DNA from: Streptomyces sp. NRRL B-1347
Lineage (GTDB): Bacteria; Actinomycetota; Actinomycetes; Streptomycetales; Streptomycetaceae
Direction of reading: 5' to 3'
DNA length: 64,000 nucleotides
Assembly (NCBI RefSeq): GCF_000720325.1
Contig: NZ_JOJM01000004.1
Location: 124,001 to 188,000, forward strand
Every line of letters starts with the position of its first letter. The first letter of the stretch is position 1. Positions 1-64,000 of the stretch are shown in pieces. The notes below the pieces were generated by a model. It searched no databases. It was not told where the DNA came from and was given only the letters and a program-made list of their open reading frames with translations. The translations under genes were made by a program, and so were the position numbers.

Positions 1-454
1 TCTTCATCACCAGAAAGGTCGGGATCATCGTCAGCTGGAACGGGACCGCCATCGTCGCCAGCATCAGCACGAGCAGCAGCCGCGAACCGGCGAACCGCAT
101 CCGTGCGAAGGCGTAGCCGCCGAGCGCCCCGAACACGAGGTTCGAGGCCACCGCGGCGGCGGCGACGACCGTCGAGTTCAGCAGCCACCGCGGGAACATG
201 GCGTTGCCGAGGACGTAGCGGTATCCGCCCAGGTCGATCGCGGACGGCCACAGCGCGGGCGGGAAGCGGTTGATCTCGGCGTCGCTCATCACCGAGCTGA
301 GCAGCAGCCACACCAGCGGCACCGCGAACAGCGCCGCCAGTGGCGCGAGCAGCAGATGCCAGGCGCTGAACGGCAGCCGCGGCCGCCACCGCCGGGCAGC
401 CGCCGGTGCGGGCCGGGCCCCGGCGCGGGACGGGCGGCTCGTGGTCACGGTCAT
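1..454 (-). CDS. Carbohydrate ABC transporter permease (MalG-like), 3' end beyond window
   Basis: This is the second inner-membrane permease of a CUT1-type sugar importer. About 150 N-terminal residues are visible before the window edge. They include a first membrane helix near residues 28-46, a periplasmic stretch with the Gly-Gly-Tyr region seen in MalG/ThuG relatives, and a later helix ending in the family-like MIPTF segment. The EAA loop that contacts the ATPase lies outside the window. The ATG at 454-452 overlaps the stop of the upstream permease by four bases (ATGA), which fixes the start and indicates translational coupling. The substrate cannot be told from sequence. Confidence 0.9.
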   Translation of the reverse strand, partial: MTVTTSRPSRAGARPAPAAARRWRPRLPFSAWHLLLAPLAALFAVPLVWLLLSSVMSDAEINRFPPALWPSAIDLGGYRYVLGNAMFPRWLLNSTVVAAAAVASNLVFGALGGYAFARMRFAGSRLLLVLMLATMAVPFQLTMIPTFLVMK

Positions 455-1476
455 GAGGCGGCCGCCTTCGTACGAGACGTACGACGTGAAGGCGGCGTAC
501 GAGGTCCACGCGGCGTACGAGGCGCACGTGAGGCGCGCGGCGTGCGCGGGGCGCGTGCGCGGCCGCGCACCACCCGCAGCGCCACCGCGACGACGAGCAG
601 CGTCACCGCCAGGACATAGGCGGCCGCGGCCCCGTACCCCGCGGTGAACTCCTTGAAGGCCTGCTCCCAGATGAAGTACACGATCACGGTGGTGGAGCCC
701 AGCGGACCGCCCTTGGTGGTCACGTAGACGAGGTCGAAGACCTGGAGGGCCTGGATGGTCTGCCACAGCAGCAGGAACACGCTCACCGGCGCGAGCGCGG
801 GCAGCGTCACATGCCGCAGCAGGCGCACCGGCCCCGCCCCGTCCAGGCGGGCGGCCTCGATCAGCGACTGCGGTACGTCCTGGAGCGCGGCCAGATAGAT
901 GACGGTGCACAGGCCCGTGCCGCTCCACAAGGTGATGGCGACCAGGACGAACAGCGCCTGCGAGGGGTCGGTGAGGAACCCCTGCGACGAGACGCCCAGG
1001 CGGTGCAGGACCGAGTTGGCCGCGCCGAACTCCGGGTCGAGGATGAAGGAGAACAGCACGCCTTGCGCCGTGGCGGAGACGACGAACGGCACGAAGAACA
1101 AGGTGCGGTACAGGCCGGCGCAGCGGACGCGTCGGTTGAGGACCAGGGCGAGGGCAAGGCCCAGGGCGATGCTCAGCGGCACGTAGAGGACGGCGTAGAC
1201 CACGGTGTTCCGCACGGCCTCGTGGAAGTTCGGGTCGTGGCGCAGGGCGCGGTAGTTGTCCAGACCCACCCAACGGCTCGGCGTGACGAGGTCGTTGGCC
1301 TGGAAGGACAGCAGCAGCGACCAGCCGACGGGCACGATGCTCAGGCCGAGCACGACGAGCACGGCGGGGGAGACGAACGCCCAGGCGGTGGCGGTCTCGC
1401 GGCGGCGCCTCCGGCGCCGGGCGCGCGACCCCGACCGGTCCGAAGGCAGGGTCAGCGGTGCGGGATGCGGGGGCAT
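451..1476 (-). CDS. Carbohydrate ABC transporter permease (MalF/UgpA-like)
   Basis: First permease of the CUT1 sugar importer, 341 residues with about six membrane helices. The cytoplasmic EAA loop is clear around residues 200-220 (EAARLDGAG followed by a conserved TLPAL), the docking site for the ATPase. It starts nine bases after the solute-binding lipoprotein gene and overlaps the next permease by four bases, so the three form one operon. An Arg-rich run precedes the first helix. The C-terminal tail of about 35 residues is a low-complexity Arg/Pro/Thr repeat not expected in the family; it probably lies in the cytoplasm. No ATPase gene is in view; Streptomyces often use a shared MsiK ATPase, which is inference here. 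Confidence 0.93.
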   Translation of the reverse strand: MPPHPAPLTLPSDRSGSRARRRRRRRETATAWAFVSPAVLVVLGLSIVPVGWSLLLSFQANDLVTPSRWVGLDNYRALRHDPNFHEAVRNTVVYAVLYVPLSIALGLALALVLNRRVRCAGLYRTLFFVPFVVSATAQGVLFSFILDPEFGAANSVLHRLGVSSQGFLTDPSQALFVLVAITLWSGTGLCTVIYLAALQDVPQSLIEAARLDGAGPVRLLRHVTLPALAPVSVFLLLWQTIQALQVFDLVYVTTKGGPLGSTTVIVYFIWEQAFKEFTAGYGAAAAYVLAVTLLVVAVALRVVRGRARAPRTPRASRAPRTPRGPRTPPSRRTSRTKAAAS

Positions 1477-1485
1477 GTCACGTCC

Positions 1486-2814
1486 TCAACGCGGTATCAG
1501 CAGGGCGGCGTTGGACTCCTCGGCGCAGGAGCGCACCGCGTCGGCAGGGCTTGCCCGGCCCAGCAGCACGGAGACGACGGCCTGCCCCAGGGCGCGGGAC
1601 ACCCGGGGGTAGGCGGGGTGCACAGGGCGTACGCGCGCGGCGGTGAGCGCCTCGGTGAACACGTTGAGGCCGGGCGTGTCGGCGGCGTGCTCGCGCCAGG
1701 CCGGGCGCTCCTGGCTGCGGCGGCTCAGCGGCAGGCTGCCCGCGCGCACGTCCCACCGGCTGTCCTGGGCGGGCTGGATCAGCCAGGTGACGAAGGTCCG
1801 GGCGGCCCGCGCGCGGGCCTCGCCGTTGTCGAAGAGGACCCAGGTGTCGGGGCCGGAGACGGTCACGGGGCGGCGGCTGAAGGTGGGCAGCGGCACGACG
1901 TGGTAGTCGAGCCCGGCCTGGCGCAGGTCCGGGAGCTGCCACGGGCCGGTGACCACCATGCCCATCCGCCCGGACAGGAACACCTGGTACATCTGCCCGC
2001 TGCCCGGCTTGGGGTCGACGTAGACGCTCTTGTCGCGCGCCAGGTCCCGTACGACCTCCAGGGCGCGCACGCCCGCCGTGGCGAAGCCGATGCTCCGCCC
2101 GTCGTCGGCGATCACGTCGCCGCCCAGGTCCCACACCAGCGGCCACAGCCGCCACACCGTGTCCTCGTCGCCCGTGCCGGGCCAGCCGGTGCCGAACCGT
2201 CCCTCGTCCGCGTCGGTGAGGCGGCGCGCGGTGTCGGTGAACTCCCGCCAGGTCCAGCCCGGCTCGGGCAGGTCGAGCCCGGCAGCGGCGAACACCTTCT
2301 TGTTGCAGATCACGGCCAGGCAGTCCAGGAGCGCGGGCACCGCCCGCACCCGGCCGTTGACGGTGACGGCGTCCCGGGCCGCCGCCCAGTAGTTCCGCCA
2401 CGGCGTCGGGCCGCGCCGGACGTGTGCGGTCAGGTCGACGACCTTCGGGCTGCGGGCCACGCTGGCCAGGTCGGAGCCGAAGACGTAGGCCATGTCGGGG
2501 TAGGAACCGGCGGCCAGGGCAGCGGTGACCTTCTGGAGCATCGCGTCGGAGACGACGCCGCCACCCATGTCCACGCGGATGTCCGGATGGCCGCGCTCGA
2601 AGTCGGCGACCAGGCCCTTGACGACCTGCGCGGCGATCTCGGTCTGCCCGTGCCACAGCTGGATGGTGACGCGCCCGTCGGGTCCGACCCCGCCGCCTGC
2701 CCCCGCCGTACAGCCCGACGCCGCGCCACCGGCCGCCGCGAGCGCCCCGGCACCACCGGCGCGCAGCAGCCCGCGCCGCGACAGCGGACCTGGCGCACCG
2801 GGCACTGCCGTCAT
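1486..2814 (-). CDS. Extracellular sugar-binding lipoprotein of ABC importer
   Basis: Family 1 extracellular solute-binding protein, 442 residues. The N-terminus has a twin-arginine motif (SRRGLLRAG, residues 12-20), a hydrophobic stretch and a lipobox ending ASGC, so it should be a Tat-exported lipoprotein on the outer face of the membrane. The mature part has the QLWHGQTE-type opening strand typical of these proteins. The open frame extends upstream to about 3249, but I chose the ATG at 2814 because GGAGGTGG stands just upstream (2818-2825) and the export signal then sits at the terminus. It is the first gene of the importer operon. The ligand is unknown. Confidence 0.93.
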   Translation of the reverse strand: MTAVPGAPGPLSRRGLLRAGGAGALAAAGGAASGCTAGAGGGVGPDGRVTIQLWHGQTEIAAQVVKGLVADFERGHPDIRVDMGGGVVSDAMLQKVTAALAAGSYPDMAYVFGSDLASVARSPKVVDLTAHVRRGPTPWRNYWAAARDAVTVNGRVRAVPALLDCLAVICNKKVFAAAGLDLPEPGWTWREFTDTARRLTDADEGRFGTGWPGTGDEDTVWRLWPLVWDLGGDVIADDGRSIGFATAGVRALEVVRDLARDKSVYVDPKPGSGQMYQVFLSGRMGMVVTGPWQLPDLRQAGLDYHVVPLPTFSRRPVTVSGPDTWVLFDNGEARARAARTFVTWLIQPAQDSRWDVRAGSLPLSRRSQERPAWREHAADTPGLNVFTEALTAARVRPVHPAYPRVSRALGQAVVSVLLGRASPADAVRSCAEESNAALLIPR

Positions 2815-3236
2815 CGCCACCTCCGCAGGGGAACGTACGAGGTGATGCCCGTGGCGAGAAGAGGGCTGGAGGTGGTGGGAGCCGGGTTCCGGCCGTGCGG
2901 AACGGGGCGGTCCGACGGCAGGAGGCGCCGCGTGTGCCACCTCTGTCGGCGGCGCGCCCGCGATCGTCGGCGGTACGGGGGCCGAGGAGGGCCGCCGCCC
3001 GCTCGCCGTCGTGTGCGGCACCACTGCCGACGACCCGTGCCAGCAAGGCCGGATCCCGCCCCGGCCGCACGGGTGCCTGCCCCGCTCCTCGGCCGGTCCG
3101 CTGCCGCCCTGTGGCCCAAGGGGGCGTGCGCCATCGGGGGGACGACGGGTAGACGCGAGCGCGGCCCGGTGAGAGATACAGAGCGGCCTGTCGGCCGTGC
3201 GGTACGCACCAGCCCCCACCTCATCTGGAGCACCAC
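2815..3236. other. Divergent intergenic region, no gene seen
   Basis: About 420 bases between the sugar-binding lipoprotein (minus) and the subtilisin (plus). It should hold both promoters. The long open frames crossing it lack start signals and are read as GC-rich artefacts. I see no clear operator. Confidence 0.5.
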
Positions 3237-4454
3237 ATGCCCCGACCACCCCGGCGCGCCGTCACCGCCCTCGCCGCCGCCACCGCCGCCCTCGCGACCG
3301 GACTCGTCACCGCCCCCGGAGCCACGGCGGAGGACCGGGCGCCCGCCCCCCTGCACAAGGCGGCCCACGCCCTGCCGGGCCGGTACATCGTCACCCTGGC
3401 CCCGAGCGTGCCGTCCGACCGCGCGGCCAAACAGTGGCGACTGCCGGTGCGGCAGACCTTCCGCGAGGTGCTCAACGGCTTCTCCGCCGATCTGACCCCG
3501 CGCCAGCTGAACACCCTACGGCGCCTTCCGGGGGTGGTGGCGGTGGAACAGGTCGGCGTCATCTCCGGCCCGCGCAGCACGACCTGGCGGCGCCACCGGG
3601 AGGCCACGGAGTCGTGGGGTCTGGACCGCATCGACCAGCGCGGGCTGCCGCTCGACGGCACTTTCACGCCCGGCGAGGACGGCGAGGGCACGACCGCGTA
3701 CATCCTCGACAGCGGCATCGACTTCGACCACGTCGCCTTCGAGGGCCGGGCGACGCTGGGCTACGACGCCTTCGGCGGCGACGGCAGGGACTGCTACGGC
3801 CACGGCACCAGCGTCGCCTCCCTCGCGGGCGGGGCCACCTACGGGGTGGCGCGGAAGGCGAAGCTGGTGTCGGTGCGCGTCCTCAACTGCCAGAACAAGG
3901 GCACCAGCGAGGGTCTGCTCGCGGGCTACGAGTGGGTCGCGAAGAACGCGGTCCCGTCGGCGGTGGTGAACTCTTCGCTGAGCTCACCGCTGTTCCCGAC
4001 CACCGACGCGGCCGTCGACACGCTCGCGAAGGACCACGGCATCCTCACCGTCGCCGCCGCGGGCAACCAGGGCCGCAGCGCCTGCACCCGCTCGCCCGCG
4101 CGGGCGGCGAGCGTCCTGGCCGTCGGCAACGTCACGCGGAGCGACGTCCAGTCCGCCACCAGCAACTACGGCCGCTGCGTGAGCCTCTACGCCCCCGGGC
4201 ACCAGGTCCTCGCCGCGCAGATGGGCGGCGGCTCCGCCACGGTCAGCGGCACGTCCTTCGCCGCTCCGTACACCACCGGGGCCGTGCTGCTCGCCCTGGA
4301 CGACGACGCGGAGGGCACCCCGGCCGTCCTCAAGCAGCGGATCATCGACGCGGCCACGCCGGACGTCCTGACGGTCAGCCCGAGCTCGCGCAACCGCCTG
4401 CTGTACCTCGGCCCCTCCCTCACCCCGGACGACCCCGAGGAGGACAACGGCTGA
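3237..4454 (+). CDS. Secreted S8 family serine protease (subtilisin-like)
   Basis: Secreted subtilisin-type peptidase of 405 residues. A Sec signal peptide covers residues 1-31 (ending ATA), then an I9-type propeptide (RYIVTL start near residue 49). The catalytic triad is visible: Asp158 in ILDSGID, His189 in GHGTSVAS, Ser340 in SGTSFAAP; the oxyanion Asn lies in AAAGNQG. The His motif reads GHGTSVAS rather than the usual GHGTHVAG, a mild departure. GGAG stands upstream of the ATG. It is a monocistron closed by a strong hairpin at 4454-4483. The start in this frame gives a standard signal peptide, so confidence is high. Confidence 0.95.
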   Translation: MPRPPRRAVTALAAATAALATGLVTAPGATAEDRAPAPLHKAAHALPGRYIVTLAPSVPSDRAAKQWRLPVRQTFREVLNGFSADLTPRQLNTLRRLPGVVAVEQVGVISGPRSTTWRRHREATESWGLDRIDQRGLPLDGTFTPGEDGEGTTAYILDSGIDFDHVAFEGRATLGYDAFGGDGRDCYGHGTSVASLAGGATYGVARKAKLVSVRVLNCQNKGTSEGLLAGYEWVAKNAVPSAVVNSSLSSPLFPTTDAAVDTLAKDHGILTVAAAGNQGRSACTRSPARAASVLAVGNVTRSDVQSATSNYGRCVSLYAPGHQVLAAQMGGGSATVSGTSFAAPYTTGAVLLALDDDAEGTPAVLKQRIIDAATPDVLTVSPSSRNRLLYLGPSLTPDDPEEDNG

Positions 4455-4483
4455 GCCCGTGGGCCCGTCCGGGCCCACGGGCT
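4454..4483 (+). terminator. Hairpin terminator after subtilisin gene
   Basis: A perfect 13-bp inverted repeat (AGCCCGTGGGCCC with its complement) and a 4-base loop begin at the last base of the stop codon. There is no T-tract, as is common in Streptomyces. It may also stop transcripts from the convergent AAA+ cassette. Confidence 0.8.
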
Positions 4484-4509
4484 GTCGTGCGCAGGTGCCC
4501 TGCCGCGGC

Positions 4510-5727
4510 TCAGGCCGGGGTGTTCAGGTCACCTCCGTCCGTGCCGCTGACGGTCTTGGCCTCGATGTCTGCTTCGGCGCCCGCTTCGGCCTTCGCGTCG
4601 GCGAGGCGTCGGCGCAGCTGTTCGGCGATCGACTGCTTGCCCTCGTCGGAGAGTTCGGCCCCCGACTCGTCCGGCACCGCTGGCGCGGGCGGGGCAGTGC
4701 GCTGTTCCTCGAGGGCGGCGAGCAGGGTGTCCCGGGTGACGGCGGGCTGGTGGCGGCGGGCGGTGCCGACCGCCGCGAGGATGACCGCGAGTTTGATGTC
4801 CCTGCCCGATACGTCGCCGACGTCGGCCAGCTCCTCCACCGAGACGTCGTCGTGCACGGGCAGTTCGGCGGGCAGATGGGTCTGCCAGATCCGGCGCCGG
4901 GCGGCGTGGTCGGGCAGGGCGAAGTCGACGTGCAGCAACCGGGATTCGACCGCCGCGTCGTAGCTGTGCGGCAGATTGCTCGCGAAGATCACCAGGCCCT
5001 GGAAGGTGTCGAGCGCCATGAGGAGCTCGGTCCGCATGGAGTTGATGGCGCTCTCGGCGGCCTGCTGGGGCTGGGCGAAGCGGCGCGACAGCAGCGACTC
5101 GGCCTCGTCGACGAAGAGGACCGCGTGCTGCTCCTTGGCCGCGGCGAACAGCGCGGCCAGGTTCTTCGGCCCGTCGCCGTGGTACTTGCTCTCCAGGTCC
5201 GAGAGGCGGCAGGTCAGGATGCGCCGGCCGAGCCGGTGCGCGATGGCGTGGGCGGCCATGGTCTTGCCGGTGCCGGGCGGGCCCCGGAAGTTGACCGCCG
5301 TGGACGGATGGGGCTCGATCGACCGCAGGTTCCAGGTGTCGAAGACGAGCGGGGCCACCTCGACGAGCGAGACGCAGTCGAGCAGCCTGCTGACCGTCTC
5401 CTCGGGCAGGACCAGCTGGTCGAAGGTGTACAGCGGCTCGATCGTGGAGAAGGCGGGTGGCTGCGGCTCCTTTTCCTCCGCGGGCGCGGGCCACCGCGGC
5501 TCCTGGCCGGGACGCGGCGGCAGCGTGCCGTATCCGGCGCTCAGGACGAACGGGTCGGGCCGGTAGTGGTTGACGATCTCGCCGAGCATCGCGAAGAGCC
5601 GCACCCTGAACTTCACCAGCTCCCGGTCCGGAACGTCCGCGGGGAATCCGCTCAGAAAGAGGCGGGGCGTGGACCAGGAGCCGTTGTCCGTGCCGTGCTC
5701 TTCGAGGCCGCGCTCATGTCTGGACAC
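4510..5727 (-). CDS. AAA+ family ATPase of a small-membrane-protein cassette
   Basis: Single-module AAA+ ATPase of 405 residues. Walker A is GPPGTGKT (about residues 148-155), Walker B is VLFVDEAES, and a sensor-like Asn follows in FASNLPHS; an Arg-finger candidate sits in VESRLLH. The 110-residue N-terminal part is not recognisable. The C-terminal 60 residues are charged and probably coiled. The fold resembles CDC48/spastin-type remodelling ATPases that pull on protein partners. The GTG at 5727 has GAGGGG upstream and overlaps the preceding gene by 14 bases, so it is translated with the small membrane protein before it. I infer the small proteins anchor or are substrates of the ATPase; there is no direct proof. 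Confidence 0.88.
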   Translation of the reverse strand: MSRHERGLEEHGTDNGSWSTPRLFLSGFPADVPDRELVKFRVRLFAMLGEIVNHYRPDPFVLSAGYGTLPPRPGQEPRWPAPAEEKEPQPPAFSTIEPLYTFDQLVLPEETVSRLLDCVSLVEVAPLVFDTWNLRSIEPHPSTAVNFRGPPGTGKTMAAHAIAHRLGRRILTCRLSDLESKYHGDGPKNLAALFAAAKEQHAVLFVDEAESLLSRRFAQPQQAAESAINSMRTELLMALDTFQGLVIFASNLPHSYDAAVESRLLHVDFALPDHAARRRIWQTHLPAELPVHDDVSVEELADVGDVSGRDIKLAVILAAVGTARRHQPAVTRDTLLAALEEQRTAPPAPAVPDESGAELSDEGKQSIAEQLRRRLADAKAEAGAEADIEAKTVSGTDGGDLNTPA

Positions 5728-6010
5728 GGATCACACCCCTCGACGTGCGGAGCCTGCGGGCGAGTTCGGGGTCGATGGCGTGGGCGTCCCAGACCTGGGT
5801 CGCCGTCCTGACGCCGTACGGGCTGAAGATGCCGCCGACGACGTGGTAGTCGCCGGTGGTGAGGCGCTCGGACAGGATCTCCGCGTAGCCGCCGCGGACG
5901 GCACGCGCGGAGATCCAGCCGTCCACCATGTCCCAGGTCACCAGGGCGATGACGGCCCCGGCGGCGAAGCCCCCCGCCAGCAGGAGCAGGAGGAGGCTGA
6001 TGGGTTCCAC
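5714..6010 (-). CDS. Small membrane-anchored protein, paralogue of upstream gene
   Basis: 98 residues with one N-terminal membrane helix (about residues 4-25) and a soluble remainder. It shares a pattern with its 119-residue neighbour: an LSERL..GDYHVVGGIF segment here matches LAERI..KDYAKVGGVF there, followed by an acidic/Ala helix and a hydrophobic end (GVIRVQT versus GLVVYT). The two are likely diverged duplicates. The GTG start at 6010 has GAGGGGC upstream. The gap to the preceding gene is nine bases, and the 3' end overlaps the ATPase start. No family is recognised. Confidence 0.8.
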   Translation of the reverse strand: MEPISLLLLLLAGGFAAGAVIALVTWDMVDGWISARAVRGGYAEILSERLTTGDYHVVGGIFSPYGVRTATQVWDAHAIDPELARRLRTSRGVIRVQT

Positions 6011-6019
6011 CGCCGCCCC

Positions 6020-6379
6020 TCAGGTGTAGACGACGAGCCCGCGGCCCGCCGCGTGGTGGCGCATCACGTCGGCGCCGGGCTGGCGGGCACTGGCCAGCGC
6101 GCGGGCTTCGAGGACACGGCCGCTCCGCTCGTCGAAGAAGCCCTGGACGATGCGCGTGGACGCGGCCGCCGGGGTCTTGTCGAACACCCCGCCCACCTTC
6201 GCGTAGTCCTTGTTGGCGATGCGCTCGGCGAGCGAGAAGGCGATCGCGTTGGCGTTGTCCGCCTTGATCCTGCCGCGCGCCCGGAACCATTCCGTGATGA
6301 TTTCCACGGTGATGGAGACGATCACCACCGCGATATAGCCGAAGAAGGCGATCGCGGCGATGAGGGAGAGTGGATCCAT
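6020..6379 (-). CDS. Small membrane-anchored protein with VGGVF motif
   Basis: 119 residues. An N-terminal membrane helix covers about residues 5-30, then a basic stretch and a soluble domain with the AERI..KDY..VGGVF motif shared with the next gene. It has an ATG start with GGGGGGAAAG upstream. I do not recognise the domain. Position in the same strand and tight spacing put it in an operon with the AAA+ ATPase. A membrane-tethered partner or substrate of that ATPase is the simplest reading, by inference only. Confidence 0.8.
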   Translation of the reverse strand: MDPLSLIAAIAFFGYIAVVIVSITVEIITEWFRARGRIKADNANAIAFSLAERIANKDYAKVGGVFDKTPAAASTRIVQGFFDERSGRVLEARALASARQPGADVMRHHAAGRGLVVYT

Positions 6380-6466
6380 TGGTGTCTTTCCCCCCGATAC
6401 TGTTCGTTTCTCTTCTGCTGTCGTTCGGATGTGGCTACGGACTCGTCGTGTGCGGCCGCCGTGGTA

Positions 6467-6613
6467 TCAGCGATGGCGCCGGAACCAGCGGTTCAGTTCC
6501 GCTTGGTCGATCTCCGTGTCCTGACGGTTCCTCCTCCTGCGCGCGCGGAACGCCGCGACGAGCAACGGCACCGCGACGGCCAATCCGGCGGCCGCGGCCG
6601 CCCATTTCCCCAT
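6467..6613 (-). CDS. Small single-helix membrane protein (48 aa)
   Basis: A 48-residue product: one hydrophobic helix (about residues 4-23), an Arg-rich cluster (RARRRR) that should stay in the cytoplasm, and a polar end with a second basic patch. I chose the ATG at 6613 because GGGAGGA precedes it; a longer frame to 6700 starts with low-complexity Ser/Gly residues. It lies between the 140- and 119-residue genes of the AAA+ cassette on the same strand. No known family. Confidence 0.65.
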   Translation of the reverse strand: MGKWAAAAAGLAVAVPLLVAAFRARRRRNRQDTEIDQAELNRWFRRHR

Positions 6614-6650
6614 CGATTCCTCCCGTACTGTCCCGCCCCCGGTCCCGGCG

Positions 6651-7073
6651 CTACTCGAAGATGATGAGTTCCCGCCCGCCGAACATCCCCAGGAGTTCAC
6701 CGTCCAGCTCCTTCGTCACCAGGAACCGGCCGTACGGCTCCCCGGAGGGCCGCAGACAGGGCTTGTTGTCGCGGTCGACGAACAGCTGGAGACAGGGGAA
6801 TCCGTAGGAAAGCCCCTGCCGGGTGAGGAGAGCGCCGTGGTGCACCTGAGGCACGTCCGGACGCTCCTCCACGAAATAGCGGACGACCTCGTCGAAGGTG
6901 AGCTTCTTCAGTTGCAACGGGCGCGGTACCTGAGCGATTTTGATCGCGACGCCGCCGAGGAGTTGGAGAACTCCCAGGATGGCTTCCGCGGCCTCCGGCG
7001 GCGCTTCCCGCGTCCATAGGCGACGGCGTCCGTGCCGTGCGGTTGAATCATGCGAGCGTGGATCATCGGCCAT
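6651..7073 (-). CDS. Uncharacterised protein, first gene of AAA+ cassette (140 aa)
   Basis: A 140-residue protein of no recognised family. A polar N-terminus precedes a hydrophobic segment at about residues 32-48 (ILGVLQLLGGVAIKIA) that could be a membrane or amphipathic helix. The C-terminal half looks like a compact alpha/beta domain ending in GMFGGRELIIFE. The frame is open to 7211, but GGAGG about eight bases before the ATG at 7073 supports that start. It heads the five-gene minus-strand cassette that ends with the AAA+ ATPase. Confidence 0.75.
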   Translation of the reverse strand: MADDPRSHDSTARHGRRRLWTREAPPEAAEAILGVLQLLGGVAIKIAQVPRPLQLKKLTFDEVVRYFVEERPDVPQVHHGALLTRQGLSYGFPCLQLFVDRDNKPCLRPSGEPYGRFLVTKELDGELLGMFGGRELIIFE

Positions 7074-7257
7074 GTGTGATCCTCCCCCGAAATCCCCCAG
7101 CCGGATATCCAGGTGAGCGAGTGTAGCGGCGAAAGCCTTTTCTTGTACCGCCTTATTCCCGGGAATCAAGGCGATTCCTTGTGCGATTTCTGGAGTGCCG
7201 GAGGTGCCCACCGTGCCGTCGGTTTCGCGAGGGGGGAATTGATGCGGGTGATGCGGG

Positions 7258-7301
7258 CGGAGTCATGACGCGGGATCAGCGGAGTCATGACGCGGGATCA
7301 G
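7258..7301. repeat. Two tandem 22-bp direct repeats
   Basis: Two identical copies of a 22-base unit beginning CGGAGTCATGACGCG stand head to tail at 7258-7279 and 7280-7301. A shorter echo (GCGCGGGATCA) follows. TCATGA inside each unit is a palindrome. They lie between the start of the AAA+ cassette and the end of the STAS gene, so they could be binding sites for that cassette or a slippage product. Confidence 0.75.
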
Positions 7302-7322
7302 ACGATCGCGTTCTGCGCGGGA

Positions 7323-7829
7323 TCACACGGTCGGCTCCTGAGGTGCCTCGTCGTATCCCGGGGACAGCGCGGACGGACCCTCGTCCGCGGCGGCGGTCAT
7401 GACGTCCTTGACGGCGGGCGGCGGCGCGTCACCCGCGGCCAGCGCGTGGTCGAGGGTGGGGTGGGCCGGCAGCGGCCGGTCGAGGCCGGTGATGTGCAGC
7501 ATCCGCAGCAGCAACGGGTCGGTGCCCACCAGCAGGAGCCTGCCCTCGCGCTCCCGCACCCGCCGCTGCGCCCGGACGAGCAGGGAGAGGCCGACGCAGT
7601 CGATGAACGTCACCGGGCGCAGGTCGACCACGACGCGGGCGAACGGGCGGCAGGTCATCCCGTCCAGGTAGAGGCGGAGTTCGGCGTCGGCGTCGAGGTC
7701 GATCTCGCCGCGGAGTTCCACGACGGTGTGTCCGGCGAGGGCCCGGCTGCGGGAGGACCACCCCGTGCGGCCCGGCGCGGCCAACAGGGGTGGTCGGCGC
7801 AGGATTTCCCGTTGCCATGGCTCACTCAT
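7323..7829 (-). CDS. STAS-domain anti-sigma factor antagonist
   Basis: 168 residues with a STAS domain at about residues 30-130: a VVELRGEIDLDA opening, then VVVDLRPVTFIDCVGLSLL. In SpoIIAA/RsbV proteins the loop reads D-S-x-G, and the serine is phosphorylated by an anti-sigma kinase. Here it reads D-C-V-G, so the phosphate acceptor is missing. A permanently active antagonist or a non-phosphorylated regulator is possible. The C-terminal 35 residues are disordered and acidic. It precedes a signalling block with two MEDS-domain proteins, which suggests a partner-switching network. Confidence 0.88.
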   Translation of the reverse strand: MSEPWQREILRRPPLLAAPGRTGWSSRSRALAGHTVVELRGEIDLDADAELRLYLDGMTCRPFARVVVDLRPVTFIDCVGLSLLVRAQRRVREREGRLLLVGTDPLLLRMLHITGLDRPLPAHPTLDHALAAGDAPPPAVKDVMTAAADEGPSALSPGYDEAPQEPTV

Positions 7830-8034
7830 GGCGGCTGCTCACCTCGGCAGTCGTGTGCGGTCGTCGTGGTTGCTTGGGCGGTGCCGAGCCTCGCGGTTGC
7901 ACGATGGGACGGTACAGCCCGGTCAACAGCCCCGTCAGGGGAAAGGGTGTCGCTCGATCGGGTGAGCGTCGGGAGCGCGCGCGACCCGGGGCGCACGCGG
8001 GCCCGCACCGGTGGCGGCCCGCGCCGGGGCGGGC

Positions 8035-10125
8035 TCAGGACCGGGCCTCCGGCACCTCGGCGAGGGCGAACTCCACGGTCTGCCGGGTGTCCAGGGCCAG
8101 GCCCTCGGCGAGGAGCAGGGCGAACCGCGCGTCCCCCAGCTCCCCGCGCAGCCTGCGCCGCTGCTCCCGCTGGAAGACGGTGGCCTCGGCGTCCCCGAAC
8201 CGCGCGAGCCCCACTCGGCGCCACAGCTCGGTGGCGGCCCCGAGCAGCCGGGCGGCGCGCTCGGGCCGCCCCCGCGCGGCCTCGACGCACACCAGGAGGT
8301 CGACGGCCGCGGCGGTGCCGAGGCGGTCGTGGATGCGCCACTTGCCGGCCAGGGCGGCCCGCGCGCAGTCGGCGGCGGACTCGGTGTCCCCGAGGCCGAG
8401 CCGGGCCAGGCCCAGGTAGTAGTCGCCCCACGCCCGCATCCACAGCTCGCCGCGCTTGTCGCACTCGGCGCTCAAACGCTCGGCGGCCGTGACGGCGCGG
8501 GCCAGGGCCCCCTGTCCGGCCAGCAGATACGCCTGCACCGCATGGCTGGTCAGCTTGAAGAAGGTGGCACCGCCGCCGCCCGCGGGGCCCGGTCCCGGCA
8601 CGCCGTGCAGGACGGCCGAGCGGGCGGACTCGCCGCGCGCGGCCAGGCTGGCCCCGTTCAGCGGCAGGATCCGCGCCGCCGGGGGCAGGCCCCGCGCCGC
8701 GGCGAGACGTACGTACTGAGCGGCGACGTCCTCGGCGGCGTCCAGGTCGTCAGGGGTGAGGGTGATGAGGCGGTGCGCCCAGGTGGCGAGGGTCCGCTCG
8801 GCGCTGGTGCCGCTGCCGCGGCCGAGGGCGCGCGCCAGGTACGCGCGGCCCTCCTCGGCGTGCCCCGCGGCGAACCAGAAGAACCACAGCGTGCCCGCGA
8901 GTTCGAGGGCGAGCGTGGGGTCGGGATCGGTCAGGGCGGTGTCGAGGGCGAGGCGGAGGTTGGCGTGCTCGGTGCTCATGTGGTCGGCCCAGGCGCGCTG
9001 GCCGGGGCCGAGCCATTCGGCCTCGGCGCGCCGGACGAGCCAGCGGTAGTAGTCGCGGTGGCGGCGCCGGATGTCGTCGGTCTCGCCGAGCTCGGCCAGC
9101 CACTGGGCGCCGAACTCGCGGAGGGTGTCGAGCATCCGGTAGCGCGGGCCGCCCCCGTCGGGTTCCTGCGCCACGATCGACTTGTCGGTGAGCCCGGTCA
9201 GGTGCTCCAGGACGCGCTCGGCGCCCAACGGGCCGCCGTGGCACACGAATTCGGCGGCCTCCAGGTCCCAGTTCGCCGCGAACACCGAGAGCCTGGCCCA
9301 CAGCAGCCGCTCCAGCGGGGTGCACAGTTCGTGGCTCCAGCCGATGGCCGTCCGCAGCGCCTGATGGCGGGCGGGGCGGGTCGGGGGCCTGGTGGTGAGC
9401 ATCTCGAAGCGGGCGTCGAGGCCCGCGAGGAGACGGTCCAGGGGAATGCCGCGCAGGCGGACGGCCGCCAGTTCCAGCGCCAACGGGATGCCGTCGAGGC
9501 GCTCGCAGACCGCGGTGACCTGGGGGCGGTTGGCGTCGGTGAGGGTGAAGGAAGGCACCGCCGCGGCGGCCCGGGCCGCGAACAGCGCCACCGCGTCCCC
9601 GCCTGCGGCGGGCCCGCCGACCGGCAGGGGCTCGACTGCCAGGACGTGCTCGCCGTGCGCGGCGAGCGGCTGCCTGCTGGTCGCGAGGATCCGTAACCGC
9701 GGCACGCGGGCGAGCAGCGCGGCGGCCACGCGGGCGCAGGCGGGCAGCAGGTGCTCGCACGTGTCCAGGAGCAGGAGTGCCGCCTTGTCGCCCAGGTGCC
9801 CGGCGGCGGCCGCGAGTGCGGGTCGGGCCGGCTCGTCGGCGAGGCCGAGCGCCTGCGCGATCGCGACGGGCACGAGCGCGGGATCGGTGAGCGCGGACAG
9901 CTCCACCAGCCACACCCCGCCGGGGAAGCGGCCCCCGGCCCCGGCGGCCGCGCGCATCGCGAGCCGGGACTTGCCCACCCCGCCGGGCCCGGTCAGGGTC
10001 ACCAGGCGCGCGCGGCCCAACAGGTGCTCGATGCGGGCAAGTTCGCCCTTCCGGCCGACGAAGACATTGGGTTCCACGGGCAGATTGCCGAGGCGGTCGT
10101 TGCCGTTGCGCACTGAGGCGGACAT
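8035..10125 (-). CDS. AfsR-like STAND NTPase regulator without visible DNA-binding domain
   Basis: 696 residues. Residues 20-350 form an NB-ARC/STAND-type ATPase with Walker A GPGGVGKS, Walker B LLLLDTCEH and a GIPLALELAA motif. The C-terminal half is alpha-helical and probably TPR-like (repeated Ala/Leu helices). This matches the NTPase and repeat part of AfsR/SARP and LuxR-LAL regulators, yet I see no helix-turn-helix at either end. The frame is open to 10257, but GGGGAAGGT in front of the ATG at 10125 sets the start. It may act through a partner or sense a ligand. It is divergent from the MEDS-STAS gene at 10250. Confidence 0.88.
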   Translation of the reverse strand: MSASVRNGNDRLGNLPVEPNVFVGRKGELARIEHLLGRARLVTLTGPGGVGKSRLAMRAAAGAGGRFPGGVWLVELSALTDPALVPVAIAQALGLADEPARPALAAAAGHLGDKAALLLLDTCEHLLPACARVAAALLARVPRLRILATSRQPLAAHGEHVLAVEPLPVGGPAAGGDAVALFAARAAAAVPSFTLTDANRPQVTAVCERLDGIPLALELAAVRLRGIPLDRLLAGLDARFEMLTTRPPTRPARHQALRTAIGWSHELCTPLERLLWARLSVFAANWDLEAAEFVCHGGPLGAERVLEHLTGLTDKSIVAQEPDGGGPRYRMLDTLREFGAQWLAELGETDDIRRRHRDYYRWLVRRAEAEWLGPGQRAWADHMSTEHANLRLALDTALTDPDPTLALELAGTLWFFWFAAGHAEEGRAYLARALGRGSGTSAERTLATWAHRLITLTPDDLDAAEDVAAQYVRLAAARGLPPAARILPLNGASLAARGESARSAVLHGVPGPGPAGGGGATFFKLTSHAVQAYLLAGQGALARAVTAAERLSAECDKRGELWMRAWGDYYLGLARLGLGDTESAADCARAALAGKWRIHDRLGTAAAVDLLVCVEAARGRPERAARLLGAATELWRRVGLARFGDAEATVFQREQRRRLRGELGDARFALLLAEGLALDTRQTVEFALAEVPEARS

Positions 10126-10249
10126 ACCTTCCCCTTGTGAGGTGTGGATCACCATATCCGCTACGGCGGCTCCGCTTCCGGCGTAGCGTGTAACCGTCCC
10201 GGCACACCGCGTAGTTGCGGTGGGGGTGCGGCGCAAGGGGGTGGGTCGG

Positions 10250-11140
10250 ATGGACATGGAACCGGTACTCAGAGCCGTCGGGCAGATGAGGTGCGGTGAC
10301 CACCTCCTCCTCGGCTACGACACGGAGGAGGAGCGCGAGGTGATGCTCGCCGCGTTCCTCCTGGACGGCCTGGCGAGCGGGCACCGGGGTCTCGTCCTCA
10401 CCTCCGGGGGCGGGTCGCCCGGGGTGGCGCTCGGGTTCCTGCGCGGTCACGGGTGCGACGTGGCACACGCGTTGGGCACGGGGTCACTGCGGTTCGACGC
10501 CCGCTTCGGGACACCGGAGTCGCTGTGGGACCTCGACGAGCGGGTGCGCCGGGAGGCGGAGGACGCCGTGGCGGACGGCTTCCTCGGGCTGCGCGTCGCC
10601 CTGGAGGTCGTCCGCGGCCCGGGCGACGACGCGTTCAAGGAGCTCCAGGACGCCGAGCGCATGCTCGACCCGGTCTTCCAGGCCCTGCCCGTGCTCGCGG
10701 TCTGTCAGTACGACCGTCGCGTCTTCGACGTCCACGAATGGGCGCCGGTGGAGGGGCTGCACCACGGCCGGGCCGTGGCCGACCACGTCTGGCGGGACGA
10801 ACTGCTCAGCATCACCCGTACGTTCGCCCCGCCCGGTCTCGCACTGTCCGGGGAGGTGGACGACACCAACGTCACGGCCGTGGCGCGGGCCCTGCGCGGC
10901 GAGGCGGCGCGCGCCGCGGGCCGTGCCGACGGCCGGCGCACCCGGCTCTGCCTGCGCGAGGTGTCGTTCATCGACGTGGGCGCCCTGCGGCTGCTGGTCC
11001 ACACGGGCCTGCGGCTGCGGGAGCGGGGCGGCGGCCTGCTCCTCACCGGGGTCGCCCCGCACGTCCACCGGGTCATGCGGGTCACGGGCTGGGACGCCGT
11101 CCCCGGCCTGGAGGTCGACAGGGGGGTTGAGGAGCTATGA
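10250..11140 (+). CDS. MEDS-STAS domain regulatory protein
   Basis: 296 residues. The N-terminal half (about 10-175) is a MEDS (DcmR-type sensory) domain with GDHLLLGY at its start and a [11 protein letters not shown] strand. The C-terminal 100 residues are a STAS domain with [16 protein letters not shown]. The usual D-S-x-G loop is shortened to D-V-G, so the phosphorylated serine is absent, as in the STAS protein at 7323. A GTG at 10220 is possible, but I prefer the ATG at 10250, which is preceded by AAGGGGGTG. It overlaps the MEDS-HATPase gene by four bases, so the two are coupled and may be partners. Confidence 0.87.
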
Positions 11141-12102
11141 CGCGAACCGGCTTCGTCCATCAGGCGCTGTGCTACGGCGCGGACGAGGAATTCCTGGAGG
11201 GCACCCTCGGGTACGTGCACGAGGGCCTGGAAGCGGGTGACGCGCTCCTCGCCGTCATCGCGGGCGACAACATCGGCCTGCTGCGGGACGCGCTCGGCGG
11301 CGTGGCCCGCGAGGTGGAGTTCATCGACTGCCTCGACTGGTACCACTACCCGTCGCGCACCCTCGGCCAGTACCACGCGTACTGCACCGCCCGCGAGCAG
11401 GACGGCGCCCGCCGCGTCCGCGTGATCGGCGAGCCCGTCTGGACGGGGCGCACCACCTTCGAGGTCCGGGAGTGGATGCGCTACGAGTCGCTCCTGAACA
11501 TCGCGTTCGCCGAATCGGGCCACTGGATCCTGTGCCCGTACGACACCCGGGCCCTGCCCGACGAGGTCATCAGCACCGCCCGCCGCACCCACCCCGAACT
11601 CGCCGTCGGCGAGAGCGGACTGCTCCACAGCGATCGCTACGAGGCCCCTGCCGACTTCTACGCCGAGTGCGACGAGGCGGAGCGCGAGCTGGTCGAGCCG
11701 GGTGCGCGGACCCGCCGCGCGGCCACCGAGGTCGCCTTCGAGCGGGGCCGGACGGCCGTGGTCCGCGCCGCCGCCACCGAGTTCGCCCGCGGCCGCGCGC
11801 TCGCCGAGGGCCGCGTCCAGGACCTGGTCGTCGCCGTGCACGAGACGGTGCTCAACGCCATCCGCTTCGGCGGCGGGAGCGGGGTGCTGCGGCTGTGGAG
11901 CGAGCCCGAGTACCTGATCTGCGAGATCGCCGACGTGGGCTACGGCCGCCTCCCGCGGGTGCCCGCCTTCCCTGGGCATCTGCCCCCTGCCCCGCGCACG
12001 GTCAGCGGCCACGGCCTGTGGGTCGTACGGCAGTTGAGCGATCTGATGACGGAGCGGCTCGGCCCGGACGGCTCGGTCGTACGCCTCTACTTCCGTCGCT
12101 GA
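11137..12102 (+). CDS. MEDS-HATPase anti-sigma-factor-like sensor kinase
   Basis: 321 residues. Residues 1-170 are a MEDS domain and residues 200-320 an RsbW/SpoIIAB-type HATPase_c domain. The N-box is [14 protein letters not shown], the first Gly box is DVGYGRLP, and the second is [13 protein letters not shown]. Such proteins bind a sigma factor or phosphorylate a STAS antagonist. It overlaps the MEDS-STAS gene by four bases, so the pair should be made together. The neighbouring STAS proteins lack the acceptor serine, so binding without phosphorylation is the likely mode; that is inference. The gene ends before a shared hairpin at 12127-12155. Confidence 0.9.
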
Positions 12103-12126
12103 CCCGGGTCGGTGACGGGCCCGTGC

Positions 12127-12155
12127 CCCCTCCGCGCGGGCGCCGCGCGGAGGGG
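12127..12155. terminator. Bidirectional hairpin terminator
   Basis: A perfect 13-bp stem (CCCCTCCGCGCGG and its complement) with a 3-base loop. It lies between the convergent MEDS-HATPase and trypsin genes, ten bases from the trypsin stop, and can serve both strands. Confidence 0.85.
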
Positions 12156-12164
12156 AGGGTTCGC

Positions 12165-12914
12165 TCAGACGCCGGCCACGCTCTGGATCCAGGAGCGGTA
12201 CGCCGTCACGTTCGTGTACGCGGTGGTGGTCTGGCGGTCACTCGTGGAGGCCACGCCGACCTGGACGCCGCCCGCCATCATGGGGCCGCCCGAGTCGCCG
12301 CCCGCGGTGATGCCGTTGCCCCGGCGGGCGCAGATGGCCTGGCCCTGGTAGGCGTCGCGGCAGCCGCCGGTGACGGTGACGTTGGCGACCTTCAGGAGCC
12401 GGGACTGGCAGTTGATCTCCTGGCCGCACTGGGAGGTCGCGCCCCAGCCGTATACCTGCACGGACTGGCCCACGGTCACCGAACCCGGCTGGCCGAGCGG
12501 CGAGTAGGTGGCCGACACGGAGCGGTCGAGCTTGACCAGGGACAGGTCCGACGACGAGTGGTTCGTGACGCTGACGCCGTTGGCCGTGGTGCCGCCGGTG
12601 GTCTGGTCGAGGCTGCCGATGCGGAAGGAGAGGCCGCCGCCGCTGACGCAGTGCTTGGCGGTGAGGATCCAGGTCGGGGCGATGATCGTGGCGGTGCACG
12701 TCTGCCGCCCGTTGGAGAAGAGCCGGGCCGCCCAGGGGGCGTTGCTCGCGTAGCCGCCGCCGATGATCGGCTGGACCGACGTGGTGGACGGGGCGGCGGG
12801 TGCGCGCTCGGCCGCCGAGGCGTGCGCGGCGGCGGTGGGGGCGAGCCCCAGTACGGTCAGTGCGACGGCCGCGAGTGCGGGGAGAAGTCTGGATATTCGC
12901 ACGTTCGTCTCCAT
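12165..12914 (-). CDS. Secreted trypsin-like serine protease (S1A)
   Basis: 249 residues. The Sec signal peptide (about 1-32, ending HASA) is followed by a short propeptide; the mature enzyme should begin at IIGG. Catalytic His lies in LTAKHC, Asp in SSDLSLV and Ser in AGGDSGGP. Several Cys residues flank these motifs, as expected for chymotrypsin-fold enzymes. The 190-residue catalytic part is near the usual size of Streptomyces trypsin-like proteases. There is no clear Shine-Dalgarno before the ATG at 12914. A DasR-like site lies upstream (13116-13131). Convergent with the MEDS-HATPase gene. Confidence 0.95.
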   Translation of the reverse strand: METNVRISRLLPALAAVALTVLGLAPTAAAHASAAERAPAAPSTTSVQPIIGGGYASNAPWAARLFSNGRQTCTATIIAPTWILTAKHCVSGGGLSFRIGSLDQTTGGTTANGVSVTNHSSSDLSLVKLDRSVSATYSPLGQPGSVTVGQSVQVYGWGATSQCGQEINCQSRLLKVANVTVTGGCRDAYQGQAICARRGNGITAGGDSGGPMMAGGVQVGVASTSDRQTTTAYTNVTAYRSWIQSVAGV

Positions 12915-13224
12915 TGTGTGGGGGTTGGGCGTCCTTCACGAGGACTGAGCCGCATAGGTATGCGACTACGAGTACACGCGACAGGTGGGTAATCCTGTCG
13001 CGTGCATGCCATCAAAGGCTGTGGTGAATCTGGCAGATGGGTCATGACCGTCGCAAGAGGCGGGGCATGGCTACTCGCGTAGAATTGCGAGCGCATGCAT
13101 AGTCAAGCGAAATCTGCTGGTCTGGACCATTCTGTGGTGAAAGGTCGCCCTGCTCCTTGGTGACCCGCGTCCCTCTCTGACGCGACCGGGGCATGAGCGG
13201 GACGTCCCGGGGGATTCGGCCACC
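12915..13224. other. Divergent intergenic region upstream of trypsin and DUF1206 genes
   Basis: 310 bases with no gene. It is less GC-rich than its flanks and should hold the promoters of both divergent genes. The only recognisable element is the dre-like palindrome at 13116-13131, listed separately. Confidence 0.5.
13116..13131. promoter_or_regulatory. dre-like site (possible DasR operator)
   Basis: GCTGGTCTGGACCATT matches the DasR-responsive element consensus ACTGGTCTAGACCACT at 13 of 16 positions and keeps the GGTCT/GACC core dyad. DasR is the N-acetylglucosamine-responsive GntR repressor of Streptomyces. The site is about 200 bases before the trypsin gene and 95 before the DUF1206 gene, so either could be the target. 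Confidence 0.5.
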
Positions 13225-14067
13225 ATGGGCTTTGATGGGGCAGTGCGAAATGGGGCAGGCCGGGCGCGACAGATGGCTCGTGGCCGTGTGGTGGAGGTCG
13301 CGGCGCGGGCCGGATTCGTGGCGCGCGGCGCGATCTATGTGCTGGTCGGCGTGGTGGCGCTGCGCATCGCGCTCTCCGACGACGACGGGAAGCAGGCCGA
13401 CCGGGGCGGGGCGCTGACAGAACTCGCCCAGAAGCCCTTCGGGGAGGCCCTGTTGTGGCTCCTCGGGCTCGGCCTCGTGGGGATGGCGCTGTGGCGGCTT
13501 TCGGAGGCGCTGTTCGGGCAGGTCGGCCCCGAGGGGCGCAAGCCGGGCAAACGCCTCCTGTCAGCGGGCCGGTTCGTGTTCTACGGAGTGGTCAGCTATC
13601 TGGTCCTGGCCTACGTCACGGGCGACAAGGGCAGCGGCAGCGGCTCGTCCGACCGTCAGGTCGACGACGTCACCGCGACCGTCCTCGACTGGCGGGGCGG
13701 GCAGTGGATCGTCGGCGCCGTGGGGCTCGGCGTGGTGGCGGCCGGGCTGTGGATGATCGGCAGGGCCGCGCTGCGCAAGTACCGCCGCCGGTTGCGGATG
13801 GGGGAGATGCCCGCCCCGGTGCGCCGGGTCGTGGACGTGCTCGGGGTGGTCGGCGGCTGCGGCCGGGGATGCGCCTTCGCGGCGGCCGGCGCGTTCCTCG
13901 TCGTGGCCGCCGTGCGGCACGAGCCCGGCGAGGCCAAGGGGATGGACGACACCCTGCGCTCCTTCAGCCACACCGCGGCGGGACCGTGGCTGCTCATCGC
14001 GCTCGCCCTGGCGCTGATGGCCTTCGGTGCCTTTTCGTGGGCGAGCGCTCGGTGGCGAAAGGTCTGA
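13225..14067 (+). CDS. DUF1206 membrane protein
   Basis: 280 residues with about six hydrophobic helices arranged as three similar pairs. Each pair begins with a basic/Gly motif such as RAGFVARGAIYVLVG, the signature of DUF1206. The function of the family is unknown; it is a conserved actinobacterial membrane protein. An alternative start is the ATG at 13273, which trims 16 non-conserved residues and would place RGRVVEVAARAG near the N-terminus; ribosome-site evidence is weak for both. Transcribed alone, divergent from the trypsin gene. Confidence 0.87.
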   Translation: MGFDGAVRNGAGRARQMARGRVVEVAARAGFVARGAIYVLVGVVALRIALSDDDGKQADRGGALTELAQKPFGEALLWLLGLGLVGMALWRLSEALFGQVGPEGRKPGKRLLSAGRFVFYGVVSYLVLAYVTGDKGSGSGSSDRQVDDVTATVLDWRGGQWIVGAVGLGVVAAGLWMIGRAALRKYRRRLRMGEMPAPVRRVVDVLGVVGGCGRGCAFAAAGAFLVVAAVRHEPGEAKGMDDTLRSFSHTAAGPWLLIALALALMAFGAFSWASARWRKV

Positions 14068-14091
14068 GCCGGGGCCGGTGATCCGCCCGCC

Positions 14092-14499
14092 CTACGGGGC
14101 GAGTTCGTAGTCGAACCAGAGCCGGTGCGTGCCGTCCTCGTCGACCGCGATGCCTCCGGTCCCGCTGATCCCCGCCAGGTCGCCCGTCCCGCTGCCCGGG
14201 ACGATGACGAAGAACTCGCCCTCCTTGCGGCTGTCGACGGTGGTCCCGGAGTGCGCGAAGTTGAACGTGCCGCTGCGTGCGTGGAGGGTCCCCTCGAAGG
14301 ACTCGAGGGCGACGTAGGTGCCGGTGCCGGTGGACTGGTCGGCCGCGGCGGTGAACAAGGTCGTGGAGTGGCCGACGACCTCGCCCTCGTACTGCTTGGC
14401 CATCGTGGCGACGGCCACTGGCACGGCGGTCTCGATCCCCGGGCTCGGCACGGAGACCGGGGTGAAGTCGGCGACTTTGAAGGTTCCGGAGGCTCGCAT
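14092..14499 (-). CDS. DUF3224 domain protein
   Basis: 135 residues covering a whole DUF3224 domain, a small beta-barrel related to allene-oxide-cyclase-like folds. Visible family traits are the opening ASGTFKV strand, KQYEGEVVGHSTTLF, a GTGTYVALE strand, and an HARSGTFNFAHSG segment. No catalytic role is established for the family. No signal peptide, so cytoplasmic. The ribosome site is weak. It is convergent with DUF1206 and sits downstream of the TetR gene on the same strand, with about 50 bases between. Confidence 0.88.
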   Translation of the reverse strand: MRASGTFKVADFTPVSVPSPGIETAVPVAVATMAKQYEGEVVGHSTTLFTAAADQSTGTGTYVALESFEGTLHARSGTFNFAHSGTTVDSRKEGEFFVIVPGSGTGDLAGISGTGGIAVDEDGTHRLWFDYELAP

Positions 14500-14551
14500 A
14501 CCGGATCGTAGTCCGCACCACCGGTACGGCCGCCAGGTGACAAAGCATGAT

Positions 14552-15184
14552 CTACCGGGCAGCCTCCGTCCGGGGCGGCAGTCCGAGCACGCCCCGGACC
14601 GCCCGCTCGGCGAGTTGCGTGTCGTATGGGACCTGTCCGGCCAGTTCGATCCCGACCGCTTCCACGACCCCCAGGAAGACGGAGGCCATCACCTCGGGCG
14701 GCGGCCCGGGAGGGATGGCGCCACTGGCGCGTCCGGCGGCGACCAGTCCCGCGCAGTCGGCGCCGAGCCGTTCGAGGATCTCCGTGAGGGCCCGGCCGAC
14801 GGGGTGGTCCTGCCCGGCGAACTCCACGCGCAGCACCGTCATGACCTGGGCGACGTCGCGGCGGCAGTAGACGGCGTGCCCCCGCGCGAGCGCGACGAGC
14901 GCGTCGACGGGGTCGGGCTCCTCCATGGCCGCCCGGCCGACCTCGGCGTTCCAGGTCTCCTCGACCCACTCGACCACGGCGAGCGCCAGGGCCTCCTTGT
15001 TGGCGAAGAGGTGATAGAGCGCACCGCGTGTGTACCCGGCTTCGGCCGCCACGCGCTCCAGCGCCAAGTTGGCGTACCCGTACGTCGAGAGGCCGCGGGC
15101 CGCCGCCTCCAGCAAGGCGCTGCGGGTCTGTGCGCGCCGGTCGGCCTGGCTGCGCCGGCCGTCCGCTGTCTTCTGCCGTGTCAT
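14552..15184 (-). CDS. TetR/AcrR family transcriptional regulator
   Basis: 210 residues. The N-terminal helix-turn-helix is at about residues 20-66 (ALERVAAEAGYTRGALYHLFANKEAL), typical of TetR. The C-terminal ligand domain is helical and diverged. GGGGAC precedes the ATG at 15184. It is divergent from the DUF2867-like gene, and a near-palindrome of TACATAC/GTATGTA stands in the shared region at 15198-15217, 14 bases from its start. I infer that it represses itself and its divergent neighbour. The ligand is unknown. Confidence 0.92.
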   Translation of the reverse strand: MTRQKTADGRRSQADRRAQTRSALLEAAARGLSTYGYANLALERVAAEAGYTRGALYHLFANKEALALAVVEWVEETWNAEVGRAAMEEPDPVDALVALARGHAVYCRRDVAQVMTVLRVEFAGQDHPVGRALTEILERLGADCAGLVAAGRASGAIPPGPPPEVMASVFLGVVEAVGIELAGQVPYDTQLAERAVRGVLGLPPRTEAAR

Positions 15185-15197
15185 TGCCGTCCCCAGT

Positions 15198-15217
15198 TAC
15201 ATACAGACATGTATGTA
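15198..15217. promoter_or_regulatory. Likely TetR operator
   Basis: TACATACAGACATGTATGTA has seven-base arms TACATAC/GTATGTA with a six-base centre. It is an AT-rich dyad in a GC-rich region, between the divergent TetR and DUF2867-like genes, at the size and place usual for a TetR operator. Confidence 0.7.
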
Positions 15218-15272
15218 GGTTACTTTACCCGTGGCATGCCACTCCGTGGACTGACCTGAAGGGGGAGCACGT

Positions 15273-15761
15273 ATGGACGTCGCACCAGGAACAGCCGGTG
15301 AGGTCCGCCAGGAGCAGCCGGTGCCCGCGCGGATCCTGGCCCTGAGCACGATGGCGGAGCCCGACTACGTGGACCTGTTCACGCTGACCGGAGGGGTGCC
15401 CGGACGGTCGCCGGAGCAGTGGGCGAAGGCCCTGTTCGAGGACACAGCGGGCCGCATGGGGCAGTTCGTCTGGCGGGTGCTGCTCGGGCTGCGGCTCAAG
15501 TCGGCACCGGGGTGCGTGGCCGGATGGGAGATAGGCGACCGGGGCGCGGACTGGATCAGGCTGGAGGCCAGGTCGTGGTTCCTGACCGGTCACCTCGTCG
15601 TCCAGGCCGACGGCGACCGCGTGTCCCTCGCCACGTTCCTGCGCTACGACCGCCCCTTGGCGGCACGCGTGTGGCCGCCGCTGGCGAAGAAGCACCGGAG
15701 CCTGGCCCCCGACCTGCTGCGCGACGCGCGCGACGTCCAACTACCGGACCGGAAGCGGTAG
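15273..15761 (+). CDS. DUF2867-like protein divergent from TetR
   Basis: 162 residues with no signal peptide. The pattern DLFTL...SPEQWAKALFE...WRVLLGLRL, then WIRLEARSW and TFLRYDRPLA, resembles the DUF2867 (SRPBCC-like) family, whose function is unknown. GGGGGAG stands before the ATG at 15273. It faces the TetR gene across a putative operator, so it is the likely regulated target. Family call is by eye and moderately certain; a diverged lipid or polyketide-binding fold is the alternative. Confidence 0.75.
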   Translation: MDVAPGTAGEVRQEQPVPARILALSTMAEPDYVDLFTLTGGVPGRSPEQWAKALFEDTAGRMGQFVWRVLLGLRLKSAPGCVAGWEIGDRGADWIRLEARSWFLTGHLVVQADGDRVSLATFLRYDRPLAARVWPPLAKKHRSLAPDLLRDARDVQLPDRKR

Positions 15762-15872
15762 TTCAGCACGCCCGGCGGCTCGGGGCCTCGGGGTGGCGCG
15801 GACCGCCGCCGCCCCGAGGAAAACTCGTACACCAGTGTGTGTCCGGCCCGCCGACCGGGAAAGAGCGCGGCC

Positions 15873-17186
15873 ATGGAGATCCCGGGCCCCGAGCCCCGAC
15901 CGGACGGCGGCGTGGGCGCCATCGCCGATGCGGGCGGACTGCACACCTATCAACTGCGGCTGCACGCCGACTACGGACCCGTCGTGCGGTTCCAGCTCCC
16001 CGGGGCGGAGGAGGCCGTTTCGGTCGCCGACCCCGTGCTCCTGGAAGCCACGGCCCATATCGACAAACGGCCGGAGCGGCTCTTCGAGTTCCTGGCCCCG
16101 CTGTGCGAGGCGGACAACCTCCAGGTCCTCGCGGCCGACCAGCACGCCCCGTGGCGACGGCTGCTGCTCTCCGTCTTCGCCGGACGCCCCTCCCACGAAC
16201 GGCACTTCGCACGGTTCACCGAGCTCGCGACGGGTCTCGCGGACCGCTGGGCGGCGCGGTCCGGGGGCGGCCCCGTCGAGCTGCAGAAGGACCTCACCGC
16301 ACTGACGCTGCGGATGATCTGCGAGTACTCCTTGGGCGGCGACGCGGCCGCCCCGGACCGGGTGACCCACGCGTTCGAGACGGTCCTCACCGAATACCTG
16401 GGACGGCTCTACCAGGTGCCCGTCCCGGGCTCCGAGGACGAGCGTGCCCGACGGGCGGACGAGGCCCTCGCCTACCTTCGGGCGACGGTCGACCAGGTGG
16501 TCGCGGCACACCGCTCCGGCGGCCGCGCGGATCGCAGCGATCTGATCGGCGCGCTCGTCGAGGCCGGTCAGAGCCCGGCACGGATCCGCGACACCGTCAT
16601 GGTGACGCTGCTCGCCGCCCACCACACCACCGGCGTGGCCGTCTCCTGGACCCTGCACCTGCTGGGCCGCCACCCCGAGGCGGCCGCACGCGTCACCGAG
16701 GAACTGGACCGGGTGCTCGGGGAGCGCCCCGCGCCCACCTACGCGGACCTGCGTCGACTGACGTACCTGGACATGACCCTGAAGGAGGCGATGCGGCTCT
16801 ACCCGCCGGGCCCGTACGGCGCGCGGGAGACGACCGAGCCCCTTGTCCTGGGGGAATACGAGATCCCCGCGGGGACGACCGTCTTCTACCCCTTCTGGGC
16901 CGTCCATCTGAACCCCGACCACTGGCCCGATCCCGAGAAGTTCCTCCCCGAGCGATTCACCCCGGAGGAGGCGGCCAAGCGGCCGCGGTTCGCCTACATC
17001 CCTTTCGGCCTCGGCCCCCGCAGCTGCGAGGGCGCCCAACTGGCCACCGTCGAGGCGCAGCTGGTCCTGGCCGTTCTCCTCAAACGCCTCACGTTCCGGC
17101 CGGTGCCCGGCCATCAGGTCACGCCGATCGAACGCTTCGTGCTGTGGGCGGCCGACGACATCCCCATGCTGGTGAGCCCACGGTGA
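15873..17186 (+). CDS. Cytochrome P450
   Basis: 437 residues. The ExxR motif is in LKEAMRLYPP, the PERF-like segment is LPERFTPEE, and the haem loop is FGLGPRSCEGAQ with ligand Cys385. The I-helix reads LLAAHHTTGV: the two Thr are present, but the acidic residue normally before them (A/G-G-x-D/E-T-T) is replaced by His. That acid helps deliver protons, so the oxygen chemistry may differ. I prefer the ATG at 15873 over 15837 because MEIPGPEP is a usual P450 opening; the ribosome site is weak. No ferredoxin gene is adjacent. Confidence 0.93.
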   Translation: MEIPGPEPRPDGGVGAIADAGGLHTYQLRLHADYGPVVRFQLPGAEEAVSVADPVLLEATAHIDKRPERLFEFLAPLCEADNLQVLAADQHAPWRRLLLSVFAGRPSHERHFARFTELATGLADRWAARSGGGPVELQKDLTALTLRMICEYSLGGDAAAPDRVTHAFETVLTEYLGRLYQVPVPGSEDERARRADEALAYLRATVDQVVAAHRSGGRADRSDLIGALVEAGQSPARIRDTVMVTLLAAHHTTGVAVSWTLHLLGRHPEAAARVTEELDRVLGERPAPTYADLRRLTYLDMTLKEAMRLYPPGPYGARETTEPLVLGEYEIPAGTTVFYPFWAVHLNPDHWPDPEKFLPERFTPEEAAKRPRFAYIPFGLGPRSCEGAQLATVEAQLVLAVLLKRLTFRPVPGHQVTPIERFVLWAADDIPMLVSPR

Positions 17187-17274
17187 GCTGGGTGAACTGC
17201 GGTTACACGTGAGGTGTTTGGGTTCGCGCCTGTCCGGCTAGACCGCTGAAGGTCGATCACTTTCGCCGTCCTGA

Positions 17275-19524
<2,250 letters not shown>

Positions 19525-19548
19525 GGGCTGTCTGTCCTGAGGGGCTTC

Positions 19549-19584
19549 CGGGGTTGTCCCTGAGGCATTTCAGGGGCAACCCCG
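19549..19584 (+). terminator. Hairpin terminator after GH63-like gene
   Basis: A 15-bp stem (CGGGGTTGTCCCTGA against TCAGGGGCAACCCCG, one G-T pair) with a 6-base loop, 25 bases after the stop codon. Confidence 0.8.
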
Positions 19585-19620
19585 ATGCCGGGGCGGCCGG
19601 GCCGGTGATGAGCTTGAGCC

Positions 19621-20838
19621 ATGCGCCGAATCCCACTGTGTTCGCCATCTCCGTGTGCGCTGACCGCACTTGGGGTCCTCGTGGGGCTGCTCTGCCTCGC
19701 GGCGGCACCCCCGGCCCTCGCCGACGAGCGCCCTCCGCCCTCGCGCACCCACGCCCGGCTCCAGGCAGCCCTCGACCGGATCGTCGAGGAGGGCACGCCG
19801 GGTGTCGTGGCCCAGGTCAGAGATGCGCACGGCGGGTGGAGCGGCCGGGCGGGCGTGGGCGACATCGCGACGGGGCGGCCGCGGAGCGTCCACGACAAGT
19901 TCCGCGTCGCCAGCGTGACCAAGCCGTTCACCGCCGTGGTCCTGCTCAAGCTCGCGGCGCGAGGGCGGCTCTCGCTCGACGACAGCGTCGAGCGGTGGCT
20001 GCCGAAGGTGGTGCGCGGCAAGGGCTACCGCCCCCGGCACATCACCGTCCGGCACCTGCTCAACCACACGAGCGGCATCTTCGACTACAACATGGACACA
20101 GCCTTCCGCGCCCGGTACGCGGGCGACGCGTTCGACCGGAACCGCTACCGGACGTGGACGCCCGAGCAACTGGTGGACATCGCACTCGCCCACCGGCCCA
20201 ACTTCCAGCCGGAGCAGGGCAGCAGCCCCGGCAGGCCTGGGAAGTGGGACTACTCGGACACCAACTACGTCCTCGCCGGAATGATCGTCGAGAGGGCCTC
20301 CGGACTCTCGTACAAGAAGGCGGTCGAGCGGTTCGTGATCGAGCCGCTCGGCCTGCGCGACACCAGCGTGCCCGGCACCTCGCCCCGGCTGCCCGCCCCG
20401 CACGCGACGCACTACTCCACGCTGTTCGAGGACGGGCCGCAGGCGAGGGTGCGCGACGTCACCGAGTTCAGCCCCACGGTGGCGTTCTCGGCAGGACAGC
20501 TGATATCGACCGTCGGGGACGTCAACACCTTCATGGCCGAGCTGCTGGGCGGCGAACTGCTCCCGGCCGCCCAGCGGCGCGAGTTGCTCGACGCCGTGCC
20601 CGTCGACGGCGACAAGGGGCACGGCGGCCCGGAGGACGTCTACGGCCTCGGCATCCGGCACTTCAAGCTCGCGCCGGGCTGCTGGGCCTGGGGCCACGGC
20701 GGCATGATCCCGGGCTCCGCCACCCGGACGGTGGTGTCGGCCGACGGACGGCACGCGATGACCATGAACAGGAACGGCGACTGGGGCGAGCAGGCCCTGG
20801 AGGACGCGGCGGTGCGCGGGGAGCTCTGTGGCCGCTGA
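19621..20838 (+). CDS. Secreted serine hydrolase (S12 beta-lactamase / D-Ala-D-Ala carboxypeptidase family)
   Basis: 405 residues with a signal peptide (about 1-35, ending ALA). The three class C motifs are present: SVTK (Ser-x-x-Lys, near residue 100), YSDTN (Tyr-x-Asn) and HGG near residue 360. It should act outside the cell on peptidoglycan peptides or other D-amino-acid esters; a true beta-lactamase role cannot be told apart by sequence. The ribosome site before the ATG is weak. Next to another secreted hydrolase on the same strand, 126 bases away. Confidence 0.92.
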   Translation: MRRIPLCSPSPCALTALGVLVGLLCLAAAPPALADERPPPSRTHARLQAALDRIVEEGTPGVVAQVRDAHGGWSGRAGVGDIATGRPRSVHDKFRVASVTKPFTAVVLLKLAARGRLSLDDSVERWLPKVVRGKGYRPRHITVRHLLNHTSGIFDYNMDTAFRARYAGDAFDRNRYRTWTPEQLVDIALAHRPNFQPEQGSSPGRPGKWDYSDTNYVLAGMIVERASGLSYKKAVERFVIEPLGLRDTSVPGTSPRLPAPHATHYSTLFEDGPQARVRDVTEFSPTVAFSAGQLISTVGDVNTFMAELLGGELLPAAQRRELLDAVPVDGDKGHGGPEDVYGLGIRHFKLAPGCWAWGHGGMIPGSATRTVVSADGRHAMTMNRNGDWGEQALEDAAVRGELCGR

Positions 20839-20963
20839 CCGAGGACGACACTGCCCGAGGACGACAAGGAGTGGCCGCTGACCCTGACGCAGCCCGGCCC
20901 GGATGCGGCACCGTCAGCCGTGATCAGGGACCCTGTGGTGTACCGAAACACAGGAGCACCCCC

Positions 20964-22595
20964 TTGAAGTCCCCGAAGTCCTTGCGGCACACCGCGCGGA
21001 TGCGCGTGCTCGCCCTGCCCCTCGCGGTTCTCACGGCCCTGTCCCTCGCGGGCTGCACCACGGAGGACGGTCGTGCGCAGCAGCGGGCGGACGCCGACCC
21101 CGCCACCCGGCCCGAACTCCAGCGCTTCTACGGACAGCGGCTGAAGTGGAGGGACTGTGGCGACGTCCAGTGCGCCCGGCTCACCGTGCCCAGGGACTAC
21201 GCGCACCCGGGTGACGGGAAGACCTTCGTCCTGCCGGTGGCCAGGGCCGTGACCGACGACGAGGAGCGGCGCGTCGGCACCCTCGTGTACAACCCGGGCG
21301 GCCCGGGCGAGTCCGGTGTGGCCGACCTGAAGGAGGGCGGGGTCGAGTCGTTCGGTGCGAAGGCGCGGGCCCGCTTCGACATCGTCTCCTTCGACCCGAG
21401 AGGTGTCGCGGGCAGCCGGCCTGCGCTCGACTGCCCGGAGGAAGAGGAAGACACCGCCGGGGACGGTGCCGGGTCGGGTTCGGGAGAACAGCCTCCCGTT
21501 CCGCGCACCGCCGCCGCGCGAGCCCGCGCGCTCGCCGACGCCCGCGCCGAGGCCACCGCGTGCCGCAAGGGCAGCCACGGCCTCCTGCGCCACGTCGGCA
21601 CCCAGGACGTGGCCCGTGACCTGGACGTGCTGCGCGCGGCTCTCGGCGAGCGAAAGCTGACCTATGTCGGCTGGTCGTACGGCACGCACTTGGGTACGCG
21701 GTACGCCGAGCAGTTCCCGCGCCGGGTGCGCGCCATGGTCCTCGACGGCGCGGTGGACCCCTCCCTCGGCTGGGAGCGGCGCGCCCTCAGCGAGGCGACC
21801 GGCTTCCGCAGGGCCGTCGACGACTACGCGACGCGGTGCGCGGACGTCGTCGGCCGGGGCTGCCCCGGTGACAGCCCCGGCGAGATCCGCCGATTGATCC
21901 AGGGCCTGTACGAGAGCACGGAGCACGACCCGCTGCCCGTCGACGGCGACGAGGAGGGCCTCGGCACGACGGACGTCGTCGACGCGGTCTCCCTGGCGAT
22001 GTACACGCCCGAGGACGAGTGGAAGCCGCTCTCCGCGGCGCTGCGCGCGGCGGCCCGCGGCGACGGCACGAAACTGGCAGAGCTCTCGGAGGCCGATGCG
22101 CCGGAGCCCGCGGCCCGCTCCCGCGGCAAGGGCAAGCGCGCGTCCAAGGCCCCCGTCGACAACCGCGCGTCCAAGGCCCCCGTCGACAACAGCGACGCCG
22201 CCATCCTCGCCGTCTCCTGTGCCGACACCGCCTACCCCCGCACCGCCGAGCCGTACTGGGACGCCCTGGAGCGAGCGGAGAGGAAGGCGGGCCTGTACGG
22301 CGTGTCGAGCGTGGTGAGCGTCCTGGCGTGCAAGGACCTGCCGTCGGGCACGCAGCAGCCGCGCCGGGTGGAGGCGGAGGGGGTGCCGCCGGTCCTCGTG
22401 ATCGGCACCACCGGCGACCCGGCCACCCCGTACGAGGAGGCCGAGAGCCTGGCGGACCAGTTCCCCGGCGGCATGCTCCTGACGTACGAGGCCCCGGGGC
22501 ACACCGCCTACGGCCGGGGCGGCGCGTGCGTCACCCAGCGCGTGGACGACTACCTGGTCGGCCTGCGCGAGGTGCCTGACGGCACGACCTGCTGA
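20964..22595 (+). CDS. Secreted alpha/beta hydrolase, TAP-like tripeptidyl aminopeptidase (lipoprotein)
   Basis: About 543 residues, S33/TAP family. The signal peptide ends in a lipobox LSLAGC, so it is probably a lipoprotein. The nucleophile motif is GWSYGTHLG, the oxyanion region is NPGGPGESG, and the late GTTGDPATP and PGHTAYG supply Asp and His, with the TAP-like C-terminal domain. I prefer a TTG start at 20964 because AGGAG is well placed (20952-20956); the first ATG, at 21000, has no ribosome site. Residues encoded by 22137-22190 are a perfect tandem repeat (RASKAPVDN twice), a surface loop expansion. A 1678-residue frame covering this gene starts inside its neighbours and is not real. 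Confidence 0.9.
   Translation: MKSPKSLRHTARMRVLALPLAVLTALSLAGCTTEDGRAQQRADADPATRPELQRFYGQRLKWRDCGDVQCARLTVPRDYAHPGDGKTFVLPVARAVTDDEERRVGTLVYNPGGPGESGVADLKEGGVESFGAKARARFDIVSFDPRGVAGSRPALDCPEEEEDTAGDGAGSGSGEQPPVPRTAAARARALADARAEATACRKGSHGLLRHVGTQDVARDLDVLRAALGERKLTYVGWSYGTHLGTRYAEQFPRRVRAMVLDGAVDPSLGWERRALSEATGFRRAVDDYATRCADVVGRGCPGDSPGEIRRLIQGLYESTEHDPLPVDGDEEGLGTTDVVDAVSLAMYTPEDEWKPLSAALRAAARGDGTKLAELSEADAPEPAARSRGKGKRASKAPVDNRASKAPVDNSDAAILAVSCADTAYPRTAEPYWDALERAERKAGLYGVSSVVSVLACKDLPSGTQQPRRVEAEGVPPVLVIGTTGDPATPYEEAESLADQFPGGMLLTYEAPGHTAYGRGGACVTQRVDDYLVGLREVPDGTTC
22137..22190 (+). repeat. Perfect 27-bp tandem duplication inside TAP-like gene
   Basis: Two identical 27-base units encode RASKAPVDN twice. 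Being in frame and perfect, it looks like a recent slippage event in a linker before the C-terminal domain. Confidence 0.9.
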
Positions 22596-22600
22596 GCATG

Positions 22601-22619
22601 CGCGGCCCGCCGGGCCGCG
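22601..22619. terminator. Short hairpin between convergent genes
   Basis: An 8-bp stem CGCGGCCC/GGGCCGCG with a 3-base loop, between the stop of the TAP-like hydrolase and the stop of the universal stress protein. Confidence 0.6.
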
Positions 22620-22631
22620 TCCGGCCGCAGC

Positions 22632-23510
22632 TCAGGCCGGGGGAACGACCGCGACCGGGCAGCCCGCGTGGTGCAGTGCCGCGTGGGCCACGGAGCCGAT
22701 GCGGGTGCCGATGGGGGAGCGGTGCGTCTTGCGGCCGACCACGAGGAGGCCGGCGTCGGCGGTGGCCGCGAGGAGGACCTGGCCCGCACTGCCGATCTCG
22801 ACGTGCTCGGTCACGGGCACGTCGGGGTAGCGCTCGCGCCACGGGGCGAGCGCCCGCGTCAGCGCCTGCTGTTCGAGGGGTTCGAGGCCGCCGGCCTGGT
22901 CCGCGACGTCCAGTACGCCGGTGTTGTAGGCGTACAGCGGCGGCAGGGTCCAAGCCCGCACCGCGCGCACGGACGCGCCGCGGGCGGCCGCGGCCTCGAA
23001 GGCGAACCGCAGCACGGCCTCGCTGTCCTCGGGCTCCCCGTGCTGCCCCACGACGACCTCACTCGCGCCGTCGGGCCGGGCCGCCCCTGTCCCCGTACCG
23101 GCGCGCACGGACACCACGGGCCCTGCCGCGTCGGCGATCACCTGTTGCCCGTACGAGCCGAGCAGGAAGCCGAGCAGCGCCCCGTGCCCGCGCGAGCCGA
23201 GCACCAGCATCTCGGAACGCTCGGCCTCCGCCAGGAGCGTGTCGACGGGGGTGGCCTGGACGACCTCGGAGGTGATCGTGAGGTTCGGGTGGCGCCCGGA
23301 CACACGCGTCACGGCCTCCCGCACGAAGGCGTCGGCGGCGGTGGCCTGCTCGTCCCTGCTCTGAGCGATGGTCACGTCGGTCGACTGCAGGAGCCAGGCG
23401 TGCACGATCCGCAGGGGCGCGCCGCGCAGCGCGGCTTCGGCCGCCGCCCAGTCGGCTGCGGCCAGGCTCTCGGCGGATCCGTCCACTCCGACGGCGATGG
23501 CGCGGGTCAT
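22632..23510 (-). CDS. Tandem UspA universal stress protein
   Basis: 292 residues with two UspA domains (about 1-140 and 150-292). The ATP-binding G-2x-G-9x-G(S) motif is intact in the first domain (GSRGHGALLGFLLGS) and less so in the second (GRKTHRSPIGTRIGS). Family members bind ATP and help during stasis or hypoxia. GGAGG lies four bases from the ATG at 23510. Single gene, convergent with the TAP-like hydrolase. Regulation is not visible. Confidence 0.95.
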   Translation of the reverse strand: MTRAIAVGVDGSAESLAAADWAAAEAALRGAPLRIVHAWLLQSTDVTIAQSRDEQATAADAFVREAVTRVSGRHPNLTITSEVVQATPVDTLLAEAERSEMLVLGSRGHGALLGFLLGSYGQQVIADAAGPVVSVRAGTGTGAARPDGASEVVVGQHGEPEDSEAVLRFAFEAAAARGASVRAVRAWTLPPLYAYNTGVLDVADQAGGLEPLEQQALTRALAPWRERYPDVPVTEHVEIGSAGQVLLAATADAGLLVVGRKTHRSPIGTRIGSVAHAALHHAGCPVAVVPPA

Positions 23511-23701
23511 GTGACCTCCGTACGTTCTCGGGGCAGGGGTGCGGCACGCGGCCGCTCCTGACGCTTGTGGGTCTCGTTCTCGGTCTCTCCTCGTCCTTTC
23601 TCCTGCTCTCTGCCGCCGTCGGCAATCGGAATCCGCCCGTACGGATCCGTGTGATCCATGTCAAACCCTGACACGGGCTCACGGTTCGGAGAGGGTGGTG
23701 C

Positions 23702-23735
23702 GGGGCCCGCCACCGTGTCCACGGCGGTGGGCCCC
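23702..23735 (-). terminator. Hairpin terminator after secreted Ig-like gene
   Basis: A 16-bp stem with two mismatches (GGGGCCCGCCACCGTG against CACGGCGGTGGGCCCC) and a 2-base loop, just after the minus-strand stop at 23752. Confidence 0.65.
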
Positions 23736-23751
23736 GGCCCGGTCCCGTGCC

Positions 23752-24594
23752 TCAGGGCGCGGGCGTCGGGCGCGGCGTGATGTTCTTGACCGGCAGCTTC
23801 TTGCTCGCGCCCGCGACGTAGTAGTCCTTGGGCGCGGAGAAGAGCGCGAAGTCGCGGTCGTAGCCCCGGATCTTGGCGCGGACGGTGAAGTTGCCCCGCG
23901 CGTCGGTGGTGGTCTTCGCGTCGTACGCGGACTCGTAGTAGGTCCGGAGCAGGACGCGGGTGCCCTTGACCGGGCCGTGTCCGGCGGGCCAGGTGACCTT
24001 GCCGGTGACGACGAGGGTGTCACCGGCGCGCACCTTGGTCTTGTTGACCTTGTAGGTGAGGGTGCTGGCGACCGCCTTGACGTTGACCGTGGTGTCGGCG
24101 AAGTAGAAGTGGCCGTCGGAGGGGTCGCCCGGGTCGTACGAGGCCTGGAACTCGACCTGGTGGCGCGGGAACAGATGGACGCTGGGGCGGTCCAGCCAAC
24201 GGTCCGCCGGGACGTTGGAGACCGCGAACTTCCCCTCGGCGTCGGTGCGGAGGGTGCCCAGCGGTAGGGTCTCCCGCTCGATGGGGTCGATGGGGTCGCC
24301 CCACGGGTTCCAGGTGTTGTACAGGACGGTCTTGAGCAGCTTGACCGGCGCGCCCGCCACCGGGGTGCCGTCGGCGCGGGTCACGGTGCCGCTGAGCTTG
24401 ACCTTGCGGTGGGTGAAGTCGGTCGTGGAGACGTTGGAGGAGAGGGTCACTACGAAGGGGTCGTCCGGCGCCTGGCGCGACGCCGGGGCGGTGTCCGCGG
24501 CCTGGGCGGAGGGCACGCCGACGGTGAGGGTGGCCAGTGCGAGCGCGGCGGTGGCGGCCAGCCGGACGACCGTGAAGTGGGAACGCGAGTGCAC
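23752..24594 (-). CDS. Secreted protein with Ig-like beta repeats
   Basis: 280 residues. The signal peptide covers about 1-33 (ending AQA). Two beta-sandwich-like repeats follow (about 50-150 and 160-270), each with a pattern of KVKLSGTV or DTLVVTGKV, a Gly/Pro turn and a late TTDARGNF or RTDAEGKF strand. These resemble bacterial Ig-like or carboxypeptidase-regulatory-like domains found in surface and secreted proteins. No catalytic motif. The start is GTG at 24594 with GGAG upstream. Function unknown. Confidence 0.85.
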   Translation of the reverse strand: MHSRSHFTVVRLAATAALALATLTVGVPSAQAADTAPASRQAPDDPFVVTLSSNVSTTDFTHRKVKLSGTVTRADGTPVAGAPVKLLKTVLYNTWNPWGDPIDPIERETLPLGTLRTDAEGKFAVSNVPADRWLDRPSVHLFPRHQVEFQASYDPGDPSDGHFYFADTTVNVKAVASTLTYKVNKTKVRAGDTLVVTGKVTWPAGHGPVKGTRVLLRTYYESAYDAKTTTDARGNFTVRAKIRGYDRDFALFSAPKDYYVAGASKKLPVKNITPRPTPAP

Positions 24595-24772
24595 GTGAAC
24601 TCCGTGGGTTCGGTGGGTGCGGGATCGGTGTCACCGGCGGGACCGGCGCACCGGCACGGAGTTCGACGCGGGGAGCGGCGGCTGTGGTTGTAGGCGGCGC
24701 GGAGAGTGCATGGCGCGTATGCGGGGTGTTCGATGGGAGGTCGCCTGCCCGTCTCCTACGGGGGCTGGATCA

Positions 24773-24796
24773 CCCAGGAGCCCAGGAGCCCAGGAG
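24773..24796. repeat. Three 8-bp tandem repeats
   Basis: CCCAGGAG occurs three times head to tail in the noncoding stretch between the secreted Ig-like and lectin genes. Too short for a role to be claimed. Confidence 0.6.
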
Positions 24797-24883
24797 CCCA
24801 TGGGCACCGGCGCCGATGAGGACCGGTGACCGCCGCCACCCGGCGCGGGCCCCTGCACGGACCCGGCGCGGCCCCCGCACGGA

Positions 24884-24913
24884 ACCGGCCGGACCCGCGA
24901 GGGCCCGGCCGGT
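24884..24913 (-). terminator. Hairpin terminator after lectin gene
   Basis: A 13-bp stem (ACCGGCCGGACCC against GGGCCCGGCCGGT, one mismatch) closed by a GCGA tetraloop of the stable GNRA type, about 50 bases past the lectin stop. Confidence 0.75.
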
Positions 24914-24965
24914 GACGCCGCCAGCCGCCAGCCGCCAGACGTGCTGGTGGCGGTGCGCGGAGGAG

Positions 24966-25427
24966 CTAGTGGTTGGTGCCGGAGGCCCAGATGGCCCGGC
25001 TGCCGTCGTAGATGACGACGTTGCCGTCGTCCTGCACGACGAGGCGGGAGCCGGGGTGACCCGCGGTGTTGGACGCCCAGACGGCGCGGCCGCTGCGGGT
25101 GTAGACGACGAGGTTGCCGTCCTCCTGGAAGCGGGTGGTCCAGCCCTGGCCGACGGTCCGGGTGGCCCATCTGGCCCGGTTGAACTCGTCGTAGATGACG
25201 AGGTTTCCGTCGGACTGCATGACGAGGCGGGCCGTGTCGGAGCTCACGGATTCGTTGTGGTTGAGGGTGAACGGTGCGTACCGGACCTGGTTCGCGAGCG
25301 GCCCCGGCGTGGTCGCGCCGGCGGAAGGGGCTGAGGCGTGGTGTGCGGGGGCGGCGTTCGCCTGGCCGACGAGGGTGAGGGTGGCCAGAGCGGCGGTGGC
25401 GAGCAGCGTCGCGGTTTTCTTCCCCAC
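24966..25427 (-). CDS. Secreted bulb-type (mannose-binding) lectin
   Basis: 153 residues. The signal peptide spans about 1-25 (ending ANA). The rest is one B-lectin beta-prism with three copies of the sugar-binding signature Q-x-D-x-N-x-V-x-Y: QSDGNLVIY, QEDGNLVVY and QDDGNVVIY. All three keep the binding residues, so three mannose sites are expected. It starts at GTG 25427 with AAGGAG upstream and acts outside the cell. Similar small lectins are called lectin-like bacteriocins in some bacteria; whether this one kills or simply binds glycans is open. Confidence 0.93.
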   Translation of the reverse strand: MGKKTATLLATAALATLTLVGQANAAPAHHASAPSAGATTPGPLANQVRYAPFTLNHNESVSSDTARLVMQSDGNLVIYDEFNRARWATRTVGQGWTTRFQEDGNLVVYTRSGRAVWASNTAGHPGSRLVVQDDGNVVIYDGSRAIWASGTNH

Positions 25428-25612
25428 GAAGAGAACTCCTTGGTGTCAGGTAGTTCAGCCACGGGCGCCCTGTTGGGCGCCGCACCGGGACTCTGGCACC
25501 GACGAGGTTGCGGAAGGATCGGCTCCGCGTGGGGTTGGCGGTTTGCCGTCCCTCAATGACCGGAAAATGTGAAAGACCTGTGCCCAGGACGAGTGGGCTC
25601 TGTGAGTCTTCC

Positions 25613-26329
25613 TCAGGTGGAGCGCGCCAGGTCGAGCGCCCGGGCGCGGTCACGGGCTTCGAGGGCGTCGACGAGCGCGACGTGGTGCTCGTACCGGCCC
25701 TGGAGCCGCTCGGCGGCGTCGGGCTCGGCGACCGGCAGCAGGGTCGCGTACAGCGAGCGCAGCAGCGAGTTGGGGCTGACGGCCGCGAGCCGGGTGCGCA
25801 GCCGGTGATCGGCGGCGGCGAACGCGACCGCGTCGGCCTGCCGCGCGGCCCCGGCCAGCTCCGCCAACTCCTGCCGGAGCGCGGCGACATCGGCCGGTGA
25901 GGCGTGCCAGAGGGCGTCCTCGACCAGGAGCGGAACCAGCGCGTCCCGGATGCGCCGGGCCTCCTCCGCGCGCTTGCCGTCCGCCTGGCCGGTGTCGGTG
26001 CCGGTGTCGAGGGCGAGCACGGAGTTGCCCAGGCGCCGCAGGGCGGACTGCTCGGCGGCGAAGAGGCCGCCGCCCGGGCCGGGGCGGACGGTGACGAGCC
26101 CGCGTGACTGGAGCAGCCGCAGGGTCTCGTTGAAGGTGCCGACCGACACCCCGCAGGTGGCGCGGAGCTCCTCCTTGGTGCCCAGGCGCTCGCCCGGTTC
26201 CGCGTCCGCGACCATGGCCGCGATGCGCTGGGCGGCGACCTCGGCGCGGGAGGCCGCGGGGCGCTCCCACTCGCCGCGCCGAAGGGCGGGCGGCTCCATG
26301 CCCCCTCTGGCGTCGTCTGCGGCTCCCAC
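25613..26329 (-). CDS. GntR family transcriptional regulator (FadR/FCD type)
   Basis: 238 residues. A winged helix is at about residues 25-95 (RLGTKEELRATCGVSVGTFNETL then LVTVRPGPGGGLF). The C-terminal helical domain looks like FCD, the metal and small-acid-binding domain of the FadR group. I use the GTG at 26329 with GGGGAGG upstream; an ATG at 26299 is possible. It is divergent from the flavin reductase/monooxygenase pair, and the inverted repeat at 26415-26444 is the likely operator. It probably releases that pair when an aromatic or carboxylate ligand binds. Confidence 0.9.
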   Translation of the reverse strand: MGAADDARGGMEPPALRRGEWERPAASRAEVAAQRIAAMVADAEPGERLGTKEELRATCGVSVGTFNETLRLLQSRGLVTVRPGPGGGLFAAEQSALRRLGNSVLALDTGTDTGQADGKRAEEARRIRDALVPLLVEDALWHASPADVAALRQELAELAGAARQADAVAFAAADHRLRTRLAAVSPNSLLRSLYATLLPVAEPDAAERLQGRYEHHVALVDALEARDRARALDLARST

Positions 26330-26414
26330 AGGCCCTCCCCATCCTCGCGACGATCCTCAGAACGAATTGATTATGGCCAATAGCATCGCACCCCTTGACG
26401 CTCTTTGAAAGCCT

Positions 26415-26444
26415 CCATCATGATCACCGTAATCATCATGATGG
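26415..26444. promoter_or_regulatory. Likely GntR operator upstream of flavin reductase
   Basis: Perfect 10-bp arms CCATCATGAT/ATCATGATGG with a 10-base spacer, ending 16 bases before the reductase start. It is AT-richer than its setting and placed to block the promoter of the divergent pair. Confidence 0.65.
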
Positions 26445-26459
26445 ATTGGAGGGGACGCC

Positions 26460-26942
26460 ATGATGACCGAACAGGACTTCCGGGATCTGATGGCCGGGGT
26501 CTGCGCCCCGGTGACCGTCGTGACCGCAGCCGAGGGCGGGGCGCCGTACGGATCGACCGTCAGCGCCTTCGCCTCGCTGTCGCTGCGCCCGCCGATGGTG
26601 TCCGTGGCCCTGGACCGCGGGTCGGGCCTGCTCGCCCGCATCCTGACGACCCGGCGCTTCGGTGTGAACGTGCTCGGCGCGGACCAGGAAGCGCTGGCGC
26701 GTCGCTTCGCGGGCCGGTCCGCCGACCGCTTCGCCGAGGTCCGCTGGGAGGACGACCACGGACTGCCCCGGCTGCCGGACGCGCCGGGCTGGCTCGTGTG
26801 CGAGCTGACGTCGGCCGTCGCGGGCGGCGACCACCAACTGCTGCTCGGGACGGTCGTCCACGCCCGCACGGCCACGGCGCCGCCGCTGGTCTACGGCCAC
26901 CGGACCTTCGGCACGCACTCCGCGTTCGCCCCGGTCGCCTGA
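26460..26942 (+). CDS. Flavin reductase (HpaC-like)
   Basis: 160 residues of the flavin reductase-like split-barrel family. The typical opening (CAPVTVVTAAEGGAPYGSTV), SLRPPMVSVAL and FGVNVL strands, and the late GDHQLLLG with His are all present. It reduces FMN or FAD with NAD(P)H and hands free reduced flavin to a partner. The partner is plainly the next gene, a group D flavin monooxygenase 54 bases downstream. Regulated, I infer, by the divergent GntR protein. Confidence 0.93.
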   Translation: MMTEQDFRDLMAGVCAPVTVVTAAEGGAPYGSTVSAFASLSLRPPMVSVALDRGSGLLARILTTRRFGVNVLGADQEALARRFAGRSADRFAEVRWEDDHGLPRLPDAPGWLVCELTSAVAGGDHQLLLGTVVHARTATAPPLVYGHRTFGTHSAFAPVA

Positions 26943-26996
26943 CCCCCGCCTTCTTCCCCCGCTTCCTTCTCGCGTGTTCAAGCCATGGAGACAGAC

Positions 26997-28187
26997 ATGA
27001 CCACCACCACCGACACCCCGACCACCGCCGAGATCCTCGCGCGGGCCGCCGCCCTGCGACCCCTGCTGCGCGAGCACGCCCCCAGGATCGAGGCGGAGCG
27101 CAAGGTCACCGACGAGGTGATCGACGCGCTGACGGCCGCGGGACTCTTCAAACTGACCGTGCCGCGGCGCTTCGGCGGCTACGAGACCGACATGCGCACC
27201 CTGGTGGACGTGTCGGCCGAACTCGCCGAGGGCGACGGCTCCACCTCCTGGGTGGTGGCCGTGGTCAACACCTGCAACTGGCTGGCCGCCCTCTTCCCCC
27301 TCCGGGCCCAGGAGGAGGTCTTCGGCGCCGACCCCGACGCCCGGGTCACCGGCGTCTTCGGCCCCACCGCCACCAGCCGCAAGACCGAGGGCGGCTGGCG
27401 GGTGTCCGGCCGCTGGTACTACAACTCCGGCGCCTGGCACTCCACCTGGGCCGTCCTCGCCCTGCCGCTGACCGATGAGCACGGCGAGGTGGTCGACCAG
27501 GCGATGGCCCTGGTGCCGAGCGCGGACGTGGAGATCCAGGACGTCTGGCACGTCGCCGGGATGCGCGGCACCGGGAGCAACTGCCTGATCGCCGAGGACG
27601 TCTTCATACCCGAGCACCGCGTCATCTCCGTGCCGAGGGCGATCGAGGGCGAGCTGCCGACGGTGCACGGGGACACGGGCCTGTTCCGCTCCTCGCTCTC
27701 GCCGCTGCTCGCCCTGGGCCTCGCCGGGCCCCAGATCGGCCTGGGGCGCGCCGCGTTGAAGCTCGTCACCGAGAAGGCCGCGACCAAACCGATCTCGTAC
27801 ACGTACTACGAGACGCAGGCGGACTCGGTGGCCGTGCAGCTGGAGGTCGCGGAGGCCGCCACGAAGATCGACACGGCGCAGCTGCACGTGCACCGCGCGG
27901 CCGCGGACATCGACGAGGCCGCCGCCCGCGGGGCCGACCTCGACGTGCTGATCCGCGCCCGGGTCCGCGCGGACAGCGGGCACGCCATCAAGAACGTCCT
28001 GGAGGCCATCAACACCCTGCTCAACGTGCACGGCGGCGGCTCCTTCGCCGACTCGAACCCGCTCCAGCGGATCTGGCGGGACGCCAGCACCGCCGGACGC
28101 CACGCGGTCGCCACGCCCGCGGTGGGCATGGAGATCTACGGCAAGCTGCTCCTCGGCGTCGAGGAGCGGATCACGCCCTTCGTGTGA
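26997..28187 (+). CDS. Group D flavin-dependent monooxygenase (acyl-CoA dehydrogenase fold, HsaA-like)
   Basis: 396 residues with the acyl-CoA dehydrogenase fold. N-terminal helices are followed by a beta domain with GWRVSGRWYYNSGAWH, which matches HsaA, ActVA-ORF5 and other two-component hydroxylases rather than true dehydrogenases. It would use reduced flavin from the neighbour reductase and oxygen to hydroxylate a phenol-like substrate. I start at the ATG 26997 because GGAG (26987-26990) is correctly spaced; an in-frame ATG at 26985 has none. The substrate is unknown. It ends at a perfect hairpin. Confidence 0.9.
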   Translation: MTTTTDTPTTAEILARAAALRPLLREHAPRIEAERKVTDEVIDALTAAGLFKLTVPRRFGGYETDMRTLVDVSAELAEGDGSTSWVVAVVNTCNWLAALFPLRAQEEVFGADPDARVTGVFGPTATSRKTEGGWRVSGRWYYNSGAWHSTWAVLALPLTDEHGEVVDQAMALVPSADVEIQDVWHVAGMRGTGSNCLIAEDVFIPEHRVISVPRAIEGELPTVHGDTGLFRSSLSPLLALGLAGPQIGLGRAALKLVTEKAATKPISYTYYETQADSVAVQLEVAEAATKIDTAQLHVHRAAADIDEAAARGADLDVLIRARVRADSGHAIKNVLEAINTLLNVHGGGSFADSNPLQRIWRDASTAGRHAVATPAVGMEIYGKLLLGVEERITPFV

Positions 28188-28196
28188 CCGCTCAGG

Positions 28197-28227
28197 GCCC
28201 GGCCGCGGGCATCGCCCGCGGCCGGGC
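28197..28227 (+). terminator. Strong hairpin terminator
   Basis: A perfect 14-bp stem GCCCGGCCGCGGGC with its complement and a 3-base loop, ten bases after the monooxygenase stop. Confidence 0.85.
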
Positions 28228-28371
28228 GCACGCCATACGGCAACGCCGGGCGCGCGCCACACGAAAAACGCCGGGCACGCGCTACGCGGAAATGAGGTCG
28301 CCGCCCGTCCCCTGCCGTGGAATCATCGACCGCTCCGCGCTCGGATCTCCCGCGAAGGGCGGTGCGCCGGC

Positions 28372-29220
28372 TTGGCTGCTGGATGGCAGTGGGACGACAC
28401 CTTGTTCGCCGGTACGGCCGCGTACTACGAGCGCGGGCGGCTCCCGTACGCTCCCGGACTCGCGGACGCGCTCACCGAGGCGCTGGGGCTCGACGGGCGG
28501 GGGCGCCTGCTCGACGTGGGGTGCGGCCCGGGCAGCATCGCGCTGCGGCTCGCGCACGCCTTCGGCGAGATCGTGGGGCTGGACCCCGACGGCGAGATGA
28601 TCGCCGAGGCCCGCCGTGGGGCGGCCGAGCAGGGAGTGGCCGAAAAGGCCACCTGGGTGCAGGCCCGGGCCGAAGACCTGCCCGCAGGGCTCGGCACCTT
28701 CACCGTGGCGGCCTTCGCCCAGTCCTTCCACTGGATGGACCGCGACCTGGTGGCGCGCACGGTGCGGGGCATGCTGCGCCCGGGCGGTGCCCTCGCGCAC
28801 CTCTCCGACCTGAAGACGGAAGACCGGTCCGTCGTCGGCCTGCCGCATCCGCCGGTGCCCTACGCCGCGCTGGACGAGCTGGTCAGACGCTATCTGGGGC
28901 CGGTCAGGCGGGCGGGGCGCGGCCTGCTGCCGCAGGGGACGCCGGGAGGCGAGGCCGCGGTCTTCGCCCGGGCGGGGTTCTCCGGTCCTGAGCGCCTCGT
29001 CGTTCCTGGTGGGCAGGTGCTGGAGCGCACGTACGACGACGTCGTCGCCGGGGTGTTCTCGATGTCGTTCTCGGCCCCGCACCTGTTCGGGCCGCGCCGA
29101 GACGCCTTCGAGTCGGACCTGCGCGACCTGCTGCGGACGTCCTCCCCGGCGGGCCGCTTCGCCGAGCGCCGCCCGAGTACCGAAATCTTCCTCTGGCGTA
29201 CGGCGCCCGCCGGACGATAG
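28372..29220 (+). CDS. Class I SAM-dependent methyltransferase
   Basis: 282 residues. The SAM-binding motif I is LLDVGCGPGSIAL (about residues 47-59), motif II is VGLDPDGEM, and later WVQARAEDLP and a post-motif LRPGG follow, as in UbiE/COQ5-like enzymes. Residues 160-282 are a variable cap. No ATG or GTG is available at the front; the likely start is TTG at 28372, with GAAGGGCGG about ten bases upstream. Single gene; substrate unknown. It precedes the RiPP-like locus on the same strand, but 360 bases and a composition change lie between, so a shared role is not supported. Confidence 0.88.
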   Translation: MAAGWQWDDTLFAGTAAYYERGRLPYAPGLADALTEALGLDGRGRLLDVGCGPGSIALRLAHAFGEIVGLDPDGEMIAEARRGAAEQGVAEKATWVQARAEDLPAGLGTFTVAAFAQSFHWMDRDLVARTVRGMLRPGGALAHLSDLKTEDRSVVGLPHPPVPYAALDELVRRYLGPVRRAGRGLLPQGTPGGEAAVFARAGFSGPERLVVPGGQVLERTYDDVVAGVFSMSFSAPHLFGPRRDAFESDLRDLLRTSSPAGRFAERRPSTEIFLWRTAPAGR

Positions 29221-29582
29221 GGCCAGGGCTCGCCCCTCTTCGGCCGTGCATTCCTCGCCGTAGGGGCGGCCCATGAAGTCCGTCGAAGCGGCTCTTCAAG
29301 TCGATCATCCCTCTATCGAGTCGTTCGACTCCCTCCAGTTGATTGATCCCTTTTGGGTCCTGTCTCAACTCGTGCACATTTCCTGTCTCGTTGGTGAAGA
29401 GAAGGTGAATAGCGCCCCGCGCGCCCCAAAGGATCAAGCCAAAGTCGGTGCTCCGGACGGTTTTTGAGCCATGGCGCATTGCTCACCTTTGACTTCGACT
29501 TGGTCTTTCTTTTACCTTCGATTGCGGCGGCGAACGGGCATCGGCCCCGCCGCGCCACCCCACCCTTCCCTGGAGGTACGAC
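29221..29582. other. AT-richer leader of the RiPP-like locus
   Basis: About 360 bases without a gene. The middle part (29290-29520) is markedly less GC-rich than the genes around it and reads as a promoter and 5' leader. The only element I can name is the promoter candidate at 29489-29517. Confidence 0.5.
29489..29517 (+). promoter_or_regulatory. Candidate promoter for RiPP-like precursor
   Basis: TTGACT and TTACCT are separated by 17 bases, about 65 bases before the precursor start. The -35 box is close to the TTGACA consensus; the -10 box is weak. Confidence 0.4.
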
Positions 29583-29735
29583 GTGGAAAAGCTCATCGCG
29601 AAGATGGCCAAGGACGATGTCTGGAACCAGTGGACCGCCCTGAACTCGCCGAAGGTGTCCGGAAAGGAAGGCTGCATCAGCGCCGACAAGTCCGGCTGCA
29701 TCAGCGCGTCGGCGAAGTCCGGCTGTATTTCCTGA
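29583..29735 (+). CDS. Putative RiPP precursor peptide with three Gly-Cys-Ile-Ser repeats
   Basis: A 50-residue peptide from a GTG start with a fitting TGGAGG eight bases upstream. The first 27 residues look like a helical leader (MEKLIAKMAKDDVWNQW). The C-terminal part carries three near-repeats, EGCIS, KSGCIS and KSGCIS, separated by ADK and ASAK, and the peptide ends at the last Ser. All three Cys sit in the same Gly-Cys-Ile-Ser context. A short peptide with a leader and repeated modifiable core, followed by a hairpin and enzyme genes, is the layout of ribosomally made modified peptides. I know no described family with this core. The coding call rests on the ribosome site, repeats and context. 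Confidence 0.75.
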   Translation: MEKLIAKMAKDDVWNQWTALNSPKVSGKEGCISADKSGCISASAKSGCIS

Positions 29736-29763
29736 ACACCCGTTAGTTGCCCCTGCTACTACC

Positions 29764-29792
29764 GGCCCGGCACGCCCCAGGCGTGCCGGGCC
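29764..29792 (+). terminator. Perfect hairpin between precursor and enzyme genes
   Basis: A 13-bp perfect stem (GGCCCGGCACGCC and complement) with a 3-base loop, between the precursor and the ANL enzyme. Partial termination here would make more precursor than enzyme, as in many peptide gene clusters. Confidence 0.8.
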
Positions 29793-29829
29793 AGCCCCCC
29801 ACATACCTCCGCAGCCCCGAAGGGTGGTC

Positions 29830-31077
29830 ATGAACGGTCAGCCCAGTGCCGACGTCATCGCCCAGATCAAGGACATCCCGATCTACCGGCCGTACGTCGA
29901 GCGTGGCCACTTCCCCATTCTGGAGAAGCCGGAGATCGCCCGTGGCTTTCCCGACAACTGGATGACCCCCACCCTGGCGGCCGCCCTCGCGGCGGGCGAA
30001 GCGGAGTTCGTGCTCTCCACGGGCACCAACCACGCGCGGATGCAGATCATCCGGCCCCCTTACTTCCTGCTCAACTCCTACTACCGGCTGTGGAGCGAGC
30101 ACCCCGACATCGCCGACACCTGGCACGAGGGGTGCCGACGGGTCTCCCTCACCACCGTCCTCGCCACCGAGCACGTCGCCCGCGTCAACGCCCGCAAGCG
30201 CGGCGGGCCGACGGCCGAGCCCGACCCGCTGCCGGACCTGGAGCAACGGCGCCTGGACGAGCGGACGTTCTACGTCAACCTGCGCCGCGACCCGGCCCTG
30301 TGGGACCGCGCGGACGTCGAGCGCATGATCGAGGAGATCCGTACCGCACAGGCCGCCCACCCCCGCGGCCGCTACCACCTGGACTGCTCGGGACCCCATC
30401 TCGCACACCTGGTGCGCAAGGCCGTCGACTGGGGCCTGTGGGCCTCCTTCCCCCGGCCCGCGAGCATCGTGCACGCCTACGAGTACGCGCCGCTCAACGT
30501 GCGGCGCTACCTCCAGCACCACTTCTCCTGCCCGGTCGTCGACCTGTTCGGCAGCACCGAGCTCGGCTACCTCTTCTACAGCGACCGGACCGGCCGCTAC
30601 CGGCCGTACCTGGACCGGATGAGCGTCGAGCTGATCCCCGTGGAGCCGGGCAGCCGCATCCACCACCTCATCGTGACCAGCGTGCGCAACCCGCACATGC
30701 CCCTGGTGCGCTACCGCTCAGGCGACTGCGTGCGCACCGCCGACGGCTCGCCGGACCCGGCCCGCATCACCCGGTTCTGTGGCCGCGAGAAGGAACTCCT
30801 GAAGACCCCGCACGGGCCCGTGGCACAGGGCGACCTCGACGACGTGGTCACCGCCGCTTCGCCCCGCGTCTTCGTCCACCAGCTCGACGCCCGCGACCCG
30901 TCCCGCGCGCTGCTGCGCTACACGACCTTCGACGGCGCCCCGCTCGCGCCCGTCGAGGCCGACGCGCTGCGCCACGGCGTCGCCGCGCTCACCGGACGGG
31001 ACGCCGCCCTGGAACACCAGGACCACATCCCCATCGGCGGATCGGGCAAGTACACCTGGCTCGCCAAGGACACCTGA
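29830..31077 (+). CDS. Adenylate-forming (ANL) enzyme, phenylacetate-CoA-ligase/CoF-synthetase-like
   Basis: 415 residues. The overall order and the VVDLFGSTELGYLF motif (the Y-G-x-T-E adenylate loop of ANL enzymes) match PaaK and coenzyme F390 synthetase relatives. A Ser/Thr/Gly phosphate loop is seen at VLSTGTNHARMQ, and a late RYRSGDCV strand supplies the ribose-binding Asp. The C-terminal Lys region is GSGKYTW. Such enzymes activate a carboxylate with ATP and pass it to CoA, an amine or a protein. Placed right after the precursor peptide, it may acylate or ligate the peptide; that is inference. ATG 29830 is chosen for GAAGGG upstream. Confidence 0.85.
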   Translation: MNGQPSADVIAQIKDIPIYRPYVERGHFPILEKPEIARGFPDNWMTPTLAAALAAGEAEFVLSTGTNHARMQIIRPPYFLLNSYYRLWSEHPDIADTWHEGCRRVSLTTVLATEHVARVNARKRGGPTAEPDPLPDLEQRRLDERTFYVNLRRDPALWDRADVERMIEEIRTAQAAHPRGRYHLDCSGPHLAHLVRKAVDWGLWASFPRPASIVHAYEYAPLNVRRYLQHHFSCPVVDLFGSTELGYLFYSDRTGRYRPYLDRMSVELIPVEPGSRIHHLIVTSVRNPHMPLVRYRSGDCVRTADGSPDPARITRFCGREKELLKTPHGPVAQGDLDDVVTAASPRVFVHQLDARDPSRALLRYTTFDGAPLAPVEADALRHGVAALTGRDAALEHQDHIPIGGSGKYTWLAKDT

Positions 31078-31115
31078 CCCCCGCACTCCGCTACGCCACG
31101 CCTCCCGGGAGCACC

Positions 31116-31682
31116 ATGACCACGCAGCCGATCGCGTCCGCCACCCCCCTCGCGCCCGCCGTCGACCACGTGTCCGCCGCAGACCTCGCGTCCCTCCTCG
31201 GCGACGCCCTGCACGCCGAAGTGGTGGCGCACTTCGCCGCGGCGACCGACGCGCCGCGGGAGTACGTCGAGCGCCAGGTCACCGAGTGTCTGCGCTACCT
31301 CTACCTCGTCTCCCGCCACCCGGACCGGCTCAGCGGTCTCTTCCTCCCCGTCGAGCAGGAGATCGACGAGATCTGGCACTACCTGATCCTGCAGACCCGC
31401 GAGTACCGCGCCCTGTGCGCCCAGCGGCTGCCCGGCGGGTTCTTCATCGAGCACCGCAGCATCGCGTACGAGGACTACCAGCGCGAGCCGGGCAGGGAGC
31501 GGGCCATCGAGGAGGCACTGCGCTGGATCCCGCTGTACGTACGGGAGTTCGGCCCCTTCGACGGGGGCGCGCTGCCGCACTGGACGATCGTGCGCTTCCT
31601 GCACGAGCAGCTCGGCATGGACCTTTCCGAGATCAGCGAGCTGGCCCCGGCGGCGGCACCTCAGGAAGCGGGCGGCAGTTGA
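31116..31682 (+). CDS. GRDP-like (DUF1399-type) protein of the RiPP-like locus
   Basis: 188 residues. The segment EIDEIWHYLILQTREYRALC resembles the H-x-x-x-L-x(4)-Y block of glycine-rich domain proteins (GRDP, DUF1399), whose biochemical role is unsettled. The flanking helices are rich in Arg and Tyr. The ATG at 31116 has GGGAG upstream, and it begins 38 bases after the ANL enzyme, so the two are probably co-transcribed with the precursor. No catalytic site is recognised. It might bind the leader or a metal; both are guesses. Confidence 0.75.
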   Translation: MTTQPIASATPLAPAVDHVSAADLASLLGDALHAEVVAHFAAATDAPREYVERQVTECLRYLYLVSRHPDRLSGLFLPVEQEIDEIWHYLILQTREYRALCAQRLPGGFFIEHRSIAYEDYQREPGRERAIEEALRWIPLYVREFGPFDGGALPHWTIVRFLHEQLGMDLSEISELAPAAAPQEAGGS

Positions 31683-31767
31683 ACGGGCACAGGCGCGCCG
31701 GCACGGCCGCGACCCGCGTGAGCTGCCGTCCCGCGCGCACGCACGCGCCCGACACCTCCTGACGACG

Positions 31768-32205
31768 ATGAAGCACCACACGACCGGCCGCCCGCTCGGC
31801 CGCGCGGGCCCGGCAGCGCGAGCGCGCCGCTGGGCCGTCACCACCATGATCGTCCTGCTGTCCCTGCTGTGCGGCGGCACCGCGCCCGCCGCCGCGGGCG
31901 CGGCCTCCCACACGGCGGCCCCGTCCAGGCTCGCCGCGCCGGATCTGCCCCCGGCCACCACGGACACGCGGGAACGCACGCTCAGGGACGGCGAAGTCCC
32001 CTACCCACCCCCTCACTTCGTCCGCGGCCGCGCGCACACCACCCCGGCACCCCTCCGGGCCACCGCCGCGCGGGCCCGCTCCGACACGGCCGACCCCGCC
32101 GACACCCGCACGGCCCGCAGACCCACCGGTCCCCGGCCCGCCGCGGCCGCGCCCGCCAGACCGGGCGCCCAACTGCTCCTCCTGCACTGCGTTTCGCGCT
32201 CCTGA
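31768..32205 (+). CDS. Small secreted protein of unknown function
   Basis: 145 residues. An N-terminal basic stretch and a hydrophobic run (about 23-45, ending AAAGAAS) make a signal peptide. The mature part is low in complexity, rich in Ala, Pro, Arg and Thr, and ends in a hydrophobic LLLLHC segment. Codon use is the usual high-GC3. I see no ribosome site, so the gene could be a chance frame. It lies between the RiPP-like locus and carbonic anhydrase. Confidence 0.5.
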   Translation: MKHHTTGRPLGRAGPAARARRWAVTTMIVLLSLLCGGTAPAAAGAASHTAAPSRLAAPDLPPATTDTRERTLRDGEVPYPPPHFVRGRAHTTPAPLRATAARARSDTADPADTRTARRPTGPRPAAAAPARPGAQLLLLHCVSRS

Positions 32206-32273
32206 GCGGAAAGCCGGGCCCCGCCCGCCGACCGCACACCCCACACCGACACCCCCCAGGAGACGTCTTCGCC

Positions 32274-32876
32274 ATGGAGACCTTCATCACGCATGCCCGC
32301 GGCATGACCGCCCGCATCGCCGAACGCCGCGAGGAACAGGAGACGTTCGGACGGCTCGCCGCCGGGCAGTCCCCCCTCGCCCTCTTCATCACCTGCTCCG
32401 ACTCCCGGGTTGTGCCCTCCCTGATCACCGGCGCCCGCCCCGGCGACCTCTTCGAACTGCGCACCGCGGGCAACGCGGTGCCCCCCTACGAAGCGGGCCG
32501 CCCGGCCAGCTCGGAGAGCGCCACCATCGAGTACGCGATGTGCGTCCTTGGCGTCGCCGACATCGTCGTCTGCGGGCACTCGCACTGCGGCGCCGTCGGC
32601 GCCAAGGCCCGCGGCGAGGACCTCGCCGAGCTGCCCGCCGTACGCGACTGGCTGGACCGCCAGCTGTCCAGCGAACTGCCCGCCGACGACGGGCCCGCGG
32701 TCGCCGGCGCCGTCCAGCGCCACGTGCGCGAACAGCTGGCACGCCTGCGCGAGTACCCGTGCGTCCGCGACCGCCTGGAGAGCGGCGACGTACGCCTGCA
32801 CGGCTGGTACTACGAGGTCCACACCGGCCTGGTGGCGGCCCATCACGCCGCGACCGACCTGTTCCTCCCGCTGTGA
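32274..32876 (+). CDS. Beta-class carbonic anhydrase
   Basis: 200 residues. Zinc ligands are in the CSDSR motif (Cys, with the Asp/Arg pair) and in GHSHCGA (His and Cys), all intact, so it should interconvert CO2 and bicarbonate in the cytoplasm. AGGAG precedes the ATG at 32274. It is followed 15 bases later by a SulP-family transporter, an association known for bicarbonate or sulfate uptake; the pair can keep imported anion charged as bicarbonate. No regulator is visible. Confidence 0.95.
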   Translation: METFITHARGMTARIAERREEQETFGRLAAGQSPLALFITCSDSRVVPSLITGARPGDLFELRTAGNAVPPYEAGRPASSESATIEYAMCVLGVADIVVCGHSHCGAVGAKARGEDLAELPAVRDWLDRQLSSELPADDGPAVAGAVQRHVREQLARLREYPCVRDRLESGDVRLHGWYYEVHTGLVAAHHAATDLFLPL

Positions 32877-32891
32877 GCGCGGGGGAATCCG

Positions 32892-34538
32892 GTGAAACCC
32901 ATGAAAGCTGACGTACCGACCATGAAAAGGCCCTCAGTGCGTGACCTCTCCACACTGCGCGCGGACTTCACCGCGTCGATCGTGGTCTTCCTCGTCGCCG
33001 TCCCCCTGTGCGTCGGGGTGGCCGTCGCCTCCGGCGTACCGGCCGAGCTCGGTCTGGTCACCGGCATCGTCGGCGGCCTCCTGACCGGTCTGCTGCCCGG
33101 CAGCAGCCTCCAGGTCAGCGGCCCTGCCGCCGGTCTGACCGTCCTCGTGTACGAGGCCGTGCAGGAGTACGGCATCGCGGCGCTCGGCGCCCTGGTGCTG
33201 GTCGCCGGGCTCCTCCAGCTGGCCATGGGAGCCCTGCGGCTCGGCCGCTGGTTCCGGGCGATATCCGTGGCGGTGGTGCAGGGGATGCTCGCGGGCATCG
33301 GCCTCGTCCTCATCGCCGGGCAGCTGTACGCGCTCGTCGACGCCGAGGCGCCCGCCTCCGGCCTGGACAAGCTGGCCGAACTGCCCCGGCTCGCCGCCGA
33401 CACGGTCGGCTCCAGCGACGCCCTGGCCGCGTTCGCCGTCGGCACCGGCACCATCGCCGTCCTGGTGCTGTGGCCGCGGTGGCGGCGGGCCGCCCGGGTG
33501 CTGCCCGCGCCGCTCGCGGCGGTCGCCCTGGCCACGCTCACCGTCTTCGCCCTGGACCTGCCGGTGGCGAAGGTCGAGGTGCAGGGCTTGGTGGACGCGG
33601 TGCAGCCGCCCGGCGGAGACGCGTTCTCCGCGCTGGTGGAGGGCGGCGCCCTCGCGGGCGCGCTCGGCACCGTGCTCGCCTTCACCCTGATCGCGTCCGC
33701 CGAGTCGCTGTTCAGCGCGGCGGCCGTGGACCGCATGCACGACGGTCCGCGCACCGACTACGACAAGGAGCTGATGGCCCAGGGCGCGGGCAACGCGGTG
33801 TGCGGGGCGCTCGGCGCGCTGCCGATGACCGCGGTGATCGTGCGCAGCGCCGCCAACGTCCAGGCCGGTGCCAGGACCAAGGCGTCCCGGGTGCTGCACG
33901 GCGTGTGGCTCCTGGCCTTCGCCGCGGCCTTCCCCGCCGCGCTCGGCGTCATACCGGTGGCGGCGCTCGCCGGGGTCCTGATCCACGCGGGCTGGAAGCT
34001 GATCCCCGTCAAGGCGTTCGGGCCGCTGTGGCGCGAGCACCGCGGCGAGGCCCTGGTCCTCGCGGTCACCGCGCTCGCGATCGTGGCGACCAACATGTTC
34101 GAGGGCGTCCTCATCGGCCTGGCGCTCGCCATCGTGAAGACGGCCTGGGACACCTCCCACGTGCACCTGGAGGTCGAAGGGCTCGAAGGCACCGGCACGA
34201 TCCGCGTCCGCGTGGTCGGCAACGCCACGTTCCTGCGGCTTCCCAAGATCCTCGACCAGCTGGAGGCGCTGCCGGCCGACCGCAGGACCGAACTGGACCT
34301 GTCCGGCCTGCGCCACCTGGACCACGCCTGCTCGACGGCGCTCACCATATGGGCCGAGCGGCACGCGAAGGTGACGGCGTCCGAGGACGACACGCCCCTC
34401 ATAGCGGGCGTGACGGATCATCAGGAACCCAAGGAGTCCCAGGAAGCCGAGGAGTCCCGGGAACCCACGGAGTCCCAGGAACCCGCGGAGTGCCAGGACG
34501 GCCACGAGCGCAAGGAGACCGCGGGAGCGCGGCACTGA
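32892..34538 (+). CDS. SulP family anion transporter with STAS domain
   Basis: 548 residues. About 10-12 membrane helices (residues 25-410) with the SulP signature near the start (VPLCVGVAVASGVPAELGL), then a cytoplasmic STAS domain at about 420-510. Family substrates are bicarbonate, sulfate or other anions; the adjacent carbonic anhydrase favours bicarbonate, and the sulfation cluster downstream makes sulfate worth testing. I use the GTG at 32892 with GGGGGAA upstream; an ATG at 32901 is possible. The tail carries four 18-bp repeats giving EPxESQ-like hexapeptides, a disordered acidic end. Confidence 0.92.
   Translation: MKPMKADVPTMKRPSVRDLSTLRADFTASIVVFLVAVPLCVGVAVASGVPAELGLVTGIVGGLLTGLLPGSSLQVSGPAAGLTVLVYEAVQEYGIAALGALVLVAGLLQLAMGALRLGRWFRAISVAVVQGMLAGIGLVLIAGQLYALVDAEAPASGLDKLAELPRLAADTVGSSDALAAFAVGTGTIAVLVLWPRWRRAARVLPAPLAAVALATLTVFALDLPVAKVEVQGLVDAVQPPGGDAFSALVEGGALAGALGTVLAFTLIASAESLFSAAAVDRMHDGPRTDYDKELMAQGAGNAVCGALGALPMTAVIVRSAANVQAGARTKASRVLHGVWLLAFAAAFPAALGVIPVAALAGVLIHAGWKLIPVKAFGPLWREHRGEALVLAVTALAIVATNMFEGVLIGLALAIVKTAWDTSHVHLEVEGLEGTGTIRVRVVGNATFLRLPKILDQLEALPADRRTELDLSGLRHLDHACSTALTIWAERHAKVTASEDDTPLIAGVTDHQEPKESQEAEESREPTESQEPAECQDGHERKETAGARH
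34424..34495 (+). repeat. Four 18-bp near-perfect tandem repeats in SulP tail
   Basis: Units start GGAACCCAAGGAGTCCCA and encode EPKESQ, EAEESR, EPTESQ and EPAECQ. An in-frame minisatellite at the disordered C-terminus. Confidence 0.85.
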
Positions 34539-34568
34539 CCCGGCGCACGGGCATCTGACGGAACAGCT

Positions 34569-34587
34569 CCCGCCGTGACAGGGCGGG
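34569..34587 (+). terminator. Possible weak terminator after SulP gene
   Basis: A 6-bp stem CCCGCC/GGCGGG with a 7-base loop about 30 bases past the stop. Weak. Confidence 0.35.
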
Positions 34588-34781
34588 CGTGGCTCGGACG
34601 CGGAGTGACCCCGCGCCCGGGCCGCGCCCGCCCGCGCGTTCTCAGGGGGGCACCTGGTGTGTCAACCGCCCCTCCGGTCCCGCTGGCCCGATCACCTCTC
34701 TTGTGAGTGATGGTCCATGCACCTAGCGTCACGATCGTTTGCAGAACGGTTTCCGCACACCATCGTGGAGGGGATGTCGTC

Positions 34782-36950
34782 ATGCCCGTAGAGCCCGAGT
34801 ACACCGAGCCGATCGAGCCCTCGGCCGCAGTCGCCGAGGCGAACCGCAAGGCCGCAGAGGCGGCCAACGCCGCCGACGAGAAGGACGGCAAGGACTTCGC
34901 CGACGCCAGCAGGTTCCAGATCGCCCCGCCCGACGTCCCCGTCATCACGTCCCGCAAGGACCCGGAGAAGGTGGTCTGGGACTTCGCCGGGTACGAGTTC
35001 CTCGAGCCGGACGGGCGGTCGCAGGCGCGGACGATCAACGGCAGCCTGCACCGGCAGGGCGAGTTGACGGCCGTCTCCGGGCTGTTCCAGGTCACCTCCT
35101 GTCGCGAGTACCGCGTCTACCAGGTGCGCGGCTACGACCTGTCGAACATGACCATCATCGAGTACGACCAGGGTCTGATCATCATCGACCCGCTGGCCTG
35201 CTACGAGACCGCGCAGGCCGCCCTGAAGCTGTTCCGTGACAAGACGGAGCTCACCAAGGAGCAGCGGCCGGTCAAGGGCCTCCTCTACACCCACTGTCAC
35301 GTCGACCACTTCGGCGGCGCCCGCGGCATCTTCGCCGAGCTCGGCGACCCCCTGGAGCCGGGCGTGCCCGTCGTCGCACCCGCGGGCTTCCTGGAGCACG
35401 CGGTCAGCGAGAACGTCTACGCGGGCCCGGCTATGGCCCGGCGCGCGCAGTACATGTACGCGGCGCAGCTGGACAAGAGCCCCACGGGGCAGTGCGGTTC
35501 GGGCCTGGGCCTCACGATCTCCACCGGCGAGGTGACGCTGATCCCGCCGACCGCCTACATCGGCGGCCCCGACCACCAGCCGGTCGAGAAGAAGAACTGG
35601 CAGAGCTCGTACGTGATCCCGTGGCGGCAGGGGCTGTACGTGTACGAGTTCAAGGACTCCGGCTTCCCGCTGGTCTTCCAGCTGACGCCGGGCACCGAGG
35701 CCCCGGCGGAGATGAACATCTACCTCCCGGACGCCCGGACGCTGTGCGTCGCGGAGAACGCCACGCACACCATGCACAACATCCTCAGCCTGCGCGGCGC
35801 TCAGGTGCGGGACGCGCACGCCTGGTCGAAGTACCTCACCGAGGCGATCCAGATATTCGGCAAGGACACCGACGTCCTCTTCGCCTCGCACCACTGGCCG
35901 ATGTGGGCCGAGGTCGAGAACGAGGAGCCGGGCGAGCAGCTGTCCAACGCGCGCATCCTCGAATTCCTCAACAAGCAGCGCGACATGTACGGCTACCTCA
36001 ACGACCAGTCCCTGCGGCTCATCAACTCCGGCCACACGGGCATCGAGATCGCCGAACAGCTCAAGGAACTCCCCCCGGGCCTGGGCGACCACTGGTACAA
36101 CCGGGGCTACTACGGCTCGATGAGCCACAACCTCAAGGCGGTCTACCAGCGCTACATGGGCTGGTACGACGGCAACCCGGCCCACCTGTGGGAGCTCCCG
36201 CCGGTCCAGGCGGGCGCGGCCTACGTGGAGGCGATGGGCGGCGCCGAGGCCGTCGTCGACAAGGCGCAGCACGCCTACGACAGCGACACCGCGGACGGCT
36301 TCCGCTGGGCGGCCGAGCTGCTCAACCACGTCATCTTCGCGGCGGCCGCGGAGAACGGCAGCCCCCTCGCCGAGCCGCAGGTCACGCGGGCCAAGGAGCT
36401 CCAGGCCAAGGTCTTCACCCAGCTCGGCTACGGCCGGGAGAACGCCACCTGGCGCAACGCCTACCTCACCGGCGCCCAGGAGGTCGTGCACGGCCCGCAG
36501 CCGCTGATCACCAGCCAGTCCTCCGTGGACCTGATCCGCAGCACGACGCTGGAGCAGTACTTCTCCGCGCTCGCACGCAGCGTGGACGGGCCGACGGCGG
36601 CCGAGCGGCACCGCACCCCGATCGTGCTCGACTGGGTCTTCGTCGACGCCGGAACCGGAGCCGAGACGGGGGAGAAGTGCACCACGACGCTCCGCAACGG
36701 CGTGCTGGTCTTCGTGGAGGGCGGCGACCGCTTCGTCGTGACGCCGGACGCCACCATCAGGCTGAGCCGCGAGGCGCTCAACGAGCTGGCTGAGAAGCCC
36801 GGCTACAAGAACAACTTCAACCAGGCCGTCGACGACAAGAAGATCACGCTGGAGGGCGCGGACGCCCAGGCGGCGACGGACGCCGTGTTCGGCACGCTGA
36901 CGCTGCCGGACCCGAGGTTCCCGATCGTCACTCCGCGCACGCGGAGCTGA
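34782..36950 (+). CDS. Alkyl sulfatase (metallo-beta-lactamase fold, SdsA1/BDS1-like)
   Basis: 722 residues. An MBL domain with the zinc motif THCHVDHFGG (about residues 169-178), later ENATHTMHN and a SHHWPMW His motif, then a helical dimerisation domain and a C-terminal SCP2-like domain. This order is that of SdsA1/BDS1/YjcS type III sulfatases, which release sulfate from primary alkyl sulfates. No clear signal peptide, so cytoplasmic use is likely. The frame opens at 34707, but GGAGGGG before the ATG at 34782 sets the start. It lies between the SulP transporter and a sulfate-activating cluster; a role in sulfate recycling is inference. Ends at a perfect hairpin. Confidence 0.93.
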   Translation: MPVEPEYTEPIEPSAAVAEANRKAAEAANAADEKDGKDFADASRFQIAPPDVPVITSRKDPEKVVWDFAGYEFLEPDGRSQARTINGSLHRQGELTAVSGLFQVTSCREYRVYQVRGYDLSNMTIIEYDQGLIIIDPLACYETAQAALKLFRDKTELTKEQRPVKGLLYTHCHVDHFGGARGIFAELGDPLEPGVPVVAPAGFLEHAVSENVYAGPAMARRAQYMYAAQLDKSPTGQCGSGLGLTISTGEVTLIPPTAYIGGPDHQPVEKKNWQSSYVIPWRQGLYVYEFKDSGFPLVFQLTPGTEAPAEMNIYLPDARTLCVAENATHTMHNILSLRGAQVRDAHAWSKYLTEAIQIFGKDTDVLFASHHWPMWAEVENEEPGEQLSNARILEFLNKQRDMYGYLNDQSLRLINSGHTGIEIAEQLKELPPGLGDHWYNRGYYGSMSHNLKAVYQRYMGWYDGNPAHLWELPPVQAGAAYVEAMGGAEAVVDKAQHAYDSDTADGFRWAAELLNHVIFAAAAENGSPLAEPQVTRAKELQAKVFTQLGYGRENATWRNAYLTGAQEVVHGPQPLITSQSSVDLIRSTTLEQYFSALARSVDGPTAAERHRTPIVLDWVFVDAGTGAETGEKCTTTLRNGVLVFVEGGDRFVVTPDATIRLSREALNELAEKPGYKNNFNQAVDDKKITLEGADAQAATDAVFGTLTLPDPRFPIVTPRTRS

Positions 36951-36977
36951 CGGCTCCGCCACACCGCCCGATCCGGT

Positions 36978-37007
36978 CGATGGTCCCCTCCGCTGAGGGG
37001 ACCATCG
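36978..37007. terminator. Bidirectional hairpin terminator
   Basis: A perfect 13-bp stem (CGATGGTCCCCTC and complement) with a CGCT loop, between the convergent alkyl sulfatase and LuxR-family regulator genes. Confidence 0.85.
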
Positions 37008-37052
37008 TGCGGCGCCCCGGACAGGGCCGGACCGGCCATGCGCCCGTGCGCG

Positions 37053-39941
37053 TCACGTATGCGTCAGGTCCGACGGCCGCGTCTCCTCGTAGGCCATCAC
37101 CTTGAGCGTGAGTTCCACGCGATTGCTGACGTTGAGCTTCATGAAGCTGCGCCGCAGGTGGGTGTCCACCGTGTGCGGGGACACGTGGAGCCGGGACGCG
37201 ATCTTGCGGTTGGTCAGTCCCTGGGCCACCAGACGGGTCACCCTGCGCTCGGACATGGTCAGGCTGGACCAGCGGTCGTCGCCCTTCACCGTGATGCTCC
37301 GCTCCGGCGGGGGCGGTGTCCTGGGGGATTCCTCGGCGTGCCCCCCTCGGGCGCGGCAGGCGCGCAGCGCGTCGTGGGCCCGGTCGGCGTCGCGGTGGGC
37401 ACCGCACGTGGTCCATGTATGGGCCGCCTCCTCGAGCATGATCTGGGCCGACGGCAGGTTCCCGGCGCGCTGTTCGGCCGCGGCCGCGTCCTCCAGGGCC
37501 ATGGCCAGGGCGATGGGACGGAGCGTCCAGCGGTACAGCTGGACCGCTGCCGCCAGGCGGGACGTGTCGTTGGCCGCCAGGCCGCGGGCGTGCGTGGCCG
37601 CTGCGGCCAGCGAGGTGACGCCGGGGTTGGCCGTCACGAGCTCGTCCATCATCGTGATGATCTCCGGGACCTGTGCCGTCGTCCCCGCGCGTAGAGCCAG
37701 TCGTACGAGCGTCGGCCCGATCACCGGGCACCGGGTGAGGAACGCCCGCATGCGCCGGGGACTTCCGTACACCCCGGTGACGGTGTGCAGGGCCTGCTGC
37801 GCCTCGCCGCCGGCCTCCTGGAGGAGGACCTTGCGCCAGACGAGCGCGGCCCGGGGCGTCCCGCTCACCCCGGCGAGCTGCTCCGCCCGCGCCAGCGTCT
37901 GCCGGGCCGTGTCGAGGTCGCCGCTGCGCAGCTCGACCTCGCTGCACAGGGTGAGCAGGGAAGAGGCGAGCCAGCGCGTGGACGGCTCGTCGGCCCGCCG
38001 GATGCCTTCCATGGCCTCGGCTTCCGCCTCCTTGATGCGGCCTGTCGAAAGCCGCAGGCGGGCGCGCTGGTAGTGCCACAGCGGCTTGGCCCAGTCGACG
38101 CCGAGCCCCTCGGCCTCCCGCTCGTACAGCGCGAGGACGGCCTCGGCCTCGTCGAACCGGTCGAGCGCCATGTGGGCCGCGGTGAGCCACAGCCGGGGGT
38201 GGTAGCGCCGGACGTCGGGGCCCGCCGCGTCCGCGGTCCGCACCGCGGAGCGGGCCATCGTCAGGGACTGGCCGAGGTCACCCTGGTTGAGGGCCACGAT
38301 GCTGCGCGATATCAGGCCGAGGACCTGCGGCCCGCTCCGGAAGGACTGCTCGCCGAACTCGACGGCCGCCGCGCCCACGCGGTCGGCCTCGTCCATGTCG
38401 CCGCTGCTGGCGAGGCTGTAGGCGTGCATGGCGAGGAGTTCGGCCCGGGCGGACCGGGGCAGGTCGGTACGGGCCAGGGCGCGGCGGGAGTACTCGTTCG
38501 CCGCCTCGTTGTCGCCGAGCCGGAGCAGCACGTCGGCCAGCGAACTCAGCAGCTGGGTCTCCGTGGCGGCGTCCACCCCCCGGTGCAGTGCCCGTTCGCC
38601 GAGCGCGCGGGCTTCCCGGGCGCGGCCGGAGACGGCGAGCAGGTGCATGGCCTCGACGGTGAGCTCGTGCACCGGGGGAGTGTCGTCGTCGAGCAGGTCG
38701 AGGAGTTGGAGCGCCAGGTCGGCCGCCTCCTCCGGCGCCGAGGCGGCCCGCTGGCGCACGGCGTCGCGCAGCACCTCGACCGCTTCGGCCTCGCCGTGGT
38801 GTCCGCTGCGCAGCAGGTGGTCGGCGACCTCGCTCGGGTCGCCGCCCTCGGCCTGGACGACGGCGGCGGCCTCGCGGTGCAGGGCGAGGCGCACGGGTTC
38901 GCTGAGCCGGGCGTAGACCGCGTCCTGGATGACCTCGTAGCGGAACGAGAGTGTCGAGTCGCCGCCGCGCAGCGTGCCGGAGGCGACCGCTTCGGTGGCG
39001 GCGTGGACGAGTTCGGCGGCGGGCCTGCCGGTGAGGCCTGCCGCCTCGTGCACGGTGAAGGGGCGTCCGAGGACGGCGCCCGCCTGCAAGAGGCGGTGGG
39101 TGTCCTCCGACACGTCGCTGAGCAACCGGCTGAGCATGCGGAAGTAGCCGTCGCGCAGCGGTGTGCCGACGCGGTCGCCGGGCGTGGTGACCAGCCGGAC
39201 CCGTCCGTCGGCCACGCGCAGCCGCCCCGCGTCCCGCAGGGACCGGAGCAGCGTGTCGCACAGGAACGGGTTGCCGCCGGTGCGGACCACCAGGGCGAGC
39301 AGGTCGGGGGCCGGGCGGGTGCCCAGGACCTCGGTGCACAGCCGCTCGACGTCGTCGTCGTGCAGGGTGCCGAGTTCGCAGGCGAGGGCGCCGTGGGCCA
39401 GCAGGGAGTCGACGGCGTTGTGCGCCGGGTTCGGGGCGAAACAGGGGCGCCGGGCCAGCAGCCACAGCACGGGTCTCGTGGCGAAGGCCGGGACGAGGGT
39501 GCGCAGCGCGAGCGCGCTGAGCTCGTCCAGGTGATGGGCGTCGTCGATGCTGATCAGCAGGCGGCGGGTGCGCAGGGTCTGGTCCAGGTGGCTTGCGACG
39601 TCCTCGAGCAGATGCCGTTTGCCGATGTCCTCCGGCAGGTCCCGGAGTTGGGGCAGATGTGCTCGGCCGCGGTCGAGGCAGGCGAGCAGGCTGGAGAGCG
39701 GGACCAGGCGGTCCAGCTCGGTGGCGCCGCCGGCGGCGACGTGGATGCCGTGCTGCGTGGCCGCGGCGGCGGCGTAGGCCAGCACGCTCGTCTTGCCCAC
39801 ACCCGCGGAGCCCTCGTACACGTGGACGCCGCCGGTCCCGTCGGCGAGGGCTTCGACGGCCTTCTCCAACTCGCCCAGTATTTCCCCTCGGCCGACGAGA
39901 GATCGACGGGTGGGCGCCAGTAATCCTAACTCGTTCACCAT
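37053..39941 (-). CDS. LAL-type LuxR family regulator, probable activator of encapsulin cluster
   Basis: 962 residues. An N-terminal AAA-type ATPase has Walker A EGSAGVGKT (about residues 44-52) and Walker B RLLISIDDAH. A long helical middle follows, and a C-terminal LuxR helix-turn-helix (about 895-955, LTMSERRVTRLVAQGLTNRKIASRL) ends the protein. LAL proteins often activate antibiotic clusters. GAGGG precedes the ATG at 39941. Codons 5 and 7 are TTA (39927-39929 and 39921-39923), which need the rare bldA tRNA, so its synthesis should wait for development. It is divergent from the aldehyde dehydrogenase gene and is the obvious cluster regulator. Confidence 0.93.
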   Translation of the reverse strand: MVNELGLLAPTRRSLVGRGEILGELEKAVEALADGTGGVHVYEGSAGVGKTSVLAYAAAAATQHGIHVAAGGATELDRLVPLSSLLACLDRGRAHLPQLRDLPEDIGKRHLLEDVASHLDQTLRTRRLLISIDDAHHLDELSALALRTLVPAFATRPVLWLLARRPCFAPNPAHNAVDSLLAHGALACELGTLHDDDVERLCTEVLGTRPAPDLLALVVRTGGNPFLCDTLLRSLRDAGRLRVADGRVRLVTTPGDRVGTPLRDGYFRMLSRLLSDVSEDTHRLLQAGAVLGRPFTVHEAAGLTGRPAAELVHAATEAVASGTLRGGDSTLSFRYEVIQDAVYARLSEPVRLALHREAAAVVQAEGGDPSEVADHLLRSGHHGEAEAVEVLRDAVRQRAASAPEEAADLALQLLDLLDDDTPPVHELTVEAMHLLAVSGRAREARALGERALHRGVDAATETQLLSSLADVLLRLGDNEAANEYSRRALARTDLPRSARAELLAMHAYSLASSGDMDEADRVGAAAVEFGEQSFRSGPQVLGLISRSIVALNQGDLGQSLTMARSAVRTADAAGPDVRRYHPRLWLTAAHMALDRFDEAEAVLALYEREAEGLGVDWAKPLWHYQRARLRLSTGRIKEAEAEAMEGIRRADEPSTRWLASSLLTLCSEVELRSGDLDTARQTLARAEQLAGVSGTPRAALVWRKVLLQEAGGEAQQALHTVTGVYGSPRRMRAFLTRCPVIGPTLVRLALRAGTTAQVPEIITMMDELVTANPGVTSLAAAATHARGLAANDTSRLAAAVQLYRWTLRPIALAMALEDAAAAEQRAGNLPSAQIMLEEAAHTWTTCGAHRDADRAHDALRACRARGGHAEESPRTPPPPERSITVKGDDRWSSLTMSERRVTRLVAQGLTNRKIASRLHVSPHTVDTHLRRSFMKLNVSNRVELTLKVMAYEETRPSDLTHT

Positions 39942-40395
39942 GAAGAACCCTCTTTTCTTTTTACCGCCGCAGGGCGTTCTGCTCATGTCGGAATGGCCCA
40001 CGGCCGGTGCGGTTCCCGGTGTGGGCAGTCGTGGACGTACGCATAGTTCGGAGTGGTTTCGGAATCTCAGGGACGAGGTTCTCCCGTGGGGGGAACGTGG
40101 CTCTTCCTCCTGTGAATTCCCGACATCCGCCGGGCGTGGCCCCTGGCGTCACAGCGGTCCATCCAGTCCCAACTGGCGCTGAGTACGGGGGAGTTGTGCG
40201 TACGCTGGACAGTCGGCACAGCGCCCACCTGGGCCGGACCGGCTGCCGCACCACCTCCTGCCGCCGCAACCACCTATTGACTCTCAGCGGTTACTGTAAC
40301 TATCGTTAGTCGTACGCTGGTTAACTCGTACAAGATGCGACTATGCCACAACCGACGTGGGTTTAGCTACGGGGCAAGTAGGGAGATGGTGCTGA
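39942..40395. other. Divergent control region of the encapsulin cluster
   Basis: About 450 bases with no supported gene. The right part (40265-40340) is AT-richer and holds the promoter candidate 40277-40306 and the palindrome within it. It should control both the LAL regulator and the first biosynthetic operon. Confidence 0.55.
40277..40306 (+). promoter_or_regulatory. Candidate promoter with palindrome in spacer
   Basis: TTGACT and TATCGT with an 18-base spacer, about 90 bases before the aldehyde dehydrogenase. The spacer contains GTTACTGTAAC, a perfect palindrome (40290-40300), a plausible operator. Confidence 0.45.
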
Positions 40396-42030
40396 GTGGA
40401 CGACGGGGAGAGGTCTGTCGAGGAGCTGGAATTACCCACTGCGAAAGAATCCGGCCTCCTGATGTACCCGGCCTACATCGGCGGAAAGGACGTGGAGCAT
40501 CCGACGGGCCGCTATGTCCATACGGTGACGGCCCGCGCAATTCTGGAAGACACGTTCGCGAGCCTCCGTCTCAAGCGTGACCTGGACGACGGAGTGGTGG
40601 ATCCGCGCTCCGCCGCCGACCGGGTGGCGGGCGGCTGCACGCTGGCCGACGAGGAGATGATGGAGCAGGCGCTGGCAGCGGCCGCCGCCGCCGCGCCCGC
40701 CTGGGCCCGCACCCCGCTCGACACGCGCGTGGAGATGGGCCGTCAGATCGGCAAGCGCCTGCGCGCGCACCGGGAAGAGATCGTCGAGGTGCTCGTCGCC
40801 GAGGGCCAGCCGCGCTCGCTCGCGGGCCCCTGCATCGACGAGTACTGGATCGCCGACTTCAGCGACGAGACGCTGACGTGGTGCGCCGAGCAGATGCACT
40901 TCGAGCGCGACGACGGCCGCCGCAGATCCATCGTCCGGCGGGTCCCCGACGGCGTCGTGTGCGTGAACCCGCCGCAGAACGCCTCGACGCCCAACGCCCT
41001 GTTCGGGATCACGGCGATGCTGGCCGGCAACACCGTCGTGGTCCGCACCCCGCGCAGCGTGCCGCTGGCCACCACCTACGTCCTGCGCGAGATCGTGGTC
41101 CCGGTCCTCGACGAGTTCCAGGCGCCGCCCGGCACCCTCAACGTCCTGTGCGCGCCGCCCACCATGGACACCTGGCTCGCCAGCCCGCACGTCAACGACA
41201 TCGTGTACGTGGGCAGCACGACCAAGGGCCTGGCCTTCGAGCAGCAGGCGATCGCCGCGGGGAAGAAGCCCATCCTCGAACTCGCCGGGAACGACTGCTG
41301 CGTCGTGTGGCGGGACGCCGACCTGGACGGCGCGGTCCGCGCGCTGACCGAGACCTTCCGCCAGTCCGGTCAGATCTGCAACATCCCCAACCAGGTCGTC
41401 GCGCACCCCGCCATCGCCGACGAGCTCCTGGACCGGCTCGTCCGGGCCGCACGGGAGGTACGGCCCGGCTACCCCGACGAGCCCGGCGTGGTCCTCACGC
41501 CCGCGCTGATGGCGGACGCGTTCTTCGCCAACATCAGCGACGCCGTGTCCAAGGGCGCGGTCCTGGTGCACGGCGGACGGCGCCTGGAGGTCGACGGGAC
41601 GGCGTCGGACACCGGGTTCTTCCTGGAGCCGACCGTGCTCCGGGTGGACGGCCTGCACCACGCGCGGAGCCTGACGGCCGTCCGCGACGAGACCTTCTCC
41701 CCCCTGCTGCCGGTCGTCGTCCCCGCCCCCGGCCCCGACGACCAACTGCTCGACGACGTCCTGGCCTTCGTGAACGAGAACAAGTACGGACTGCGCAACT
41801 CGCTGTGGTCCGACGACCTGAGCGTGCTGGAGCGCGCCGCCAGCACGGTGACCAACTGCGGCGTGCTCAACCTGAACGACTCGCACTCCGGCTTCCTGCC
41901 CTTCCTGCCCACCCACGGAGGCACGGGCCTCACCGGCGGCGCCTTCGGCGAGGCCAACTACCTGATGCTGCGCACCTCACGCCTCCAGGGCGTCGACTTC
42001 GTCCGCCCCAGCGGTCACACGCCCAGCTGA
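40396..42030 (+). CDS. Aldehyde dehydrogenase family enzyme
   Basis: 544 residues. Rossmann part and catalytic part of the ALDH superfamily: nucleophile Cys in SGQICNIPN, general-base Glu region at ILELAGND, and later ETFSPLLPV. The N-terminus has about 50 residues more than a typical ALDH, of mixed charge, and the loop RVPDGVVCVNPPQNAS replaces the usual PWNFP. Aldehyde or acyl-CoA reduction/oxidation with NAD(P) is expected; the extra N-terminus could be a targeting or partner segment. It starts at GTG 40396 with GGGAG upstream and is followed 19 bases later by a START-domain gene. First gene of the encapsulin cluster. Confidence 0.88.
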   Translation: MDDGERSVEELELPTAKESGLLMYPAYIGGKDVEHPTGRYVHTVTARAILEDTFASLRLKRDLDDGVVDPRSAADRVAGGCTLADEEMMEQALAAAAAAAPAWARTPLDTRVEMGRQIGKRLRAHREEIVEVLVAEGQPRSLAGPCIDEYWIADFSDETLTWCAEQMHFERDDGRRRSIVRRVPDGVVCVNPPQNASTPNALFGITAMLAGNTVVVRTPRSVPLATTYVLREIVVPVLDEFQAPPGTLNVLCAPPTMDTWLASPHVNDIVYVGSTTKGLAFEQQAIAAGKKPILELAGNDCCVVWRDADLDGAVRALTETFRQSGQICNIPNQVVAHPAIADELLDRLVRAAREVRPGYPDEPGVVLTPALMADAFFANISDAVSKGAVLVHGGRRLEVDGTASDTGFFLEPTVLRVDGLHHARSLTAVRDETFSPLLPVVVPAPGPDDQLLDDVLAFVNENKYGLRNSLWSDDLSVLERAASTVTNCGVLNLNDSHSGFLPFLPTHGGTGLTGGAFGEANYLMLRTSRLQGVDFVRPSGHTPS

Positions 42031-42049
42031 CCGAAGAGGAGTTCCGCCG

Positions 42050-42514
42050 ATGTCATTCCAGACCGTCGAGATCGAAACAACGCGCAGTGCCGGGGACGTC
42101 TACGCGGCGCTGTGCCGGTACGAGGAGTTCCCGCGGTACGCGCCGGACCTGATCTCCGTCGAGGTGGAGAAGGACCGCAGCCACTGGGTGCTCGCCTTCC
42201 GCGGCAACAGGGTCTCCTGGACCCAGGCCGACCAGGGGCTGCTGCACCAGCGCACCAGGGAATTCGAGCAGACCGATGGCGACTTCGTCACCCTCGCCGG
42301 ATCGTGGCGGGTGGAGGCCCGCAGCAGCAGCGCGTCCCTCGTGCGCTTCCAGGTCTCGTACGGCACGAGCGTGGCGCATCTGGCCGGTGCCATCGACCCC
42401 ATGATCGGCCGCGTCCTCGTGCGGACGGTCTGCGACATCGTCTCCGGCGTCTGCCCCGGCAGCAGGATCGTCAAAGGCGGCGAATTGCGCCACGACCTGA
42501 CGCCCACTGGCTGA
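42050..42514 (+). CDS. START/SRPBCC (polyketide cyclase-like) protein
   Basis: 154 residues. The opening TVEIETTRSAGDVYAALCRYEEFPRYAPDLISVEV is that of polyketide cyclase/COQ10-like SRPBCC proteins, here shortened to its start. The fold makes a deep pocket for hydrophobic or aromatic molecules and is used by cyclases and lipid carriers. It follows the ALDH in one transcript that ends at a T-tailed hairpin. No polyketide synthase is in the window, so a cyclase on a polyketide is not expected; a substrate-binding or condensing role in the cluster is inference. Confidence 0.85.
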   Translation: MSFQTVEIETTRSAGDVYAALCRYEEFPRYAPDLISVEVEKDRSHWVLAFRGNRVSWTQADQGLLHQRTREFEQTDGDFVTLAGSWRVEARSSSASLVRFQVSYGTSVAHLAGAIDPMIGRVLVRTVCDIVSGVCPGSRIVKGGELRHDLTPTG

Positions 42515-42562
42515 ACGCAAAGGTCACATCGTGCGCATTGCGTAGAATTCCGCGGTGATTTC

Positions 42563-42609
42563 GGCCGGGGCTGCCCTCTCCCTTGTGGGAGGGCGGCCCC
42601 GGCCTTTTT
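42563..42609 (+). terminator. Intrinsic terminator with T-tract
   Basis: A 20-bp GC-rich stem (GGCCGGGGCTGCCCTCTCCC against its near-complement) with a TTGT loop, then five T. It is the clearest rho-independent terminator in the window. It ends the ALDH-START transcript, so the aspartokinase must have its own promoter. Confidence 0.9.
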
Positions 42610-42860
42610 CATGGGCTCGGAACCGATCTCTTGCGCGCGGATCACCGCTACCGCCCCGACGGTGGGGCGGCCCGACTCCCGGAGTGGCAAGCCGCAGGTC
42701 AGGCCGGTGTCCATCACGTATCCATGTGATGTCGGGCCGATTGGTTTCCGGGTCCCGCAGACCCCGTATTCACGGGATGATTCGGCAGGGCGATCCGGGA
42801 TTCAATGCACCTGGTAACGGTGATTGCTTCGACCAGAGCGTTGAGACGTCAGGAAGCCGC
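42610..42860. other. Leader upstream of aspartokinase operon
   Basis: 250 bases without a gene after the intrinsic terminator. It should carry the promoter of the aspartokinase-to-FAD operon. A 6-bp dyad CATCAC/GTGATG (42712-42731, 8-base spacer) is the only element seen. Confidence 0.4.
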
Positions 42861-44135
42861 ATGAATATCACCATTCAGAAGTTCGGTGGAAGTTCACTGG
42901 CAACGGATGAGCACGTGTGCGCCGTTGCCGACCGGGTCGCCCGGAGCCACCGGCAGGGCCGGTCCGTGATCGTCGTGGTGTCCGCACGCGGGGACACCAC
43001 GGACGCCCTGATCCGCACGGCGGGCGCGGTCAGCTCCCGCCCCTGCCCGAAGGAGACCGACAAACTCCTCGCCACGGGCGAGCTGGCGTCGGCCGCCCTG
43101 CTCGCCATCGCGCTGCGCGAACGAGGCGTGCCCAGCGTCTCCCTGTCCGGCCCGGAGGCCGGACTGCGGGCCGACGGCCGGCCCGGCGCGGGCACCGTCA
43201 CCGCGGTCGACACCGGGGCGGTACGGGACCTGCTGCACCGCCAGCACGTCGTGGTGGTCGCCGGATTCCAGGCCCGCGGCGCCGACGGCGGTGTGATCAC
43301 GCTCGGCCGCGGCGGTTCCGACACCTCGGCGGTGGCGCTCGCCGTCGCCCACGGAGCGGAAGTCTGCGAGATCTACACGGACGTCAACGGCATCCACAGC
43401 GCCGACCCCCGGCTCGTCGCCGCGGCCGGGGTCCTGCCCGCCGTCGAGGCCGCCGTGATGATCGAGATGGCGGCCTCGGGCGCCCGCGTCATGCACTCCC
43501 GCGCCGTCGAACTGGCCGCCACCCACGGCATGGACATCGTGGTCCGGCACGCCCACGGCCAGGGAAAGGGAAGCCTCATCATCGGAAGGAGCAGCGAAGT
43601 GCCACGTGTGCCGACACACGACGGAAAGGCCACCATCACGGCCATCACGCACGAAGCCGGAGCCGCCCAGGTCGTCCTGCGCGCGGACTGCGAATCGGGT
43701 CTGCCGCCGCTTTCGGAAGCCGACGTCTTCACGGCGCTCGCCGGACACCACATCGCCATCGACTCGGTCGGGCGGTGGTCGCCGGCCGACGACGGCGTGC
43801 TCATGAGCTTCTGCGTCCCCCTTCAGGAACTCGACCAGGTACGTACGGCACTGACCTCGATCGTCGGCCTCGGCAGCGGCACACTGCGCGTGCACCAGCC
43901 GCTCGGGAAGGTCTCCGTGGTCGGCGTCGGCCTGCTCAGCGACCCGAGCACCGCGGCCACCGCGATCAGCGAACTCACCCGGCACGGCATCCTCAGCGCG
44001 GGCGTGTTCTGCACGCCCATGCGCGTGTCCCTGCTGGTGCCCGAGGACCGCGTGAAGGAAGCCGTGGTGATCCTCCACCGCCGCTTCGGCCTGGACGGCA
44101 ACGACGAGCACACCGAAGAGCTGGCCGTCGCCTGA
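42861..44135 (+). CDS. Aspartate kinase of the encapsulin cluster
   Basis: 424 residues. The KFGGSS motif is at residues 7-12, the Asp-kinase domain continues to about 250, and two ACT-like domains follow (about 265-415). It phosphorylates L-aspartate, the first step toward aspartate semialdehyde. The cluster copy is probably a dedicated supply enzyme and may escape the feedback control of the housekeeping copy; key feedback residues cannot be judged by eye. AGGAAG precedes the ATG at 42861. The frame continues after its TGA straight into the aldolase, see that entry. Confidence 0.93.
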   Translation: MNITIQKFGGSSLATDEHVCAVADRVARSHRQGRSVIVVVSARGDTTDALIRTAGAVSSRPCPKETDKLLATGELASAALLAIALRERGVPSVSLSGPEAGLRADGRPGAGTVTAVDTGAVRDLLHRQHVVVVAGFQARGADGGVITLGRGGSDTSAVALAVAHGAEVCEIYTDVNGIHSADPRLVAAAGVLPAVEAAVMIEMAASGARVMHSRAVELAATHGMDIVVRHAHGQGKGSLIIGRSSEVPRVPTHDGKATITAITHEAGAAQVVLRADCESGLPPLSEADVFTALAGHHIAIDSVGRWSPADDGVLMSFCVPLQELDQVRTALTSIVGLGSGTLRVHQPLGKVSVVGVGLLSDPSTAATAISELTRHGILSAGVFCTPMRVSLLVPEDRVKEAVVILHRRFGLDGNDEHTEELAVA

Positions 44136-44879
44136 ATCCGGTGCCCCCCGCATCCCCCGGCACCTCCCCGCACGATCGCCGTCGAGACCTCCCTCGACGA
44201 GCTCGTCGGTGAACTGTCCGCGAACGGCGTCGACGGCATCGTCGTCCACAAGGGCACCGCCCGGCACCTGGATCCGCGCTGGTTCGCGAAGACCTCACTG
44301 ATCGTCCACCTCAGTGCCAGCACCGCGCACGCCCCGGACCCGGACGCGAAGTACCTGGTCGCCAGCGTCGAGGACGCGCTGCGGCTCGGCGCCGACGCGG
44401 TGAGCGTGCACGTCAACGTCGGCTCGACCACCGAACGCGAACAGGTCGCCGACCTCGCCCGCGTCGCCGAGGCCTGCGGCCGCTGGAACGTCCCGCTGCT
44501 CGCGATGATGTACGCCCGCGGCCCGTTCGTCGAGAACCCCCTCGACCCGGTCCTGCTCCGACACGTCGCGACCCTCGCCGCCGACCTGGGCGCCGACATC
44601 GTGAAGGTCCCGCACCCGGGCACCGAGGAACTCATGGCCGAGCTCGTCGGCTGCTGCCCCATCCCCGTCGTCGTGGCGGGCGGCCCGGCCCGCAGCGACA
44701 CCGGCGAACTCCTGGAGCACGTGGCGTCGACGATGCGCGCCGGCGCGGCCGGAGTCGCCATGGGCCGCAACGTCTTCCAGGCGCCCCGGCCCGGCGTGCT
44801 CGCCCGGCAGATCGCCGCGCGCGTGCACGAACGCCCCGCGATCATCCCGGCGCTGAGCAGCACGCTCTCCGCGGGCTGA
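44136..44879 (+). CDS. DhnA-type class I aldolase (ADH synthase, GriI-like), no start codon seen
   Basis: The frame encodes a DhnA/ADH-synthase-like protein. LIVHLSAST, VASVEDALRLGADAVSVHVNVGS, the Tyr motif LLAMMYARG (codon 44511) and the Schiff-base Lys in ADIVKVP (codon 44604) are all visible, as is IPVVVAGGP and the late AMGRNVFQ. GriI-type enzymes join aspartate semialdehyde and DHAP to give a seven-carbon amino sugar acid used for 3-amino-4-hydroxybenzoate. The first 35-40 residues of the family, with the VPxDHG strand and its catalytic Asp, are absent. The frame opens right after the aspartokinase TGA and has no ATG, GTG or TTG before the conserved region; the first in-frame GTG is at 44400. 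The gene is truncated, mis-sequenced, or read as a fusion past the stop. Confidence 0.72.
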   Translation: MRCPPHPPAPPRTIAVETSLDELVGELSANGVDGIVVHKGTARHLDPRWFAKTSLIVHLSASTAHAPDPDAKYLVASVEDALRLGADAVSVHVNVGSTTEREQVADLARVAEACGRWNVPLLAMMYARGPFVENPLDPVLLRHVATLAADLGADIVKVPHPGTEELMAELVGCCPIPVVVAGGPARSDTGELLEHVASTMRAGAAGVAMGRNVFQAPRPGVLARQIAARVHERPAIIPALSSTLSAG

Positions 44880-45043
44880 GGCGCCCCGCGCCGCCCCGCC
44901 TCCTCGCGCCGCCCCGTCCCCTCGCGACGCCGCGCCGCTGCTCCCCGCGACCGCGCCGCCGCTGCCGACGCCGGGTCCGGCACGACGCCACGCCGGCCCG
45001 CGCACCCCGCCCGCGAACCACCGGCTCCACGGAAGGACTCGCC

Positions 45044-45958
45044 ATGAGGACCGCCCAGAGCATGGCCGCCGCCCGAGACACCCGTCAGCTGCTCGACGAT
45101 CCCTCGCTGCACGCACACTCGCCCGGAGAGGAGTTCGCCCAGGCCGCCTCGCTCGACGGCGGCGGCGACGACTTCGCGCTCTCCTTCCGGAGCTATCTCC
45201 CCACCGCGTTCCCCCTGTTCGCCGAGCGGCCCCGCTACACCGTGCGCCAACTGCTCAACGCGGCGACGGTCCGCGACCGCGGCAAGGCCGTGCCCTACAT
45301 AGAAGAGACCCGCCCGAACGCCGTGGCCCACGCCGCCTCCGGCACCAGCTACGAAGCGACCCTGGAGGCGGCGTTCGGCCCGGGCCTCGCCGCGACGGAC
45401 TTCACCGACCTGACCGTGTCCCTGCCCGTCCCCGACGGCCTGCTCGCCCACCCCCGGCTGCTCGCCGCCTTCATCGACCGGCGCCTGCTGGTGCGCGTCG
45501 GCGTCCGCGAGAACCAGACGCTGCTGCACGGCAGCGCCGACGGCGTCGTCCCGGGCCTGCTCAACCTGCCCGGACTGCGCCGCGTCAGCACCGACCACGA
45601 CCTGCTCGGCCAGCTGACCGAGGCCGCGGCCCTCGTCGAGGAGACCGGCGGTTCCTGCGACGGCGTCGTCGCCCACCCCTCGCTGTACTGGAAAGCCGTC
45701 GAATCCGGCCTCCTGGACCGGGTCGCCACCGCGGGCCTGCGCATCGCCCGCACCCGGATGATGCCCCGCGACCACATGCTGCTCGCGGACTTCCGCGCGG
45801 CCGCCACCCTCCTCGACCCGCAGGACTCGACCCTGACCCTGCGCCGGGGCGCAGGACGCGACGGCGCGGACCTCATCGAGGCCCGCTGCCGCCTGGCCCT
45901 CGCCGTGCACCTCCCGCAGCACTTCGTGCTCGTCGGCCCGGGGACGGCGACGGCATGA
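45044..45958 (+). CDS. HK97-fold encapsulin shell protein (Family 3-like)
   Basis: 304 residues with the HK97 major-capsid layout. An N-terminal arm (1-55) is followed by an E-loop region with PYIEETRPNAVAHA. The spine helix and P-domain read VPDGLLAHPRLLAAFIDRR, with VRENQTLLHGSADGVVPGLL after it. The A-domain has CDGVVAHPSLYWKAV and ends in AVHLPQHFVLVGPG. No portal, protease, tail or other phage gene lies near. It sits inside a biosynthetic operon and overlaps the sulfotransferase by four bases, so it is a compartment shell, not a prophage gene. Family 3 encapsulins are known from computation in actinobacterial biosynthetic clusters. GGAAGGA precedes the ATG. Cargo is unknown. Confidence 0.87.
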   Translation: MRTAQSMAAARDTRQLLDDPSLHAHSPGEEFAQAASLDGGGDDFALSFRSYLPTAFPLFAERPRYTVRQLLNAATVRDRGKAVPYIEETRPNAVAHAASGTSYEATLEAAFGPGLAATDFTDLTVSLPVPDGLLAHPRLLAAFIDRRLLVRVGVRENQTLLHGSADGVVPGLLNLPGLRRVSTDHDLLGQLTEAAALVEETGGSCDGVVAHPSLYWKAVESGLLDRVATAGLRIARTRMMPRDHMLLADFRAAATLLDPQDSTLTLRRGAGRDGADLIEARCRLALAVHLPQHFVLVGPGTATA

Positions 45959-46878
45959 GCGAGACGCGCCCCAGGGTTCTCTACATCACCGGCATGATGC
46001 GCTGCGGCAGCACCATGCTGGGCAACGTCCTCAACGAGGTGCCCGGCGTCGTCCACGTCGGCGAGCTGTACTACCTGTGGCGCAACGGGCTGCTGCGCTC
46101 GGGGACCAACTCCACCTGCGGCTGCGGCGAGGAGATCACCGCCTGCCCGCTGTGGTCCGCGGTGCTCGGCTCCGGCAACGTGCCCGACACCGCCGACTAC
46201 GCCCGCCTGATGATCGCCGTGCAGTCCGGCTACCTGCGGGCCCGGCACACCGCGCTGCGCCTCGCCGAGGCACGCGGGCTGCGCACGCCCCCCGCCCCCG
46301 TCACCGAGGCGACCGGCGCCATCCGGTCGCTCTACCAGGAGCTCGGCAGGCAGCTCGGCGTCCGGCTCGTCGTCGACAGCTCCAAGTACCCGGCGGAGGC
46401 CGCCGCCCTGCTCGGCCGCCGCGACCTCGACGTACGCGTCCTGCACATGGTGCGCGACCCGCGGGCGACGGCGTACTCGTACCAGCGGGGCAAGAGCTAC
46501 GTCGCCGAGATGGACCCCGTGCGCAGCACCGGGTACTGGTCCGCGATCAACGCCGCGTCGGACCTCATCGGCGTCGCCGCCGGAGACCGCTATCTGCGCG
46601 TGCGCCACGAGGACTTCGCGCGCCGCCCGCAGCACGTCCTCGGCGAGGTGATGCGCTTCGCGGGCCTGACCGAGCCCAACCCGCTCGACGAGAAGGGCCG
46701 CGTCACCCTCGGCGACAACCACACCGTCACCGGCAACCCCGACCGTCTCAACCGCGGCCAGGTCACCATCACCGCCAGCGACCGCTGGCGCACCGAACTG
46801 GACTTCTGGCCCCGGGCCTGCGCCGTGGCCGGAGCCGGACTGCAGATGTACCGCTACGGCTACGCCGGGATCCGCTAG
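45955..46878 (+). CDS. PAPS-dependent sulfotransferase
   Basis: 307 residues. The 5'-phosphosulfate loop is ITGMMRCGSTMLG (residues 10-22), and the 3'-phosphate motif is LHMVRDPRATAYS, both standard for sulfotransferases. A CGCGEEITACP segment holds three Cys, perhaps a small metal or disulfide site. It moves sulfate from PAPS to a hydroxyl, amine or sugar. The ATG overlaps the encapsulin stop (ATGA), so the two are translationally coupled, which makes this enzyme a leading cargo candidate. PAPS would come from cysD, cysN and cysC in the same operon. Confidence 0.93.
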   Translation: MSETRPRVLYITGMMRCGSTMLGNVLNEVPGVVHVGELYYLWRNGLLRSGTNSTCGCGEEITACPLWSAVLGSGNVPDTADYARLMIAVQSGYLRARHTALRLAEARGLRTPPAPVTEATGAIRSLYQELGRQLGVRLVVDSSKYPAEAAALLGRRDLDVRVLHMVRDPRATAYSYQRGKSYVAEMDPVRSTGYWSAINAASDLIGVAAGDRYLRVRHEDFARRPQHVLGEVMRFAGLTEPNPLDEKGRVTLGDNHTVTGNPDRLNRGQVTITASDRWRTELDFWPRACAVAGAGLQMYRYGYAGIR

Positions 46879-46935
46879 CCCGCGACCCGGCCGACGCGCA
46901 ACCACCGTACCGACCGCGGAGACAGGGAAAGAACA

Positions 46936-47694
46936 ATGGACTTAGGGATTCAAGGCAAGGCCGCCCTCGTCGCCTGCGCCAGCAGCGGCCTCGGCCTCGG
47001 CGTCGCCCGCGCCCTCGCGGCGGAAGGCGCGCACGTGTCGATCTGCGCCCGCGGGGGCGAACGCCTCGCCGCGGCACACCGTGAGCTCGACTCCCTCGGA
47101 CAGGGAAAAGTCCGCAGCGAGAGCGTGGACATGAGCGATTCCGCGGCGGTCGCGCGATGGGTGGAGAACACCCGCGAGGAGTTCGGCGCCGTCGACATCG
47201 TGATCAGCCACACCGGCGGCGTCCAGCAGGGCACGGTGGGGGAGTTCGGCGTCGACGACTACCGCACCGCCGTCGGCACGACCATGCTGCCGCACATGGC
47301 CCTGGTCGTCGCGGCCACCCCGTACCTGAAGGAGAACGGCTGGGGCCGGCTCGTGCTGATCACCTCGGAGTCGGTGCACCAGCCCATGCCCCACAACGTG
47401 CTCTCCGGCGTGGCCCGCACCGGACTGCACGCCTACGCCCGCAACCTCGCGGACGACTTCGGGCGCACCGGCGTCACGGTCAACGTGCTCGTGCCCGGCT
47501 ACCACCGCACCCCGGCACTGCGCGGGCCCGGCGGCACGGACCCGGACCGGGCCGCCCGCGAGGTGCCCCTCGGCCGGGTGGGCGACCCCGACGACTTCGG
47601 GGCGCTCGCCGCCTTCCTCGTCAGCGCGCGGGCCGCGTTCGTCACCGGCGCCCAGCTGCTGGTCGACGGCGGCAACACGCGCGCGCCGGTGTAG
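46936..47694 (+). CDS. Short-chain dehydrogenase/reductase with altered catalytic motif
   Basis: 252 residues of the SDR family. The cofactor motif is ACASSGLGLGVA, and the end reads TGAQLLVDGGNT, as in FabG-like enzymes. After LITSESVHQ the usual Tyr-x-x-x-Lys is replaced by HNVLSGVARTGLHAYARN, so both catalytic residues are missing, although Ser is kept. Such atypical SDRs exist, and their reaction is often unclear. Codon 3 is TTA (46942-46944), requiring bldA tRNA. GGGAAAGAACA precedes the ATG. It lies 57 bases after the sulfotransferase. Confidence 0.88.
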   Translation: MDLGIQGKAALVACASSGLGLGVARALAAEGAHVSICARGGERLAAAHRELDSLGQGKVRSESVDMSDSAAVARWVENTREEFGAVDIVISHTGGVQQGTVGEFGVDDYRTAVGTTMLPHMALVVAATPYLKENGWGRLVLITSESVHQPMPHNVLSGVARTGLHAYARNLADDFGRTGVTVNVLVPGYHRTPALRGPGGTDPDRAAREVPLGRVGDPDDFGALAAFLVSARAAFVTGAQLLVDGGNTRAPV

Positions 47695-47745
47695 CCCTGC
47701 CCGGCCCCTCCACTCCCCGCAGACCACGGCACACGGAAGTGAAGC

Positions 47746-49428
47746 ATGCCCCAGACCGAAGACCTCGCCGGGCGCGTCCCGGCCGACCTCGCCGAGAAGT
47801 TCCGAGCCGAAGGATGGTGGCGTCGCGACGCGACCCTCCTGGACGACGTGCGCCGGCACGCCCTGGCCCACCCCCAGCGCAAGGCGATCGTCTGCCGGCA
47901 CACCGACGGCCGCCCCACCGAGAGCCTGACGTACGCGCAGCTCGTCGCGGCCGTCGAGCGGCTCGCCGCCGGACTCGCCGGGCTCGGCGTGCGCCACGGC
48001 GACGTCGTCACGCTCCAACTGCCCAACTCCTGGCAGCTCATGGCCCTGTCCCTGGCCTGTGCGCGCATCGGCGCGGTGGCCGGGCCCGTGCTGCCGATCA
48101 TGCGGCGGCGCGAGGTGGGCTTCATCCTGGAACTCACGGAGTCCCCCGTCTACATCGCCCCCGCGACGCACCGGGGCTTCTCCTTCGCCGAGATGAGCGG
48201 AGACCTGGCCGAGCGGACCCCCACGCTGCGCCACCGGGTGCTGCTCGGCGCCGCGGACCTGGACCCGGACGGGCCCGGCCTGCGGGGCGCGCTCGACTTC
48301 GACGACACCCTCCTCGGCGCCACCGGCCCCGGCGCCGCGGGCGACGTGCCGATGCGCGAGGCCGGGCCCGACGACATCGCGTACATCATGTTCACCTCGG
48401 GCACCACCGGCGAGCCCAAGGGCGTGGTGCACAGCCACAACACGCTCTACGCCACCAACCGCACGCAGGCCGAGGCGCTCGGGGTGACGGGCGAGGACGT
48501 CACCGCGATGGGGTCGCCGACCACCCACAACGCGGGCTACACCTGGAACTTCGTGATGCCGCTGCTGCACGGCGCCACCTGTGTGCACATCGACCACTGG
48601 GATCCGGCGGTGATGCTGCGCGCCCTGGAGGAGGAACAGGTCACCTTCTTCATGGGCGCCCCGCCGTTCATCGTCGACCTCGTCGCCCAGCAGCGGGCCG
48701 ACCGCCGCGACCTCAGCAGGCTCAGGACCTTCGCCACGGGCAGCGCGCCGATCCCGCCGGTCCTGGTGGAGCAGGCGCACGACGTGCTGGGGTGCCGCCT
48801 CTACGCGCTGTGGGGCATGACCGAGAACGGCTGCGTGACGGTGACCCGTCCCACGGATCCCCTGATGCGCGCCGCCGAGAGCGACGGCACGGTCCTCACG
48901 GGCATGGAGATCCGCGTCGTCGACGCGCCGAACGGCTCCCCGGTGGTGCCGGGCGCCACCGGCCGCCTCCAGGTGCGCGGCGCCCACCAGTGCCTGGGCT
49001 ACTACCGCCGCCCCGACACCTACCGCGAGTCGCTGAGCGACGACGGCTGGTTCGACACCGGCGACCTCGCCCGCGACGACGGCCACGGCGGCATCCGGAT
49101 CGTCGGCCGGGACAAGGACCTGATCTCCCGCGGCGGCGAGAAGATCCCGGTGGTCGAGGTCGAGGCCGCCCTCCTGCGCCACCCGGAGGTCAAGGACGTC
49201 GCCGTCGTCGGCTACCCCGACGACCGGCTCGGCGAGCGGGCCTGCGCCGTCATCGTCCCCGAGGACGGCGAACCGCCCGCCCTTGCCGCGCTGCAAGAGC
49301 ACCTGCGGGTCCTGGGCATGGCCAAGCAGTACTGGCCCGAGCGCGTCGAACGCAGCGCGGCGCTGCCCAAGACCCCCACAGGCAAGGTGCAGAAGTTCAA
49401 GCTCAGGGCGCAACTCGCCCACTCATGA
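47746..49428 (+). CDS. AMP-dependent acyl-CoA synthetase/ligase
   Basis: 560 residues of the ANL superfamily. The phosphate loop is IMFTSGTTGEPKG, the adenylate loop is LWGMTENG, the ribose-binding Asp is in GWFDTGDLAR, and the C-terminal lysine lies in LPKTPTGKVQKF. The sequence resembles cyclohexanecarboxylate- and fatty-acid-CoA ligases. It likely activates a carboxylic acid for the acyl-CoA dehydrogenase that overlaps its end. The start is the ATG at 47746, about ten bases after GGAAGTGAAG. It is part of the encapsulin operon. Confidence 0.93.
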   Translation: MPQTEDLAGRVPADLAEKFRAEGWWRRDATLLDDVRRHALAHPQRKAIVCRHTDGRPTESLTYAQLVAAVERLAAGLAGLGVRHGDVVTLQLPNSWQLMALSLACARIGAVAGPVLPIMRRREVGFILELTESPVYIAPATHRGFSFAEMSGDLAERTPTLRHRVLLGAADLDPDGPGLRGALDFDDTLLGATGPGAAGDVPMREAGPDDIAYIMFTSGTTGEPKGVVHSHNTLYATNRTQAEALGVTGEDVTAMGSPTTHNAGYTWNFVMPLLHGATCVHIDHWDPAVMLRALEEEQVTFFMGAPPFIVDLVAQQRADRRDLSRLRTFATGSAPIPPVLVEQAHDVLGCRLYALWGMTENGCVTVTRPTDPLMRAAESDGTVLTGMEIRVVDAPNGSPVVPGATGRLQVRGAHQCLGYYRRPDTYRESLSDDGWFDTGDLARDDGHGGIRIVGRDKDLISRGGEKIPVVEVEAALLRHPEVKDVAVVGYPDDRLGERACAVIVPEDGEPPALAALQEHLRVLGMAKQYWPERVERSAALPKTPTGKVQKFKLRAQLAHS

Positions 49429-49439
49429 GGGGTGTAGCC

Positions 49440-50585
49440 ATGCACTTTCAGTTCTCCGACGACCAACACGCCCTCGCCAAGCGGGTGCGTGCCTTCATCT
49501 CCGGCCAGGTGGCGCCCTTCGCCACCGAGCACGACCGGACCGAGACCTTCCCCGCGGGCTACTTCGCCCGCTTCGCCGACGAGGGCCTGTTCGGCCTGGG
49601 CATCCCGGTCGAGTACGACGGACAGGGCCTGGACGCGGTGAGCGTCGGCGTGGCTCTCGAAGAGGTCGCCCGCGGCGAGCCCGCGGCCTGCCACCCCGTC
49701 CTGAACGCCACCCTGATCGGCTCGATCCTGAGCCAGAACGGCACGGAGGCCCAGCAGGCCGCGTACCTGCCGCTCATCGCCCGCGGCGAGGCCATCGTCG
49801 CGCTGTGCCTCACCGAGCCCGACCACGGCACGGACGCCGGGGGCATCGAGTTCGAGGCCGCCCCCGACGGGGACGGCTGGCGCCTCTCGGGCACGAAGAC
49901 GTCCATCATGGTCGGCGCGTACGCCACCCACGGCCTGGTCTTCGCCCGCACCGAGGACACGGGCAGCCGGGGCATCACGGCCTTCTTCGTGCCCCTGGAC
50001 CAGCCGGGCGTCCGACGCGAGCGGCTGCGTGACCTCGGGCACCGGGCCGGGGGCCGCGCCACCCTCGTCTTCGACGACGTCGCCGTCGGCCCGGAGCACC
50101 GGATCGGCGCCGCAGGCGAGGGCCTGGCCAAGGTCCTCTCCGGGTTCAGCTACTCGCGGGCGCTCATCGCCCTCAACGCGATCGCCGCCGCGCAGGTCGC
50201 CCTCGACGAGGCGTTCGCCCACGCCCGCGAGCGCCACGCCTTCGGCAAGCCGCTCGGCACCTTCCAGGGCGTCACGTTCCCGCTGGTCGAGCACGCCACC
50301 TATCTCAAGGCGGCCCGGCTGCTGGCGTACGAGGCGCTGTGGCGCAAGGACCAGGGCCTCGAACACCGCGTCGAGGCCAACATGGTCAAGTCGTGGGCGC
50401 CCAAGGCGGCCGTGGACGCCATCCACCAGGCGCTGCTCACGCTCGGGCACCTGGGCTGGTCGGTGGACCGCCCGATGGAGCGCCGGCTGCGGGACGCCAT
50501 CGGACTCCAGCTGGCGGACGGCACGGCCAACGCCACCAAGCTGGCGGTCGCGCGGGAGCTCCTCGGCCGCGCGTACGCGCCGTGA
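49440..50585 (+). CDS. Acyl-CoA dehydrogenase family protein with Asp at the base position
   Basis: 381 residues. N-terminal helices, the flavin beta domain (CLTEPDHGTDAGG, WRLSGTKTSI) and a C-terminal helical domain (AFGKPLGTFQGV) define an acyl-CoA dehydrogenase. The region that usually holds the base (IYEGTxxI) reads LADGTANAT, so Asp may replace Glu. GAGGGG stands before the ATG at 49440; a start at 49425 would overlap the ligase stop by ATGA. It probably dehydrogenates the CoA ester made by the ligase, or acts as an oxygenase-like relative. Confidence 0.88.
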   Translation: MHFQFSDDQHALAKRVRAFISGQVAPFATEHDRTETFPAGYFARFADEGLFGLGIPVEYDGQGLDAVSVGVALEEVARGEPAACHPVLNATLIGSILSQNGTEAQQAAYLPLIARGEAIVALCLTEPDHGTDAGGIEFEAAPDGDGWRLSGTKTSIMVGAYATHGLVFARTEDTGSRGITAFFVPLDQPGVRRERLRDLGHRAGGRATLVFDDVAVGPEHRIGAAGEGLAKVLSGFSYSRALIALNAIAAAQVALDEAFAHARERHAFGKPLGTFQGVTFPLVEHATYLKAARLLAYEALWRKDQGLEHRVEANMVKSWAPKAAVDAIHQALLTLGHLGWSVDRPMERRLRDAIGLQLADGTANATKLAVARELLGRAYAP

Positions 50586-50619
50586 AAGCCACCGGGCCGC
50601 GTGCGCGTGCCGAAGCTCA

Positions 50620-50661
50620 GGGTGAGGTGCTCACGGTGAGGTGCTCAGGGTGAGGAGTGAG
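50620..50661 (+). repeat. Three 14-bp tandem repeats before cysC
   Basis: GGGTGAGGTGCTCA, CGGTGAGGTGCTCA and GGGTGAGGAGTGAG. The last copy contains the cysC ribosome site (GAGGAG), so copy changes could alter spacing between the acyl-CoA dehydrogenase and cysC. Confidence 0.8.
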
Positions 50662-50663
50662 AA

Positions 50664-51206
50664 GTGACGACGATATGGCTGACCGGACTGCCCAGCTCCG
50701 GGAAGACCACACTGGCCCGCGAACTGACGGCGCGCCAGTCCGCGCGGCGGGCCGTGGAACACCTCGACGGCGACGTCCTGCGCCGTGAGATGTTCCCCGA
50801 GCTCGGCTTCAGCAGGGACGACCGGATGGAGAACATCCGGCGCATCGGAGACCTGGCGGTGCTCCTCGCCCGCCACGACGTGCTGGTCGTCGTCTCCGTC
50901 ATCGCGCCGTACCAGCAGGCGCGTGACGCCGTGCGCGCAGCCCACCGCGCGCAGGGCCTGCACTTCGTCGAGGTGCACGTGCACGCGCCGCAGACGGTGT
51001 GCGCCGCCCGCGACGTCAAGGGCCTGTACGCGCGGGCCGCGAGCGGCGCGCTGTCCGGGCTCACCGGGGCGGGCGACGTCTACGAGGTGCCCAGCGCACC
51101 GGACGTCCAGGTGCGCACGGCCGAGCGCGGCGTCGAGGAGTGCGTGCTGACCATCGAACAGGCCCTCGCCGCCACCGAGCGGCGAGGCAAGGAGGCACTG
51201 GTATGA
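50664..51206 (+). CDS. cysC: Adenylylsulfate (APS) kinase
   Basis: 180 residues. The P-loop is LTGLPSSGKTT (residues 7-17), followed by LDGDVLRREMFPELGFSRDDR, shortened here to its main residues, and the RDVKGLYARA lid, all typical of CysC. It phosphorylates APS to PAPS, the sulfate donor for the sulfotransferase upstream. Streptomyces normally use the PAPS or APS reductase route for assimilation; a cysC beside a sulfotransferase marks a sulfation pathway. GTG start at 50664 with GAGGAG upstream; it overlaps cysD by four bases. Confidence 0.95.
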   Translation: MTTIWLTGLPSSGKTTLARELTARQSARRAVEHLDGDVLRREMFPELGFSRDDRMENIRRIGDLAVLLARHDVLVVVSVIAPYQQARDAVRAAHRAQGLHFVEVHVHAPQTVCAARDVKGLYARAASGALSGLTGAGDVYEVPSAPDVQVRTAERGVEECVLTIEQALAATERRGKEALV

Positions 51207-52117
51207 GCGTGACCACCCTGGTCGCCGCCGACACGAGTACGACGGCGCTGGAAGCCGAGGCCATCCACATCCTGCGCGAGGTGGCCGGGGAGTTCGACCG
51301 GCCCGTCGTGCTGTTCTCCGGCGGCAAGGACTCGACCGTCCTCGTCCACCTCGCCGTCCGGGCGTTCGCCCCCGCGCCGGTCCCCTTCGAGCTGCTGCAC
51401 GTGGACACCGGGCACAACTTCCCCGAAGTCCTCTCCTTCCGCGACCGGTTGGCGCGCGAGCACGGGCTGCGGATGACGGTGGCCGCCGTGCAGGACTGGA
51501 TCGACAGCGGCGAGCTCGAAGAGCGGCCCGACGGGCTGCGCAACCCGCTGCAGACCGTGCCGCTGCTCAAGACCATCGAGAACGGGCGCTACGACGCCGC
51601 CATCGGCGGGGGACGCCGCGACGAGGAACGCGCGCGGGCCAAGGAACGCGTCTTCAGCGTCCGCAACGCGTTCGGCCACTGGGACCCGCGCCGTCAGCGC
51701 GTCGAGCTGTGGAACCTCTACAACGGGCGGCACCGCCCCGGCGAGCACGTGCGGGTCTTCCCCCTGTCCAACTGGACCGAACTCGACGTATGGCGCTACA
51801 TCGACCGGCACGACGTGCCGCTGCCATCCCTGTACTACGCCCACACGCGCCCCGTGTACCGGCGCGACGGCATGCTCCTGACGCCGGGCCCGTGGGGCGG
51901 ACCGCGGCCCGACGAGCCGCTCACCGAGCGACTGGTCCGCTACCGCACCGTCGGCGACGGCTCGTGCACCGGCGCCGTGGAGTCCGCGGCGCGCACCACC
52001 ACGGACATCATCCGGGAGATCCAGGCCTCCCGGCTCAGCGAGCGGGGCGCCAGCAGGGCCGACGACCAGATGTCCGAGGCCGCCATGGAGGACCGCAAGC
52101 GGGAGGGGTACTTCTGA
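51203..52117 (+). CDS. cysD: Sulfate adenylyltransferase subunit 2 (ATP pyrophosphatase)
   Basis: 304 residues. The PP-loop SGGKDST is at residues 40-46, then LLHVDTGHNFPE and the C-terminal EDRKREGYF that is typical of CysD. With CysN it makes APS from sulfate and ATP. The ATG at 51203 lies inside the cysC stop (ATGA), and its own stop overlaps cysN (TGATG), so cysC, cysD and cysN are translated as a unit. The longer frame from 50999 begins inside cysC and is not used. Confidence 0.96.
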   Translation: MSVTTLVAADTSTTALEAEAIHILREVAGEFDRPVVLFSGGKDSTVLVHLAVRAFAPAPVPFELLHVDTGHNFPEVLSFRDRLAREHGLRMTVAAVQDWIDSGELEERPDGLRNPLQTVPLLKTIENGRYDAAIGGGRRDEERARAKERVFSVRNAFGHWDPRRQRVELWNLYNGRHRPGEHVRVFPLSNWTELDVWRYIDRHDVPLPSLYYAHTRPVYRRDGMLLTPGPWGGPRPDEPLTERLVRYRTVGDGSCTGAVESAARTTTDIIREIQASRLSERGASRADDQMSEAAMEDRKREGYF

Positions 52118-53424
52118 TGACACGGGATCTGCTGCGACTGGTGACGGCGGGCAGCGTGGACGACGGCAAGTCCACGGTGGTCGGCCGTCTGCTGTACGAC
52201 ACCAAGTCGGTGCTCGGCGACCAGATCGACGCGGTGCTGCGCGCCAGCGTCCAGCGCGGGCTCGACACCCCGGACCTGGCCCTGCTCGTCGACGGGCTGC
52301 GGGCCGAACGCGAACAGGGCATCACCATCGACGTCGCCTACCGCTACTTCAGCACCGCGCGCCGCACGTTCATCCTCGCCGACACGCCGGGCCACGTGCA
52401 GTACACGCGCAACACCGTGACCGGCGCGTCCACCGCCGACCACGCCGCGCTGCTGTGCGACGCGAGCAAGGGGATGCTGCCGCAGACCCGCAGGCACCTC
52501 GCGGTGATGGCGATGCTCGACGTGCCGGGCCTGACCCTCGCCGTCAACAAGATGGACCTGGTCGACTTCGCCGAGGACACCTTCCTGGAGATCCGCGACG
52601 CGTTCGTACGCCAGGCCCTCGACCTCGGCTACGCCGCCGACCGCGTCCTTGCGGTCCCCGTGTCCGCGCTCACCGGCGACAACGTGGTCACCACGTCACC
52701 GCGCACGCCCTGGTACGAGGGACCGACGCTCCTGGAGCGCCTGGAGACCGTCGAGGTGGACCGCCCGGCGGCCGGGGCAGCCTTACGGATGCCCGTGCAG
52801 TACGTGCTGCGCGACCAGCGCGACGGCTACCGCGGCTACGCGGGCCGGATCGCCGCCGGGTCCGTGCGCGCGGGCGACGAGGTCGTCGTCCTGCCCGACG
52901 GCGTACGCACCGTCGTCGACCGGGTCGACACACCCGACGGCGACGTGCCCGAGGCGGCCGCGGGCAGCACGGTGAGTCTGGTGCTGCGCGACCAGGTGGA
53001 CATCGGGCGAGGCGATCTGATCGCCTCGGTCGCCCGGCCTCCCGAGGTCACCGACCAGCTCGACGCGACGGTGTGCTGGCTGGGCGACACCCCCCTGGAG
53101 GCCGGTGCGCGGCTGCTGCTCAAGCACGGCACCCGTACCACCGCCGCCCAGGTCACCGAGCTGATCTCCCGGTTCGACGAACAGAGTCTGAGCGTCGTGG
53201 CCCGCCCCTCGGCTCTGAACCTGAACGACACCGGGCGGGTCCGTGTGCAGGTCGCCAAGGGCCTGCCGGTGGACGGCTACACCGAGTGCCGCTCCACCGG
53301 CACCTTCATCCTGATCAACCGCTCCGACGGCAACACGGTCGGGGCGGGCCTGATCGGCGACCCGATGTCGGCGTTCGTCGGTCTGGCGACGCCGTCCGCG
53401 CGGCCCGAGCCGGTGACCCCATGA
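52117..53424 (+). CDS. cysN: Sulfate adenylyltransferase subunit 1 (GTPase)
   Basis: 435 residues with an EF-Tu-like GTPase domain: G1 GSVDDGKST, G2-region EQGITIDVAYRYF, G3 DTPGHVQY, G4 NKMD. Two beta-barrel domains follow. It drives sulfate adenylylation by CysD through GTP hydrolysis. No CysC domain is fused. One Leu codon is TTA (52783-52785), so expression may need bldA. It overlaps cysD by one base and the next gene by four. Part of the PAPS supply in the encapsulin operon. Confidence 0.96.
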   Translation: MTRDLLRLVTAGSVDDGKSTVVGRLLYDTKSVLGDQIDAVLRASVQRGLDTPDLALLVDGLRAEREQGITIDVAYRYFSTARRTFILADTPGHVQYTRNTVTGASTADHAALLCDASKGMLPQTRRHLAVMAMLDVPGLTLAVNKMDLVDFAEDTFLEIRDAFVRQALDLGYAADRVLAVPVSALTGDNVVTTSPRTPWYEGPTLLERLETVEVDRPAAGAALRMPVQYVLRDQRDGYRGYAGRIAAGSVRAGDEVVVLPDGVRTVVDRVDTPDGDVPEAAAGSTVSLVLRDQVDIGRGDLIASVARPPEVTDQLDATVCWLGDTPLEAGARLLLKHGTRTTAAQVTELISRFDEQSLSVVARPSALNLNDTGRVRVQVAKGLPVDGYTECRSTGTFILINRSDGNTVGAGLIGDPMSAFVGLATPSARPEPVTP

Positions 53425-54890
53425 CCGGCGACACGACCTGGACTTCGACCTTCGACACGACCCCGGGCGCGGGGGACCGCCCGCCGCGCGCGCCCGTCGT
53501 CGCCGTGATCGGGGCGGGCGCGAGCGGCACCCTCGCCGCCGTGCAGCTGCTGCGCCGGTGCACGGACGGCGGACGCCGTCTGCACCTGCTCCTGATCGAC
53601 CGCACCGGCGAGTTCGGCCCGGGCGTCGCCTACCGCACCCGCGACCCCCACCACCTGCTCAACGCGCCCGCCAGAGCCATGAGCGCGCTCGCCGACGACC
53701 CGGACCACTTCGTCCGGTGGGCGGCGGCCCAGGGCCGCGACGTCACGCCCGGCACGTTCCTGCCGCGCGACGACTACGGCCGCTACCTCACCGGGACGCT
53801 GCTCGCCGAGGAGGACCGCGCGGCCGGGCTCGTCACCGTCGAGCACCTGACGGACGCGGTCGACGAGGTCCGGCCGGACAGCACCGGCGTGCACCTGACC
53901 TTCGCCGACGGCGCACCGCTGCGGGCCGACGCGGTGATCCTGGCCCTCGGCGTGGGGACGGACGACCCGCTGGCAGCCCTGATGCCCGCCGCACCGGACC
54001 GCTATCTCGCGAACCCGTGGAGCGACGGGGCGCTGCACCGCATCGAGGACGGCCAGCGGGTCCTGGTCCTCGGCACCGGACTGACCATGGTGGACGTGGC
54101 CCTCTCGCTCAGCAGGCACCACCCCCGCCTGACGGTGCACGCGCTGTCCCGGCACGGCCTCGTGCCGCACGCGCACCGCCCGGCCGCCGCACGCGCCACG
54201 CCGCCCACCGCACCGCCCCGGGCCCGGTCCGTCGGCGACCTGCTGCGCCACGCCCGCCGGCACCGCACCGACAACCCGGGCCACTGGCGCGAGTACGTCG
54301 ACGACCTGCGCCCCCATGTCGCCGAGCTGTGGCAGCAGTTGGACCTGGACGCACGACGCCGGTTCCTCGCCCATGTGAACCCGCTGTGGAACGTGCACCG
54401 CCACCGCATCGCACCCGAGGCGGGCCGGGACCTCGACCGGCTGATCCGCTCCGAGCGGCTGCGCGTCGACGCGGGACACGTACGCGGCGTCCGTGGCGAC
54501 GGACCGGCGGGCTACCTCGTCGACGCGGTGATCGACGGCTGTCCGCGCACCGTGCGGGCCGACTGGATCGTCAACGCCGCGGGCTTCTCCCGGCGTCTGG
54601 TGGACCAGCGCAATCCGCTGCTCCAGCAGATGCTCGCCGACGACGTGGTCCGCCCCGACGCCACGCGCCTGGGCATCGACACCACGGGGGACGGACGGGT
54701 CGTCGGCGCCCACGCCGCGAGCCGGGCGCTGTTCGCGCTCGGGGCACTGCGTCGCGGCACGCTCTTCGAGAGCAGCGCGGTCCCCGAGATCCGCGGGCAG
54801 GCCGCGGCCATCACGGCCGCGGTGCTCGCGATGCTCGCGGCGCCGCGGGCACGGGATCCGCTGCCGCTGGTGGGAGGCGTGCGGCGGTAG
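53421..54890 (+). CDS. FAD/NAD(P)-binding protein (monooxygenase-like)
   Basis: 489 residues. The first Rossmann site is VAVIGAGASGTLAAVQLL, followed by GPGVAYRTRDPHHLLNAPA, the signature of the FAD-NAD(P)-binding family (PF13454). A second nucleotide site lies at VLVLGTGLTMVD, and a WIVNAAGF region follows. Relatives are N-hydroxylases or uncharacterised oxidoreductases. The ATG overlaps the cysN stop by four bases, so this is the last gene of the operon; it may tailor the sulfated product, by inference. It ends 57 bases before the convergent CGNR gene. Confidence 0.87.
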   Translation: MTGDTTWTSTFDTTPGAGDRPPRAPVVAVIGAGASGTLAAVQLLRRCTDGGRRLHLLLIDRTGEFGPGVAYRTRDPHHLLNAPARAMSALADDPDHFVRWAAAQGRDVTPGTFLPRDDYGRYLTGTLLAEEDRAAGLVTVEHLTDAVDEVRPDSTGVHLTFADGAPLRADAVILALGVGTDDPLAALMPAAPDRYLANPWSDGALHRIEDGQRVLVLGTGLTMVDVALSLSRHHPRLTVHALSRHGLVPHAHRPAAARATPPTAPPRARSVGDLLRHARRHRTDNPGHWREYVDDLRPHVAELWQQLDLDARRRFLAHVNPLWNVHRHRIAPEAGRDLDRLIRSERLRVDAGHVRGVRGDGPAGYLVDAVIDGCPRTVRADWIVNAAGFSRRLVDQRNPLLQQMLADDVVRPDATRLGIDTTGDGRVVGAHAASRALFALGALRRGTLFESSAVPEIRGQAAAITAAVLAMLAAPRARDPLPLVGGVRR

Positions 54891-54947
54891 GGGCCCGCGC
54901 CGCCGCGCTGGCGGCTGAGTGCGGAGAACGGCCCCGCGGCGGCGGTG

Positions 54948-55574
54948 TCAGCCGACCGTGCGGCGCTGGCGGAAGGCGTGTGCCTTGGCCTGGTTGCCGC
55001 AGGTCTCCATGGAGCACCAGGTGCGGGCCCGGTTGCGCGAGTGGTCGTAGTAGGCCCAGCGGCAGCCGGGCTTGCGGCACACCTTGAGGCGGCTCCACGT
55101 CCCGCTCGCCACGGACTCGGCGACCATGCCGAGCAGCGCGGCGACGGCGCCGCCGACGGTCGCGGGTGCCAGGGGCACGAGGCGCGGCGGCGTACTGGCC
55201 ACGTCCAGGACGAGCGGGGCCGCGCGGGCGATGTCCGCGAGCTCGTCGCGCATCTGCGTGACGACGCCGTCCGGGGTGTCATCGGCCAGACGGACGGGCG
55301 CGGGCGCGGCGGCCGCGTTGTTGGCGGCGACCAGGGCCCTCAGCCCCTCGCGTGCGCGGATGACCTGGTCGAACTCGGTCGGAGCGCAGTTCGCACCGGC
55401 CGGTACGAGGTCCCGGGCCCGGAGCCAGTCCAGCAGGTCGTCCGGGGTGCGCAGCAGATCGACCCGGTACACCAGGCTGTGGGTGTTGATCAGCTCCTCG
55501 ACCCAGCGCAGCGGGAGGGGAGCGGTGCCCGCCTCCTCGACGAACGAGGCCGCCTGTGCGCCATGTCCGGCCAT
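54948..55574 (-). CDS. CGNR zinc-finger regulator (ABATE domain)
   Basis: 208 residues. The ABATE-type N-terminal domain (about 20-150) is followed by the CGNR zinc finger, with CRKPGCRWAYYD, then RNRARTWCSMETCGNQAKA; four Cys are placed for zinc. These are putative stress or efflux regulators of actinobacteria. The ATG at 55574 is preceded by GAAAGGG; a GTG at 55583 is possible. It is divergent from the MFS-HAD gene, and GTAACC repeats lie between (55617-55673). It likely controls that transporter. Confidence 0.88.
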   Translation of the reverse strand: MAGHGAQAASFVEEAGTAPLPLRWVEELINTHSLVYRVDLLRTPDDLLDWLRARDLVPAGANCAPTEFDQVIRAREGLRALVAANNAAAAPAPVRLADDTPDGVVTQMRDELADIARAAPLVLDVASTPPRLVPLAPATVGGAVAALLGMVAESVASGTWSRLKVCRKPGCRWAYYDHSRNRARTWCSMETCGNQAKAHAFRQRRTVG

Positions 55575-55616
55575 GGCCACCACCCTTTCCCCTGCGGTCG
55601 GAACGTTCAGGTCACT

Positions 55617-55673
55617 GTAACCAACTATTGGCTATGGCTGGTAGGTAACCGGCATCAGCTCTATGATGGTTAC
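55617..55673. promoter_or_regulatory. Three GTAACC sites in divergent promoter region
   Basis: GTAACC at 55617-55622 and 55645-55650, and its complement GGTTAC at 55668-55673, spaced about 28 and 23 bases. The outer pair is a longer dyad (GTAACCA/TGGTTAC). This fits an operator for the CGNR regulator. Confidence 0.5.
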
Positions 55674-55744
55674 GGATGGGGGATCCGGCGGCTTCCGCCG
55701 TCCCCGGCACCGATCGATCCGCAGCAGCTAGTGAGAGGAATCCC

Positions 55745-57784
55745 ATGGCTACCGATGAGTCGACGGAGGCGGGGAGGGCCTTCGAGGCGCGGGCGCACCC
55801 GCCCGGAGCCGCGCCGGACGCGCCACGCCCGCCACGCGCGACGGCGTCCTGGCTGATCGCGCTGTTCACGGGCGCCTTCGCGGTGTCCTGCACCGAGTTC
55901 GTCCCGGTCGGGCTGCTCCCGCAGATCGCGGACGACCTGTCGGTCTCCGAGTCCGCCGCGGGCCAGCTGGTCACCACCAACGCCATCGCGTTCGCCATCG
56001 GCGCGCCGCTGCTGGCCGCCGTCTTCGCCAAGACGGACCGCCGCCGCGTGCTGCTCGCCACGCTCAGCCTGTTCGCGGTCAGCCACCTCATGGCGGGCCT
56101 CGCGCCGAACTTCGCCGTCCTGATGCTCTCCCGGGTGCTCTCCGGCGCCATGATGGGCCTCTACCTCGCCACCGCGCTCACGGTCGCCGCCCGCCTCGCG
56201 GCCCCCGAGCGACGGGCCCGCTCCATGGCCACCATCGTGGCGGGCGTGAGCACCGCGACGGCGCTCGGCGTCCCGGTGAGCACGGTCCTCGGCCACGGTG
56301 CCGGATGGCGCGTGCCCATGCTCGGCATCAGCGCGCTCGCCCTGCTCGCCCTGGGCCTCGTCGCCACCGCCGTCACGAAGTCCGGTACGGACGACGGGCC
56401 TTCGCTCCGGGTCAGGTTCACGGCCCTGCGCAACCGCACGGTCCTCGTCGGCCTCGGCGCGATCATGACGTTCTGGGCCGCGTCCTTCACCGTGTACACG
56501 TACGTGGTGCCGCTGCTCGAGGACCGCGCGGGCATCCACGGCGCGCTGGTGACCCTGACCCTCTTCCTGGCCGGGCTCGGCGCGGTGGGAGGCAACCTGA
56601 TCGGCGGCCGCAGCGCGGACGCCCAGCCGCGCCGCACGCTGATCGTCACCACGGGAGTGACCACGCTCGCGCTGTTCGCCGCCCTCCCGGCCACGACGAC
56701 GCCCGCGGCCGCGATCGCGCTGATCGCCGTCTGGCAGCTCGCCGCCTGGTCCTTCGTGCCGGCCGTGCAGTCGGTGCTCTACCAGGCCGCCGGACCCGGC
56801 GGTGACCTGGCCGTGTCGTTCGCCATCTCCGGGTTCAACGTGGGCATCGTCGCGGGCGCAGGGCTCGGCGGCGTCGCGCTCGACACCGGCGGGCTCAGCG
56901 CGGTCGTGCTCCTCGGCGCCGCGCTCGCCGTGATCGCCACGGCATTCGTGGCCGCGCTCGTCGCACGCCGCCGCCCCCGACAGGGCGAACGCGAGGGCCT
57001 GCGGCAGATCGCACGACAGGACACAGGACAGGACACAGGACAGAGAGAGGACACGAACATGGCGAGCACGGCAGGCACCACCTCGCGGACGGCCGCGCCT
57101 TCACTTCCGCCCACCGAACGGCACTTCGACGCGGTCCTGTTCGACATGGACGGCACCCTCCTCGACTCGCGCGCCGCCGTGGTGCGTGCCTGGCGCCAGT
57201 GGGCCGTCTCCGAAGGCGTACCGCCCGAACTGGTCAGCCGCTCCACCGGCCGCCCCGCCAAGGAGATCGTCGCCGACCTGGTGCCCGCCGACCGGGTCCA
57301 GGAGTCCCTCGCCGCCTATCTGCGCATCGCCTCCAGCGACGTGGAGGGCGTCGCCGTCCTGCCCGGCGCGGGGGACGCGCTCGCCTCGGCCCGCCCCCGC
57401 ACCGCGATCGTCACCTCCTCCACCCGCGCCGTGGCACGGGCCCGGCTCGCGGCGGCCGGTCTTGACGAGCCCGACCTGATGATCACCGCCGAGGACAGCG
57501 CCCGCGGCAAACCCGCCCCCGACCCCTACCTCCTCGCCGCCGAACGCCTGGGCCTCGACCCCGCCCGCTGCCTCGCCGTCGAGGACTCGGCCACGGGACT
57601 CGCCTCGGCCCGCGCGGCGGGCTGCACCACCCTGGGCCTGACCCACGACGACGCCCCCGACAGCCTCACCGCGGACCTGCTGGCGACGGACCTGTCCCGG
57701 CTCAGCTTCCACCTCGGCGCCGACGGGGTGGCCCTGCGCACCGCACCCATGGCGGTGCCGCAGCCGGACCCGCTCACCACCTAG
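55745..57784 (+). CDS. MFS efflux transporter fused to HAD phosphatase
   Basis: 679 residues in one frame. Residues 35-420 are a 12-helix DHA1 MFS transporter (AraJ/Cmx-like; FTGAFAVSCTEFVPVGLLP opens it). Residues 455-679 are an HAD-IA phosphatase with FDMDGTLLDSR, the Thr/Ser motif IVTSST and GKPAPDPYLLAAERL then VEDSATG. Between them is a 12-bp repeat (57015-57038) and, at 57059, an ATG with AGAGAGGA in front, so the HAD part could also be made alone. MFS transporters normally end near here. The stop may have been lost by repeat change. GAGAGGA precedes the ATG at 55745. It faces the CGNR gene. Confidence 0.85.
   Translation: MATDESTEAGRAFEARAHPPGAAPDAPRPPRATASWLIALFTGAFAVSCTEFVPVGLLPQIADDLSVSESAAGQLVTTNAIAFAIGAPLLAAVFAKTDRRRVLLATLSLFAVSHLMAGLAPNFAVLMLSRVLSGAMMGLYLATALTVAARLAAPERRARSMATIVAGVSTATALGVPVSTVLGHGAGWRVPMLGISALALLALGLVATAVTKSGTDDGPSLRVRFTALRNRTVLVGLGAIMTFWAASFTVYTYVVPLLEDRAGIHGALVTLTLFLAGLGAVGGNLIGGRSADAQPRRTLIVTTGVTTLALFAALPATTTPAAAIALIAVWQLAAWSFVPAVQSVLYQAAGPGGDLAVSFAISGFNVGIVAGAGLGGVALDTGGLSAVVLLGAALAVIATAFVAALVARRRPRQGEREGLRQIARQDTGQDTGQREDTNMASTAGTTSRTAAPSLPPTERHFDAVLFDMDGTLLDSRAAVVRAWRQWAVSEGVPPELVSRSTGRPAKEIVADLVPADRVQESLAAYLRIASSDVEGVAVLPGAGDALASARPRTAIVTSSTRAVARARLAAAGLDEPDLMITAEDSARGKPAPDPYLLAAERLGLDPARCLAVEDSATGLASARAAGCTTLGLTHDDAPDSLTADLLATDLSRLSFHLGADGVALRTAPMAVPQPDPLTT
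57015..57038 (+). repeat. Two 12-bp repeats in MFS-HAD linker
   Basis: GACAGGACACAG twice, then GACAGAG; encodes an Asp/Thr/Gly/Gln linker. Sits just before the internal ATG at 57059. Confidence 0.85.
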
Positions 57785-57786
57785 CC

Positions 57787-57825
57787 GGACCACGCCCGGC
57801 CCGCAGGAAGGGGCCGGGCGTGTCC
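57787..57825. terminator. Bidirectional hairpin terminator
   Basis: Stem of 11 plus 4 pairs with one bulge (GGACCACGCCCGGCCC against GGGCCGGGCGTGTCC), 8-base loop, after the MFS-HAD stop and before the convergent secreted-protein stop. Confidence 0.75.
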
Positions 57826-57871
57826 GCAGCGGTACGGGGGCTCTGCCCGGGCGCAGTTGCCCGGCGGAAGG

Positions 57872-59098
57872 TCAGATCTTTTCCAGTACGTAGGTTCCGG
57901 TGCCGTCGGCATTGCCTTGGCTGTACTGGCGCATCGCCGTGTCGTCCACCACGCGCTCCTGGCCGACCATGTATCCGTTGGCCTTGAGCTGGATGCCGAC
58001 CAGGTCGCTGCCGGGGACGTCCCGGTAGAGGTAGAAGCGCTGGAAGTCATCGGCGGTGCGGCAGGGGTCCATGCGGAACTGCGCGCCTTCGGCGTTGCTG
58101 TGGTCCGTCATCGTCGCGCACCGGCCCTTGTAGCTGTTGACCAGGGCGTACTCGGTCTTGCCGTTGCTCTGCGGCCCCTCGCACATGCTCCACGTTCCGC
58201 CCTCGGGCAGCCGGGGCCCGGGCCGCAGGCGGAAGTAGTCACCGGCGCCGAAGGTCACCCAGAAGAGTTTGCGGTCCGGGGTGCCGATGCGGTACTTGCC
58301 CGGCAGGCAGGTGAAGCCGGGCGGCACGGAGCTGGTCCCGCGCTCGCTGTTCACGGACGCCTTCCGGCCCTTGTGCGCCGTGTCCGGCGCGGGGGCCTTG
58401 CCGGTCTGCTTCTTCGCCGCCGTGCCCTCGCAGCCGAGGATCTCCTGCGCCTTCTTCATGATGGTGCCGGCGGGCACGTGGTCCTCGCAGCGGATCGCGC
58501 CCTCCTCGATCGTGGAGAAGGTCGTGTACTGCCCGCCGGGCCGCTCGGTCCACTGCGTGGCGTACGTGCCGTCACCGCGGTCGACCCGGTCGCAGTTCAG
58601 GCTGCCGTACTCGCCGGTGACCTTGCGCGTGCCCTGGTAGAGACCGTAGTAGCCGGGCTGCGTGAAGTTCCAGGTGATCGTCTGTTCTTCGGCGCTGGTG
58701 GTGGCGGTGGTCTTCTTGACGGTCCGGTTCACCGCGGTCTCGGCCTTGACCAGCACCGCGTGGGCGAACCCGACGGTCACGGTGGTGGACGTGCCGACCT
58801 CCACCGTGACCTGCGTCTGCGTGCTGAGCTTGACCGACTGGCTGCCCGTCGAGCCCGCCGTGACGAAGTAGCTCTTGAAGTGCGTGATGGTCGGCTCGAC
58901 CTTGACGCTCTTGATGAACGGGTACCGCTTGCCCAGATCGGCGGAGGTACAGGCCTCACCGGCCTGCGGGCCACCCGCCGCGGCGGCGGGGCCCGCGAGG
59001 GCCGTCACGCCGACCAGGGTCGAGGTCGCCACGAGCGCGAGCGCGGCCGTGCCCGTGGTGAGGCGTCCGAGTACCGGACGCAGCTGTCTGAGTCGCAT
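57872..59098 (-). CDS. Secreted beta-rich protein, possible pore-forming-toxin-like fold
   Basis: 408 residues. The signal peptide spans about 1-40 (ending AAA). Residues 60-160 have long runs alternating Thr/Ser with Val (SVKLSTQTQVTVEVGTST, TTVTVGFAHAVLV), the pattern of amphipathic hairpins in aerolysin/ETX-MTX2 beta-pore proteins. Six or more Cys lie outside that part. Residues 270-408 form a second beta domain rich in Gly and Tyr, perhaps trefoil-like. No enzyme motif. The fold call is only by pattern; a structural or adhesive role is possible. The ATG at 59098 has GGAGGGGACC upstream. Confidence 0.75.
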   Translation of the reverse strand: MRLRQLRPVLGRLTTGTAALALVATSTLVGVTALAGPAAAAGGPQAGEACTSADLGKRYPFIKSVKVEPTITHFKSYFVTAGSTGSQSVKLSTQTQVTVEVGTSTTVTVGFAHAVLVKAETAVNRTVKKTTATTSAEEQTITWNFTQPGYYGLYQGTRKVTGEYGSLNCDRVDRGDGTYATQWTERPGGQYTTFSTIEEGAIRCEDHVPAGTIMKKAQEILGCEGTAAKKQTGKAPAPDTAHKGRKASVNSERGTSSVPPGFTCLPGKYRIGTPDRKLFWVTFGAGDYFRLRPGPRLPEGGTWSMCEGPQSNGKTEYALVNSYKGRCATMTDHSNAEGAQFRMDPCRTADDFQRFYLYRDVPGSDLVGIQLKANGYMVGQERVVDDTAMRQYSQGNADGTGTYVLEKI

Positions 59099-59265
59099 GG
59101 TCCCCTCCTGCTGTCGGTGGTGCGGCCACGAAGTCCTTGCCGCTCAGGCAAGACTGTGGAAACTTCCCGCACAGCAACACGACGGAACCCGCCATGCTCA
59201 TGACCGGATTCCGCCGGAGCCGCCCGCTCGCAGGGGAGGCAGCGGGCGACCGCCGCGGCAGCGGC

Positions 59266-60096
59266 TCAGGGGGCGATCGGGAGCTGGCGCTTGTGTTCGG
59301 TGAGGCGGTAGCGGCGGACGATGGCCGTGAAGGCGGGCTCGTCGACCGGCTTGCCTTCGAGGAGGTCGTCGATGTCGTCGTACGTCACGCCGAGCGCGTC
59401 CTCGTCGGGCTTGCCCGGGCTCAGCGTCTCCAGGTCCGCGGTCGGGGTCTTCCACACGAGTGCGGCCGGCGCTCCCAAGGCGTCGGCCAGGGCGCGGACG
59501 CGCCGCTTGGTGAGGCCGGTGAGCGGCACCACGTCGGCCGCGCCGTCGCCGAACTTGGTGAAGAAGCCGGAGACCGCCTCGGCGGCGTGGTCGGTGCCCA
59601 CGACCAGGCCCTCCTGCGCGCCCGCGACCGCGTACTGGGCCATCATGCGCTGCCGGGCCTTGATGTTGCCGTGGACGAAGTCCTGGTGGTGCGCGTCGCG
59701 GAAGGCCGTGCCCGCGGCGAGGACGGCGTCGAGGGCGGCGTCGCTCGCGGGCCGCACGTCGACGGTCAGGACCTGGTCGGGCCGGATGAAGTCGAGCGCC
59801 AGCTGCGCGTCGTGCTCGTCGGCCTGGGTGCCGTACGGCAGCCGCATCGCGAAGAAGGTGGCGTCGCGCCCGGTGGCGCGGACCCGCTCGACCGCGAGCT
59901 GGCACAGCCGGCCCGCCGTCGTGGAGTCCACGCCGCCGCTGATGCCGAGCACCAGCGAGCGAAGCCCCGTGGAGGTCAGCTGGTCGGCGAGGAACGCCAC
60001 CCGGCGCTCGATCTCCTGCTCCACCTCGAAGGACGGGCTCACCTGGAGGTCGCGGGCGATCTCCTGCTGCAGGGATATGGGCGCCAAGTCGGTCAC
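59266..60096 (-). CDS. nadE: Ammonia-dependent NAD+ synthetase
   Basis: 276 residues. The N-type ATP pyrophosphatase loop LGISGGVDSTT (about residues 49-59) and the NIKARQRMMAQY and VVGTDHAAEAVSGFFTKFGDG segments are diagnostic. It amidates nicotinate adenine dinucleotide using ammonia; no glutaminase domain is present, so it is the short form. GAGGAA precedes the GTG at 60096. Single gene. It has no tie to its neighbours that I can see. Confidence 0.97.
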   Translation of the reverse strand: MTDLAPISLQQEIARDLQVSPSFEVEQEIERRVAFLADQLTSTGLRSLVLGISGGVDSTTAGRLCQLAVERVRATGRDATFFAMRLPYGTQADEHDAQLALDFIRPDQVLTVDVRPASDAALDAVLAAGTAFRDAHHQDFVHGNIKARQRMMAQYAVAGAQEGLVVGTDHAAEAVSGFFTKFGDGAADVVPLTGLTKRRVRALADALGAPAALVWKTPTADLETLSPGKPDEDALGVTYDDIDDLLEGKPVDEPAFTAIVRRYRLTEHKRQLPIAP

Positions 60097-60204
60097 GGTC
60101 GTTCCTCGGTCGGGGGCGGCACGCGCCGTCGGCCGGGGCCGCGCGCGTCACAGGGGACGCAAGCACTCTAGAGGAAGGCCTGATGGCGCCCGCCGCCAGG
60201 CGGC

Positions 60205-61575
60205 TCAGGCCTTGGTCGGCACCTCCACCGGGACCTCGCCCTGGTCATCGGCGCCCTCGGCCGGGGCGGGATGCGGGCCACGGGCTCTCAGTACCTTGTT
60301 GACGCGCTCCGCATCGAGGTCGTTCTCCCAGCGGGCGACGACGAGCGTGGCCACGCTGTTGCCCGCGAGGTTGGTCAGGGCACGGCACTCGGACATGAAC
60401 TTGTCGATGCCGAAGATGAGCATGATGCCCGCCGCCGGGACGGTGCCCACCGTGGACAGCGTCGCGGCCAGGGCGATGAACCCGGCCCCGGTGATCCCGC
60501 CGGACCCCTTCGACGTCAGGATCATGACGGCGAGCAGACCGAGCTGCTGGCCGAGGCTCAAGGGGGTGTCGGTCGCCTGGGCGATGTACACGGCGGCCAG
60601 GGAGAGGTAGATGGAGCTGCCGTCCAGGTTGAAGGAGTACCCCGTGGGCACCGTCAGGCCGACGATGTCACGCCGGATGCCGAGTCCTTCGAGCTTCTGC
60701 ATCAGACGCGGCAGGGCGCTCTCGGACGACGAGGTGCCGAGGACGAGGACGAACTCCTCGCGCAGATGGCGGAGCAGCCGGAAGATGTTGATCCGGAGCG
60801 CGGCGGTGACCGTGCCGAGCACCACGATCACGAAGAACGCGGACGTGCCGTAGAAGAGCCCGATGAGCTGTCCGAGGCTGGTGAGCGTGGAGATCCCGTA
60901 CGCGCCGATGGTGTAGGCCATCGCGCCGAAGGCACCCACCGGAGCGGCCAGCATCACGTAGTGCAGGATCTTGAAGGCGACGGCGCTGAGACGGTGGATG
61001 CCCTCGACGAGCGGTTCGCCGACCGGCCCGACGGCCTTGAGGGCGACGCCGAAGAGCACCGAGAGGAAGATGACCTGGAGGATGTTGCCCTCGGCGAAGG
61101 CGCCGACGGCGCTGTTGGGCACGATGTCGGTGAGGAAGTGCCACCAGTCCTGGTCCTCCCCGTCCTTGACGTACTGACGCGCGTCGCCTTCAAGGCGGAG
61201 CGCGCCCGGGTCGGCGTGGACGCCCGCCCCCGGCTGGAAGACGTTGACGGCGAGCAGGCCCACGAGCAGGGCGGCGAGCGTTCCCGCCTGGAAGTAGAGC
61301 AGTGACTTCAGGCCGACGCGGCCGACGCGGCCGAGGCTGTCGACGCCGCCGATGCCCGCCACGACCGTCAGGAAGACGATCGGCGCGATGAGCATCTTGA
61401 TGGCGGAGACGAACGTGGTGCCCACCGGCTCCAGGGCGGTGCCGACCGAGGGCCACAGCCAGCCGGTGAGCACCCCGGTGACGATGGCGGTCAGGACCCA
61501 GAAGTAGAGCTGCCGGTACCAGGGCCGCTTGGGCGCGGGGGCGGGCGCCGGTGCGGAGGACGCGGGTGCTGCCAT
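60205..61575 (-). CDS. dctA: C4-dicarboxylate:cation symporter (DctA/DAACS family)
   Basis: 456 residues with about eight membrane helices and two re-entrant loops. Family motifs are TSSSESALPR, GYSFNLDGSS, TSKGSGGITGAGF and ECRALTNLAGN, all intact, so it should import C4-dicarboxylates with protons or sodium. GAGGAGA precedes the ATG at 61575. It follows the tartrate/D-malate dehydrogenase on the same strand with 81 bases between, forming an uptake-and-oxidation pair. Succinate, malate or tartrate are candidate substrates. Confidence 0.95.
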   Translation of the reverse strand: MAAPASSAPAPAPAPKRPWYRQLYFWVLTAIVTGVLTGWLWPSVGTALEPVGTTFVSAIKMLIAPIVFLTVVAGIGGVDSLGRVGRVGLKSLLYFQAGTLAALLVGLLAVNVFQPGAGVHADPGALRLEGDARQYVKDGEDQDWWHFLTDIVPNSAVGAFAEGNILQVIFLSVLFGVALKAVGPVGEPLVEGIHRLSAVAFKILHYVMLAAPVGAFGAMAYTIGAYGISTLTSLGQLIGLFYGTSAFFVIVVLGTVTAALRINIFRLLRHLREEFVLVLGTSSSESALPRLMQKLEGLGIRRDIVGLTVPTGYSFNLDGSSIYLSLAAVYIAQATDTPLSLGQQLGLLAVMILTSKGSGGITGAGFIALAATLSTVGTVPAAGIMLIFGIDKFMSECRALTNLAGNSVATLVVARWENDLDAERVNKVLRARGPHPAPAEGADDQGEVPVEVPTKA

Positions 61576-61656
61576 GGCGTTTCTCCTCGTCGGGGAACGG
61601 GCGCAACCGGCCTGTGGGCTGCTCGCGGCGGCCGCGGGCGGCTCACGGGGCGGGGG

Positions 61657-62715
61657 TCAGAGGAGTTCGAGGACCTTGTCGGTGAACTCGGCGGTCGTGG
61701 CGGTGCCGCCCAGGTCGCGGGTGCGCACGTCGGTCTTGGCGAGGAGGCCCGCGACGGCGTCGGTGACGTCCTTGGCCGCCGCCGGATGGCCCAGGTGGTC
61801 GAGCATCATGGCGGCCGACCAGATCGCGCCCAGCGGGTTGGCGACGCCCCGGCCCGCGATGTCGGGCGCCGAACCGTGCACCGGCTCGAACATCGAGGGG
61901 AACTCCCGCTCGGGGTTGAGGTTGGCGGCCGGTGCGATGCCGATGGACCCGGCGATCGCGGCCGCGAGGTCGCTGAGGATGTCGCCGAAGAGGTTGGAGG
62001 CGACCACCACGTCGAACCGGCCCGGGGCGAGGACGAACTTCGCCGCGAGCGCGTCGATGTGCTCCTGGTCCCAGGTCACCTGAGGGAAGTCGGTCGCGCG
62101 CTCGGCGACGAGCTCGTCCCAGAACGGCATGGTGTGCACGATGCCGTTCGACTTCGTGGCCGACGTCAGCCGGCCGCCGCGCCGCGCCGCGAGGCCGAAG
62201 GCGTAGTCCAGGACGCGGCTGACACCGGCCCGGGTGAACACGGCCTCCTGGACGGCGAGTTCGTCGGGGAAGCCGGTGTTGAAGCGGCCGCCGACCTGGC
62301 TGTACTCGCCCTCCACGTTCTCGCGGACGACCACGAAGTCGACGTCGCCCGCGCGCGCGGCCCGCACCGGGCTCTCGATGCCCTCGAAGACGCGGATGGG
62401 CCGCAGGTTGACGTACTGGCGAAAGCCCCGCCGGATCGGGATGAGGAGACCCCACAGCGAGACGTGGTCGGGCACCTCGGGGTGGCCCACCGCGCCGAGC
62501 AGGATGGCGTCCTTGTCGCGCAGCTGGTCCAGGCCGTCGGCGGGCATCATCGCGCCCTCGCGCAGATAGCGCTCGCAGGACCAGTCGTCGTACGAGGTGT
62601 AGGTGAGACCGAAGCCGTGCCGACGGCCGAGGACGTCGAGGACCTGCTGCGCGGCGGGCAGCACTTCGGTGCCGATGCCGTCGCCGGGGATCAGGGCGAT
62701 GCGGTGGTTCGTCAT
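61657..62715 (-). CDS. Tartrate/D-malate dehydrogenase (isopropylmalate dehydrogenase family)
   Basis: 352 residues of the beta-decarboxylating dehydrogenase family. The opening IALIPGDGIGTEVLPA, RENVEGEYSQVGGR, ATKSNGI and the SNLFGDILSDLAAA metal motif place it with TtuC/DmlA tartrate and D-malate dehydrogenases rather than LeuB. It would oxidise and decarboxylate tartrate or D-malate with NAD. I start at the ATG 62715 to match the family; the frame runs on to 62760. A LysR regulator lies upstream, and a dyad at 62768-62782 fits control by it. Coupled with the dicarboxylate symporter. Confidence 0.92.
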   Translation of the reverse strand: MTNHRIALIPGDGIGTEVLPAAQQVLDVLGRRHGFGLTYTSYDDWSCERYLREGAMMPADGLDQLRDKDAILLGAVGHPEVPDHVSLWGLLIPIRRGFRQYVNLRPIRVFEGIESPVRAARAGDVDFVVVRENVEGEYSQVGGRFNTGFPDELAVQEAVFTRAGVSRVLDYAFGLAARRGGRLTSATKSNGIVHTMPFWDELVAERATDFPQVTWDQEHIDALAAKFVLAPGRFDVVVASNLFGDILSDLAAAIAGSIGIAPAANLNPEREFPSMFEPVHGSAPDIAGRGVANPLGAIWSAAMMLDHLGHPAAAKDVTDAVAGLLAKTDVRTRDLGGTATTAEFTDKVLELL

Positions 62716-62767
62716 GCCGTCGATTCCAGCAACGCGCCGGCGGCGGCGTCCAAGACGCAAACTGGAT

Positions 62768-62782
62768 CTGCCTTATAGGCAG
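62768..62782. promoter_or_regulatory. Likely LysR box upstream of tartrate dehydrogenase
   Basis: CTGCCTTATAGGCAG is a perfect dyad with a T-N11-A frame typical of LysR sites, between the LysR stop and the dehydrogenase start. A second CCTTAT follows at 62784. Confidence 0.65.
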
Positions 62783-62799
62783 GCCTTATCAGCGGCCTG

Positions 62800-63696
62800 T
62801 CACAGGGCCTTGCCCGGCTCGCGCGATTCGACGGCGGCCGCGGCGAACGCACCGGCCGCAGGGGACAGCACGCCCCGCCTGCTGACCAGGGCGATGTCCA
62901 GCGTGGTCGCGGGCTCGATGTCCAGGACGCGGGTGCCCGCCTGCTGTGCGAACTCCCGCCAGGAGTCCGTGACGACGGCGAGCCCGACCCCGGCCAGGAC
63001 GAGCGGAAGGAGGGCCACCCGGTGCTCGGTCTCCGCGGCCACGGTGAAGTCGACGCCCCGCTCGCGCAGCGCGTCGACGTAGGCGCGCATGCCGGTGCCC
63101 GGCTGTCCGACGATGAGGCGCTGCCCGGCCAGCTCCTCGCAGGCCAGCGCGGACCGCCCGGCGAAGGGACCGCCGGGCGGCACCACGAGCACGAACCGCT
63201 GCCGCCCGAGCACGTGCGCGGCGACCTCCTTCTCGGACACGGCTCCGGCGGTCGCGAGCAGCCCCAGCTCGACCGCGCCGGTACGCACCATGTCGATCAC
63301 GTCCCGCGCGGTGAAGGCCGCCTTGACGGCCACCGAGACGCCCGGATGGTCGTCGCTGAACGCCCGGATCAGCGTGGTGAGCGGCTCCACCGCCTGCGAC
63401 GGCATGGAGGCGATGTCGAGGCGGCCCTCGCGCAGCTCGTGCACGGCCGCGACGCTCGCCCGCGCGGTCTCCAGGCTCCGCACGGCCGCGCGCGCCGGTT
63501 CGATGAGCGCCTTGCCCGCCTCGGTGAGGACCGCCCGGCGCCCGATGCGGTGGAAGAGCTCCGTGCCGAAGTCACGCTCCAGGGCCCGGACGGCCTGCGA
63601 GAGCGACGGCTGCGACACGTAGAGCGCCGCAGCCGCCCGGTTGAACCCGCCCCGGTCGACGATCGCGAGGAAGTACTCCAACTGCCGGACATCCAT
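62800..63696 (-). CDS. LysR family transcriptional regulator
   Basis: 298 residues. The winged helix-turn-helix is residues 1-60 (RQLEYFLAIVDRGGFNRAAAAL, SQPSLSQAVRALER), followed by a two-lobed effector domain (90-290). It is in the same direction as the tartrate/D-malate dehydrogenase, 84 bases upstream of it, with a LysR-like dyad between. It probably activates the dehydrogenase and symporter when the substrate is present. Confidence 0.94.
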   Translation of the reverse strand: MDVRQLEYFLAIVDRGGFNRAAAALYVSQPSLSQAVRALERDFGTELFHRIGRRAVLTEAGKALIEPARAAVRSLETARASVAAVHELREGRLDIASMPSQAVEPLTTLIRAFSDDHPGVSVAVKAAFTARDVIDMVRTGAVELGLLATAGAVSEKEVAAHVLGRQRFVLVVPPGGPFAGRSALACEELAGQRLIVGQPGTGMRAYVDALRERGVDFTVAAETEHRVALLPLVLAGVGLAVVTDSWREFAQQAGTRVLDIEPATTLDIALVSRRGVLSPAAGAFAAAAVESREPGKAL

Positions 63697-63760
63697 ACGC
63701 GCACCCTCTCAGAGCCGTCGGTGAGTTCCTGCGTCACCGGGAAAGAGGGCGACGTTTCTT

Positions 63761-64000
63761 CTAGCTGATGCGCTTCGTGGGGGAGAAGTGCACCTTACTG
63801 CCGACTCCCGAAGTGTGGACCGAGCCAACTCCTTGTACATATGCTCCAGGGTTCGCTTGCTCCGTCTTGCTCAGGCACAGCACGGTCGTATTTTCCTGAA
63901 TCCCGTCGTAGCACGCCTGGAAACCGCGTTGGTAGCGGTCTTCGACAACGGAGGCCTGCGCTGACAGGTCCGCCGGGGCGTTGACTTTCACGATGGTCGC
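63761..64000 (-). CDS. C-terminal part of an unknown protein, cut by the window edge
   Basis: The last 79 codons of a frame that enters from beyond 64000. The visible part has a mixed, rather polar sequence with two Cys (QACYDG, VLCLSK) and ends KVHFSPTKRIS. It is less GC-rich than the rest of the window and shows no domain I recognise. A start may exist at the GTG 63991, but the gene more likely continues to the right. Function unknown. Confidence 0.55.
   Translation of the reverse strand, partial: ATIVKVNAPADLSAQASVVEDRYQRGFQACYDGIQENTTVLCLSKTEQANPGAYVQGVGSVHTSGVGSKVHFSPTKRIS

Follow-up and report, generated by a model that had tools for sequence, protein, structure and literature searches.

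The window, i.e. the whole 64,000-nucleotide stretch of Streptomyces sp. NRRL B-1347 DNA analyzed here, contained a biosynthetic gene cluster with an encapsulin shell gene, comprising the following genes and features:

37053–40001, minus strand: LuxR-type (LAL-like) regulator, divergent from the cluster (Pfam GerE and AAA_16)
40396–42030, plus strand: aldehyde dehydrogenase, ALDH (Pfam Aldedh, E 1.2e-59)
42050–42514, plus strand: SRPBCC-fold (polyketide cyclase/dehydrase) protein (Pfam Polyketide_cyc, E 8e-16)
42563–42604, plus strand: terminator-like hairpin between the SRPBCC and aspartokinase genes (18 pairs, T tail)
42861–44135, plus strand: aspartokinase (Pfam AA_kinase and ACT; NCBIfam aspartate kinase families)
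44175–44879, plus strand: remnant of a DhnA/DeoC-type aldolase (BagB/FevI-like), about 40 N-terminal codons and the start missing
45044–45958, plus strand: Family 3 encapsulin shell protein (NF041188; predicted HK97 fold)
45955–46878, plus strand: PAPS-type sulfotransferase (Pfam Sulfotransfer_3, E 1e-9)
46936–47694, plus strand: SDR-fold protein (Pfam adh_short_C2; Ser157 and Arg161 in place of the usual Tyr and Lys)
47746–49428, plus strand: AMP-forming acyl-CoA ligase (Pfam AMP-binding, E 1.5e-84)
49425–50585 (start may be 49440), plus strand: acyl-CoA dehydrogenase (Pfam Acyl-CoA_dh domains)
50664–51206, plus strand: APS kinase, CysC (Pfam APS_kinase, E 2.9e-49; TIGR00455 above cut-off)
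51203–52117, plus strand: sulfate adenylyltransferase small subunit, CysD (TIGR02039, 436.6 bits, cut-off 396.6)
52117–53424, plus strand: sulfate adenylyltransferase large subunit, CysN (TIGR02034, 511.6 bits, cut-off 336.1)
53421–54890, plus strand: FAD/NAD(P)-binding protein, NAD_binding_9 (Pfam PF13454, E 1e-36)
55676–57784, plus strand: MFS transporter fused to a HAD phosphatase domain (Pfam MFS_1 and Hydrolase/HAD_2)

The shell gene, an intact frame of 304 aa in the ORF listing of the window, is, judging from its profile match and predicted structure, a genuine Family 3 ("natural product") encapsulin gene. The sequence-only reading had placed an HK97-fold shell gene of this family at 45044–45958, proposing a profile search and a structure prediction as a check, and both supported it: the protein scored 319.5 bits with the NCBIfam family 3 encapsulin model NF041188 (cut-off 180), and structure prediction with fold comparison gave an HK97 fold. 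The same fold, together with a sub-threshold match to Pfam Phage_capsid (21.1 bits against 24.2), would also fit a capsid gene left behind by a prophage among genes of metabolism, but the probability of this was judged negligible: the shell protein had no match in the PHROG search at E 0.001, a scan of ten cluster proteins gave no match to phage structural families and the metabolic context was conserved in 65 loci. A phage major capsid protein was rejected on the Pfam score and these two negative searches, and the family assignment of the neighbors left the shell gene in a biosynthetic cluster free of phage genes, as had been claimed from the sequence. The shell protein might also no longer assemble, being a scaffold or a decayed remnant, which the truncation of the adjoining aldolase and a shell gene in two pieces in one relative (L090) would favor; with the intact frame, 55 invariant columns in the alignment of 38 sequences and a confident fold, this was considered very improbable. 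A PDB search by sequence with the shell protein returned HK97 capsids only (best E 0.25), and no Family 3 entry was present among the 50 PDB matches listed in each of two fold comparisons, although such an entry may exist beyond them. No experimental function, cargo or structure of any Family 3 shell was found in the literature searched, and the earlier statement that the family is known by computation only agrees with its computational description in 2021 (PMC8346489).

The other neighbors named in the sequence-only reading (sulfotransferase, SDR, acyl-CoA ligase, acyl-CoA dehydrogenase and PAPS synthesis) were all recovered by Pfam or NCBIfam family. Its single operon starting at 40396 did not hold, since it is interrupted by the hairpin with a T tail at 42563–42604 (fold -48.2 kcal/mol, z -5.96), a terminator-like element separating the ALDH-SRPBCC pair from the shell operon. 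The terminator assignment follows from the strength of this hairpin and not from the number of sites, with 2 terminator-like sites in the scan against 2.8 expected from shuffles. The Rfam scan of 39900–55700 gave no match at the gathering threshold. The SDR-fold protein did not have the classical Tyr-x-x-x-Lys pair; Ser/Arg replaced it in 48 of the 52 aligned members, which comprise all the shell-linked ones, the remaining four being second copies in L066, L068, L072 and L078, and Ser/Arg was also present in its closest solved relatives, 1o5i and 2z1n.

The distribution of these genes was followed in 65 loci, consisting of the window, 49 loci from one scan and 18 further regions, minus three duplicates. 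Sixteen genus genomes were above the family cut-off, including that of the window, and ten genus regions were fetched (G025, G031, G129, G178, G208, G238, G252, G272, G338 and G415; G031 duplicates L063). The other five of the sixteen (G065, G067, G236, G354 and G409), covered as short loci and outside the 65, each had sulfotransferase and SDR matches beside the shell. G169 was also fetched, though its shell was below the cut-off and the gene was in two pieces. From nine class genomes, one being the window's, seven of the other eight were fetched (two duplicates) and G708 was left out. A tblastn match was accepted when it reached E 1e-10, 28% identity and 40% query coverage, with a stricter identity of 45% for the ligase and ALDH and 42% for the SDR; counting was confined to each stretch, five of the 65 being shorter than 15 kb. 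All counts refer to actinobacteria; Family 3 clusters also occur in myxobacteria and Mesorhizobium. As a control served 20 arbitrary 20-kb Streptomyces stretches at round coordinates in seven complete or near-complete genomes. An upstream alkylsulfatase, considered as a cluster member, was rejected after giving no tblastn match in 80 loci.

In every one of the 65 distinct actinobacterial loci, the sulfotransferase was found within 5 kb of the shell gene, with a start-to-start distance below 2 kb in 57 of them, while none of the 20 control stretches contained one (three other matches were obtained there: one TK-type, one HAD and one AKR). The claim that the shell and the sulfotransferase belong together thus came out stronger than it had been made. 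The paired sulfotransferases belonged to two unrelated families, represented by 57 loci, a count inflated by shared descent, and 8 loci, where three of the eight proteins were Pfam-tested and the family was PF19798. Shell distances correlated with sulfotransferase distances at r 0.84 in 49 loci, where 300 shuffles gave no value above 0.22, and more weakly with SDR distances (r 0.49). In 43 of 50 loci the sulfotransferase gene lay directly downstream of the shell gene on the same strand. In the window, the shell stop and the sulfotransferase start share ATGA, so the four-base overlap noted earlier is present (45955–45958), but it is weak evidence of the coupled production read from it: an overlapping start was possible in 27 of those 43 loci and measured exactly four bases in 10.

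The adjacency might also be a matter of operon history, with the shell storing or buffering the finished sulfated metabolite or protecting other tailoring enzymes, such as the ligase (44 of 65 loci) and the acyl-CoA dehydrogenase (36 of 65). Seven of the 50 scored loci, or up to 22 of 65 when those beyond the 50 are counted, did not have a sulfotransferase directly downstream. This explanation was regarded as unlikely, as both enzymes are less constant than the sulfotransferase and the pairing with the shell persists with an unrelated sulfotransferase family. No conserved terminal cargo-loading tag was seen in the alignments of the sulfotransferase, SDR, ligase and acyl-CoA dehydrogenase, a partner of the shell being indicated by gene order only; the conserved C-terminal RYGY of the sulfotransferase was dropped as a candidate, a C-terminal GY being common in enzymes of this type.

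In contrast to this constant pair, the precursor genes were exchanged between the loci. The carrier protein/transketolase type accounted for 37 of the 65, and the commonest shell clusters encoded an acyl-kinase fused to a peptidase, a semialdehyde dehydrogenase and a split transketolase. The carrier protein was detected by tblastn in 34 of the 37 carrier-type loci against none of the six of the window type, and the carrier protein with transketolase of the azinomycin/vazabitide-like route was not found in the window, which sits in a clade of six with an aspartokinase and a DHAP-type aldolase. From its gene content, the window cluster would arrive at its starting molecule in another way than most relatives. 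ALDH was present in all six window-type loci, adjoined by SRPBCC in five of six (all those whose sequence extends that far), and the NAD_binding_9 protein in four of six; relatives of the LAL-like regulator occurred in L032 (Saccharothrix coeruleofusca, an intact relative), L034, L035 and L036. HAD phosphatases, searched with queries drawn from loci of the two positive types, were found in 9 of 9 aldolase/transaldolase loci, none of the 56 others and one of the 20 controls; in L033 the MFS and HAD parts were separate genes. Three transaldolase loci had no SDR, and CysD and CysN were present in 33 and 32 of the 65 loci, respectively.

The aldolase/aspartokinase pair reported earlier was only half intact. 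The aspartokinase, most likely starting at ATG 42861 in agreement with the starts of its homologues, was complete and represented a second genome copy, the other being only 37% identical. The aldolase, by profile and family comparison akin to BagB/FevI and ADH synthase, had lost its N-terminus and start: its frame contained no ATG, GTG or TTG before 44400, relatives had about 40 extra N-terminal residues including the stretch MIVPLDHSV, its NCBIfam match began at profile position 42 of 257, and in the aldolase comparison it began at query residue 37, against residues 4–9 for 18 of 19 class matches. Except for one subfamily model, all its NCBIfam aldolase matches were below cut-off. Going by the MJ0400 literature, the lost part would hold a catalytic Asp. 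Neither a second aldolase copy nor a full-length ADH-synthase-type barrel with a start was found in the window's genome. Because of this truncation the strain may not make the compound, and it serves as a warning against using it as a producer. A 3,4-AHBA aromatic product was rejected, as the second enzyme (PF01959 type) is missing: no such protein was found in the window's genome (G000), G417 or G419, and in G416 and G418 it was present, but on another contig than the shell.

Taken together, these data suggest, at about even chances, that the cluster encodes a nanocompartment of the Family 3 encapsulin type, serving specifically the PAPS-dependent sulfonation of a small C7 amino-polyol. By its family, the aspartokinase would supply aspartate semialdehyde, which the aldolase, given its BagB/FevI kinship, would couple with a three-carbon phosphate to a C7 2-amino-6-oxo sugar acid; in the BagB/FevI-type pathway the partner step uses DHAP and aspartate semialdehyde (PMC6692506). 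With no 3,4-AHBA synthase to aromatize it, the C7 product would stay non-aromatic, and its phosphate would be removed by the HAD domain, as the co-occurrence suggests. PAPS would be provided by CysD, CysN and CysC, whose families scored above curated cut-offs, and a hydroxyl would be sulfonated by the sulfotransferase, probably in or on the shell in view of the constant adjacency. Tailoring by the SDR-fold protein, CoA ligase, acyl-CoA dehydrogenase, ALDH and SRPBCC, with no order assigned, and export via the MFS pump would complete the pathway, the shell most likely confining the sulfotransferase and its product. Against this explanation speaks the size of PAPS, a large molecule to pass through the pore of an encapsulin. 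The weaker shell-SDR correlation, the three transaldolase loci without an SDR, the four alignments with no tag, the descent shared by the 57 loci, the origin of the HAD queries with the one HAD match in the controls, the five stretches shorter than 15 kb, the aldolase matches below cut-off and the aldolase truncation also count against it.

The sulfate may, alternatively, be a leaving group, the amine of the sulfonated C7 amino-polyol displacing it to give an N-heterocycle or aziridine, while the shell shields the cell from the alkylating intermediate. We treat this as a tentative possibility. The commonest shell clusters carry the azinomycin-route enzyme set, and in that route sulfation of a C7 amino acid is followed by displacement of the sulfate by the amine, which forms the aziridine (PMC9570651); the azinomycin aminotransferase, however, was absent from the genes common to carrier-type loci, and the carrier route is absent from the window's own subtype. 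Chloromyxamide, the one characterized Family 3 product named in PMC8346489, contains 6-chloromethyl-5-methoxypipecolic acid. The sulfotransferase model (AF2, pLDDT 93.9) matched the olefin-synthase domain 4gox best and the curacin domain 4gbm in sixth place, and a sequence search at E 0.01 retrieved no solved sulfotransferase other than these two. In both domains the sulfate is lost again. Tyrosylprotein sulfotransferases, on the other hand, fitted the fold nearly as well as the best match, and the genes common to at least four loci, as far as annotated, included no conserved unknown protein fit as a dedicated cyclase, such as one for an aziridine. Extended to the whole family, Family 3 encapsulins would be sulfonation compartments with an invariant shell and sulfotransferase core, at least five precursor routes and two unrelated sulfotransferase families on one shell lineage, where the sulfate is attached only for a time, as a leaving group, and the alkylating intermediate that closes the ring arises nowhere but in the shell; this generalization seems doubtful.

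With the shell and the sulfotransferase constantly paired and the precursor genes interchangeable, the questions narrow to whether the sulfotransferase is the cargo and whether the sulfate is kept or lost. Loss of the sulfate would make these clusters markers of a compartment in which reactive nitrogen heterocycles are produced. The variant with aspartokinase and aldolase offers a lead to products of another class than those of the carrier-protein clusters.

The shell type itself is already known, the new elements being its constant sulfotransferase pairing, the precursor exchange, the HAD co-occurrence, the aldolase loss and the hairpin split. Family 3 "natural product" encapsulins with a sulfotransferase and SDR in their clusters were described computationally by Andreas and Giessen in 2021 (PMC8346489), who also proposed a sulfated product and a shell sequestering part of such a pathway, so that a sulfated small molecule made or stored in a shell is not the new idea it had been taken for. 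The window shares with their clusters the shell family NF041188, the biosynthetic setting, the sulfotransferase-SDR pair and the Streptomyces host. In contrast to the window, aspartate kinase or aspartokinase has 0 occurrences in their main text, where aldolases are named only in connection with Family 4 and in references, and sulfotransferases are called "common", whereas they were constant in the present 65 loci. The azinomycin/vazabitide azabicycle route is similar in its C7 amino acid chemistry and sulfated intermediate (PMC9570651), and its kinase, reductase and transketolase families, when enzyme families were compared, were common to the carrier-type shell loci; in the window all of these are missing, and an aspartokinase and an aldolase are encoded instead. 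The aldolase family is shared with the 3,4-AHBA pathway (BagB/FevI/GriI with BagC/FevH/GriH), known to start from DHAP and aspartate semialdehyde (PMC6692506), from which the window differs by the missing PF01959 partner, the truncated aldolase and the addition of the aspartokinase, shell and sulfation genes. Finally, the olefin-synthase and curacin (CurM) sulfotransferases (4gox and 4gbm) are polyketide-synthase domains, while that of the window is a free-standing protein encoded beside a shell.

The Family 3 encapsulin shell (NCBIfam NF041188) is encoded in a plus-strand cluster with the order ALDH, SRPBCC, hairpin, aspartokinase, aldolase, shell, sulfotransferase, SDR-fold protein, CoA ligase, acyl-CoA dehydrogenase, CysC, CysD, CysN and FAD/NAD(P)-binding protein. 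The main features are:

ahead of ALDH, divergent: LuxR-type regulator
42563-42604, plus strand: terminator-like hairpin of 18 pairs, between SRPBCC and aspartokinase
44175-44879, plus strand: aldolase frame
45044-45958, plus strand: encapsulin shell
45955-46878, plus strand: sulfotransferase
54948-55583, opposite strand to the cluster: CGNR zinc-finger/ABATE-type regulator, 3' of the FAD/NAD(P)-binding gene
likewise 3' of the cluster, after the FAD/NAD(P)-binding gene: MFS-HAD fusion gene

Because of the hairpin, ALDH-SRPBCC probably forms a separate transcript; in relatives this pair was placed at the far end of the cluster. Protein clustering placed relatives of the CGNR-type regulator in 18 shell loci, the window's and 17 others. 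A carbonic-anhydrase-domain protein, a sulfate permease and an alkylsulfatase are encoded consecutively at 31869-36950, immediately upstream of the cluster's regulator; since the alkylsulfatase gave no match across the 80 shell loci searched, the link of this row to the cluster is unproven.

All of the 65 distinct loci compared (a set of 50, i.e. 49 from one genome scan plus the window, and 18 further regions less 3 duplicates) had a sulfotransferase starting no more than 5 kb from the shell's start, while 20 arbitrary 20-kb Streptomyces control stretches contained neither sulfotransferase kind (0/20). Clustering of the 868 predicted proteins of the 50-locus set recovered the shell in 50 loci, the sulfotransferase in 49, the SDR in 48, the ligase in 40 and the acyl-CoA dehydrogenase in 36. 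Fifty-seven of the 65 loci had the window-type sulfotransferase, a count inflated by common descent, and the remaining 8 an unrelated kind, accompanied by an aldo/keto reductase, which is a separate pairing with the shell; the three of these tested against Pfam all belonged to PF19798 (Sulfotransfer_5). In loci L084-L089 the Family 3 shell is of a second class, with 30-41% identity to the window's, and adjoins a PF19798 sulfotransferase, an aldo/keto reductase and an adenylation-carrier-reductase protein, and at L090 (genome G169) the shell gene is split into two adjacent pieces. Shell residues E199, G202-G207 (GGSCDG, Cys205 invariant), H211, Y215 and W216 were identical in 38/38 aligned Family 3 shells.

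Named from Pfam matches of single members and the aldolase's NCBIfam matches, the precursor-gene types of the 65 loci were carrier protein/transketolase (37), DegT aminotransferase (11), second sulfotransferase type (8), aspartokinase-aldolase (6) and transaldolase (3). The carrier protein was named from its C-terminal EDWGE pattern, which resembles that of LysW. The window's aspartokinase-aldolase subtype was also found in Saccharothrix coeruleofusca, Actinophytocola oryzae, 'Nocardia' sp. NRRL S-836, Lentzea pudingi and Actinomadura flavalba. The shells of this subtype formed one clade (99/93) when 53 shells, the remainder mostly of carrier type, were placed in a tree; this suggests a single exchange of precursor genes, its direction left unset by the midpoint root. 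The subtype is rare: among 394 genomes of the class, 9 had the shell (E 1e-40) and 18 the aldolase (E 1e-60), and both occurred together only in the window's own genome. HAD genes were present in 9/9 aldolase or transaldolase loci and 0/56 others, with queries taken from those same loci and a match in 1/20 control stretches; the pattern fits a donor that is phosphorylated in the aldolase/transaldolase routes, and a product free of phosphate in the other routes. Loci L063, L107 and L108 represent a small cluster type combining shell, sulfotransferase and CysCDN with a transaldolase/fructose-6-phosphate-aldolase-like protein, a HAD phosphatase and a dehydrogenase-like protein, with no SDR match.

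The window's aldolase is truncated. Its frame has no usual start codon before 44400, and alignment with relatives begins only near residue 37 of the latter, the absent stretch including MIVPLDHSV; 18/19 aldolase matches in the 394 genomes started at query residue 4-9 and the window's alone at 37. A tblastn search of the window for the missing piece gave nothing convincing (best E 0.013, other strand, ~35 kb), and the genome contained neither a second aldolase copy nor a PF01959 protein, the family of the 3,4-AHBA synthase-type second enzyme in the BagB/FevI-like aldolase pathway. Since the remaining cluster genes appear full length compared with relatives, the loss is either recent or an assembly fault.

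In the SDR-fold protein, Ser and Arg replace the usual Tyr and Lys in 48/52 aligned members, the 4 exceptions being second copies that four Herbidospora loci carry away from the shell. Its nearest relatives of solved structure, 1o5i and 2z1n, align with the same Ser/Arg pair, so the variant is not peculiar to shell clusters. With this replacement, the plain SDR redox step ahead of sulfation proposed for Family 3 clusters (PMC8346489) is not assured.

Clusters combining Family 3 encapsulins with sulfotransferase-SDR pairs already appear in the same 2021 survey (PMC8346489), which also suggests sulfated products and shells acting as reaction vessels. Neither the passages of its main text that were consulted nor the literature searched yielded the aspartokinase-aldolase variant, a constant sulfotransferase or the leaving-group idea for these shells; the six classes of the survey may already cover the window subtype. 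With the variant comes a testable general rule.

Gene content, protein families, predicted folds, conservation and the truncation are established here, whereas a C7 product, its compartmentalised sulfonation and the part played by the HAD protein are inferred; the sulfate may serve as a leaving group, displaced by an amine, or be retained. Among solved structures, the sulfotransferase was matched best in sequence by the olefin-synthase and curacin domains and in fold by the olefin-synthase domain; in both systems the sulfate is subsequently lost, which favors a leaving group. Against it, tyrosylprotein sulfotransferases ranked second to fifth by fold, and no dedicated cyclase was recognised among the genes common to shell loci. 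In the azinomycin route, a kinase, reductase, transketolase and aminotransferase produce a C7 diamino-dihydroxy acid, which is then sulfated and the sulfate displaced by an amine (PMC9570651). The carrier-type shell clusters have three enzyme types in common with the azinomycin route, which argues for displacement, but no such aminotransferase was seen among the genes common to these loci, which speaks against it.
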